NCBI RefSeq assembly: GCF_000189635.1
Contig: NW_002476570.1
Coordinates: 744,001 to 808,000 of the forward strand
Source: Tetrahymena thermophila SB210
Taxonomy: Eukaryota > Ciliophora > Oligohymenophorea > Hymenostomatida > Tetrahymenidae
Length of the DNA: 64,000 bases
Direction of reading: 5' to 3'
The position numbers and the translations under genes were made by a program. The notes beneath the pieces were generated by a model. It saw nothing but the letters and a program-made list of their open reading frames with translations. It was not told the DNA's origin and made no database searches. The first letter of the stretch is position 1. The number at the start of each line of letters is the position of its first letter. Shown here piece after piece: positions 1 to 64,000 of the stretch.

Positions 1-3000
1 GGCATTCATATTCTAAACTTTGAAAGCTTTCACAATACTTCCATTTAAAAAGTTGGTCATAAAAACATTTCCAACAATATCTAATGAAATAAAGATGTTA
101 GTATATTTTGTAAACAAAAATAAATTAATGATTTCATTATTTTAGTTCTAAGAAAGGTTTTGTACAATCTTAATTTTCGATAAATCTGGATTGTAGCTCC
201 ATATAATAATTTATCCTGCTTTATCATAAGATAAAATAATATTTTATTATTACATAAATTACACACCATTTACTCCCTTTGAATGTCCAACAAGTGATTG
301 ACTTTAATCTGTATTGTAATTCCATGCCTAGAGATTATTTGAAATATCATAATTATAAGAAATAATTAATTGAATGTCCTCTATAATTAGTGCATCAACG
401 ATACTCTTCTTATGAACTCTGGTATTTTACCTAATTGAATAAAATAAAATAAATCCTAATAAGTAAATTCTCTTGAAATCTAAATTACTTGTATATTGTG
501 TAGCTGAAGTAATCATAAATAGTAATTATATTTGACAATGAAACAAGCTTTTATTGAGAATTTATTAATAGTAGCTTCTATAACACAGAGTTTTCGTTTC
601 TTTATATGTAATAGTAAGTGTCTGGAGTAAAGTGGCTAAGCATGATATCTCCTACTGTATTTGAGATAAATATCCTTTAATTTTTTGAATCAGTATCGAA
701 TGCAGTAATTGCAGATCTAGAATCAAATTAATATTAAGCTAACTATGTTAGAGAATCTGCAATTATTAATATTCCTCCATATGAACCTACATCAATAGTT
801 AATATGACTTTATTATATTAAGGAATAATATTCGATATTGTAATAGGAAATTAGATAGCTTAAATTTTAGAATAAAAAGGCTAAGCAATTCCATGAGTAG
901 TTATACTTCCATCTTAGTTCAAGCAACTGTAATATAAGTAAATATTTCCTTCCTATATTATACCACACTATTTTTATAAAATAAATCAATATGGGTCTTA
1001 AAAAATCTTTAAAAATTTAAATAAATATAAGTTATCAAAGATTGTTTAAATATATTCTGTATAAAAACTAAATCTTCGATGAATGTATTTTTTTACATAT
1101 TTTAAAAAATTAATATAATTAAAAAAAAGTGGATAAATGCTTTTTATGAAAAGGCATGGAAAATTAATTTATTTAAAAAAATTTTTTTCATTTTGATTTT
1201 AAAATGAACCATTTTTTTTCAATTTATAAAAAATAATTTTTACCTTGTTAATTTGAACATTATCGTTAGAAATTTGTATTACATTTAGTTATTCATCGTA
1301 TAATATAGCTAATCCATTTCGGAAATAAAATATTGAGTAACCATCTTGGCTTGCTCCAAAAGCAAATCCTACAATCTTATCTTAGTTTTTATTAATACTA
1401 GAAGTATCAGTTTATACTTTTATTGTTAATTCAGGATAATTATATCTAATAATATATCCATTCTCTGACACAGTAGGTAAATTTAAATTAGAGTATAAGG
1501 CAAGATAATAAAACTATCCTGGATTATTAATAGTATTAATAATCTTAGAATTTAAAGGGTCTATTATTTATAAGTAATTTAAACTGTTAATTAAAACAAA
1601 TCCATTAATATCATCACTGTATAAAGTTAATATTTTTTCATAAAAAATTTATTTAAAGTAAACAATCATATTAATAGCATGATAGCAAACAATAGATTAA
1701 TCATTATATGCAACACATACAAATAAACCTTTTGATAAGCATAAAGTTATCCCTTATGGTTATTTTATGCTTAGTTTATAATCAGGATGCCAAAATATGG
1801 ATAAAACTTAGCCAGTTAACAAATCATAGCTTAATGACATACCATCTGACGATGTGCTAGCAAAGATATTCTGAGAGTATTCATAGACCGTCATAGGTAC
1901 AGACTAAGTTTAGCGAATAAATGGAATAGGTAAATTGGTTATTATGTAGCTAACACCTTGGCTTTTTAAATTAATTTACTGAATTGAAGATCCAAAGATG
2001 TAAATCTGATTACTTTACTCATCAATTATAGCTCCTTATATATTTTGCATATTAATTTAAATAGGAGTAAAATTTTAAGTCTAAATTATTTGTTAAGACT
2101 AAATAGTACTCTGGTTATTAACATAGCTAGACATAGAAAACTTTCCAAATTAAGTATATAAAACAATACTATTATTTTTAATATATATGCCTTATAGTGG
2201 GGAAAATAACATTTAATTAAAAAACTATTCGCTTATTTTTTGTAATTAAATGAAGTTGTTTGTATCAGAATTAAATCCATAAATTAAAACTTCTGCAGAA
2301 GAATAAACTATCACTGATTAGGAGCTTGAGTCTCCTAAAACGTTTAATATTGGCTAGGTAAAATCGCCTTAAAATTATAATTTGCACTAAGTAGAGATAG
2401 ATTGCAAATTCGAAATAGACAGATTTAGTGAATCACTACCTGAGCTTCCAAATGAAAAAAGATAACTTTGTTACCCGGAACTTGAGCTAAAATTTAGTAG
2501 AGTAAAACCAGCTGGTGTAGAATCATGTAGACATGTTATTTAAAAACTGTAAGTAGAAGTAGATTCGCTCCATAATATGATTGATTTATCTAAAGAATAT
2601 GTGATAAAACTAGATGGGCTAATTATTATTGAATTTAAAACAATATTTGTATGTCCTACATACTTTTTATATGTTTTATTTTACATATTGTAGATATAAA
2701 ACTCTCCTTAGTATCCATACAAAGTTATCAAGTCATACACCATATTAACACAACTCAGATTTGTTAGCTATCCAAAATTTACAATTTATTACTTATTCAA
2801 AACTCCAGTAGAATAATTCCAATAAAATATTTCACCATTTGAGGAAAAAGATAGAAGCTGATTAGAATCTTGAAGTAGATAGATCTTCAAAACAGGCTAG
2901 GTGTGACCAGAAAAAGTGGTTTTAAGAATTCCATTTACTGAATTCCACAACTTGATATTTGTGTCTGTATTACTAATACTAATAATGATTTAATTTGTGT

Positions 3001-3340
3001 CATCTACTATTATTTATGAAGCTAATCCAGAATGGAAATCTTAGCCTAAATCAACAAGAATAGGGCATTACTGTATTTGCTAACAAACGCCTTGATCAGG
3101 ATAGCCAAATTCATTTTATTTGCAAGATGGTACACATTATTAGGAATCACTTTCTAAGTATAAATTCTAATCACAATCGGAAATACATAACCCATTGGAT
3201 TGATTTAGTGTGAAATTTTGATTACATTAGATACAGGAGCCATCATTAGGAGATAAATTTTTGCAAAAAAGGTCTGCGCCTTTAATAAAATGTGATAATA
3301 AAACGATTTATAATAAGTTTAATAAAATTCGATAATTCAT
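1..3340 (-). CDS. Array copy A: giant beta-propeller/beta-helix membrane protein, 5' part only
   Basis: This is the amino-terminal part of the fourth array member; the rest lies beyond the left window edge. Reading with TAA/TAG as Gln gives exon 1 at 3340-1244 (699 codons), intron 1 at 968-1243, exon 2 at 967-489, intron 2 at 431-488, and exon 3 from 430 off the edge. The start at 3340 gives a signal peptide (MNYRILLNLLQIVLLSHF...) followed by a Cys-rich head with CxxC pairs (CIQC, CISDC). Then come WD40-like blades with GH...W spacing, for example FSGHTQPVLKI and YVGHTNIVLNS, and a further propeller in exons 2-3 (LVGHSKGVNGVQF, IIIWSYNP). Exon 1 is 2,097 nt, exactly as in B and C. The function is unknown; the predicted location is the secretory pathway or cell surface. 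Exon phases agree with B, C and D, so this part looks intact. Confidence 0.85.
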
Positions 3341-3621
3341 TTAACTTTGGTATTTGTTTGTTCTGTTTTCTTTTTCGTTAATTAATAAATTTTTATATAT
3401 TTTTGATAGAGTGATTATCATTTTAAAATTTTTATTTCACTATCACTTCAAACAGATAGTAATCTATATTTACTTCTTTTTTTAATGGATAAATTAATTG
3501 ATGGATTATAAGAAAACGTCATTTGTTGAATTGTAAATTATTTGCTCTATTATATATATTCTTTAGTTCTTTTTGGCTTGTAAGGTGTGTCCTTAAAATA
3601 GCACTTATGCATATTAAAAAT

Positions 3622-4530
3622 AAAAAGTGCACAAACATTAATTAAAAAATGTAAACAATAAATAGTAAAAAATATTATTAACAAATAATAAAAAATTTTA
3701 ATTTTAAAATAGTAGATAATCATACACAATTAAAATTTATTTTTTTTAGATTGATTATCAATAAAATTTAATTGGTTTGATATATTTTCATAAAAATATT
3801 TATTGAATAATTTTTAAAATTGATAAATTATACATTTTAATTAATCCTCAATAATTTTCAATAGTTTTAGTTCGGCGTCTTTAATAAAATGTGATAATAA
3901 AACGATTTATAATAAGTTTAATAAAATACGATATATAATTCATTTAACTTTGGTATTTGTTTGTTCTGTATACTTTTTTGTTAATTAATTAAGTTTTATA
4001 TATATTTGATAGAGTGATTATCCTTTTAAAATTTTTATTTCACAATAATTTCAAACCGAAAGTAATCTATATTTTACTTCTTTTTTTAAGAGATAAATTA
4101 ATTGATAGGTTATAAGAAAATGTCATTTGTTGAATTGTAAATTATTTATTTTATTATATATATTCTTTAGTTATTTTTGGCATGTAAGGTGTGTCTTTAA
4201 AATAGAACTTCTGTATATTAATAATAAAATGTGCACAAACATTAATTAAAATATGTAAACAAAAAATAGTAAAAAAAATTATTAACAAATAATAAAAATT
4301 TTAATTTTAAAATAGTAAATACTCACATTTAATTTTTTTTTTAGATTGATTATCAATAAAATTTGATAAAAATAAAAAGAGCACAAACATTAATTAAAAA
4401 ATGTAAACAATAAATTGTAAAAAAATTATTAACAAATAATAAAAATTTTTAATTTTAAAATAGTAAATACTCGCATTTAATAATTATTTTTATTTTTAGA
4501 TTGATTATCAATAAAATTTGATTGGTTTGA
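3622..4530. repeat. Triplicated block of about 150 bp upstream of copy A
   Basis: Three consecutive diverged copies share the landmarks gtgcacaaacattaatta, atgtaaacaa and attattaacaaataataaaa, at roughly 3,622-3,790, 4,222-4,365 and 4,370-4,530. The copies are close but not identical. Related single copies lie upstream of B (about 16,595-16,730) and C (about 28,665-28,800), so the block belongs to the ancestral 5' flank of the family. Confidence 0.7.
3868..4221 (-). pseudogene. Relic of a copy-A 5' end (start region plus upstream flank)
   Basis: This segment repeats the sequence around the real start of A (about 3,270-3,620) in the same orientation. It includes the signal-peptide region and the upstream stretch with tttggtatttgtttgttctg. 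The relic ATG is at 3943-3941, but the frame no longer gives the Cys-rich head and no gene body follows. It is best explained as a tandem duplication, or a leftover from unequal crossing-over, of the first exon's 5' end and promoter. Whether it still initiates transcription cannot be judged from sequence. Confidence 0.75.
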
Positions 4531-4624
4531 TATATTTTCATAAAAATATTTATTGAATAATTTTTAAAATTGATTAATTATACATTTTAATTAATTTTCT
4601 ATAGTTTTTTAAGTCTTATTAATC

Positions 4625-4643
4625 CTATCATAATTAATGATAG
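4625..4643. repeat. Palindrome conserved in the array spacers
   Basis: CTATCATAATTAATGATAG is a 7-bp inverted repeat around a 5-nt AT centre. It sits upstream of A at about the same place where copies of it occur upstream of C (28,901-28,919, identical) and B (16,852-16,870, imperfect). It could be a cruciform or a protein-binding dyad; its function is unknown. Confidence 0.6.
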
Positions 4644-5380
4644 TAATTTATCAAATTAGTAAAAATTAAAAAAAATAAATATTGTTTCAATTCCTTTATA
4701 TAATTGATAATAAAAATATATCTTTCCATCATCAAAATGTATTTTTAGTTATTTTTTGAGCATAATAATCTATTTTAATTATGTTGAAAGCTGAAACATT
4801 TTTCTTTTCATTTTTTTTTCTAATTTACATTTTTCAAAAAAATTTACCTTTTACAGACTATATTTTTTTAATGCTATTATTTTCATAATAGAATAATCAT
4901 AATTTAAATAATTTTTTAATAAAATACGTAAAAGCTTTCTGCCCTGAAATGTTTGATTATTTTAATCTTTTGATATTTAAGCATATTTTTAAAGATTTAT
5001 TTTTGCTTCTTTAATAATGTATTCATTCTGCAAATTAAATAAAATTTTGGTTTAATTTCTAGTTTAATAATCGCTTTAATAAATTATATAAATTTGATAT
5101 CTCCTCAATATAAAGGAAGGTTGTATTTGCTTTAAAAATAAATACTAAGTTATCTTTTCTAAATACAAAACCTTCAAAATTTTAATAATTATTTGGAGTA
5201 AATATTATGGATTCATTTAATTCATGTAAAGCTAGGGGATTTAAATTTTTATTGTGTATTAATATGATATTTTTAAATCAAAATTTAAATCTTAAACTTT
5301 TTTAGTATCTTTCACATATAAGTCTATATTAATATTTAGTTGATTTGCAATTGGATTCATTTCTTATCTTACGTTGAAAG

Positions 5381-5649
5381 TCAGAACAATTACTACTGTT
5401 TGCTTTAATTGCTTCCTTATGAATTAACACTCTTCTACTATAAGAGTTTGCTGATTTAATCAGATTTAATGTGCCTAATTTAAGCAAATATGGCAATGAA
5501 CTCTTCATAAGAAATAGTTCCACTTCTATTTTTGTCAAATATTTTAAATTATGCTTATATTTATGCATCATTTATTCCATCTGTTTTATTGTCTATAAAA
5601 TTTTTAAATTCTGTATATTGCAATCTTTGGGTTTGTTGATTGTAATATC
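5381..5649 (-). pseudogene. Terminal exon with an EF-hand, probably a gene fragment
   Basis: An 88-codon open frame on the minus strand ends at TGA 5383-5381. It contains a good EF-hand, FKIFDKNRSGTISYEEFIAIF, with loop ligands D, N, S, T and E at the usual places. It is preceded by LQYTEFKNFIDNKTDGINDAQ, which resembles the end of the preceding hand. The layout is like the carboxy end of a calmodulin-like domain in Ca2+-dependent protein kinases. A splice acceptor (TTTAAG) at 5650 would start this exon, but I cannot join it to a convincing upstream exon. About 200 bp upstream, a short frame reading IKHIANSSDKKS may be another remnant. No kinase domain is visible, so I call it a stranded fragment. 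A small EF-hand gene with an unseen first exon is the alternative. Confidence 0.5.
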
Positions 5650-6810
5650 CTTAAATTAGCATTTTACCATATGATCATATATAACTTCTTAGAAATAAGC
5701 TTCTTTAATATTTACTAAAATAGTAAAAAGAGTTTCTTTTGTCTGTGCTCATATTACTAATATCTTAATTATTATTTATTAGATTTTATTGTTAATTTAT
5801 AAAATTTTGGATTAATTTATTTTACTTTTCTTATCAGATGAGTTTGCAATATGCTTAATCGTATCTAATAGAATAAAAAAATTTCAAATTAATACTATTT
5901 TTAAGAAAATTAATTATTTGGAAACAATTAATTTTTAAAAATAATAGAAAGATTGGCTATTATTCTCTTAATAATAAATTATATAAAATAATTCTTTTTA
6001 AATTTATAAATAATATTTGTATTTCTAATGCAAGCAAAATAATATTATGATATTTATTGATTAAAGTTTTTAATGTGCTTATTTTAGTAGTTATTTTTTT
6101 ATAAATTAATATCCAGATGCAAATAGTGTATATAATAGGCATATTAACTTGATTATTTCTTCAAAATAACCAAATTAGCTTGAAAAAATGGCTACTAAAA
6201 TGATTTAATACAAAATGGTATTTCTTACATAAAAAATTGAAAATTATAATAATTTAACAATACTTTTTTTGTTTAAATCTATTTGCTTAAAAATACAAAA
6301 TTAAATAAAATTTATTGTGTTAAATTAAATAAACAAGTAGTGTATGAGGAATAATATATTTTTTAATATGTTTCTTTAATTATCTTTTAGATATGATAAC
6401 ATAATATTTAAAAAACTATAAAAATTCATAAAGGATTTCTTTTTATTGTGGCATTTGATGTTTAATAAATTTAAATTTTAAGCAAATATTTTGATATATA
6501 TATTTTAGACAATTAAAATTAAAGAAATATTAAATGTAAAATAGAAAGAAAATGAATGGATCCATAAATTCGGTGTTTTTTAAAACTAAAATTAATCTAA
6601 ATAAAAAAAAACACTTAAATTTATTTCTAAAACTAATTAAATTCTTTAAAAATCAAAATTAATTAGTTCACTTCAGAAATAAATAAGAAGTATTTAAATA
6701 TTTTTAAATAAAAAACAAAATTTTGGAAATTAATGTTATGAAATTTATTGAAAAACATTTTAAGAATTAATAAAATTTAAAAAGGATGTTATGTATCATA
6801 AACTTTATCA

Positions 6811-9800
6811 TCACATATCTTAAAGATCTAAATTAAATATTTCACTGTTCTTTTTTGTTTTAAACTAATAATTTTGGTGAAGCTCTTTTCTTCCTATTTG
6901 TTTCTTTTTCACTCTGTCAGTAAATATTTATTATGCACTATCTTCTTATTTAACATGATTTGCTTTTTTAAATTTTAAATAGTTAAAATAAAAATGTTTA
7001 AAAATTTTTACTATTTAATCTATTTGTATTTAAAGTTAAGGTATGTTCATTTTCAAATATAGTTTATGTGTATTCGCTTTCATCCTTTTTCCTTTCATCG
7101 TATTGTGAAATTACTTTTATTTTGATAAAAAAACTAATTTATATAATCAATAAAATTTTAATTTTTACATTTAAAGGCGCTAGCTCCTCTTTTTGGTAGT
7201 TTTACAGAGTTTAGTTAAGTATTAGGACTTTAGTTTTAGCTTACAGAGTGTTTCTTCTAGAGTTTGCTAAAAAATATAGATGAATTTCTAACCTAAGTGG
7301 CACTATCTGGCATTTATAAGTGATTTCGTTTTAATAAATGAGTACCAATCAAATTAATAGCTTTTGCCCAATTTTTAAATGTCCTCATTTTATTAAATGA
7401 ATTAATTCCTAGCCTCAAATATAAATGCTTAAAGTTAGATTTAAATATTGGATATTTTTCTCCAAAAATGAAAAGAAACCTTTTCACTTTACCTAATAAA
7501 ACTTATATTATTAAGAAGCTGGAAAATAAGTAATGTAGAGCATAAAGCAAAAATGAGCAAATCTAAAACTATATGTCGTTTTCTGATGTGTTTACTAAAA
7601 GATTCAATTAAAGACAGATAATCAGTGTAATACATAAGTATTAATCTGTACGATTAAAATTTACATTTATGTAAGGAGCTTTAAAAATAGAAAGCATTAA
7701 GTAGCAAAACAAAATCATTGTGCAAAGAGTGTTTTTAAATTAAATTTGCTAACTATAAAAGTTACTGATAAATATGATTATTAATTTAAGGTTTATCTTT
7801 ACAAATTCCCAATAATATGTTTGCTTCTTATATTCTGAGTATAGTAAACCGTATGATAGCCTAACTGAGCAATAGTTAAGAATTCTAACTTTCTTCTTTA
7901 GTACAATAATCCCAATAAAAGGAATTATTATTGCCCATATCAAAAATAAAGGTAAAAATAAGATTAATATATAAGAGTAGTATTCCATAGTATAGCATTT
8001 TAAAGTAACATCTGCAGTTAGATACTAAATTCCTCCAATATCTCTACAAGATATAATCTGAACTAGCCCAGAGATAATGTTAGGTTATAAAAATAAAAAT
8101 ATAAAAATTAAGCCTGTAACAATTAAGCTCTTTTCAAATCTCTTAAAATATTTAGCCAGATACAAGAAATAGTAAATAGTAGTTAGCAACAGGAAATAGC
8201 TTACTGATATTATCTATGACCAAATGATTCTACCATATGCATGAGGTAAAAATTCTTCAGTAAAAATACTTCTGCAATCGGCAGAAAATTTCAAAAAATC
8301 AATTGGGGTACCAATTCCTAATGACATTATGTTCAAAAACTAAGGCTGGTAAATCTGATAAGCTATTGAACTAATTTAAATAAAATGCATATAAAATTTT
8401 AAATAAATGTCAGATTTATCAGTTGATTCACTGTTTCCAATACTTGCTAGTCCAACCATTCTAAGATAATAACTCTAGGCTTTTATTAAAGTCATCTGGC
8501 GAGCTGCTTTAACTCCAAATATAATATATAAACATCCTACAATCAATGAAGAAAAATATATGTATGCCTAGCTTGATGAATCTCTACATGGGATACACTC
8601 ATACAGCTATTTATTCATGTATTTTTGTTTCCATACTTTACCATTTAAATCGCAAGTTTCACAAAGTGGACCTATATATCCTTATCTGCAATTTTAAATA
8701 CTATCAGTACTTTCACCTTAGCAATTATCTGGATTATGAACACAACTTACAATATTATCTGTATTATTATTTTCTCTCCAATAACCATTCTTTAATATAA
8801 GCTTGTTCCCTTAGCAATAAGAACAAGAATCTGGACAAAGTTTGCAAGTTTATTCACTTTAAGAGTTAGGATCTGGAGTTATTAATGAATATTTCTGTAT
8901 TGGACACAATTCGCAGTATGATGGAGTATTTTAAGTGCTATTGTAGATAAATTAATTAATTAATTAAATAAAAAATATCATTTTTAATACCTTTTAATTA
9001 TGATTTCACCAACTAAGCACTAACGAAAGTTAACATTTAATTTAACTTATAGGGGTGCCAATAAAAATTATGTTGTGTTTTAAGGATTAGGAATTTAAAT
9101 AATATTATTTTAAATGTAAAATTCTGAAGAAGTCTATGGATTTGATATGAGCTAAATATTTTAAAATGTGAATGAAATATCAGTTTAGTTATATGACGCT
9201 TTATTACCATTGATTTACATAATTTTAGGGTTTAAAGAAATACATTCTAATTAATATTACTGAAATTCGCTTTAAAGTTCTTGACTACTTTATTCAAGTT
9301 AATTCAGATTAACAACCCCATTTTCTTCATCATATATTTTTATATTGAAATTTAAATTACCACCGCTCATAAAATTATCTATCTGGTATACAATTAAACT
9401 CTATGTTTCTTTTTTTATAAAAAACAATTTGTTTTTAAATATTTTATTTGTATATTAAAAAAAATTCAAGTTATTATTTTCTTCATAAATGAAAAAAAAA
9501 AAAAATTAAAAAATAATAAAGCAATCATTTGACTATGTAGATAATCTTAAAATAAATGTTTGGTTCTAATTAAAAAAAGTCTAAAATTTTTTTGAAATTT
9601 TTTAATTTAATTATTAATCATTTATTTTTGATATTTAAAAATTTCATTATTATATTTTTTTAATTTTACATGAAATAAATTTAAAAGCCACTCCTTCATT
9701 CATGTTGGTAATTTAAATGTTTCTGGGATATGAACCTATATTTTGGCCAAATATCTTAGCTTAATTATTTTCAATTTTGTTTTGACTCAAGCTATTAACT

Positions 9801-12800
9801 AGATACTACTCTTTTGTTATAAAACCTGGTATTAAATTTAAATACCTTATTGCTCCACCAACTTGAGCATTATTTTAACTAATTATTGTTTTTATTATTT
9901 CAAGATTTGAGGAGTATAAGTATATTGATCCTCCTTAGCTTGCAATATTGGATTAAAAGCTTGATTCTTAAATTATATTAATTTAAGGACTGTCTTTTAT
10001 GCTAATTGCTCCACCATATTCTGATTATAAATACATAAAAACACATTTAGTGAATTAAAACCTTGTTTAATATATGTCAAATGCACAACCATATGAATTC
10101 AAGCATGTGTTGTTGAAAAATGATGACTAATTTAGTTCAAAATAGCTTGTTTATATTCTATTTAAGGCTTATCCTTGTACACTAGTACAATAACTAACTA
10201 CAACATCTTAAAACCTTATAGTATCATTAACAACTTATATATAACCTACACCTTGCATGAGGTATGTTTAAGAAATATCAAAAATCATTAAGTTCTAGTT
10301 GTTATAGGCATTTAAATTTATTGAAGATATATTTTTATTCGCATTCATGTAAAAGACAATAAATTAAGATATTTTTAAACCTTGAGAAATATTATTATTT
10401 AAAGTAATATTAGTTGTACAATTCTGAATAGTAACTGAATTAATTTAAATGCTCTAGCTATTTTATATTGAAAATAAAGTACTCCAAATATTTTATTACC
10501 CATTTTAAGAATAATATCTCACATTTTATATGGTTAAATTCTAAATAACTATTTTTTAAACTTGAGAAATCTAGAAAAGAGAAATAGAATTTTCAATTGT
10601 CAAATTTATCAGATTCAGGTTTTTTATAAAAATAGTATTACTATTTGTTACTTAGAATAAGCTACTATTCTGACTTTATTAAAATTATAATGCTCTCTAC
10701 TAATTTTGTCCTATTTAACTAAGCTATAAGTTTATAATTTCCATATTATCAATCATCAATGAATTTATTGAATTAATTATAAACTAACTACCAACAATAT
10801 TATCTTAGAATGTAGAATTAACAAAAATAATATTTTAGGTGTTTTTATTAAAGTTGTAAGTTGTTTGATTTTCTATCTTCCAATTAAAATTTTTAATTGT
10901 CAAAGTAGGCATATTAAACTATTCAAAAGAAGATATTGCCAAATTAATTCTGTTTTTTTGCGATTACTATTTTTTATCATATACATAAAATTACTAAGTG
11001 CTTGATGTACCTCCAAGGTTGATGCTTTTTTAGACAAAAAAAAAGGGTTGTTCATCATCCATTTGAATATTTAGGACAATATTATTTATTGATTGAGAGA
11101 CTTTCTAAAAGGAAGTACTTTGGGTTGAGAGATCCTAACTAAGTTAAAAGTAAGATGAAGTCCTTTGAAGATTTGAGTAGCATTAAGAATAATCTGTATG
11201 TGTTGGGTCACTAGAGTATGGGAATGTATAATTAAATACAGTGAATAAATTTATTCCTTTTAAATTAATTATTAGCTGATCGGTATAACTTAAAGATAAT
11301 AATGTTGGAAATTGCATTGAGAAAGATTTTTGTATGGCTATTTAACTGTATGAAAAAGATACTAAGTTAAGTTGAGCCTTAGATCTAATAAGAAGTAAAG
11401 ACTAAGAAATGAATTAGAGATCTGTTATGTTGTATATCTAAGAAGGCATTCTAAGAGAGTTTATGATAGCATCATTTGCATTTCTATCATGTAGATTTAC
11501 TTAAAATTAATTGAAAATAGCTAAAATATTCCATTATTAACTTAATTTCATTTGTACTTGATAATCTCCAGGTCCATAAATATATTTAATTAAATCTAAA
11601 TTCGTAGAATTAAGATTTCTGACTTAAATAGCTAATTATAAATCAGTCCATATCAAAATTTATTGTCTTGGAGCATCAATTAATGCCTGAACAACAGAAG
11701 ATTTTTACTATAGTAAATATAAAACACTTAGAGGAGCATCTTTATCATAAGAAAAGACAATCGAAGTTTAATCTTAAGAACAAGTTATCAATCTTTTATA
11801 TTAAAAAATATTTAGCAATAATTCAATAAATTACTTAAATTTTATATTAAAAAAATAAAATTTGTTAAAAATACCTTTTAAATTCAAAATCAATTTGTAA
11901 ATCTCTAATGATTTGCTTATTCTATTAAGGAACTAACACAGATTTAAAAGTGTTATAATTATTAATAGCAAGATATCCTGTAACATCAAAAGTAATTATA
12001 TGAGAATAAATTGTATTTATAATGCAATTTATTATTCTACTACTATGATTACTGTAAATATTAACAAATGTTAGACCTGAATTGGTTGTATTTATTAATA
12101 ACTAGATTATTTAATAACTATAAGTCTACACAAAAATGAATGGAATGGTCTCATCCAAATAAATGCTAAAGGGGTATATTTATAATTAACTTGTTAATTT
12201 AAAATTGGAGTCATAGCTATATAAATTTATTCCATCAGTTACCAAATGAGTATCAGTGTGCAAAATAATCTATTTTGGTTAATATTAAAGTTAAAACTTA
12301 TAGTATAGTTAGTTTTAGCTAGCCTACCAAATATTCTAGTTTAAATCAGCGTATGTTACAACATCTAAGATAAAAATAATAAAAATATTTAAATAAAACA
12401 TATATTTTTTTAATTAAAATATTAAAAATTTATTTTTAATTGGATTAATTTGAAAGGAAAATTAATTTAAATTACCTTGTCTTGAATGATAAGTTGACAT
12501 TATCAATGATTCAGAAGGTATTATAACAGCTTAACCTTAGAAGCCTACATATGCATAATATTGCCATGCTATAATCGTATCATCATTGCAAACGATTAGA
12601 ATATTGCTATAAAAATCAAAGACATAGCTCTTTATGTATGAACTCGTCATTTGAGCAAACAAGAAGTCTTTTTGTTAAACGTAAGAATTGAAATAAGGTG
12701 TTACAGTAAATAAATATCTGTCGACATTCTATACAATAAACAGCTAAGATTACTCATCATGAAATATACTCACTAAATTTTAAGGATATGATTGATTTTT

Positions 12801-15800
12801 AATTTCTGAAAGCATAACACCACTTGTATAGTCCCAAACTTCAATTGAGCTATCAATATTATTTCCTACCATACCAACAAAATTAATTAAAACTGTCAAA
12901 GAGTAAATATTTTTTTTAAATTAACTTGCAAATAAAACAACTAAAGTATCACGAGAAATTGATTAAATATTTACAGTTCCATATGCTATTATATAATTGT
13001 TCTTAAATATTACTTGTTAAACTTAATTATCAAAACCAATTATTTCTTACACCTTAACCCCTGTTATTGCACTATAAACTTCAATGCTGCTTCCATATAA
13101 AAATATTCTATCATATAATTCATCGATAATCATGGCATTCATATTCTAAACTTTGAAAACTTTCACAATACTTCCATTTAAAAAGTTGGTCATAAAAACA
13201 TTTCCAACAATATCTAATGAAATAAAGAGATTTGTATATTTTGTAAACAAAAATAAATTAGTGATTTCATTATTTTAGTTTTAAGAAAGGTTTTATAGAA
13301 TCTTAATCTTCGATAAATCTGGATTGTAGCTCCAAATAATAATTTATCCTGCTTTGTCATAAGATAAAATAATATTTTATTATTACATAAATTACACGCC
13401 ATTTATTCCCTTTGAATGTCCAATAAGTGATTGACTTTAATCTGTTTTAAAATTCCATGCTTAAAGATTATTTGAGATATCATAATTATAAGAAATAATT
13501 AATTGAATGTCCTCTATTATTAGTGCATCAATGATACTCTACTTATGAACTCTGGTATTTTACCTAATTAAATTAAATAAATCCTAATAAGTAAATAATC
13601 TTGAAATCTAAATTACTTGTATACTGTCTAGCTGAAGTAATCATATATAGTAATTATATTAGACAATGAAACAAGCATTTATTAAGATTTTATTAATAGT
13701 AGCTTCTATAAAATAGATATTTCGTTTCTTTATATGTAATAATAAGTGTTTGGAGTAAAGTGGCTGAGCATAATATCTCCTATTGTATTTGTGATAAATA
13801 CCCTTTAATTATATTAATCGATATCAAATGCATTAATTTTAGATCTAGAACCAAATTAAGATTAAGCTAACTATGTTATAGTATCTGCAAATACTAATAA
13901 TCCTCCATATGAACCTCCATCAATGGTAAATATTACTTTATTATATTAAGGAACAACATCCGAATATGTTATAGGAAATTAGATAACTTAAATTTTAGAA
14001 TAAAAAGGCTAAACAATTCCATGAGAAATTACAGTTCCATCTTAATTCAAGCAACTGTAATATAAGTAAATATTTCCTTCTTATACTATACCACACTATT
14101 TTTATAAAATAAATCAATATGGGTAATAAAAAATCTTTAAAAATATAATATATTCAAAAAAAAATTTTATTTTTTTTTATTAAAATAAAATAATAAATTA
14201 ATTTATTTATTTATTTACCCTGTTAATTTGAACATTATCGTTAGAACTTTGTATTACATTAAGTTATTCATCGTATAATATAGCTAAACCATTTTAGAAA
14301 TAAAATATTGAGTAACCCTCTTCGCTTGCTCCAAAAGCTAATCCTACAATCTTATCTTAGTTTTTATTAATACTAGAAGAATCAGTTTATATTTTTATTG
14401 TTAATTCAGGGTAATTATATCTAATAATATATCCATTTTCTGACGCAGTAGGGCAATTTAAATTAGAATATAAGATAACATAGTAAAACTAACCTGGATT
14501 ATTAATAGTATTAATTATCTTAGAATTGAAGGGGTCTATTATTTATAAGTAATTTAAACTATTAATTAAAACAAATCCATTAATGTTATCATTGTATAAC
14601 CTTAATATTTTTTCATAAAAAATTTATTTAAAGTAAACAATCATATTAATGGCATGATAGCAAACAATAGATTAATCATTATATGCGACACATAGCAAAA
14701 CACCTTTTACTAAGCATAAAGTAATCCCTTATGGCTATTTTATGCTTAGTTTATAATCAGGATGCTAAAATATGGATAATAATTAGCCAGTTAAAAAATC
14801 ATAGCTTAATGACAAACCATCTGAAGAGGTGCTTGCAAAGATATTCTGAGAGTAGTCATAGACTGTCTTAGGTACAGACTAAGTTTAGCGAATAAATGGA
14901 ATAGGTAAATTGGTTATTATGTAGCTAACACTTTGGCTTTTTAAATTAATTTACTGAATTGAGGATCCAAATATATAAATCTGATTACTTTATTCATCAA
15001 TTATAACTCCTTAAATATTGCGCATATTAATTTAAATAGGAGTAAAATTTTAAGTCTAAATTATTTATTATGACTAAATAGTGCTCGGGTTATTAATAAA
15101 GCTAGATATAGAAAACATTCCAAATTAAGTGTATAAAACAATACTGTTTTCATAAATATATATGCCTTATAGTGGCAAAAAAAGTTTTTAATTAAAAAAC
15201 TACTCGCTTATTTTTTGTAATTAAATGAAATCGTTTGTATTTGAATTAAATCCATAAATTACAACTTCTGCAGAAGAATATACTATCACTGATTAAGAGC
15301 TTGAATCTCCTATAGCGTTTAATATCGGCTAGGTAAAATCGCCTTAAAAATATTATTTACATTAAGTAGAGGTAGATTGTAAATTCGAAATAGATAATTC
15401 TAGTGAATCACTACCTGAGCTTCCAAATGAAAAAAGATAACTTTAATACCCAGAACTTGAGCTAAAATTTAGTAGAGTAAAACCAGCTGGTGTAGAATCA
15501 TGATTGCATGTTATTAAAAAATTGTAAGTAGAAGTAGATTCGCTCCACAATATAACTGATTTATCTAAAGAATATGTGATAAAGCTCGATGGGCTAATTA
15601 TTATTGAATTTAAAACAATATTTGTATGTCCTACATACTTTTTATATGTTTTATTTTACATATTGTAGATGTAAAACTCTCCTTAGTATCCATACAAAGT
15701 TATCAAGCCATACATCATATTAACAGAACTCAGATTTGTTAGTTATCCAAAATTTACAATTTACTACTTATTCAAAACTCCAGTAGAATAATTCCAATAG

Positions 15801-16315
15801 AATATTTCACCATTTGAGGAAAAAGATAGAAGCTCATTAGAATCTTGAAGTAGATAGATCTTCAAAACAGGCTAGGTGTGACCAGAAAAAGTGGTTTTAA
15901 GAATTCCATTTACTGAATTCCACAACTTGATATTTGTGTCTGTATTACTAATACTAATAATGATTTAATTTGTGTCATCTATTATTATTTATGAAGCCAA
16001 TCCAGAATGGAAATCTTAGCCTAAATCAACAAGAATAGGGCATTGATATATTTGTTAACAAACGCCTTGATCAGGATAGCCAAATTCATTTTATTTGCAA
16101 GATGGTACACATTATTAGGAATCATTTTCTAAATATAAATTCTAATCACAATCAGAAATACATAGTCCGTTGGATTGATTTAGTGTGAAATTTTGATTAC
16201 ATTAAATACATGAGCCATCATTAGGTGAGACATTTTTGCAAAAAAGGTCTCTGCCTTTAATAAGTTGTGTTAAAAAAAAAAATTATAGTAATTTTAATAA
16301 AATTCGATAATTCAT
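6811..16315 (-). CDS. Array copy B: giant WD40-like/beta-helix/EGF-like multi-TM membrane protein (2,905 aa)
   Basis: Exons are 16315-14219, 14095-13617, 13563-12476, 12364-11875, 11792-9670, 9408-8991, 8937-7169, 7113-7012 and 6962-6811; phases agree at every join and the stop is TGA. Residues 1-25 are a signal peptide, then a Cys-rich head. Residues about 90-1,220 are WD40-like propeller blades. Residues about 1,700-2,090 are a beta-helix with N-rich rungs and turns YGGAISI, QGGSIYL and VGGAIRY. Residues 2,232-2,350 form an EGF-like Cys cluster (CRQGYIGPLCETCD). About eight membrane spans follow at 2,352-2,713, with the motif YGLLYSEYK...YYWEFVKI between spans 4 and 5. The cytosolic tail carries QEDSAQQIFTDRVKKK. 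It is likely a surface receptor or adhesion protein; ligand and role are unknown. The closest copy is C. The YYWE-type membrane region resembles those of large beta-helix membrane proteins in other protists. Confidence 0.88.
14096..14218 (-). other. Intron 1 of copy B
   Basis: The splice sites are ATTAACAGG/GTAAAT and AAAATAG/TGTGG. The corresponding introns are 276 nt in A, 123 nt here, 317 nt in C and 155 nt in D, whereas the flanking exons keep their length. This contrast is the clearest evidence for the splice model. The other seven introns of B are 13564-13616, 12365-12475, 11793-11874, 9409-9669, 8938-8990, 7114-7168 and 6963-7011. Confidence 0.85.
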
Positions 16316-18680
16316 TTAACTTTCGTATTTATTTGTTCTGTATACTTTTTCGTTAATTAATTATGTTTTATGTATATTTGGTAGAGTGATTATCCTTTTA
16401 AAAAATTTATTTCACTATCATTTCAAACAGAAAGTAATCTATATTTTACTTCATATTTTAAGATAAAAAATTTAAATATTAAAGAAAAACGCCTTTTTTT
16501 AAATTGTAAGTAATTTATATATTTTATATATTCTTTAGTTCATTTGGCTTTCAAGGTGTATCCTTAAAATAAAATTAATTCTTATTAAAAATGAAAAGAG
16601 CACAAAGATAAATTAAAAAATGTAAACAATAATATATAAAATTATTAACAAATAATACAACTTTAAGTAAATTTAAAAATAGTATATAATCACATTTAAA
16701 AATAATTTTTTTTTTTAATGATTACCTATTAAATTTGATAGACTTGATATATTCTCATCTAAAAATATTTATTGAATAATTTTTAAAATTGGATTCCTCA
16801 TTTTAATTACTCCTCAGTTAATTTTCAATAGTTGTTTAAGTCTTATTAATCCTATCACAATTAATTATAGTAATTTCAATTCTTTTTATTTAATTGATAA
16901 TGAAATATATATATCTATCCATTTTTAAAATGGATTTTTTGTTATTATGTTAGCATAATTATCTATTTTAAATATTTTGAAAGCTGAAACATTTTTCTTT
17001 TCATTATTTTTTCTAATTAGCATTTTTCAAAATTCATTTTACCATACTTTACTGACTATATTTTTTTATTCCATTATTTTCATAATAAAATAATCATAAT
17101 TTAAATAATTTATTAATAAAATACGTAATAGCTTTCTGTTCTGGAGTTTTTGATTATAAGTATGGTATTTAAGTATAATTTTAAGAACTGATTTTGGCTT
17201 CTCGAATAATGTAATCATATATTATAAATCAAATAACATTTTGATTTAATTGCTGGTTGTATTAATCTCTTTTATAAATTAAAAAAAGCTGATGTGTTCT
17301 CTATTTAAAGGAAGGTTGTATTATAAAAATAAATTCTAAGTTGTCTTTTCTAAATACAAAACCCTCAAAATTTTAATAATTCTTTGAAATTAATATTAAT
17401 TTTTCTATAATTAAAAGTATATTCATTAAGATTTGATTTAAGAAAAATTTATTTAGAGCAAAATAAATAAAATTTTATTTAATTTAAAAAAATTAAAATT
17501 ATTTCTTTTTAAATTTAAAGTAAAAATCTGAATTTTAAAATTTAAATTATTTATTAAAGGTAGAGAAAATATGAAAATATAAAATGATATTTTTAAGCTT
17601 TAGAATTAACATAATTTGAAATTTTGAGAATTAATATTTTACATCTTCTAAAATTTCTAAATAAATAAATAATTATTTATTTTAATTTGTTTTAAAAAGT
17701 AAATTTAGTTTATTTCATTATTTCAAATTTATTTCTATTTAATTCTTTATGAAAATATTAGTTAAGCACTCTCTTCTTATAACATTGTTTACTTTTAACA
17801 TATGTTTCAGTTTTTAAGACATAAAATTGTTAAAATAATATTAAAATTTATGTAAGAAGCTGATGCTTCTTAGTTTGTAATACTAAGAGTATATTAATTG
17901 TCATCTTTTTTCTTATATTCATAGTTTTGCGACATTGCTTTTATATAAAAAAAACATTATATCAAATAAAATTAATAAAAATTAATTAATATCTAAATTT
18001 ACTCATATAAAATTAAAAACAAAAAAGAAATGAGTTTTATTTTTAAAACAATTATATAAAATAATTTTTTTTGAAAAATTGTTTTTATATAATTCTTTTT
18101 AAATTTTAAAAATAATCTTTCTATTTCTGATGCAAGAAAAATAATTTTATGGTATTTATTGATTAAAGTTTTTTGTGCTTATTTTAGTAAGTATTTTTTC
18201 ATAAATTAATAGATAGATGTAAATAGTGTATATAATATGTATATTAACTTGATAATTTCATCAAAAAAATCAAATTAACTTGAAAATGACTACAAAAATG
18301 ATTTAATACAAAATGACATTTATTACATAAAAAATTGAAAAGCAAATTAATTTTATCAATACTTTTATTCTTTAAATCTATTTATTTAAAAATAAAAAAT
18401 TAAATATAATTTATTGTGCTAAATTAAATAAAAAAGTAGTGTATGAGTAATAATATATTTTTAACATGTTTCTTTAATAAAACTAATTAACATTTTAAAA
18501 TTCAAAACAAAAAAATTATTATTAATTAAATGACTTAAAAAATAAATAAGAAGTATTTATATATTTTAAAATAAAAAACAAATTTTTTTTTTTTTGAAAA
18601 TAAATGTTATGAAGTTTATTGGAAAACATTTTAAGAAATAATAAAATTTAATAAGGATGTTAAGCAAGTAAACTTTATCA
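16316..18680. other. Spacer between copies B and C
   Basis: The right edge of the spacer is the 3' flank of C and the left edge is the presumed promoter of B. Its left half aligns by eye with the flanks upstream of A and C. It also contains an orphan family 3' end, listed separately. The segment 18,030-18,660 is a diverged copy of about 5,760-6,800. I see no complete gene. Confidence 0.7.
17640..18000 (-). pseudogene. Orphan 3' end of a D-type array gene
   Basis: This stretch matches the last exons of copy D (29,879-30,240). The exon-8 equivalent still reads as MSQNYEYKKKDDNQY...TNQEASASYIN, against MSQNYEDKKKDDSQY...TDQEASATYIN in D. The D-type acceptor survives, but the donor after exon 8 has been lost (D has AATG/GTAAAA; here it is AATTTTAA). 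No exon 7 or upstream body follows, so this is a host gene fragment left after a deletion or unequal exchange. It shows that a D-like member once stood to the right of B. Confidence 0.7.
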
Positions 18681-21600
18681 TCACATATCTTAAAGATCTA
18701 AATTAAATATTTCACTGTTCTTTTTTGTTTTAAACTAATAATTTTGGTGAAGCTCTTTTCTTCCTATTTGTTTCTTTTTCACTCTGTCAGTAAATATTTA
18801 TTATGCACTATCTTCTTATTTAACATGATTTACTTTTTTAAATTATAAATAGTTAAAATAAAAATATTTTAATAATTTTACTATTTAATCTATTTGTATT
18901 TAAAGTTAAAGTATTTTCATTTTCAAATATAGTTTATGTGTATTCACTTTCATCCTTTTTCCTCTCATCGTATTGTGAAATTACTTTTATTTTGATAAAA
19001 AAATTAATTTATATAATCAATTAAATTTTAATTTTTACGTTTAAATGCGCTAACTCTACTTTTTGGTATTTTTATTGAAGTTAGTTAAGTGTTAGGACTT
19101 TAGTTTTAGCTTACAGAGTTTTTTCTCTAGATTTTGCTAAAAAATATTGATGAATTTCTAACCTAACTGGCAGTATCTGGAATTAATAAGTGGTTTCGTT
19201 TTAACAAATGAGTGCCAATCAAATTAATAGCTTTTGCCCAATTTTTAAATGTCCTCATTTTATTAAATGAATTAATTCCTAGCCTCGAATATAGAAACTT
19301 AAAGTTAGATTTAAATATTGGATATTTTTCTCCAAAAATGAAAAGAAATCTCTTCATTTTACCTAATACAACTTATATTATTAGGAAGCTTGAAAATATG
19401 TAATGCAGAGCATAAAGCAAAAATGAGCAAATCTAAAACGATATGTCGTTTTCAGATGTGTTTACTAAAAGATTCAATTAAAGACAGATAATCAGTGTAA
19501 TACATAAGTATTAATCTGTACGATTAAAATTTACATTTATGTAAGGAGCTTTAAAAATAGAAAGCATTAAGTAGCAAAACAAAATCATTGTGCAAAGGGT
19601 GTTTTTAAATTAAATTTGCTAACTATAAAAGTTACTGATAAATATGATTATTAATTTAAGGTTTATCTTTACAAATTCCCAATAATATGTTTGCTTCTTA
19701 TATTCTGAGTATAGTAAACCGTATGATAGCCTAACTGAGCAATAGTTAAGAATTCTAACTTTCTTCTTTAGTACAATAATCCCAATTAAAGGAATTATTA
19801 TTGCCCATATCAAAAAAAAAGGTAAAAATAAGATTAATATATAAGAGTAGTATTCCATAGTGTAGCATTTTAAAGTAACATCTGCAGTTAGATACTAAAT
19901 TCCTCCAATATCTCTACAAGATATAATCTGAACAAGCCCAGAAATGATATTAGGCTATAAAAATAAAAATATAAAAATTAAGCCTGTAACAATTAAGCTC
20001 TTTTCAAATCTCTTAAAATATTTAGCCAGATACAAGATATAGTAAATAGTAGTTAGCAACAGGAAATAGCTTACTGATATTATCTATGACCAAATGATTC
20101 TACCATATGCATGAGGTAAAAATTCTTCAGTAAAAACACTTCTACAATCAGCAGAAAATTTCAAAAAATCAATTGGGGTACCAATTCCTAATTAAAATAT
20201 TTTCAAAAACTAAGGCTGATAAATCTGATAAGCTATTGAACTAATTTGAATAAAATGCATATAAAATTTTAAATAAATGTCAGATTTATCAGTTGATTCG
20301 CTGTTCCCAATACTTGCTAATCCAACCATTCTGAGGTAATAACTCTAGGCTTTTATTAAAGTCATCTAGCGAGCTGCTCTAACTCCAAATATAATATATA
20401 AACATCCTACAAATAATGAAGAGAAATATATGTATGCCTAACTTGATGAATCTCTGCATGGGATACACTCATATAGCTATTTGTTCATGTATTTTTGTTT
20501 CCACACTTTACCATTTAAATCGCAAGTTTCACAAAGTGGACCTATATATCCTTATTTGCAATTTTAAATACTATCAGTACTTTCACCTTAGCAATTATCT
20601 GGGTTATGAACACAATTTACAATATTATCTGTATTATTATTTTCTCTCCAATAACCATTCTTTAATACAAGTTTGTTCCCTTAGCAATAAGAACAAGAAT
20701 CTGGACAAAGTTTGCAAGTTTATTCACTTTATGAGTTAGGATCTGGAGTTATTAATGAATATTTCTGTATTGGACACAATTCGCAGTATGATGGAGTATT
20801 TTAAGTGCTATTGTAGATAAATTAATTAATCAAGTAAAAAATATAATTTTTAATACCTTTTAATTATGATTTCACCAACTTAGCACTAACGAAAGTTAAC
20901 ATTTAATTTAACTTATAGAGGTACCAATAAAAATTATGTTGCGTTTTAAGGATTAGGAATTTAAATAATATTATTTTAAATGTAAAATTCTGAAGAAGTC
21001 TATGGATTTGATATGAGCTAAATACTTTAAAATGTGAATGAAATATCAGTTTAGTTATATGACGCTTTATTACCATTGATTTACATAATTTTAGGGTTTA
21101 AAGAAATACATTCTAATTAGTATTACTGAAATTCCTTTTAAAGTTCTTGACTACTTTATTCAAGTTAATTCAGATTAACAACCCCATTTTCTTCATCATA
21201 TATTTTTATATTGAAATTTAAATTACCACCGCTCATAAAATTATCTATTTGGTATACAATTAAACTCTAAGTTTCTTTTTTTATAAAAAACAATTTATTT
21301 TTAAATATTTTATTTATTAATTAATTAAAATAAATTTAAGTTATTATTCTCTTCATTTAATAAAATAAAAAAAAATAAATTAAAATAATAAAGCAATCAT
21401 TTATAACAAAGAGGAAAATCTTTTTATAAATTTTTGGCTCTATTAAAAAAAGTTTATATTTTTTTCAAATTTTTTAATTTTATAATAAATCATTTATTTT
21501 TGATACTCTCAAAATTAAAAATTTAATTACTATATTTTTTAAATTTTACATTAAATAACATTAAAAGCCACTCCTTCATTCGCACTGGTGCTAGTAATTT

Positions 21601-24600
21601 AAATGCTACTGGGATATGAACCTATATTTTGGCCAAATATCTTAGCTTAATTATTTTCAATTTTATTTTGATTAAAGCTATTAACTAAATACTACTATTT
21701 TGTTATAAAACCTGGTATTAAATTTAAATACCTTATTGCTCCACCAATTTGGGCATTATTTTAACTAATTATTGTTTTTATTATTTCAAGATTTGAGGAG
21801 TATAAGTATATTGATCCTCCTTAGCTTGCAATATTGTATTAAAAGCTTGATTCTTAAATTATATTAATTTAAGGACTGTCTTTTATACTAATTGCTCCAC
21901 CATATTCTGATTATAAATACATAAAAACACATTTAGTGAATTAAAACCTTGTTTAATATATGTCAAATGCACAACCATATGAATTCAAGCATTTATTATA
22001 TAAAAATGATGATTAATTTAGTTCAAAATAGCTGGTTTATATTCTATTTAAGGCTTATCCTTCCACACTAGTACAATAACTAACTACAACATCTTAAAAC
22101 CTTATAGTATCATTAACAACTTATATATAACCTACACCTTGCATGAGGTATGTTTAAGAAATATCAAAAATCATTAAGTCCTAGTTGTTATTGGCATTTA
22201 AATTTATTGAAGATATATTTTTATTCGCATTCATGTAAAAGACAATAAATTAAGATATTTTTAAACCTTGAGAAATATCAGTTTTACAATTCTGAATAAT
22301 AACTGAATTAATTTAAATGCTCTAGCTATTTTATATTGAAAATAAAGTACTCCAAATATTTTATTACCCATTTTAAGAATAATATCTCACATTTTATATG
22401 GTTAAATTCTAAATAACTATTTTTTAAACTTGAGAAATCTAGAAAAGAGAAATAGAATTTTCAATTGTCAAATTTATCAGATTCAGGTTTTTTATAAAAA
22501 TAGTATTACTATTTGTTACTTAGAATAAGCTACTATTCTGACTTTATTAAAATTATAATGCTCTCTACTAATTTTGTCCTATTTAACTAAGCTATAAGTT
22601 TATAATTTCCATATTATCAATCATCAATGAATTTATTGAATTAATTATAAACTAACTACCAACAATATTATCTTAGAATGTAGAATTAACAAAAATAATA
22701 TTCTAGGTGTTTTTATTAAAGTTGTAAGTTGTTTGATTTTCTATCTTCCAATTAAAATTTTTAATTGTCAAAGTAGGCATATTAAACTATTCAAAAGAAG
22801 ATATTGTCAAATTAATTCTGTTTTTTTGCGATTACTATTTTTTATCATATACATAAAATTATTAAGTGCTTGATGTACCTCCAAGGTTGATGCTTTTTTA
22901 GACAAAAAAAAAGGGTTGTTCATCATCCATTTGAATATTTAGGACAATATTATTTATTGGTTGAGATACTTTCTAAAAGGAAGTACTTTGGGTTGAGAGA
23001 TCCTAACTAAGTTAAAAGTAAGATGATGTCCTTTGAAGATTTGAGTAGCATTAAGAGTAATCAGTATGAGTTGGATCACTTGAGTATGGGAATGTATAGT
23101 TAAATACAGTGAATAAATTTATTCCTTTTAAATTAATTATTAACTGATTGGTATAACTTAAAGATAATAATGTAGGAAATTGCATAGAAAAAGATTTTTG
23201 TATGGCTATTTAACTGTAAGAAAAAGATACTAAGTTAAGTTGAGCCTTAGATCTAATAAGAAGTAAAGACTAAGAAATGAATTAGAGATCGGTTATGTTG
23301 TATATCTAAGAAGGCATTCTAAGAGAGTTTATGATAGCATCATTTGCATTTCTATCATGTAGATTTACTTAAAATTAATTGAAAATAGCTAAAATATTCC
23401 ATTATTAACTTAATTTCATTTGTACTTGATAATCTCCAGGTCCATAAATATATTTAATTAAGTCTAAATTCGTAGAGTTAAGATTTCTAACCTAAATAGC
23501 TAATTATAAATCAGTCCATATCAAAATTTATTGTCTTGGAGCATCAATTAATGCCTGAACAACAGAAGATTTTTACTATAGTAAATATAAAACGCTTAGA
23601 GGAGCATCTTTATCATAAGAAAAGACAATCGAAGTTTAATCTTAAGAACAAGTTATCAATCTTTTATATTAAAAAATATTTAGCAATAATTCAATAAATT
23701 ACTTAAATTTTATATTAAAAATAAAATTTGTTAAAAATACCTTTTAAATTCAAAATCAATTTGTAAATCTCTAATGATTTGCTTATTCTATTAAGGAACT
23801 AACACAGATTTAAAAGTGTTATAATTATTAATAGCAAGATATCCTGTAACATCAAAAGTAATTATATGAGAATAAATTGTATTTATAATGCAATTTACAA
23901 TTCTACTACTATGATTACTGTAAATATTAACAAATGTTAGACCTGAGTTGGTTGTATTTATTAATAACTAGATTATTTAATAACTATAAGTCTACACAAA
24001 AATAAATGGAATGGTCTCATCCAAATAAATACTAAATGGATATATTTATAATTAACTTGTTAATTTAAAATTGGAATCATAGCTATATAAATTTATTCCA
24101 TCAGTTACCAAATGAGTGTCTATGTGTAAAATAATCTACTTTGGTTAATATTAAAGTTACAACTTATAGTATAGTTAGTTTTAGCTAGCCTACCAAATAT
24201 TCTAGTTTAAATCAGCATATGTAATGACATCTAACATAAATATTTTAATAAAAATATTAAAAATATTTAAATAAAACATATATTTTTTTAATTAAAATAT
24301 TAAAAATTTAGTTTTAATTAAATTAATTTGAAAGTAAAATTAATTTAAATTACCTTGTCTTGAATGATAAGTTGACATTATCAATGATTCAGAAGGTATT
24401 ATAACAGCTTAACCTTAGAATCCTACATATGCATAATATTACCATACTATAATAGTATCATCATTGCAAACGATTAGAATATTGCTATAAAAATCAAAGA
24501 CATAGCTCTTTATGTATGAACTAGTCATTTGAGCTAACAAGAAATCTTTTTGTTGAATGTAAGAATTGAAATAAGGTGTTACAGTAAATAAATATCTGTT

Positions 24601-27600
24601 CACATTCTATACAATAAACAGCTAAGATTGTTCATCATGAAATATACTTACTAAATTTTAAGGATATGTTGGATTTTTTATTTCTGAAAGCATAACACCA
24701 CTTGTATAGTCCCATACTTCAATTGAGCTATCAATATTATTTCCTACCATACCAACAAAATTAATTAAAACTGTCAAAGAGTATATATTTTTTTTAAACT
24801 AACTTGCAAATAAAACAACTAAAGTATCACGAGAAATTGATTAAATATTTACAGTTCCATATGCTATTATATAATTGTTCTTAAATATTACTTATTAAAC
24901 TTAATTATCAAAACCAATTATTTCTTACATCTTAACCCCTGTTATTGCACTATAAACTTCAATACTGCTTCCATATAAAAATATTCTATCGTATAATTCA
25001 TCAATAATCATGGCATTCATATTCGAAACTTTGAAAGCTTTCACAATACTTCCATTTAAAAAGTTGGTCATAAAAACATTTCCAACAATATCTAATGAAA
25101 TAAATAGATTTGTATATTTTGTAAATAAAAATAAATTAGTGATTTCATTATTTTAGTTTTAAGAAAGGTTTTGTAGAATCTTAATCTTCGATAAATCTGG
25201 ATTGTAGCTCCAAATAATAATCTATCCTGCTTTGTCATAAGATAAAATACTATTTTACTATTATATAAATTACACACCATTTATTCCATTTGAATGTCCA
25301 ACAAGTGATTGACTTTAATCTGTATTGTAATTCCATGCCTAGAGATTATTTGAAATATCATAATTATAAGAAATAATTAATTGAATATCCTCTATTATTA
25401 GAGCACTAACTATACTTTACTTATGAACTCTGGTATTTTACCTAATTAAATTAAATAAATCCTAATAAGTAAATAATCTTGAAATCTAAATTACTTGTAT
25501 ACTGTCTAGCTGAAGTAATCATAAATAGTAATTATATTAGACAACGAAACAAGCTTTTATTAAGATTTAATTAATAGCAGCTTCTATAAAACAGAGTTTT
25601 CGCTTCTTTATATGTAATAATAAGTGTTTGGAGTAAAGTGACTAACCATGATATCTCCTACTGTATTTGAGATAAATACCCTTTAATTATATTAATCGAT
25701 ATCGAATGCATTAATTGCAGATCTGGAACCAAATTAAGACTAACCTAGCTATGTTATGGAATCTGCAAATATTAATGATCCTCCATATGAACCTACGTCA
25801 ATGGTAAATATAGCTTTATTGTATTAGGGAATAACTTCACAAGATGTTATAGGAAATTAGATAACTTAAATTTTAGAATAAAAAGGCTAAACAATTCCAT
25901 GAGTAATTATAGTTCCATCTTAATTCAAGCAACTGTAATATAAGTAAATATTTCCTTCTTATACTATACCACACTATTTTTATAAAATAAATTAGTATGG
26001 ATTGTAAAAAATCTTTAAAATGTTATATATATAAGAAAAAATTTTAGCCACTTAATCCAAAAATTTGAAAAAAAGAACAAATTAAAAACTTTATCTAAAT
26101 TATTTAGATAATAAAGAGTGAGCAATCATAAAAAATAAAAAATATGGTGGATTTATATGTTTAAACATATGATACCTAGTATTTGTTATTAATTAGGGGA
26201 TCATATTTTTAAAAATTATTTCTAGCTAAATAAAAAATTTTTAAACCATTTTTTTTATTTTATTTAATTTAATATATTTATTTTTTTTACCCTGTTGATA
26301 TGAACATTATCGTTAGAACTTTGTATTACATTTAGCTATTCATCATATAATATAGCTAATCCTTTTTGGAAATAAAATACTGAGTAACCTTCTTCGCTTA
26401 CTCCAAAAGCAAATCCTACAATCTTATCTTAGTTTTTGTTAATACTAGAAGAGTCAGTTTATAATTTTATTGTTAATTCAGGGTAATTATATCTAATAAT
26501 ATATCCGCTCTCTGATACAGTAGGGCAATTAAAATTAGAATATAAGTTAATATAATAAAACTAACCTGGATTATTTATAGTATTAATTATCTTAGAATTG
26601 AAAGGGTCTATTATTTATAAGTAATTTAAACTATTAATTAAAACAAATCCATTAATGTCATCATTGTATAACCTTAATATTTTTTCATAGAAAATTTATT
26701 TAAAGTAAACAATCATATTAATGGCATGATAGCAAACAATAGATTAATCATTATATGCAACACATAGCAATAAACCTTTTACTAAGCATAAAGTTATCCC
26801 TTATGGCTATTTTATGCTTAGTTTATAATCAGGATGCTAAAATATGGATAATAATTAGCCAGTTAAAAAATCATAGCTTAATGACAAACCATCTGAAGAT
26901 GTGCTTGCAAAGATATTCTGAGAGTATTCATAGACTGTCTTAGGTACAGACTAAGTTTAGCGAATAAATGGAATAGGTAAATTGGTTATTATGTAGTTAA
27001 TGCTTTGACTTTTTAAGTTAATTTATTGAATAGAAGGTCCAAATATATAAATCTAATTACTTTATTCATCAATAACGACTCCTTATATGTTGTGCATATT
27101 AATTTAAATAGGAGTAAAATTTTAAGTCTAAATTATTTATTATGACTAAATAGTACTCTGGTTATTAATATAGCTAGACATAGAAAATTTCCCAAATTAA
27201 GTGTATAAAACAATACTGTTTTCATAAATAAATATGCCTTATAGTGGGGAAAATAGTTTCTAATTAAAAAACTATTCGTTTATTTTTTGTAATTAAATGA
27301 AATCGTTTGTATTTGAATTAAATCCATAAATTACAACTTCTGCAGAAGAATATACTATCACTGATTAAGAACTTGAATCACTTATAACATTTAATATTGG
27401 CTAGGTAAAATCTCCTTAAAAATATTATTTGCAGTAAGTAGAGGTAGATTGTAAATTCGAAATAGAGAGATCCAGTGAATCACTACCTGAGCTTCCAAAT
27501 GAAAAAAGATAACTTTGATACCCAGAACTTGAGCTAAAATTTAGTAGAGTAAAACCAGCTGGTATAGAATCATGTAGGCATGTTATTTAAAAATTGTAAG

Positions 27601-28387
27601 TAGAAGTAGATTCACTCCACAATATGATTGTTTTATCTAAAGAATATGTGATAAAATTAGATGGGCTAATTATTATTGAATTTAAAACAATATTTGTATG
27701 TCCTACATACTTTTTATATGTTTTATTTTACATATTGTAGATGTAAAACTCTCCTTAATATCCATACAAAGTTATCAAGCCATACGCCATATTAACACAA
27801 CTCAGATTTGTTAGCTATCCAAAATTAACAATTTACTACTTATTCAAAACTCCAGTAGAATAATTCCAATAGAATATTTCACCATTTGAGGAAAAAGATA
27901 GAAGCTCATTAGAATCTTGAAGTAGATAGATCTTCAAAATAGGCTAGGTGTGACCAGAAAAAGTGGTTTTAAGAATTCCATTTACTGAATTCCACAACTT
28001 GATATTTGTGTCTGTATTGCTAATACTAATAATGATTTAATTTGTGTCATCTACTATTATTTATGAAGCTAATCCAGAATGGAAATCTTAGCCTAAATCA
28101 ACAAGAATAGGGCATTGATATATTTGTTAACAAACGCCTTGATCAGGATAGCCAAATTCATTTTATTTGCAAGATGGTACACATTATTAGGAATCATTTT
28201 CTAAATATAAATTCTAATCACAATCAGAAATACATAATCCATTGGATTGATTTAGTCTGAAATTTTGATTACATTAGATACATGAGCCATCATTAGGTGA
28301 GACATTTTTACAAAAAAGGTCTGTGCCTTTAATAAAATGTGATAACAAAAAGATTTATAATAAGTTTAATAAAATTCGATAATTCAT
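18681..28387 (-). CDS. Array copy C: giant WD40-like/beta-helix/EGF-like multi-TM membrane protein (2,901 aa)
   Basis: Exons are 28387-26291, 25973-25495, 25441-24354, 24230-23741, 23660-21550, 21274-20857, 20807-19039, 18983-18882 and 18832-18681. Eight of nine exons have exactly the same length as in B. Exon 5 is 12 nt shorter, from an 18-nt deletion near 22,277 and a 6-nt insertion near 21,586, both in frame. The signal peptide, Cys-rich head, propeller blades, GGA(I/S) beta-helix turns, EGF-like cluster, membrane spans and tail motif are all as in B, and many stretches are nearly identical. No in-frame TGA was met at the segments and joins I translated, but I did not read every codon. Role unknown; the relation to B suggests a recent duplication or continued conversion. 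Confidence 0.87.
25974..26290 (-). other. Intron 1 of copy C, enlarged, with two palindromes
   Basis: At 317 nt this is the longest version of this intron. The extra sequence carries two palindromes: TTATCTAAATTATTTAGATAA (26,091-26,111) and ATATGTTTAAACATAT (26,155-26,170). They are absent from intron 1 of B. This may be a small insertion, but I see no clear target-site duplication. The other introns of C are 25442-25494, 24231-24353, 23661-23740, 21275-21549, 20808-20856, 18984-19038 and 18833-18881. Confidence 0.65.
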
Positions 28388-29878
28388 TTAACTTTGGTAT
28401 TTATTTATCTGCTCTGTTTTCCTTTTCATTAATTAATTAAGATTTATATATTTTTGATAGAGCAAGTATACTTTTAAAACTTTAATTTAACTTTCATTTC
28501 AAACGGAAAGTAATCTATATTTTATTTCTAATTTTAAGATAAATAATTGATAAATTTATGGAAAACGCCATTTGTTAAATTGTAAGCTATTTGTTATATT
28601 ATATTTATTCTTTAGTTCTTTTTATTTATGTGTCTTTCAAATAAAATACATTCTTTTTAAAAATAAAAACAGGATAAGGATTAATTAAAAAATGTAAACA
28701 ATAAAATTATTAAGAAATAATAAAAATTTTAAGTTAATTTTAAAATAGTAAATACTTACATTTAAAAATAATTTTTTTTAGAATAGTTACCAAAAAAATT
28801 TGATTTGCTTGATATACTCCCAACTAAAAATATTTATTAAATAATTTTTAAAATTGATGGATTATTCATATTAATTAATCCTCAGTTAGCCTTATTAATC
28901 CTATCATAATTAATGATAGTAATTTATCAAATAGTTAAAATTAAAAATATTGTTTCAATTCCTTTTATTTAATTTTAATAAGGAAATATGTATATCTATC
29001 AATCATCAAAATGGATTTTTAGTTATTATGTGAGTATAATAATCTATTTTAATTATGTTGAAAGCTGAAATATTTTTCTTTTCATTATTTTTTTTAATTT
29101 ACATTTTTCCAAAATTTATTTTACCATCCATACTTTACTGTTCTATTTTTTAATTTAATTCCTTTATTTTCATAAACAGAAAAATCATAATTTAAATAAT
29201 TTATTCTTAAATAATTAAAAGCTTTCTGTTCTGAAATTTTTGATTATATTAATCCTTTGATATGTAAGTATATTATTAATGAATTATTTTGGTTTCTCAA
29301 ATAAAGAAATTTGTAATCATTCTGCAAATCAAATAAAATTTTGATTTACTTGCTAGTTTTATTAAGCGCTTTAATAAATTATATTAAGTTGATATGTCCT
29401 CTATTTAAAGGAAGGTTGTATTTGTATTATAACACATTCTAAGTTATCTTTTCTAAATACAAAACCCTCCAAATTTAAATAATTCTTTAGAATTAATATT
29501 AATTTTTGTATAATTAAAAGCATATTCATTACGATTTTATTTAAGAAAAATTTATTTAGAGCAAAATATAAATAAAATTTTATTTAACTTAGAAAAATTA
29601 AAATTATTTCTTTTTAAAATTTAAATTAAAAATTTGTATTTAAAACTTTAATTATTCTTCAAAGGTAGAGAAAATATGAAAATATAAAATTACATTTTTA
29701 AGCTTTTGGATTAAAATATTTATTCATTTAATCAATAGTATTATTTTATATCTATTTATTGGCTTAAACTTATAATTTTGAGGATTAATATTTTTCTGTA
29801 ATTTACATAATTATAAAACCTATTCAAATTATTATCAAATATATTTTTAAATTATTATAAAAGTAATTTAACAAATAG
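28388..29878. other. Spacer between copies C and D
   Basis: This is the shortest spacer of the array, about 1.5 kb. It holds the presumed promoter of C and the 3' flank of D. It contains the conserved palindrome at 28,901-28,919 and the stretch aaggaaggttgtattt near 29,408, which has relatives near 5,113 and 17,322. No gene is seen. Confidence 0.7.
28901..28919. repeat. Palindrome conserved in the array spacers (C flank)
   Basis: This is identical to CTATCATAATTAATGATAG at 4,625-4,643 and sits at a comparable distance upstream of copy C. Confidence 0.6.
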
Positions 29879-32800
29879 TCATTATTTGACATCATCTAAA
29901 ATTTCTTAATTAAATATTTATTATTTATTTTAATTTGTTTTAAAAAAGTAAATTTAGTTTATTTCGTTATTTCTAATATATTTCTTTTTAATTCTTTATG
30001 AAAATATTTGTTAAGCACTCTCTTCTTATCTAGGATTGTTTGCTTTTTATATATGTTTCAATTTTTAAGACATAAAATTGTTAATAATATTTTACCATTT
30101 ATGTAAGTAGCTGATGCTTCTTAGTCTGTAATACTAGAAGTATATTAACTGTCATCTTTTTTCTTATCTTCATAGTTTTACGACATTACTTTTATATAAA
30201 AAAACATTATACCAAATAAAATTAATAAAAATTAACTTACATCTAAGTTTAATCACCTATTTTTTTGGTTATTTTTAAGGTGTTAACTAGATATTTAATA
30301 TTCCTGACTAGATTATAGGACTTGAATTTTAGTATATTTTACTTGAGTGTTTATTAAAATATTTATTTAAATTTGTAAACTGTTCCGAATTCTATTTAGA
30401 TTTAATTAAATTCCTTTCATAAAAGTAAATTGAAAGCAATCTAATCAATTTTGCCCAATTTTTAAATGTATTCATTTTATTCTTAGATTTTATTCCTAAC
30501 CTTTCAAATATATAACTGAAATTAGATTTTACTGATGGATATTTTTCTCCTATTAAAAAAATAACTTTTTTTATTTTAACAATGAGAATTTATATTATCA
30601 GAAAGCTTGAAAATAAGTAATAAATCCCATAAAGCAAAAATGAGCATATCTATAACTGAATATCATTTTCAGATTTATTTACAAGTAGATTCAATTAAAG
30701 ACAGATAATCAGCGTTATACATAAAAACTAATCAGTACGATTAAAATTAACATTTATGTAGGGAGCATTAGAGATTTAAAGCATCAAATAGCAAAAAAGT
30801 ACAAAAGTACAAATAGTATTTTTGTACTAGATTTGTTGGTTGTAAAAGTTGCAGATAAAAATGATTATTAATTTAAGATTTATTTTCACAAACTCCCAAT
30901 AATATTTTTCTTTCCTATATTCTGAATATAGCAAACCATAAGATAACCTTACAGAGCAATAATCAAGAATTTTAACTTTCTTCTTTAATACAATAATCCC
31001 TATTAGTGGAAGTAATATTGCCCATATTAAAAAAAGAGGCAAAAATAATAACAAGAAATATAAATAGTATTGCATTGTATAACATTTCAAAGTTACATCT
31101 GCAGTCAGATACTTAGTTCCTCCAATATCTCTACAAGATATGATTTGTACCAATTCAGAGATTATGCTCGGTTACAAATATAAATAGATAAATATTGCTA
31201 CTGTGATGATTAAGTTCTTTTCAAATTTCTTAAAAAACTTAATCAAAAATAAGAGATAATATATAGTGACCAAAAAGAAAAAATAGCTTATTGATAATAT
31301 TTATGACCAGATAATTCTACCATATGCATGAGGTAAAAGTTCTTAAGTAAAGATGCTTCTACAGTCTATAGAAAATTTTAAAAAATTAATCGGTGAGCCT
31401 ACACTAACCTAGATTATTTTCAAAAACTAGGGTTAATATATCTAAAAAGCTATTGAACTAACTTAAATAAAGTGCATATAAAATTTTAAGTATATGTCAG
31501 ATTTATCTGATTATTCACTATTTCCTATACTTGCTAACCCAATCATTCTTAAGTAGTAGCTTTATATCTTAATCAAAATCATTTAACGAGCTGCCCTAAC
31601 ACAAAATAAAATGTATAAACATCCTATGATTACTGAAGACAGATATGTATATAATTAACTATATGAATCTTAGCATGGGATGCACTCAAATTTTTCCTTG
31701 TTCATATATTTTTATTGCCAAATTTTGCCATAAAAATCACAAGTTTCACAAAGTGGGCCTATATATCCCTTCTTACAATATTAAATGGTTTCTGCGCTTT
31801 GACCTAGACAGTTATCTGGATTATTTACACAACTTACAATAACATCTGTATAATTATTTTCCCTCCAGTAGCCATTCTTTAGAGTAAGAGTTTTGCCTTA
31901 ACAATAAGAGCAAGAATCTGGACAAAGTTTACAGAGTTACTCATTTTAAGAGTTAATATTAGGAGTTACCAAAGAGTATTTTTGTATTGGACATTTTTCA
32001 CAATATGAAGGATTATTTTATGTACTATATTATTTGTTATATGAAATAAAAAATATTTAATTTTATTTATAATTAAATATACCTCTTGATTATGATTTCA
32101 CCCATTTCACATTAACGAAAGTTCACGTTTAATTTAATATACAATGGTTTTAATTAAAATTATGTTGTGTTTTAAGGATTGGGAATTTAAATTATATTAT
32201 TTTAAATATAAAATACAGATTAAGTCTCAGGAGTTGATATAAGCTAAATGTTTTAAAATGTAAATGAATTGTCTAATGAGTTGTAAATTGCTTTATTACC
32301 ATTTATTAACATCATTTAAGAATTTAAAGAAATACATTCTAATTAATATTATTATAACTCACTTTAAAGCTCCTTACTACTTTCTTCTAATGAATTTAGA
32401 TTAACTATGTTATTTTCTTCGTCGTATACTTTTATTTTGAAATTTAAATTACCTCCACTCATAAAATTATCTATCTAATACACTGTCTCACCCTAAATTT
32501 CTATAATTTAAATGATATTAAAAAAATATAGAAAATTTTGATAATTAACAAAAATTAAAATAAATAATTTAAAATTTTTAATAGCTATAATGTTTAAAAT
32601 TTTACATTAAATAAGATTGAAATCTATTTCTTAATCCGTTCTTTCAATTTCTATTTGCCTTGGGTATGAACCAATATTTTAACCAAATATTTTTGCTTGA
32701 TTTTTTACAATATTGTTTTTGCTTAAATTGTTACTTAGATACTGCTTTTTAGTTATAAAATCTGGCACAAAACCTACATATCTTATAGCTCCACCTACTT

Positions 32801-35800
32801 CTGCTACATTTTAAGTAATTATTGTGCTGATTAATTCAAGATTTGATTCCTGCAAATAGATAGATCCTCCTTAACTTGCAGCATTAAATTAAAAATTTGA
32901 CTCTTAAATCATACTTTTAAAAGGACTGTTTCTTACGCTAATTGCTCCACCATATTATGATTATTAATACAAGAAAATGCATTTTGTAAATGAAAATTTA
33001 GTTTCTGAAATGTCATAAGCACAACCATAAGAATTCAAGCAGGTATTGTTAATGAAAGATGATTGACTAAGTTCAAAATAGCTAGTTTATATTTTATTTA
33101 AAGCTTATCCTAGTACACTTTAACATTCTTTGATTACTATTTGTTAAAAATTGACAGTATCATTAACAACTTAAATATAGCCTTAATCTTCGTTTAGATA
33201 TGTCTGAGAAATATCATAAATCATTATATTATTGTTATTTTATGCAGTTAAATTTGTTGAAAATATATTTTTGTTGGCTTACATTGAAAAAATAATTAAT
33301 TTAGATAAGTCCTACTCCTCAAAAGTAAATTTATTATTTTATGTATTTATTTTACAATTTTAAATAAAAACTGAGTTTATTTAAATATTCTAACTGTTTT
33401 ATATTGAAAATATTATACTCCAAATACTTTGCTGAAAATTTTACGAGTAATAGGTTACATTTTATATCGTTAAATTCTAAATAATTAATTATCTTACCTC
33501 TGAAATCTAGAATAAAGAAATAGAATTTTCCATAACCAAATTTTGGAGACTAAGACATTTAACATATACTAAGCTACTATTTGTTATCTAGAATAAACTA
33601 TAATTCAGGTTTTCATTAGATATTAGATTTCTAAATTTATTCTATACTTATCTATTTATGTTTAAATTTTTTATTTCCATATTATCGATCATTAAGTAAT
33701 TTATAGATTCTATTACAAATTAACTGCCAATAATATTATCTTAGAAAGTTGAATTAATAAAAATTAAATTTTGAGTGTTTTTATTGAAATTATAAATTGT
33801 TTGATTTTGTATCTTCCAATTAAAATTTTTAATAGTTAAAGTTGGCAGATTGAACTATTCAAATGAGGATATTTACAAGTTAATTCTCTCTTAATGTGAC
33901 TGCTACTTTTTATCATAAATATACATTTATTATTAACTAGTTGTATTACTAAAGCTTATTTTTTTTTAAATAAAGAAAAATGGTTGTTCATCATCTAATT
34001 CAATATTCAAAACAATGCTATTTATTAATTAAGAAACTTTTTAAAACGAATTGCTTTAGGTTGAAAGATCCTAACTAAGTTAAAAATAAGATTGTGTTCT
34101 TTAAAGTTTCGAATAGCATATAGTATAATTCTTATATCCTGAATCACAAGAGAATGGAAAAGTGTAATTAAATACTGTAAATAAATTAATTCCTTTGATA
34201 TTAATGGCTTCCTAGTTAATATAACTTAAGGATAATAAAGTAGGAAATAACATGGAGAAGGATTTTTAAATGGATATTGAAGTATATGAAAACTATACTA
34301 AGTTAAGCTAGGACTTTGATCTTATGAGCAACAGAGAATCAGAAATAAATTAGAGATCTGTTATATTATATATCTAAGATGGCATCCTTAGAGAATTTAT
34401 TATTGCATCATTTGCATTTCTGTCATGAAGATTTACTTAAAATTAGTTAAAAATTGCTAATATACTCCACTCTTTACTTAATTTGATTTAGGTTTTGTAA
34501 TCTCCAGGTCCATAAATGTATTTAATTAATTCTAAATTAGTAGAATCAAGATCTCTTACTTGAATGGCTAGTTATAAATCAATCCAAATTAATACTTAAA
34601 GTCTCTCAGTATCAATCACTGCTTAAATAACTGAAGAGGAGTATATAAGGACATTTAAAACCTTCAGAGGAACATCATAACTATAAGAAAATAAAATGGA
34701 AGACTAGTCTTGAGAACACGTTATCAATCTTTAAATATGTAAAATTATTTGAAATTTAAACTAAAAAATTAAATTCAAAAAAAAAAAAAAACTTTTTGAA
34801 ATTAATGTTTAATATTCTTTAAATTTAAATATATAATCAAATAAATGATTAATACCTTTTGAAAACAAAGTCAATTTGTATATCTCTAATGATTTGCTAA
34901 TTTTATTAAGGAACAGTAATAGGTTTTAAAGTATTGTAATTATTTATAGCTAAATATCCTGTAACATCAAACGTGATTATATGAGAATATATTGTATTTA
35001 TGATGCAATTGACTATTCTACTTATATGATTTTTGTAAACATTAACTAGTGTTAGTTAGGAGTTGCTTGTATTTAATAATAGTTATACTATTTGATAACT
35101 ATAAGTCTATACAAAAATAAATGTAATACTCTCATCTACATAAATACTAAAAGGGTATATTTATAATTAATAAGCTAATTTAAAATCGAGGTCATAGCTG
35201 TATAAATTTATTCCATCCGTTACTAAATAAGTATTTGTGTGCAATACTATCTACTTTGGCTAATACTATAACTGATATTTGTAGTAGAGAAGATTTTAGT
35301 TAACTTACCAAAGATTTTAATTTAAATCAGCATAAGTTATCACATCTAATTTATTTAAATAAAATATATTTATTAGTGCAATTAAACTTTAATATTATAT
35401 CATTAATTATTTATTAAATTATTATTTGCTTTAAATTACCTAATTTTGAATGATAAGTAGACATTATCAATGATTCAGAAGGAATCATAACAGCTTAGCC
35501 TTAGAAGCCTACATATGCATAATATTACCACGCTATTATTGTATCATCATTACACAAGATTAATATGTTGCTATAAAAATCAAAAATATAGCTTTTTATA
35601 TACGAAGAAGTCATTTTAGCAAATAATAAGTCTTTTTACTAAACAATAGAATTAGAGTAAGGAGTAACTGTAAATAAAAACCTTTCAACATTCTATACAA
35701 TAAATAGTTAAGATTACTCATCGCTAAATATACTTACTAAGTTTTAAGGATATGATTTATTTTTTATTTCTGAAAGCATAACTCCTGTAGTGTAATCCCA

Positions 35801-38800
35801 AACTTCGATAGAAAAATCAATATTATTTCCTACCATACCAACGAAATTATTTAATACAGTCAACGAATATATATTTTTTTTAAATTAACTCGTGTATAGT
35901 ACAGCTAGAGTAAGACGATCTATTGATTAAATAACAAGAGTTCCATATGCTATTATATAATTATTCTTAAATATGATTTGCTAAACTTAATTATCAAAAC
36001 CAATTATTTCCTACATCTTAACTCCTGTTGTTGCACTGTAAACTTCAATGCTTCTCCCATATAAAATTATTCTATCGTATAACTCATCTATAATCATGGC
36101 ACTCATATTTGAAACTTTGATAGCCTTCACAATACTCCCATCTAAAAAGTTGGACATAAATACATTTCCAACAATATCTAACGAAATAAATAAATTTTAA
36201 TATTTTGTAAATAAAAATAAATTTAGGATTTCGTTATTATAATTCTAAGATATTCTTTAATAAATCTTAATCTTTAATAAATCTGAATTGTAATTCCATA
36301 CAATTATTTAACCTGCTTTGTCATAAGATATAATTATATTTTATTATTCTATAAATTGCACACCATTTATTCCTTTTTAGTGCCCAACAAGTGATTGACT
36401 TTAATCTGTGTTGAAATTCCATATTTAGAGATTATCTGATACATCATAATTATAAGAAATTATTATTTAAATGCTCTCTATTATTAGTGCATTAATAATA
36501 CTCTACTTGTGAACCCTGTCATTCAGCCTAATTAATTATATAAATGTAAAACTAAGAAGTTAATTAATTTTAAATCTAAATTACTTGTAGATGGTCTAGC
36601 TAAAATAATCATAAATAGTAATTACATTAGACAATGAAACAAGTTTTTGCAGAGATTAGATCAATAATAATTTCTATAAAATAGAATTCTCACTTCTTTA
36701 AAGATAGTAGTAAGTGTTTGGAGTAAAATGACTAGCCATTATATCTCCAACTGTATTACATATAAATACTCTTTAATTTTAAACATCTATGGTAAATGAA
36801 TTAATTTTTGATTAAGAATCAAATTTAGATTATGCCAAAAATGCAAGACTATCTGCAAGTATCAATGATCCTCCATATGACCCAAAATCTACATTAAATA
36901 AAGCCTTATTATATTAAACTATTTCATCAGCATATAGAATAGGAAAAGAGAGTGCTTATATTTTTAAGTAAAATTCCTAATTTATAATTCCATGATAAAT
37001 TACTGTTCCATCTTTGCATAGGCAAGTATAATATAACTAAACTTATCCATCTTAAACTATTCCACACTATTGATAAAAAAAATAATTTATAATTTAAAAA
37101 TTTTTTTGATTATTTGTTTATTTTTAAAAAATTTTACTAAAAAAGGGATTTTTAAATAAAGCTTTAACTTTTTATGAAATAATTAATAGCAAAATATTTT
37201 TAATTTATAGAAATAATTTACTCTACTGATCAAAATATTATCATCTGAATATAACACTACATTATATTATTCATCATAATAAATCGCTAGCCCGTTTAAA
37301 AAATAAAATAATGTGTACTGAGATTCATTATCAAAAACAAATCCAACTACAGTTTGTTTTTTTTAATTAATATTAGAAGAATCTGCTTATTATTGTATTG
37401 TTAATTATGGGTAATTATATTTAATAATATACCCATCTTATGAAACAGTTACACATATAATGTTAGCTCCTAGCAAAATATAATAAAACTAACCTGTCTT
37501 ATTTATAGTTTTTATAATTTTAGAATTGAAAGGGTCTATTATTTATAAATAATCTAAGCTATTTATTAAAACGTATCCATTTACGTCGTCATTAAATAAT
37601 CTTAAAATTGGCTAAAAGAAGATTTACTTAAAGTATAAAATCATATTAATAGCATGATAGCATATAAATGATAAATCACTGTACGCGACACATACAATAA
37701 CACCTTAAACTAGGGAGAGAGTTTATCCTTGAGGTTATATTAAGCTTCCTTTATAGTCAGGATGTTAAAATATGGATAAAAGCTCACCTGTTAAAAAATC
37801 ATAGCTTAAAGACAAACCATCATTTGATGTACTTACTAACACATTCTATGTATTGTTATATACTGTTTATGGAACAGATTAAGTTGGCCTAATATAAGGT
37901 ATAGGTAAATTAGTTATAATATAGTTGACTCTTTAGCTTATTAAATCAATTTACTGAATAGATTATCCAAAAATATATAAATGATCCTTTTATTAATTAA
38001 TTATAGCTCCCTAAATATTTTACATGTTTATCTAAATAGGAATAAAACTTAAAGTCTAAATTAATTATTAAGACTAAATGGTATTTTTATTGTTAATATA
38101 GCTTGTTAATGAAAATTTCCCATATTTAGTGTATAAAAAAATACTATTACCAAAAATAGTTAATCCTTAAAGAGGTAAAAAGAGCTATTAATTAAAGAAT
38201 TGCTCATTTATTTTTTGCAATAAAATAAAATTGCTTGTTACAGAATTAAATCCATAAATCACTACTTCTACAGAAGAATATACTATAATAGATTTGGAGC
38301 TTGAATCTCCTAAAACATTTAATATTGGCTAAGTAAAATCACCTTTCAAATACTATTAGCATTAAATAGAGGTAGATTGTAAATTTGAAATTGAAAGATT
38401 AAGTGAATCACTACCTGAGCTTCCAAATGAAAAAAGATAACTCTCTAATCCAACATTTGAGCTAAAATTTAATAAAATAAAACCATTTGGGGCCGAATCG
38501 TGAATACAAATTATTTAAAAACTGTAAGTAGAAGTAGACTCATTCCACAATATGACTGATTTATCTAAAGAGTAGGTGATAAAGCTAGTTGAGCTTATAA
38601 TTATTGAATTTAAAACAATATTCGAATGTCCTACATACTTTTTAGAAGCTTTAGTTTATAAGTTATAAACATAAAACTCTCCTTGGTATCCATAAAGAGT
38701 TATCAAGCCATAGTTTAAGTTCACACAGCTTAAAAAAGTTAGCTATCCTAAGTTTAAGATATAAGATTGATTCAATTCTCCAGTTGAGTAATTCCAATAC

Positions 38801-39315
38801 AATATTTCACCTTTAGAGGAAAAAGACAGCAGCTAATTAGAGTCCTAAAGCAAATAAATCTTCAAAACAGGTTAGGTATGACCAGAAAAAGTCATTTTAA
38901 GTATTCCATTTACTTAATTCCACAACTTGATATTTGTGTCTGTGTTACTAATACTAATAATAATTTGATTTATATCATCTACAATTATTTATGAAGCCAA
39001 TCCAGAATGGAAATCTTAACCCAAATCAATAAGCGTAGGACATTCATAAATTTTCTAGCAGACACCTAAATCAGAATTGCCATATTCATTATAATTGCAA
39101 GATGGTACACATTATTAAGAATCTGCTTCTAAAAAAAAATTCTTATCACAATCAGAGATGCACAGCCCTTGAGATTTATCTAGTGAGAAATTTAAATTGC
39201 ATAAAATGCATGAACCATCTTTAGGAGAGATAATTTAGCAATTAGGATCAATGCATTTTACAAAATGTGATAAAATGAGGATTTTCAAAAGTATAAAAAT
39301 AATATGAGAAATCAT
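29879..39315 (-). CDS. Array copy D: divergent member of the giant membrane protein family (2,911 aa)
   Basis: Exons are 39315-37222, 37066-36585, 36527-35440, 35345-34856, 34728-32606, 32500-32083, 32024-30241, 30188-30096 and 30042-29879, with the same eight introns and phases as B and C. Exon length differences are 3, 3, 15, 9 and 12 nt, so all net changes keep the frame. The start gives MISHIIFILLKILILSHF as signal peptide, then a Cys-rich head (CILC, CISDC). It has the same propeller, beta-helix, EGF-like and multi-TM order; the membrane motif reads YGLLYSEYRKEKYYWEFVKI. The tail motif QEESAQQIFSQRIKKK is conserved while the residues around it have drifted. D is clearly the outgroup of the array. 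Conservation of structure together with drift of sequence argues for a working gene. Function unknown. Confidence 0.87.
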
Positions 39316-40334
39316 ACAAATTTAGTGTTTGTTTTTATTTGTTTTGTAAGTATTATTTTTATCTAAATTAATACAACATTACTTTGAATTATTTAATTTA
39401 TTAGTTAATTAAGAATTAAGTAAAATTTTATTTCATTTTCTGATATTTACTTACGATTTTTTGGGTATTATACTTGATTGAAATTTTCTAGTTACTTTTC
39501 ATTTAAATTGGCGTTCTCATTGAATTGTATTTTTTAAGCAAGATAGGGTATTTTGATAAATTTAAATAGATAAAAATTTTTTATTTAAAATGATTTTATT
39601 CAAATTGTAAATAAATTTATTAACTATTTTGAAAAAGATAGAAAATATTAGATTTTATTATTAATTAACTTTTTAATAGTAAATTTATGAGATGTTTGTG
39701 TAAATGGCAGCAATTTTTAGCAATAATAACTTTAAAAAGTTTTATTATTATACTTTAAAAGGTGAAAAATATAGATGGTAAGCTGTATTTCCCAAAGCAA
39801 TTTACTAACAGAGTCATTAATTTGTATTTTTTAGATTTACTGGTTTTAATTTTGTTATTACATGAATGAAAAATACTCTCGAAATAAAGTGATGCTTTAT
39901 AACAGGGTATGAAGTAACCAAATATGTTTTTATCAGAATTAACTTGAAAAATTGAAATCGAATTAAAAAATGTTAAATAAAATATGATATGCTAACAAAT
40001 TTGCCAAATAGCATGAATAATATATTAAAAAATTGTTAAAATTAAAGAATAAACACAAAGATCATAAATTTTAAATTATTCTTAAGATTTTTTTTAAATG
40101 AAGAAGCTTTTATTAATTCTTATTAATTTCTTAATTAATAATCAATCAATATTTAAAATTAAACTTAATAAAAATTTTAAACAGAAATTGTAAAATTTAA
40201 GCTGTACTCTTTATGTATATTTGCTTAAAATACATTAAAATTAATTATTTATATTTAAATTCTATTTTTTTATTAATCTTCTTAAAGAATATGAAAAGTA
40301 TTTGTAATAAAGATATGGCCTATATTTAAAAGGA
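39316..40334. other. Intergenic region upstream of copy D
   Basis: This 1-kb AT-rich stretch lies between the start of D and the stop of the K+ channel gene; both genes are on the minus strand. It must hold the D promoter and the channel's 3' end. I see no gene and no clear repeat. Confidence 0.6.
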
Positions 40335-43300
40335 TCAAAAGTTAAACATATTTTTATATCCATCCACTTAAGATATATAAGACATTTTACTCGCTTTAGA
40401 AGCAGCTTTTTTTGAAAATTAATTGAATTTTTCTTAATGATTATGCTAAATAAATTAATCTGACTATCCTGAATATCTATGCCTAAGAATAGGTAATTTT
40501 GTTTATGTCTTGTTTTAACTCTAGATTTTTTTGTACACCTTAATTATATTTGATGCGTTTCCTTTGGGATAATAAATTTAATATTCTTTAATTTTATCAA
40601 ATTTAAACTACAAAGGACCAAATATATGCAGAAGAGAGTTATGAGAAGTGCCATATCTTTACAAGTTTTTATTATGAATTGTTTATACATCTTTTGCATC
40701 AATTTTTGTTTTTTTTAAATTTTCCTGTAAACTTTTGATTGTTTAGATACTTTTGCATTGTTAGGTATTTGAAATGGAATTATAAGTGTTCACTCTATTA
40801 GTAGCTTTACTCTATCTACTTAATGTCAGAATTTTTGATTAATTCTCATCTTTACTATTTTATTGAGATACATGAGTTAAATAGTCAACTTTTAGATTAT
40901 TAGTCATCATTTTCATGCATTATCTCTTGAATTTTTCTACTAATTAATCAAGTTATCTTAGACTTTCTTATTAGTTATTATTTACTTTTTATGATTAATT
41001 GATATTTGGAATTATTTTTCCAGGTAAAGAATTACTCATACTACTTGAGTTTTAGTACTCTTATTAATAAGAAATATAAGATTATTGCATAGATGATTTT
41101 TCATTTATAATTGCTTGACTGCTATTTATCATTTAGGCTATTGATCTATTAGTTAAGTGCCTAGTCTGGCTTCTCATTTTTTCGAAATCCTAGAGTTCAT
41201 TAGTAAGTTTTCTATTTTATGTTCTTGAAATTTATTATTAAACCACACCAGTTAAAGTATGTTTTCTTTTATTTGATTTAAGGGATTCTTACCTTTTTAT
41301 ACTAGCTTCTGATTTATTTTTAACTGATCCTTGATTTATAGAATCATTGACCATTTTATTGATATCACCATCTGGGATAATATTTGAAAGACTGGGATTA
41401 TCTCCATTGTATTTTTCAGAATGAATACTTATGTTTTGCACTTACATCGCTAATCCACCTCCTTAATCTGCATATTAACTATCTTATACATCTTCATCTT
41501 AAAGAGTTTTCATATTCTTTTAGTTTACCTAAGTTTCTGAATAATCTGTTTAGAAATCAGATTCTTCACTGTTAGATTAGGTATTATCACTACCCTCATT
41601 TTCCTCAATAATAACATCCAAGCCATTTTATGTGGTAGCAGAGTTCTTCATATACTAGATAATATCAGGTTTAATTTTGGGACATCTTTTAAAGAATGTT
41701 TTGTCACTTTCAATTATCTTAATTTATTCATCGATATTCACTTAATTATACAAATTATGATATTCAATTACATAAGCCCATCTCAAATATTTTAAGTCAT
41801 TTCTCGCTTCATGATATATATTCCTCCAAGATATTCTCTTATCGATAAATCTTTATCTTGGATTTTATTAGCGATTTTAAGGTATTGAGTAAAATACTTT
41901 CTAGCTGAAAATTGGTCTATTTACACTGAAGTGAATTTATGGGCAATTGTTGATCTCGTGACCAAAATGATTACACGAAGGGCAGAGCTTTTCAAATCTA
42001 CCATCATTTAAAAATTAATCCCTTAAATAGCAAAATTTTTCCTATATACATAAAATTTTTTTCAAAATAAAAGGAACGAATTTAATCTATTTTACATAAT
42101 CTTTATAAAATTTTTTTATCTCCTCAATAAAATCGTTGTAGCTTATGTAGGCTACATTTGTCATAGTTGTACTTTAGATAGACACTTATGGCTTTAATCC
42201 AGTAATAAATTATCTAAAATCGATAACACTTTTGACACTCTAATATTTTAAATCATAAAAATTAGAAGAAAAATAATTTACATAAAAAATATAAAAAATT
42301 AAAATTTAATTCTGCTTAAAAGTATTACTTAAATTTAGCATAAAGCCTTTTAATGATCTCCGTCATCTATAGAATATTCAATACTTCCCTTTGTTATAAA
42401 ATACAGAGTCTATTGTCTCGTGTCTTTCACAAGCAGCTTTTCTCCAGGACCTAAAATTTTTTCTTTCATTTTTAGACTGATTGCACTCAAAAAAGCTAAA
42501 CTAAAATTTTCATTTATTATTGGTACATCTTAGAGTATTTTAACGAAGTATTCTTTCATAATTTATTCTTTAAGCTCTAATGGAAATTATGATAGAACAG
42601 CTTCTCCTATTTTATAGGAACACAATTAATTAGTAAAATTTTAAAAGCAATTTTTTATGAATTGATTACCTTTTGGTATGCATTGGTCAGACTCTTATTC
42701 CAAATACTCTAAATATTTCATAATCTTGGTTTGGGTTTCCATTTTAATATTTTTTTGGTTCATATAATTGAGAAGATCATATTGCTTTTATTTAAATATT
42801 ATATTTTTTTGAGATAGCTAAGAGAAAATTGAGCTTATTGAGTTAACACAATATGCAAAGATACCACAAGATATAATTGTCATTCCAATTACAAACATTT
42901 TTTCATAAATGTTTACAGGATGTATATCACCAAAACCTACTGTAACCATTGTTATTATAGAGAAATAAACAGAAAATATATATTTAGTATACCAATCAGC
43001 ATCTTAAAGCCCTTAATCTTACAACCAATTTTTATCTTGATATTATTTTCCACCTCCAGTAGTGTTTTGATAAGAGTTTCCATCTTCTGTTTACCCAACA
43101 AGATGAAAAAGGCATCCCCACATGTGAGACATAAACAAAATGAAGGCAGCAATTTTAAGCATTTCATATCCTGCAGGATATTTATTTTAAATCCTAAAAA
43201 AATCATTTATCATCGACAATTTATTCTTCATCTTTTTTATATTTTTTATATGGAAAAATATTTTAATAAGAATAAATTATTTATCGTTTAATAAGAAAAA

Positions 43301-45360
43301 TAAATTATTTTTTTAGCTAGAATAAATCAAGATTTTTTAAAAATTATATTTTTTTTTATGATATAATTTATATTTTGACAACTTTAAAATTAAAATTAAT
43401 TTTTTCAATTTAGAAAATAAAATAAGTTTATGATAAAATAATTTTTTAAGAACTATTTTGCAATCGTATATATAATAATTTTAATTAAATGGATTGGAAA
43501 AATTTTTAATTAATTATAGAAAGAGTTGATTGATTTGATTTTATTATAAATAGAAATCCAAATAAATAAAAATTAATTAGAAATAAAACTAACTAAAAAT
43601 TATTCAATTAATTTTTTGGATTCAAAATAAAATTTAATGAAGAGATAAAATAAATTAATTTATATTGAACTAAACAACTTACTTATGTAATTCTAAAGAT
43701 TAAGATTAAAATTTCAAGAAAGTTTGAATTTTCTACAAAACCATTTAGGAACATCATTAAAGTACCTAAGAAATCAGTAGTGAATTTATTTTTGCAATAT
43801 CTTAAAGCAATTAATTTCCTTTTTTAAACTATTCTACCTAGCTCGTAGTAACCTGTTTGAAAACCCATAAATATATCGAGTAAAAATATAAAAGGAGGTA
43901 TCTTATAAGCAAACAAGCTTAGATAAGAATTTTCATCAATGCTAAATTCAAAGCTAGTCTTTAGAGGGGTAAATATCAAATAAAATAAAATGATTATCAG
44001 AAGTAAAGCTTCCCATATAATTATAAATTAACTACTGGGGTCAGTAACAGGTATTTTTTACAAAAATGAAAAAATCTATGAATTACCTATCCTATGTATA
44101 TAAAAAGAATCCAAAAATTATTTTAATCCTTACTTCTTTTAATAATTTATTTGTTCAAAGTGGTATCTCCTTTTTGACAATAGACTCATTTAATAGGAAT
44201 TTTTATCATTAAATACATTTTAAATGTTCTTATAACATTGTGGGGGAAAAGATTAGTCTCCTATCATCTAAAATTGTTATTCTGAAAGTAATTCAATTTT
44301 ATTGTAAGATAGTCTCTTTAAAAGTTAATTTATAAATCGTTTCATATAAGTGAGTATTATCAAATGCTGCTTTTTATTTTAATCTACATGACTTTCATCT
44401 TCTTAGTTAAAAGTTTTTTCTTCCACACCTTGCTATTATAGAGCTTCTTAATTGTAGCTAAATACATTACAATTATGAAAACTAGGAGAATTTCCTACTA
44501 TTTAACTCTATAAAACTTTTTTAATTTTTCTATTTTACGCCTAATTTAAAGGTGATTAAACATACTACTAATCAAATTAATTAGATTTGGTTAGAATACC
44601 TTAAAATACCTTCATCTTTAAAGCTATTTGAGTTGATCTCCTTGCTTTAGCAGATGATTTAATCATAGGAGGGGTATCTAGATAATTCGAGCTAGATGAG
44701 TTGTTATTATTATTGTTGTTGTTGTTATTTAAACCATTCGTTGGTGAGTATTTTTAGCTTCCTTCTTTTTCTTTTTCAATAGTAGATTAATTGATATCAT
44801 AGATTTAACCCTACTTTTGATCAAATGATGCATATTTGAAAGGAAAATTCATATTTTTTTTCATATAAATCTCCTCTTCACTAGCTCTTTGGCTATTTGC
44901 AGGCAAAATTAAACTATCCACAAACTTTTTAGATGAAGTAGCTTTAATATCTAAATTTTATAAATTTCTTTAAAAGACTGAAGGCTTTTTATTCTTAAAT
45001 GTATTAGTATCATCATTTATGTCTTCGAACCTTTCTTAATCAAAATTAGCTGATATATCGCTTTGATCTTTTTAAAATTTTTCTAGTTAAAAATTTTAAA
45101 ACATTCCTCTTCTATTATCAGCTCCTTATCCATTCATGCTATAACTAGAAAATCTATTTATTAATTTATTATTTTTACATTAAAAATGATTATAAAAACA
45201 TAATCTTAAAAATCAATAAGCGTAATAAGCATTTAAAAATGTACGATCTAGTCATGTATTTATTATAGCTTTCATCTAATTTACTGATATCATCCATTTT
45301 ATTGTCTAATATTTATTCTTTTTACTTTGATGGAAATTCAAAGTCAGCATAATTTTGCAT
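40335..45360 (-). CDS. Six-TM voltage/CNG-type potassium channel with CNBD and CCHC knuckle (1,441 aa)
   Basis: Exons are 45360-45245, 45153-44610, 44540-43683, 43231-42329 and 42239-40335, with phases consistent and TGA as stop. Residues 1-380 are cytosolic, with a run of nine Asn near residue 195. S1 (FIIIWEALLLIIILFYLIF) is near 390, S2-S3 at 430-490, and a weakly charged S4 (FLEILILIFRITQMKNK) spans the exon 3/4 join. S5 is at 527-553, the pore near 608 has the K+ filter TVGFGD, and S6 is at about 617-645. The CNBD (about 767-850) has lost the usual GE...RxA cassette, reading FRQFITGLKPQVSIQS. A CCHC knuckle, CPSCNHFGHEINNC, lies near 893, followed by a Q/N/S-rich tail. The protein should sit in the plasma or ciliary membrane and set K+ conductance. 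Large families of such channels are known in ciliates. Confidence 0.92.
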
Positions 45361-46512
45361 ATTAAAATCCTTAATGTATTTACTAAATCTATATAGTCTT
45401 CTGTATATTTAGATAGAGATTATTTATGATTGTTATTTAGTAAGAACCTACTTTCTAAAATGATGTTCTTTAAAAATTTTTTAATTAATTGTATTTAAAA
45501 TATGACAAAAGTAGAATCATGAAATGTTTTTAAAAATAGTAAGTTTATTAAATCGCAAAATTTTAATTAGAAAATTTTTTTTCATAAATATCAATTATTC
45601 TCGATTTAATCTCTATTTTAAAAAAATATTATAACCATTAATTTAATCAAACTTTAAAATATAATAAACCATTTACTATTACTAAATATAAATAAATAAG
45701 AAATATTAAATAGGAATTATATTATTCTTGCCCTCATAATAATTACAATTTTTATTTAGAGTATTATAAAATAATATCATTTAAATAAAATTAATTTTAA
45801 AATACAATGTGTGAATTGATCAAGGAAAGTAAGCTTATTGATGACTCTGTTAGATATTTTTTGCTGTCATTTCCTTTTGTATAGTTTAAAAAAAAAATAA
45901 ACTATTCTTTTAGATTCAATAGGTACTTAACCAATATTTTTATCACATAGTTTTCATTCAATTAAAAGTATAATCTAGTTTTTGAAAAACCTTTAAGGAT
46001 ACAGCTTATGAATAAAATATAAACAGTAAAAAACTTCAAAAAAAATAGTATTATTTCTGATTTATATTACAATTAGTCTTTAATTTAAAAATAATTTAGG
46101 CAAGTAAATAAATATCATATATGCAAAATATATTTTGCTAAATATAAAATAGATTTTTAGTGTTTTTATTTATTATTTTACTAAAGATTTATATTAATTC
46201 TAGATGCAAATATTTTTTTGTTTTTATATTAAAATTGGGATATTAATTAACTGATATTTAAAAATTAGTCTATTGTATTCAATCAACTTTTAATATTTGC
46301 AAAATCTAATTATAATCAAAACTAACTTTAATTGTACAATTTTTAGGCTAATAAATTAGGCAGAAAAAGCTTTAAAATAATTATATAAAGCTAGTTCGAA
46401 CATAAAAATTTAATAATAAATAGGATTAAATATACATTTATTTACTTTCACTTGATAAAAGTTTTATAATAAATAATTAAGCAACATAAATTTTGAATAT
46501 TCTTTATCAAAA
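45361..46512. promoter_or_regulatory. Divergent intergenic region between K+ channel and ferlin genes
   Basis: The channel gene runs left and the ferlin gene runs right from this 1.15-kb AT-rich stretch, so both promoters must lie in it. No TATA-like or other motif can be singled out against such an AT-rich background. A 229-codon TGA-free frame runs from 45,807 to 46,496 on the plus strand; I judge it unlikely to be a gene (see rejected items). Confidence 0.5.
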
Positions 46513-49500
46513 ATGGCTTAAATAGCATCAGGTGTTAATGAAATTAAATCTAATTTAGGAGATATTAGAAAACTTATTAATTAAAACGCTCAATATGATC
46601 AAAAAAAAGAATACCAAGTATAAGGTAAAGCATAATCATGTTTTTTTCATTTGCATTATTTTTCATAATTGTTTAATTACATAGATCTCTCGCTTTTAAT
46701 CATTTTTTTAATTTAATAGTGACTATTATTGAAGCAAGAGGATTAATAGCTAAAGATGCTGATGGGTCAGATCCTTATGTTAAAATATTTGTTGGCAAAC
46801 TTCCACCTTAAGTCACAAATACAAAATCCAATGCCTCAACTGTAGTGTTTAACCAATCTTTCACATTCAAAGATTTATTCTTAAACCAAATTGAGCTAGA
46901 AAATCAAGAAATTACTTTATAAGTTATTGATTAAAATTAATTCGCTACAAACCCTTTAATTGGGTAGCAGTCAATAGGGCTTTCAACTCTTTATAGAAGT
47001 AATAACCATGAATTTTTCAAGACTTGGCTAACTCTGATCCACCCTGATCAAGGAATTGAGCCTTAAGTAAAAATTAATTTGATAAAAAATTCAAAAAACA
47101 ATTTTAAACTTAGTTAAAAAGAATAATAATAGGTTTATATAATTATCTAATTAAAATACAAATCATATCTATTGATATTTACAATAAGAATGTTTATTTA
47201 TTTTATTTAATATTAATGCAAACTCGTTCAAAACCTATTTATAATTTTTAAATCATTCAAATTTCTTATTTATATTAAAAAAATGGATTTAAACCGTTTT
47301 TGATCGTTATTAATTGCTTTTTACTAAAAATCAATAAAATTTCAAAAACTTAGAAATTAATTTTATAAAATTAATAAATCGTATATAAAATAGGGATACC
47401 TTCTTGTTTCCTGCTATATAATAGGTACAGAAGATAGACCTCCTGTTCATGATATTAACGAGGCAAAGGAAGATGACGATGATGGATGTAGTTTTTTAAA
47501 TATACCAGATGAGGAGCTTAATGATGAGTAGAGAAAGAAAAAAGCTATTTGGAAATAACCTGTAGTGCCAATTAATATGCCTCTAAACAAGAGAGAATAG
47601 TATTAGTTATTAGTTTCAATTGTAAAAGGAGAAGACCTTCCAATTTTGACTGGTTCTACTTGTGACTCGTAAATTAATTTTTAAGGCTTTTATAATCTTT
47701 TGACAATAAAATGATAGGTTTATAGCATGCAGAGTAGGTAGTAATGTTTTAAGAACAATGACTGTTAAAAACTCGTAAAAACCGAACTTTTAAACTAAAA
47801 TGGTTTTTCCTGTTTTCTTTCCAGTTTATAATGATAAGATAGTTATCAGAGTTTGGGATAGTGTAAAATTGATATCTAAAAAAATAAATTTATAAATGAT
47901 TGTTTATTAAAATAAAGAGAACTTTGAGATCTGATAATTTTATTGCAGCTATTCCAGAAAAACCCAATGAAAATGACTGGTTCAATATAAATACATTGCA
48001 TTCAAGAGGTGGTACCATGAGTTTTAGATGGGTAATGATTTAAATTTAAAAAATGAATTAATATATATAATGAATTAAATATTAAAAAAACACTTTTTGA
48101 GTAATCTATTATTAATTTATCTATTATGAAATAAAGTTTCATTTATATGGAGTACCCTTACCAGAAAGACCAGAAGGAATGATTGATGAAGTTGTAAAAA
48201 AGCTTACTAAATAAGTTGAAGGTACTATGTACATGGGTAGAATTTTATTGTCTTTATCTTTATCTCCTAATGAAAAAGCTGAATTAGGCTTATAGTCTTT
48301 GGGTGGATATAAAGAACCTCCTATCCTAAAATATATTATCAGATGTGATACATTTGAATTATAAGTAATTTAAATTTATTTAATTTTTTTTGAATAATTT
48401 ATAAATAAACTAAATATGAATTAGAGTTCATTTGATTGTGGTTAATACATTATGATAGAAATAAATTTTGGTGGATAAGTGATACGAAGCAATCTTTGCT
48501 AAAAAAGAGTAGATAGCCATGAAAAATAAAAAAACAATTAACAGTCGTCGAGAACAAGAGAATTAAATTAGTACATTTGGAAAGATTCTAAATCACAAAT
48601 AAAGGATGAATTATAAGTAATAATGATTTTTTATTTAGAAATTTTAATAATTAAATTAAAAATGTTATGAAATACATATTGCCTATTTGATTAATAGTTT
48701 ATATTTTTCTTCAATTCTAAAATAGATTGATATACCGTTTGATCAATCTCAGCAGCCTGATGTTATTGTATCCCTTTATTCAGTAACTCCAAACAAAAAA
48801 ACTTTAGATTATGATGTTGGTGATATGAAAAGATAAGCTTATATCAGAATAAAGCCAACTTCAAGAGAATTAGAGCACGAGTAACCTAAATGGTACTAGT
48901 TAAAACCTGTAAAATATAAAACTATCTAAGAAGTTCATTCTCACTTACTAATGAATGTAGAACTGAAAACAGAAATGGTAGCTAAATAAAAAACTCGCCA
49001 TCCAATTAAAAGGAGTTTAAAATAAATGTACTAGTTCAAAGGATATTTATGGGGAGGCTATGATTTACTTCCTTCTCATCATTCAGATGATACATGTATA
49101 AAAGCTTAATTATAAATTGGGTAAAAAGAATAATATATTTTAATGAATTACAAACTAACAAAAATTTTATAAAATTAAAATAGTACTCGTATCATTGATG
49201 TTGTTACAGGAAGAAAGGGTAAAAATGTTATTTGGAATCATTCTCTCGAGTTTCTAATAGAGCTTGATGAAAAATTAGAATTCTCTTCAAATATTTTAGT
49301 TTCTTTTTACAATAAAAAATCTTCAGATGAAGAATTCATAGGTGATTTATTTTAAAATGTTATCATTAATTAAAATAATTATGTATTTTAATATATATAA
49401 TATTAAATTTATTTAATTTAAGATAGATAAAATGTTTTTCGCGGGATTAATTTAATTTTAACTTTAAAATAGGTCAAATTGCTATAAAAGCAGTTGCTTG

Positions 49501-52500
49501 TGAAGTAAAAATTGATAATAAACAAATAAACATTCCACCTCCTAAGCCTAAATATTAATTTTATCACATTGTTTAAGAAGGCAAATCTAATGGAAGAATA
49601 TTAGCCGCCTTTTAGTTATAAAGAAGTGAAAAAACTTTTAATCAAAATAATGATGTTAATGAGCCTAAATATGATAAAATTCTAAAAGACTAAGATTTTA
49701 AATATGTTTAAGTAAAATTCCCGTTGATAGGAGTAAGAAATTTACCTGAAGGAATAAGGGATCCTGAATTTGTATTTCGTATACCTCAACCCGATTTAAA
49801 ATTTGTAATTACCTTAGAGGAAAGAAAGCAAAGAAAGGAATTAACTAGAAATTATTATTATGAGAAGATTATTACCTTAAAAAATAATGAGGAAGAATAG
49901 GAATAGGCTGAGTAGAAAAAAACTATAGGAGGAAAGATTTTTACTATGATTGCTGAATAGCAAAAAGTAGCTTTAAAAAATATTAATTTTTGCACAATCT
50001 TAGAAAATGATATTTCTGAATGTCTCAAGATTCCAGTAGACTTACAATTTACCCCTATTTTAGAACTTGAAATAAGAGACAGAGCGGCTGCCATAAAAAC
50101 AGTGAGGTATCAAAATTATAAGAATATTTTTGTTTATTTCTGATTTAAAAATTAAAATAATTTATTTGTACAGATACCATAGCAGCATAAGTTTAATTGA
50201 TTATATTCCATGGGGAGATGTTGGCACTAAGAATGCTAAAATAGAATTTTTTGAGATAGGCAAATTAAATTTAATGTTGTTATAAGATGAAGATTAAGAT
50301 GCTGTACAAAATTAATTCAATGATGATGATGAAGGGGATAATGAAGATGAATAAGATTCTCGTGAAAACGATTTTGATGATAATCGAGATGCAAATTTAA
50401 TATTCACTGAGTAGTTCAGAGAAGAAGTAGATTAGTAAAATTAGAACAGTGATGATAAAAGGCGTCTTTTAAGCAATAAAAATTTAGATAAATTAGATGG
50501 AGATGATTAGCCTTAGTCATTAAAAAATTTGCAAAATCTAGATAGCTTATCTAAAGCTGATTAAAAATCATGTAAGAAATCTAATTATTTTTAATATATT
50601 TTAATAATAATTAAAAATACTTTTTTAATTACCAAAAAAAAACAAAATTCTTAACTAAAAACCTATTTTACTAAAAAAACTAAAAAAATACAATCAAATA
50701 TCATAAAAATTATAAGTAATCAATTATAAAAAAATTTTTTTATTGATTTTATAGTAAATACTTATGATTTAATTTAAGAAAATCAGTTTATTGTTTTATA
50801 ATAAAGAATATATAAAAATCTTAAATTTTTAAATAATTTATTTGTGTAATTATTTTTTAGAGTTGTTTTAAACTTCTTTTTTATTATATCATTCTATACT
50901 TGGATTGCAATTTAGTAATGGTTGAAGAAATATTTAAAAACTAAATTAGTTCAAAATTTTGAAAATAATTTTTTAATTTTTTGTTTTTAAAACTAAGAAT
51001 TTGATTTGAAGAGTGAAAGTAAGAGTCGTGCAACTGGTAAAACAAAAACTAGTAAAAAATCTACTTCATCTACAGCAAGAAAGTTATTATTATAATAAAA
51101 ATTATTTGAAAGTACTCAAACCTTTTTTAATGCTGAATTTAACCCATCTGTTGAGTTTACTAAAGTAAATTAATGTTAATCAATTAAGCTAATACTAATA
51201 TGAGTTTATTTATTTATAGTCATTGATTGATGAAGCAAACTTTAAACTTGAAAGAGAACAAAAAATCTAAAAGTTAGCTGATTTAGTTTTTGAATTAAAA
51301 AAAATGAAAAAAAAAGATGAAGGCAGAGAAAAGCAATTACTTAGAGAAATCGAAGATTTAAAGAATTATTTAGTAAAGGAAAATATTTTCCTAGAATAAG
51401 GTGATGATGGAGGTAATAAATTTATTTTAAACTATGAACAGAAAATTTAGAAAAATAAACGAGTTTAATTAATGCTCAATTTGATTTTGATGTTTCTATA
51501 AATTTATTTTAGAAATTTAGAATTATTATTTTAATGTATTTTTCAACATTTCTTTTGTATTTAAAAGCTTAAGAAAATTTTGATTATGGTAGAGAAATAG
51601 TGAGGGTACCTCTTTAAGATTAGTTAGAAAAAGGTCTACCTTATAAAAAATTCAGACTTTATATGTACGGAAACAATGTAATCTTTTAATATTAATTTGA
51701 ATCATTTAATCTTAAATATGAACAAAATATTAATAGACACATGATATAGGCATTCCTACAGCAGCAGTAATAAAAGCTCATTTAAAAGTTTTAGAGCATG
51801 ATATAGAGATAATAAAACAAAGAAAAACCTAAATTAGAGAAACTCTTAAAAATAAATCTAATAGAAGCTCTATGAGTCTGAGCATGAGATCTTCCATTTA
51901 GGTAATATTTTTGGAACAAAATAATTTTTTAAATCATATTTTAAAATAAAGTCTAATACATTTAAAAGTTCTAGAAAAACTAGTAGAAGTTAAAAATTAG
52001 GTGAAAACAAACCACTTGTAAGTTACGAATGTGAAGGAGACGACTAAAGATTCCCATTTGACATATTTAAAAAAACATTTTTAGAATTCTTTCAAAAACA
52101 ATTTGAACTTAAAACAAGAGTTTATTTACTACGTTGTACAAATATTAGTGCATAAGCTTCCAAAATAGAGGCATATCATCTTTTGGCAGGTTTAATATTT
52201 GGTTTCTTACATAATTATTTATTAAAATTCAAATATTTATAGGAGAAGCTGCTGTTTGTTCTGCTTCGTCTTACCCTTGGGTCATTGTAGGAGATGGTGA
52301 AAATAGAGGTAAAAATATTATTAAAAACATAAAAGATGATGCAAATATAGCTGTCGATACTCTTAATCCTGAATTCTTTAAAATGTATGAGTTGGATGCT
52401 ACTCTTCCTGAAGATTGGAATCTAGTTGTTAAAATAATGAATAAAGGTACCGCCATAGATGCCCTAATAGGTTAGTTTGAAATAGATCTAGAAGATAGAG

Positions 52501-53488
52501 TTCTAGGTAAATATAATATTAATGTCATTTTAATTAGTATATTTATGTATCAATTTAGATATTTAATAAATGAGTATTTTGAAAAAATAATTAAAGTTTC
52601 AAAATAAATAAAGAACATTTTATATTTTTATTTGATGTATTGTATAGTTTTAATTTTTATAAATTGAAAAATCAAAGGCCAAAAAGAACTAAGGAGAAGG
52701 ATAGCTTATTAAACATACATAGAATATTTTAGAGAAAAGTGTGAGCAGTATAAGTATAACTATGAAATAGGAGACAAAAAGAAAAATTATGAAATCAAAA
52801 TTAATGAACTCATTACAAAAATAGAAGCACTTGATAGAAATCTAAAGCTTCCAGTTGAATATTTAGAGGTATATTTTAAAAATTACCTTGTTTTATAAGT
52901 TGATAAAGCAAATTTATTTAAATGGAAAGAAAATTTATGAATTTAACAATTTAACTGTTGTTTGTTGACTGATATTCAAAATTTTATTAATTTCAAACCA
53001 AACCAAGTTAAAAATATGAAATTAAAATAAATTTAATGAATCAAATATCACTATTAACTCAATTTAAAACAAAATTTAAATAGTTAAAACATCCCGAAAA
53101 AAATACTTGCCAAGGAACGATTGAGTTTTTCCTTGAACCTTTCCCATTCGATGTTGCAAGAATAATTCCACCTTCTACTATTGAAAAACCCTAACCTATG
53201 GAGTTTGAAATTAGACTAATTATTTGGGAAACATTTGATATTCCTATTTCTAATCCAATATAAAAAAGTACAGTAGATATATTTTTGACAGTTTCTTTAG
53301 ATTCCACAGCTAACATTAAAGGAGAAGAAATAGTAAAAGAAACAGATGTTCATTTTGGGTCTGAGAATGGAAACGGTGTTTTTAATTACAGGTAAATACT
53401 TTTTTATAAGACATTCAATCACTAAAAAAATAATTATTTTTATTTTTATTTACTTCATGAATTTTTATTGTATTATTTATAAAAATAC

Positions 53489-53529
<41 letters not shown>

Positions 53530-54172
53530 GAATTGAATTTATTTTCTTTTTGTTAAAAGAATGGTCTTTCCACTAGTTATTCCTTGCTCATTTCCTCGTC
53601 TCAGATTACAAGTTTCAGATTTTTCTACAGTGGGTTCGAATGAAAGTTTAGGTGAAACTGTTATCACATTAAGAAAGTAAATTTTTCATCTAGTTTTGGT
53701 TTAGTTTTTTTTATATATTTTTGTTATTCAAAATAGGGCTCTTAAAAAACTGAAGGAGGGTATAGTATTTTAAATGCCAACAACTAAGTTTAAATTTGAG
53801 CATCCTAACTACCCAGGACAAGATAGAGGATGTGTATCAATTTCAATGAAGATTATAAATAAATAGGCAGCAGAGTCAGATCCTGTAGGTAAGATAGTGA
53901 ATTTTAAAATAAAAATTTATTAATGAATGAGTATATTTATTGATAAATTGTTTTATATTAAAGGTGAAGGATAAAATGAGCCAAATAAAGACCCTATTCT
54001 TGAGAAACCTAAAGAAGGTAGAAATGTTGGTGATTTCCTAAAAGGAACTGCCCTAGATTTTTCAGCTTGGAGTTTTTTTGGTTTAACTGCGTTAAAATAC
54101 TTTGCAGGTATTTTCGTTTCTATTGTAACTATGATGATTCTATTTGTTAAGCCAGGTATATTAGTAAATTGA
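46513..54172 (+). CDS. Ferlin: multi-C2 tail-anchored membrane fusion protein (1,703 aa, 22 exons)
   Basis: Introns are 46625-46719, 47067-47393, 47669-47717, 47863-47917, 48032-48136, 48365-48424, 48617-48725, 49121-49183, 49342-49472, 50107-50173, 50572-50997, 51165-51219, 51413-51567, 51678-51736, 51902-51951, 52190-52242, 52507-52677, 52869-53083, 53392-53559, 53677-53736 and 53889-53963; phases close at every join. The first C2 (37-150) resembles ferlin C2B and ends in the ferlin linker GYLLVSCYIIGTEDRPPVHD. The second (about 213-335) has IRVWDSRTLRSDNFI. Further C2-like regions lie near 395, 575 and 730. An acidic stretch (885-990) and a coiled coil (1056-1119) follow. C2E-like (1265-1380, NTLNPEFFKMYEL) and C2F-like (1480-1610, DVHFGSENGNGVFNYRMVFP) domains come before the TM anchor at about 1676-1700. 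Ferlins act in Ca2+-triggered exocytosis and membrane repair. The first C2 keeps DADGSDPY, but its last loop has few Asp; C2E lacks most Ca2+ ligands. Confidence 0.93.
53489..53530 (+). repeat. ACTT microsatellite in ferlin intron 19
   Basis: About ten tandem copies of the tetranucleotide ACTT lie inside the intron 53392-53559, near its 3' end. They do not touch the splice sites or coding sequence. Confidence 0.9.
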
Positions 54173-54702
54173 ATAAGATAATTAATTGTATTAAACGTGT
54201 AACAAATATATAAAATTATACTTTTCATTTTATTTTTATTTATTATTGAAGAAATTCTTAGTATATAAAATAAATATTGAATAATTTATATTTAATTTTA
54301 AGCATACTTTCTTTAAACTTAATACTTATTAAATAGGAATTTTGGTACATTGAAAATATTAAAGAAACTACTTAAGAAACTAATATCTTCTCAATAATTA
54401 TATAATTATTATAAATCTTTATTTATATTACATATCAAATTTAACTTTTTTTATAAAACTTATTTAATTATTTTATTTTATCATCTTTTGATAAACACAT
54501 TAATTACCAAAGTTTTCTAAATTATTTAAAATTGCAATATTAAATTAATAATACAATATAATAGAAACAAAATAGTAATTTGTGCCCTTAATTTATTTAT
54601 TACCCGCCATAATTTAAACAGCTAACAAGATATTTTTAATTATTATTTGAAAATTTAATTCCTATTTTATAATTAATTAATATGCTAAACTAATAATAGA
54701 TC
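54173..54702. other. Intergenic AT-rich stretch after the ferlin gene
   Basis: This stretch of 530 bp is very AT-rich. It separates two genes on the same strand and must hold the ferlin 3' end and the promoter of the next gene. Nothing else is seen. Confidence 0.6.
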
Positions 54703-55353
54703 ATGATTTCTACATCTTAAACTGTAAACAGTAATAAAAATGGTAAAAATTAAGAAATATAACCATAGATATCTCATACAAACTATCCTAAAGTGATTAA
54801 TAATTAAAGCGAAGAGGTTTAAAATAAAGTATACGAGGAGGATGAATTAATTTATTATGATTTGTTTAGCGAATGCCAAGATTATGTTATTGAGTCATGT
54901 CTTGGACCTCTAGAATATAAAAACTTGTAAAAGATTTTACCTGTAGGGAAATTAACAAAATTTAACTAAGCTCTTTTATAAAATATCCAAAGATAGATTT
55001 ATTAGTAGCTGTAAATAAGATTAAAGGTATTGTTTTAGAATTTATTCAAAATATTTCTTGAAAATAGCTAAAATTTTATATTATTTTTATCAAATAAAAA
55101 GAAAAAGTTTGCCATTCTACAAGAAAAATATCAAATCAAAGACTAATTAGTAAAGATCTAAATGATTAAACAAGAACAGTAAATTTTATAATCCTTAGGT
55201 TTTAGTGATAATATAGTAGACTAAGATGAAAATTAAGTTTTTTTTGAGTTATTATTAAAAAATATGAAGTTACTTACAAATGATAAATTAATTTCTTAAG
55301 TAGAAGAAAATTAGTAAAAAGATATAAATTATCTTGAAGCTAATAAACGCTGA
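54703..55353 (+). CDS. Hypothetical Gln-rich, helix-prone protein (216 aa)
   Basis: I do not recognise this gene. One uninterrupted frame runs from ATG 54703 to TGA 55353 with ciliate-style Gln codons and more GC than its flanks, especially at the start (EEVQNKVYEEDELIYYDLF, CQDYVIESCLGPLEY). The second half (QEKYQIKDQLVKIQMIKQEQQ) looks coiled-coil forming. No signal peptide or membrane span is seen. The segment from about 55,024 to 55,090 begins AAG/GTATTG and is more AT-rich; it could be an intron, which would shorten the protein. Protein-coding status is fairly likely, function unknown. Confidence 0.6.
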
Positions 55354-55728
55354 TTTTTTTATTTTTTGTATTTTATTATTAGATAGATAAATAGATAGTT
55401 TTTGTTATATTCTTTAATTGTATTTATTCTTTATAGATATAATTAGTTCGTAATAGTAAATATTTCAATTGCTATTTACCATTCACTAGTTCAATCCTTT
55501 TTTATTGTATGTTTAAGATTTTAAATTTAAATGGATGATATCATAAATTTGCATATTTTAAAGTCTGGTATTTAATTAGGTTTTGTTTATAGTAAAATAC
55601 TTCAAAAATCATTATTTAATAACTAGCTGTAAGTAAATAAATAATTTATAAAGTAAATTTATTTTAGGGTGCGAATAGGGATAAATTCAAATATATTATT
55701 ACAAAGGTAGAAAGAGACTCTGACAAAA
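55354..55728. other. Intergenic region before the B-box gene
   Basis: This AT-rich region of 375 bp contains a short degenerate GATA tract (agatagataaatagatag, about 55,380-55,397). No gene is seen. It should contain the promoter of the B-box protein gene. Confidence 0.5.
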
Positions 55729-56931
55729 ATGGGAGGAAGCAATTCAACAAGCCAATAACTTTAGGAAAAATAATTATTAGGTAAGATAGATCCTGAGAAT
55801 ATTCCTAAATGCAAAGATCATTAGGAGGAGAGTTTGATGTTTGTTTGCACTGATGAGAAATGCAAAAATAAAATGGAAATAATTTGTAGGGTTTGCGTTT
55901 CAAAGTAAAGAGACAACATACATCGAAACCATAGAGTGTAAAGCATCAAAGAAATAATACAGGAGGTTATTAGTAACTTTAAAAGATTAGATGCTTTAGG
56001 AGTAAATAATAATAATGGAAATTTAAATAGCAGCATAAATATGAACTCTAATATATCTAGCAATACACCAAATAGATCATTTAATAATTTATCTAACAAT
56101 ATTTTAACTTAAGGCATTCCGAGTGATTAGGATATCGAAGAAAGTTTCAAAAAATTAGCTTAAGATTTCATGATACTTTCTCAAAATTGCAAGGAATTAA
56201 GTGAATAAATTATGCACTTTTTAATCTTATCAAAAGAAGATGGAAAGAAAATAGAAATAGAAAATACTCGTGCACAAACTAAAAAAATAATAGTTGATAT
56301 ATCAAATATGTGTTCTAACCCAAATATATCTGGTTATTAACAAAGTGTAAAGAAACTAGAATAGTATTTAAAGTTTAATGGGATTAAGGCAAAATTTATA
56401 GATAGCGATGGTAATCTCAAGAAACAAGTAAAAAAAGGTACATCAGATTGGCTTAATAGCATTTGGGAAGAAATGAAAACAATGACATAAGCAGTTTTAA
56501 ATATAAAGAATATTGGGCCACTTCCTTCTTACGTAGAAATGTTGGAATAAATGTAAAAAAAGGTTAAAGAATAATAAACATAGTATTAGCTAAATGAATA
56601 TTTAAAATAGTAGTAGTATCTTCAAGAATAGCAATTATTAAAATAGCAAGAACTAGAAGAGCAAATGAGGCAAGAGACTCAAAAAAGATAGGAAATCGAG
56701 GAATTTTTACGTCAACAAAAAGAAGAAGAAGAAAATGAAATTAAGAGAATATAAGGTAAATTAAGAACATTCAATTTAATTAAGAAAAATCTGTATCCAT
56801 CCATTGGTTTGTTTCTGAATCATTTGAATTTTGTGCTGTTAAGCCGCAGTATGGATTTTCTAAAAAGCAAAAATTCTAGATTAGTAAATTAGTTTAAATG
56901 GAAATGTAAATTGATCAGTAATTTTAATTGA
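55729..56931 (+). CDS. B-box-like zinc finger / coiled-coil protein (400 aa unspliced)
   Basis: The start MGGSNSTSQQ could accept N-myristoylation (Met-Gly start with Ser at position 6). Residues 24-70 carry a B-box-like zinc pattern: CKDH, CTDEKC, CRVC, then H...H (IHRNHRVQS). An Asn-rich linker follows, then a helical region and a long Q/E/K-rich coiled coil at about 280-345 (QEQQLLKQQELEEQMRQ). B-box plus coiled coil is the TRIM layout, but no RING is visible, so a scaffold role is more likely than ubiquitin ligase; this is inference. The unspliced frame ends at TGA 56931. An alternative uses donor ATATAAG/GTAAAT at 56,756-56,757 and the acceptor TTTTACAG at 57,509 to add GKQSLVRQRD... and stop at 57,574. 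Which end is real is not settled by sequence. Confidence 0.8.
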
Positions 56932-57509
56932 GGGATATTTATATTTCATTTTTTCTGTCTATTTTTTAAGAACTCTAAAATTTATCTTGTTTAAATTTAT
57001 GCTAATTTATTGCCGAACAAATCAATTTTCATTAGTCAGTATTAAAAAATTTACTAGCCTAATTAGTTTTTTTGCTTGATAGCACTTTAAATCAGCATGC
57101 AATGAATCAAAATTTAGAAAGTAATTTTCACTTAGTATTCAGCACACAAACAATTTAAATTATTGTTTTGAACAAATTGCTTTTATTGAAAAGCATTACT
57201 TTTAGATTTTTAAATAGTTGTTTGATTAGTCAATTTAAAAGTATTTACTTATTTGATCAAAATTAATTGTATGAAAAATGTTTATTCAACCTCATTATTT
57301 TCTATCAAAAACATATCAAACAATACATTTTTGATAAAAATCAATCATTACAGTTTTTCAAATATTTTTTTTTCCGAAGTAATAACTCTATTAAATTATC
57401 CATGAATTTTTTTAATAGAAGAGAAGATTAGAGATTTTTAGTCACGTAATTGAAGCTACAAGAAATCAAAATAGTCTCAAATTTTTTATGTAATATTTAT
57501 ATTTTACAG

Positions 57510-57574
57510 GAAAGCAATCACTTGTTAGGCAAAGAGATGTAAGTTTATTCGATTATTTATAAAATAGTGAATGA
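57510..57574 (+). other. Possible last exon of the B-box gene
   Basis: After a good acceptor (ATTTTACAG) the frame reads GKQSLVRQRDVSLFDYLQNSE and ends at TGA 57574. The phase fits a donor at 56,757 in the B-box gene, making an intron of about 750 nt. It is GC-richer than its flanks, which supports coding. If real, the protein would be about 364 aa. Confidence 0.4.
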
Positions 57575-59618
57575 TATTTTAAAAATAAAAAAGAATTTAG
57601 TAAATCAAATGGAGTATCATGTTCAAAATGTATATATTATTTATTTTTGCTTCCTCATAGTAGTAAAATTTCATTTATATTAAACATAGTGCCACAACAA
57701 CCATTGCAAATATGTTGAAGTATATAAAAAATATTTTCACTAAAAAATCAACTTTATATGATTGAATTTATAAACAGTGGGTAACGATTCTAGAATATTT
57801 AATTCTAGTTTATTTGAGAAACGATATTTTAACATATGACATTCTATCGTAAAAAGGGAGTAATATTTTTAAGATTTTGATAAAAAGCTATATTTTATGT
57901 TTGATCTTGCCAGAAGAAAATAAGAAAAATCGTTGAAAATAGCTTTTTTGAAGAAAACTCTAAATTAATTTATTAATTTATTTAACTTACAAAATTAATT
58001 AGATCGTAAATTTTTTTCTTTTTTTCTATTAATTAAAGTAATAATTTAGACTAAATTAATCTTAATCATTAATCTTAAACTCTTTAGGAGGTTTATTTAT
58101 TTTGAAGAGAATTCAATAGTTAATCATTACTAATTTTATATATAAAATGGCGAAAATATTAAAATCAGACAGTAAATTAAATATTTTTGAATATTTCTAA
58201 GTTATTTTTGTTAATTAGCAAGTAAAAAATTAAGATTTTGAGACATTATTCTAAGTGATTGACGATAATTATGACTGAATAATTTTTAAAAAAAATAATT
58301 ATAGTTTGTAATTATTTGAAAAAAAAAACTAAATAAAAATAACTTTATAAATAAATATTACAGAAATATGTAAAATTTTTGACACATGATTCATTAAATA
58401 TTTCTATTATGCATTTTGAAAATTCAATGCAAAGCTTTTTTTTGATGAAAATCTAAAATAAACAAATAGATTGTAATGTTTTTCCAATAATTTCTTGCTA
58501 TTAACAAAAACATAAATTAATTATTAGGGAGTAAATTTAATTTGAAGATTAAGCAAGTTAGAATGTATTGATTGATATAAAAAGTGGGAAGTAAATTTAA
58601 ATACATCAAAATTAGTAGATTAAACTATCTTTTAAATAGGACGCATCACGAGTAAAATAAAAATTCATATACATACTATTTTTATTTTAATAAATAAATG
58701 CATTATAAAAAGCTTGTAAATAGACATTTCTTACATTTTTGACTTTTAAATGTATGCTTTTTGATCGAATAGGAAGTAGTTAACTATAAAAATTAATTAT
58801 TTTATGATTACATATTTTTCTATATTTAAGGGGGTAAGCTTGAATTGAAAATCAACTGATTTATTTAATTACGCCTTTCATTAAAGCATGTAAAAGCTAG
58901 TTAATTAATTAATTAATTATGATAACTTCAAAACATTTTTTAATAAAAATAGAGGGTAAGAATTTGAAAATTAACCAGAGGTAGGCTGTCAACTGGAAAG
59001 AACTTAATTTTTCTAAACAAAAGAAAACAGTAATAGAAATTTTATCTAGACTTTTATATAACTACATTTTAACTAATAAAAGGATGTATTTTATTTTGCT
59101 TTTTGTTTGGAAATAGCATTTATTTCTCTATAAATATTTAAGTGCACTGACGGAAAGGTGATGAATAACCAGATGAAGGAAATCATTAAATAAATAAAGT
59201 TATTGGGTAATTAAAGAGGAAAAAATTAAAATAAAAGTTTTTTTTATGATTCTTTTATTTTAGGAGAACCATCTTGAAACAAAAAGAGCAGTCCGCCTTT
59301 TACAAAAAAAATTAAAAGTATTTTATTTTAGAAATAAATTTATGAAAATTCTAAGCTAATCTCTCTTTTACTTAAATAAATATTAGATTTTTTTGTGTTT
59401 TAAGAGTAAATAACTGCTTCAAAATAAAATGAAAAGAAGAGTCTATAAAAATTACACTAAAAAAAAAGATGATTTATTTATTTATTTTGTTTATATTTGC
59501 AATATCTTGTATGTTATTTAGTATTTAAATGTTTTGGTTTTGATGATTAATTTTTATTAAATTTCAGACTGAGCTTATTTTTTAATATAATTATTTATTA
59601 ATTAAAAAAATTATAAAA
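57575..59618. other. Two-kilobase AT-rich intergenic region with weak repeats
   Basis: No convincing gene is seen on either strand, although I did not search the minus strand exhaustively. Around 58,528, 58,832 and 58,953 a weak motif recurs: a G-rich start (ggg(a/t)gtaa) followed within 10-15 nt by ttgaa(g/a)att(a) and then aac or aag. The spacing is irregular and the copies are poor. Confidence 0.5.
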
Positions 59619-60644
59619 ATGACTAAAGATTCTCTTCTAAAAAAAGGTGGCCAAGCCTTTATTATTCATAAAGGAAAAAAATCAATAAGCAAAGTTTTCA
59701 TCAGTGAGAAATCATTTTAAAGAGAAAATAATATCTAACTAAATTTCATCTAGCCTTTGAATAAAATCTTTAAGAATAAACCTTTTGCTGAGGCTTATCC
59801 ATAAAAAAATACAAAGAATCTTAATAAAAAAGAATTTAAAATGAAAAAATACGATGGTGACTTGCAAACTTATTTAGATAAAAATCCCAATCTAAGTGAA
59901 GAAGAAGTGCGCCTGTTATTTGTTAAAATTATTTATCCGGTTTTTATTTTACACAGATGCAAAATATATCATGGAGATCTAAAGCCAGAGAATTATCTGT
60001 ATAAGATATGCAAAAGAACTAAGGAGTTATTTATTTATTTAACAGATTTTGGTGGTGCTGATATACTCAGTTCTCGAAATGAAAAAATCCACACGCCTTA
60101 TTGCTACTCTCACAAATTCCATCCTATTAATTTATTAGACTAAAATCATCCACATTTCAACCCCTTTTCAGCTGATTGCTATATGCTTGGGGTAATTTTA
60201 TCTCGCATGTCTTCACACTTAAAAGACATATCTTCTGATTTGAGAATTTTATTAGATCTTCTTATTAATTATGAACTGTAAATTGAGTAATTAATTTTAT
60301 TTAGATGGATAAATTGCAGTGAAAAAGCTAGAGATTTAATTCTTAAATTATCTAAAGCAAGTTAAGATTGTGATTAAAAAGAAAACACATCTGAAAATAA
60401 ACAAAACATGCATTAATTATTTGGTTACTAATAAAGTCTATAGATTTAAAATCCTATTTCTTAAAACATTTATTATCAGCCCATTTAATACTAGTACTAA
60501 GTTTATAATCCTTATTCATATCCATACGATTTTAACTATGTTTAATTGATTCAGAATAGTACTTTACCATATTCTCCTAATAGCATTATATATAACAACC
60601 TAACATATAATTCATATCAATAATCATTATCCTTTAGTTAATGA
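59619..60644 (+). CDS. Divergent HGD-type protein kinase-like protein (341 aa)
   Basis: This is a single exon in the ciliate code, ATG 59619 to TGA 60644. The small N-lobe is degenerate: KKGGQAFIIHKGKKSISKVFI stands where the Gly loop and VAIK lysine would be. The region MKKYDGDLQTYLDKN resembles the hinge and alpha-D. The catalytic loop reads YHGDLKPENYLY, with HGD in place of HRD but Asp, Lys and Asn present. The metal-binding motif DFG is intact (YLTDFGGAD), and SADCYMLGVIL is the usual SxDxWSLG region. After about residue 240 the protein becomes Q/N/Y/P-rich. It may be active or a weak kinase; substrate unknown. It resembles the gene at 62377, which is more decayed, and could be an older duplicate of it. 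Confidence 0.78.
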
Positions 60645-62376
60645 TTAATTAATTAATTGCTTCTATTTTATTAATTTTACGCAAAATAATTAAAATAATG
60701 AATATAAGATAAAATATCTATTATTCTAAAATAAAATTTGACTAGCTACTTTATTAATCATATCAAAATTACTCAAAGCTAATTATCAAATTAACACAAT
60801 AAATTTATTAATTACTATTAGAAGTCATTTCTTATCAATTACATTAAAAACTTTGTAAAACTTAATATTTTAGCAAAATCTCTTTGTATAATTTAATAAT
60901 TAGTACCAATGATTTTATATCACTTAAAAAAATTACAATCTAGATAGACCATGTGTAAAAGCATCTTCCTATTGTCTTTTATTAATTATTTTATATTTTA
61001 TATTAGTTATGACCATTAAGATGTTTAATTAAAAATAAACTTCAATTATTGGTTTATGTATTTTTGGGTAAGTGTAAAAACACGCAAATTTTTATTACTT
61101 TATTTGTTTATTTAATGATTATAATTCAATTATTTTTAATAGATTCTCAAAAATTAAAAAAATATAAATAAAAAATGTTTATTCATTTTATTTATCATTT
61201 GTTAGAATAAATTTAATTTTAAACAAAAAATTTTGAGAGCAATTGTAATTATCAATAAAACTCCTTTCTTTATTCATATGATATAATAAATTAATTTATT
61301 TTAAAAAAATAAATTTTAATTATGTAAATTAAAATATGTAAAGCTTAAATACCATTATTTATTAAAACACCACAAATCAAAATTTAATTAGTAAATAACT
61401 TTCTATTGTAATGATATTAAAAGATGTTATTTATTTAAGTTGTTTTTGTCCATGAAATAAATAGCTAATAATAGACTCAAAATAAAACTTACTTAAGAAA
61501 ATTCAAAAGGAAATAAATAATATTTTTAAATATTTATCAAATTTTCCATTAATCAAATAATTAAATTAGAACTAATAGCTAATTATTTTTGATAGTTAAG
61601 ATGTTAAAAAATTCTATTGATTTATCTTGATTAACCCATTAGGTAAATAACTTAAAATATGCTAAATTCTATAATAAAAAAAAAGCAAAATTATTAATGT
61701 AATATAAAAACTCGTAAAAAAATTATTAGTATTTCTGGTTAAAATACCAAAAGTAAAAATTTAATTAAAAATACAGTAGACATAATTAACTAATTAATTG
61801 TAAATAAAGATATTTGTCTCCAACATCAATGTTTTAATCATAAATAATTGATTAAAAATTATTTAAAAATGGCCTTATTTTATGCTATTTTTATTTATTT
61901 TTACTATATTTAGGCTTTGCTTTTTTACATTTTTGTTGAGCGGAATTTATTTTTATCAAAAAATTGTTTATTTTATAAAATAATTATCAGATTTTATATC
62001 AATTATGTAAAAAAGTTAAAAGTAAATAAACAATTAATAGCATTTATTTTTCTTTTTTTATTTATATGATACAACTTTTGTATTCAAATTTTAATTAATT
62101 TTCTTGACATGCTATATATAAATTCGCTATTTTTTTAAAAAAATTCATTTTTTGATAATTTAGAATATAAAAAAAATAATTATCATTTCTATCAAAAAAA
62201 GTATTTATAACTAAAAAAATTATTAAAAAATTAAACTTCTCAATTTATTCATTTATTAGTTTATATTTGATATTAATAAATAGTCAATTAAAATTATATA
62301 GCATGCTTATATATAAGGATACATTAATTAGTAAAAATAATATTTTGGTAAAAAGATTAAAAAACTACCAAAGTAA
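60645..62376. other. AT-rich intergenic region between the two kinase-like genes
   Basis: This 1.7-kb stretch is almost pure A/T with long homopolymer-like runs. I see no gene, tRNA or structured repeat. Confidence 0.6.
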
Positions 62377-63150
62377 ATGATAGATTTTTCATCTAAATAA
62401 AAAAATTAATTTCAGTTTTAAAAATAATTTTAACCTGAACCTGATGTTGAATCATAATAAAATATATCAATTATTTGCGATGATAATTATTTCTATAAAT
62501 TTTCTTAATAATAAAATAATTTATACCACTAAAACGAAGTAGAAATAATATAAAATTTTATTATCCCTCTAAACAAAATAGTTTAAATAACAGGAAAAAA
62601 AAGCATATTTGTTGAATATTTCTTGATAGGCGATATAATTTAAATGAAAAAAATGTAAATGAATCTTGAATAGTTCTTATTTGTAAATCCCTAGATTACA
62701 GAAAGCATAATGAAACAAATATTATAATAAATTTTGTTTTAAATTTCCATAATGCACTATTATCAAATCACTCATGGAGATATTAAATTATCAAATATAT
62801 TAATTGATATTCTGCCTAATAATTAGATAATAGCAAAAATTATTGACTTCTAAACCAGTTCCTATCACCAGTCATTTTTTGGAAGCTCATTTAAACCTAA
62901 AGGATTCTCAATATCAAATACACCTACTTGCTACCTAAATCTATGGAAAAAAAATATATTTTCTAGACCTTATAACCCTTTTGATATGGATTTACACCAA
63001 ATTGAGATTCTTATGTTTTAACTCTACACTTAAGTAGCTAAAAATTAAGTCATATCAAAATAATTAAAAGATTTTATTAATTTTTATCCAAAGTAAAAAA
63101 GTATATTTTAAATTTTAAACCATATATGGATCAAACCAGCTGAATAGTGA
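62377..63150 (+). CDS. Small pseudokinase-like protein (257 aa)
   Basis: This is a single open frame from ATG 62377 to TGA 63150. It keeps a recognisable catalytic-loop segment, THGDIKLSNILI, and an equivalent of the metal-binding motif, KIIDFQTSS, in which the Gly of DFG is replaced by Gln. No Gly-rich loop or VAIK lysine can be found in the roughly 130 residues before. A remnant of the SxDxxxLG region is YNPFDMDLHQIEILMF. These losses suggest a pseudokinase or a decaying duplicate of the gene at 59619, which shares the HGD loop and the Q-rich start. Composition is close to the surrounding DNA, so a non-functional copy is also possible, although no TGA interrupts it. Confidence 0.6.
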
Positions 63151-64000
63151 CTTTACAAAGCTAAATAACAATAACTTTATATTAAAATTATTTTTCTATT
63201 TAAAAAATTATATTATTATATGTCAACTATGTGTGAAAAAAATATATTTAAATTAAATACAATAATATAAATTGAATATAAATAGCAAATTTAATAGAAA
63301 TATTTATCACTCAAAAAAACATGAATATTTTTTTTTATTTTCTATTAAATATTTTCTAAAATTTTTTATTATATCTTTAAATGATAAAATTTTACTTAAG
63401 TTTTCCTAATTTGTTTTTAAATAAATTATCCTAATTAAATTATAAATTAAGCTTTAATATTTGATTTTATAAATAAATGTGCTATTTTTCATTATTTCTA
63501 AAGTTGGAAAATCTATAAAAAAAATTATTTTATTATTAATTTTTTATATCAAAATCAATAAATTGAGAAAATAAATTTATGAAAAATTTATAATTTTATA
63601 AATTAATTTAACAAAGATTAAATTTAATTTTTAATAAATTTTTTAATTTATTTGATACTTACTTTTGAAATTTTAATAGTAAAATATTATGACAATTTTA
63701 ATAATTTTACTCTTAATTAAATTTTATAAATTTATAGGTTTATTTATTGAAATATTCTTAGAAAATATTTTATTTTTTAACTTGGTGTGTCTTTATACAA
63801 TATTCTAATCAAAACTTTTGATAATTTTGATTATTTTAATTATATATTCAATTAATATTTTTAACTAACTACTTAAATCTGTTAATAGATCCAAATATTT
63901 AATATGTATTTTAAATTATTCATAAAATTAATGTCGAAAGTGATAAATATAAATTATAAAACTTGGCTAAATTAATATATTTTAAAGCATAATAGCAAAA
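63151..64000. other. AT-rich right end
   Basis: The sequence is extremely AT-rich with no coding frame I would defend and no recognisable structure. Confidence 0.6.

Follow-up and report, generated by a model that had tools for sequence, protein, structure and literature searches.

Can a single gene place WD40-type propellers behind a signal peptide and then run on through a beta-helix into a set of membrane segments? This question is raised by a locus in the window, by which we mean the whole stretch of 64,000 nucleotides analysed (C10:744001-808000; the genome searched comprises 101,022,631 bases on 445 contigs), where an initial annotation saw an unusual composite of just this kind. WD40 propellers outside the cell would be unusual. 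No description of the full domain order was found among the titles and abstracts listed from literature other than subscription journals and preprints, and the available parts of PMC12029339 and PMC12223298 hold nothing on this layout. The seven main domains that PMC6564038 names for species-specific genes of Tetrahymena include WD40 and GFR Cys-rich ones, so that expanding families with such domains are already known in general.

Read with translation table 11, the 64-kb window holds no closed open reading frame of at least 250 aa; read with table 6, it holds 42. The genome carries a ciliate telomerase RNA, RF00025 being matched end to end (E = 7.9e-29), and is that of a ciliate. Genes were modelled under the ciliate code with a finder that uses codon usage and GT-AG introns and was trained on copy A, the gene under study. 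The first models, all on the minus strand, had 7 exons in copies A and B and 8 in copy C, plus the start of a copy Z. Comparison of the 3′ ends of A, B, Z and C yielded two more small introns and moved the stop of copy A to 6811. Copy A is now predicted to encode 2,905 aa (about 331 kDa at 0.114 kDa per residue) in 9 exons, with predicted splice sites and with the two 3′ introns positioned via the copy comparison; the ends first proposed, 6811 and 16315, are the same to the base. The gene models are as follows.

16315..6811, minus strand: copy A, 9 exons, predicted
16315-14219, 14095-13617, 13563-12476, 12364-11875 and 11792-9670, minus strand: copy A, exons 1-5, predicted
9408-8991, 8937-7169, 7113-7012 and 6962-6811, minus strand: copy A, exons 6-9, predicted
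18681..28387, minus strand: copy B, 9 exons, 2,901 aa, predicted
29879..39315, minus strand: copy C, same order, start at 39315, stop at 29879-29881 positioned by frame comparison only
1..3340, minus strand: copy Z, first three exons, running past the window edge (its membrane exon lies outside the window at C10:738001-739842)

Within copy A the following parts are distinguished, from the N to the C terminus.

16253..16315, minus strand: signal-peptide-like N terminus, aa 1-21 (hydropathy only)
16031..16252, minus strand: Cys-rich head, aa 22-95, 9 Cys (Cys count; profile match to the head of the relative L057, E = 9.3e-7)
15518..16030, minus strand: four consecutive WD40-type blades of 41-44 residues, aa 96-266 (borders set by hand)
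14306..14878, minus strand: second WD40-matching zone, mainly aa 480-533, longest match to about aa 669 (profile against PDB)
12762..13550, minus strand: third WD40-matching zone, about aa 864-1126 (Pfam and profile matches)
10997..12362, minus strand: aa 1223-1650, between the WD40 zones and the helix, one intron, no fold identified
9671..10996, minus strand: beta-helix-like region, aa 1651-2092 (GGAI/GGSI/GGAI at 10015-9848)
8993..9670, minus strand: conserved linker domain (exon 6), aa 2093-2231, one intron (exon-6 family matches)
8583..8992, minus strand: Cys cluster, aa 2232-2350, 13 Cys, one intron (Cys pattern, alignment)
7488..8582, minus strand: membrane module, aa 2351-2715, seven to nine hydrophobic segments (hydropathy, alignment; YYWE at 7817-7806)
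6814..7487, minus strand: basic C-terminal tail, aa 2716-2905, two introns (gene model, charge)

The four copies stand in tandem. Intron phases of exons 1-7 are identical across copies A, B and C, and those of exons 1-3 also in Z. Identity between copies A and B is 91-99.7% across almost all coding windows and about 80-87% in flanks and in windows with two introns. Over aa 22-2700, dN/dS is 0.18 for A-B, 0.17 for A-C and 0.16 for B-C; it is 0.32 for A-Z, where only the N-terminal part is shared. Values of 0.16-0.32 indicate that the sequence is constrained as protein, i.e., that it is under purifying selection. For single domains the A-B values range from 0.05 to 0.45. Since no domain exceeds 0.45, there is no sign of a fast-changing binding face, and the idea of a fast-evolving surface antigen, which was also considered, is unsupported.

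The layout is found well beyond the window. Exon 1 has 16 genome matches, which represent 13 genes on 9 contigs (C329 twice) and two short WD40-like matches on C133 and C339 that have no listed membrane module. In each of the 13 exon-1 genes, exon 1 is followed on its own strand by the membrane module, 6.7-9.1 kb further downstream as measured between match positions, and the nine genes with exon 3 all show the order exon 1, exon 3, module. Exon 5 was found in seven of the 13 (the four C10 copies, C329, C381 and, for its first part, C332) and exon 6 in nine; on C178 (twice), C212 and C439 the match to exon 1 is limited to the Cys head and the first blades (E = 2.4e-13 to 4.0e-9). It should be noted that the input of this order test was entered by hand and consisted of the 13 exon-1 genes, 9 exon-3 matches, 14 of 60 exon-5 and 12 of 18 exon-6 matches and 20 of about 71 membrane loci, and that one row was flagged as unordered owing to the exon 6 of a neighbour. 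Two more genes, L057 and L058 (both fetched in part), display, as judged by eye from their gene models, a Cys head, a long middle, a GG(A/S)I helix, an exon-6-like domain and a Cys cluster. The composite at first thought unusual is thus present in the order described but is not isolated: it is the layout of a gene family, seen in the 13 genes and, in the same order, in L057 and L058.

The same findings bear on a more trivial explanation, namely that a cytosolic WD40 gene has been wrongly fused to a membrane gene by the gene finder. A predicted model whose two 3′ introns were positioned by copy comparison leaves room for such an artefact. Against it stand the order, which recurs at similar spacing in 13 genes on 9 contigs, the equal intron phases of the tandem copies and the Cys head, which runs on into the WD40 zone within exon 1; we consider the artefact hardly credible.

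At the N terminus, a mean KD hydropathy of at least 2.0 over 11 residues is reached by 12 of 13 family members, whose start codons were picked by eye in a manner favouring this result; L049 and L058, the starts of which were not located, are outside the 13. The same threshold is reached at 0 of 20 internal Met and in 22% of 1,298 open ATG frames. As sequence features, a signal-like N terminus (judged by hydropathy), a Cys head and WD40-type repeats do follow each other as first proposed. Sequons are more frequent than expected in the Cys head (4 vs 0.8 expected) and less frequent in the WD40 exons (5 vs 10.4 and 5 vs 8.3 expected); they give no support for secretion of the WD40 part.

How far does the WD40 part extend? 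In Pfam scans, exon 1 (copies A and C) and exon 3 (copy A) match 14 to 17 families at E ≤1, nearly all of them propeller models. All propeller matches in the window copies lie below the curated cut-offs, the best having E-values of 1.1e-9 (A) and 1.9e-10 (C), and those of exon 3 reaching up to 3.4e-6, likewise under the cut-off; the paralogous exon L040, however, passes PF00400 with 42 bits vs a cut-off of 27. An exon-1 profile of ten rows matches 461 distinct PDB sequences at E ≤0.001 (WDR5 at 6.5e-25), of which the best 60 are WD40-type proteins, some of them designed. With aa 270-699 alone (nine-row profile) a designed propeller is matched at 1.5e-12 and, as best natural chain, WDR5 at 1.8e-7. 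For exon 3 (three-row profile) the best chain that is neither highly repetitive nor designed is F-box/WD repeat protein 7 (3.1e-4), and comparison of the exon-3 with the exon-1 profile gives E = 4e-5 at a probability of 70%. The highly repetitive chain 2ymu is matched at 4.6e-48 by exon 1 and at 8.7e-23 by exon 3, but single stretches of the exon-1 profile reach 3.5e-5 against it at best and none of exon 3 passes alone. E-values with 2ymu sum many equal repeats, and weight is therefore placed on WDR5 and Pfam. Neither exon 2 nor exon 4 is matched in Pfam, and the exon-4 profile (aa 1223-1384) matches nothing in the PDB.

Judged by these matches, which fall into three zones and extend to about aa 1,110-1,126, the WD40-bearing stretch exceeds one head domain. 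A blade profile made from the family gave in round 0 four hits outside its seeds (0.0033 to 0.08), while 20 shuffles searched with it gave 3 domains below 0.01 and 13 below 0.1; rounds 1-2 were circular, new blades having joined the seed. Because the round-0 hits are near the shuffle level and the later rounds are circular, no blade count is claimed past aa 266. With WD40 repeat proteins the region shares a blade length of about 42 residues, the presence of GH and W(D/N) in the blades, and the profile matches to solved WD40 proteins; unlike them, it stands behind a signal-like N terminus and a Cys head and is joined to a membrane module.

The region following the WD40 zones and the stretch of aa 1223-1650 was initially called a Pmp-like beta-helix. 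Its turns in copy A are GGAI at aa 1978, GGSI at 2005 and GGAI at 2030, and GGA(I/S) turns are indeed shared with the chlamydial Pmp repeat (PF02415) and the right-handed beta-helix (PF13229). Within the window, Chlam_PMP is matched in copy C only, at E = 0.3 and under the cut-off; in a helix alignment of six members it is matched in four of the six at E ≤1 (best 9.2e-6), and Beta_helix in one of the six at 0.011. In the genome, Chlam_PMP occurs at ten places, two of which, both over the cut-off, lie in the two C178 genes, about 1 kb upstream of the membrane module. Among 14 control genomes that of E. coli also has Chlam_PMP over the cut-off, and the repeat is therefore not specific. Exon 5 has 60 genome matches, most of them confined to its last 150-200 residues. 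The exon-5 profile has no match in the PDB, and the helix profile has two at chance level (E = 1.5 and 1.7). From the repeat pattern and the weak family matches, a beta-helix fold is likely. The resemblance to chlamydial Pmp proteins is, however, confined to the turn repeat: Pfam scans of exons 5 to 7 matched no autotransporter barrel model, and the protein ends not in a barrel but in a Cys cluster, membrane segments and a basic tail. That Cys cluster, with its 13 Cys, is present as first described, the name "EGF-like" resting on the Cys pattern; in relatives the Pfam names obtained for it are weak (Ephrin_rec_like at 0.015 in L011, and NCD3G at 0.043, under the cut-off, in L057).

The membrane module has 79 genome matches with exon 7, which after hand merging of neighbouring pieces leave about 71 loci. 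This is a lower bound, 72 of 760 candidates having been scored. The early impression that the multi-TM part with its YYWE motif (aa 2606-2609 of copy A) resembles other large proteins is borne out in that the module is common to many genes of this genome. For an alignment of 28 rows, 30 loci were reduced by L006, L007 and L009, which are window copies, and by L013 and L016, which are fragments of a single gene; the three window copies were then added. Of the 14 invariant columns in this alignment seven are Cys; W376 is invariant, and Y375 and E377 are almost invariant. At a mean KD of at least 1.5, copy A shows 7 distinct segments, and the family-mean hydropathy has nine peaks above 0.9, three of these below 1.3, whence the count of seven to nine segments. 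In the nine-segment count the first five loops are alternately rich in K/R and provided with conserved Cys, an alternation that fits an N terminus outside.

Seven segments would also suit a GPCR-like receptor, as would the Cys cluster of L057 with its weak NCD3G match (family 3 GPCR; 0.043, under the cut-off). The nine peaks of the family mean speak against it, however, and no GPCR membrane model is among the Pfam matches of exon 7 or of the 28 members; a receptor of this type is very improbable.

A possible relationship to TRP-like proteins is seen through relatives. The window copies have no Pfam match to PF06011, the 28 membrane modules include one that matches (6.3e-4, under the cut-off), and the membrane profile matches nothing in the PDB up to E = 10. 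The whole exon of L053, however, passes PF06011 with 31.2 vs a cut-off of 28.5 bits, and L053 is a family gene with the same helix end, its match to the 28-row alignment having an E-value of 3.8e-40. Of the 12 matches to PF06011 in the genome, four exceed the cut-off; none occurs in the 14 control genomes. C176 carries three of the 12, at 1.7-2.2 kb downstream from exon-5 matches, and L053 is one of these; nine of the 12 are without a listed helix or module match alongside. That the membrane module is TRP-like at long distance, linked via this one family gene, appears rather probable.

The predicted gene structure, the order and its conservation, the purifying selection, the WD40 matches, the distant TRP link and the loop charges fitting an N terminus outside are all read from the sequence; surface location, binding and gating are inferred. 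We favour giant single-chain surface receptors on a TRP-like base, a reading whose chances we see as evenly balanced. The signal peptide would send the N-terminal 2,350 residues outside the cell, where a Cys-rich cap, a chain of WD40-type propellers, the beta-helix and a Cys-rich stalk would follow each other. The stalk would join a membrane module of seven to nine segments, a distant kin of TRP-like proteins (PF06011), which would end in a basic cytosolic tail. Propellers and helix may bind a partner outside the cell, be it prey, another cell or a soluble cue, the stalk may pass the binding or pull on to the membrane module, and the module may act as a channel or as a signalling base. Channel activity as such is less likely than a surface receptor on a TRP-like base. 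If true, a TRP-like core bearing a giant ectodomain of propellers and helix would be a receptor layout whose structure is worth determining.

A signal peptide cannot separate the surface from a lumen. The protein could also belong to an internal membrane (ER, contractile vacuole or phagosome), with its propellers in the lumen, in the manner of fungal Flc-type TRP-like proteins. The PF06011 link is in line with this, PF06011 presumably being of the fungal Flc type. The ectodomain of the fungal PF06011 members differs from the one found here. Large Cys-rich and repeat ectodomains, like families that grow in tandem, are however more typical of surface proteins; a lumenal location is unlikely.

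Another reading is that of a contact or adhesion protein, in which propellers and helix would form a long arm recognising another cell and the membrane module would only anchor the protein or join it to a complex, like the mating-type recognition complex of Tetrahymena. The nearest published object in kind, compared by description only, is MRC2 of this complex, for which the available part of PMC10901506 reports a pectin-lyase fold and eight TM helices, and a helix with a multi-pass module is common across the present gene family. In the same source, however, the components of the complex have 92-212 kDa as compared to about 331 kDa for copy A, and MTA, MTB and MRC1 are given five TM helices. 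The main text of that paper contains no occurrence of "WD40". MTA and MTB share with the family, again by description only, a large ectodomain, a furin/GFR-like Cys segment and a terminal TM exon (PMC3608545, PMC10901506), but they differ in their five TM helices, and no helix or propeller is named in those descriptions of them that the available parts of the two papers contain. A contact or adhesion protein is a less probable reading than a surface receptor on a TRP-like base, and rather unlikely, though less so than a lumenal protein.

The distribution of the WD40 part in the wider family was set against a tree of 33 membrane modules, of which 12 were labelled WD40 (12 of the 13 genes, with one of the two on C178) and 21 other; the C178 row is 43% filled and there are four long end branches. 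The WD40-labelled rows are clustered, with three changes vs 10.0 in shuffles, but do not form one clade, and L020, labelled other, groups with a WD40 row. A supported clade (100/99) is formed by 16 other-labelled rows and includes L057, which is one gene with L025. In L057 and L058 WD40 has no Pfam match at E = 1, the best other match being Kelch_4 (0.062 in L057). Compared by profile with the window copies, L057 is tied by its head, as listed above, and by its helix (1.1e-11), and not by its middle. The position of L057 inside the other-labelled clade suggests that the common domain order probably arose before recognisable WD40 sequence was lost in that clade, as indicated by this one gene.

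More tentatively, and somewhat short of an even chance, the family may represent a ciliate class of surface receptor-channels, so far unnamed, in which a TRP-like core would carry a Pmp-type beta-helix and secreted WD40 propellers. The head would diversify past WD40 recognition while the order stays fixed, giving about 71 or more sensors built on one plan.

As regards their position in the genome, the 22 clusters formed by 29 of the 79 membrane matches, those on contigs of known length, lie somewhat nearer to contig ends than under a uniform distribution (mean 0.38, P = 0.027), a weak tendency.

Copies A and B of the tandem array of giant WD40/beta-helix/membrane genes are 95–99.7% identical between window positions ~10260 and 12060 (copy A) and the corresponding part of copy B, and dS between the two copies is only 0.048 in the beta-helix-like region and exon 6 (the conserved linker domain), with 0.09–0.17 in the remaining parts. 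Taken together, the high identity and the lower dS suggest a gene-conversion tract at ~10260–12060.

Twenty-two clusters of family loci lie somewhat closer to contig ends than with uniform placing (mean relative distance 0.38, P 0.027). Elsewhere in the genome, nine of the 12 TRP-like PF06011 matches lie on contigs C138 (two), C33, C311, C332 (310669), C338 (11272), C262 (1173548), C117, and C40. None of these has an adjoining beta-helix or membrane-module match among the matches listed, and the nine possibly form a second TRP-like group.

The tandem array is adjoined by an ion channel gene:

40335–45137, minus strand, three-exon gene model, 1,419 codons including stop

Its exon 2 matches Ion_trans_2 (7.4e-12) and Ion_trans (4.2e-11), and it has a TVGFGD-type filter, which we take to suggest a K+ channel. 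At window ~48000–60000, plus-strand open frames are found and GC skew is positive (0.12–0.22 per 2 kb).
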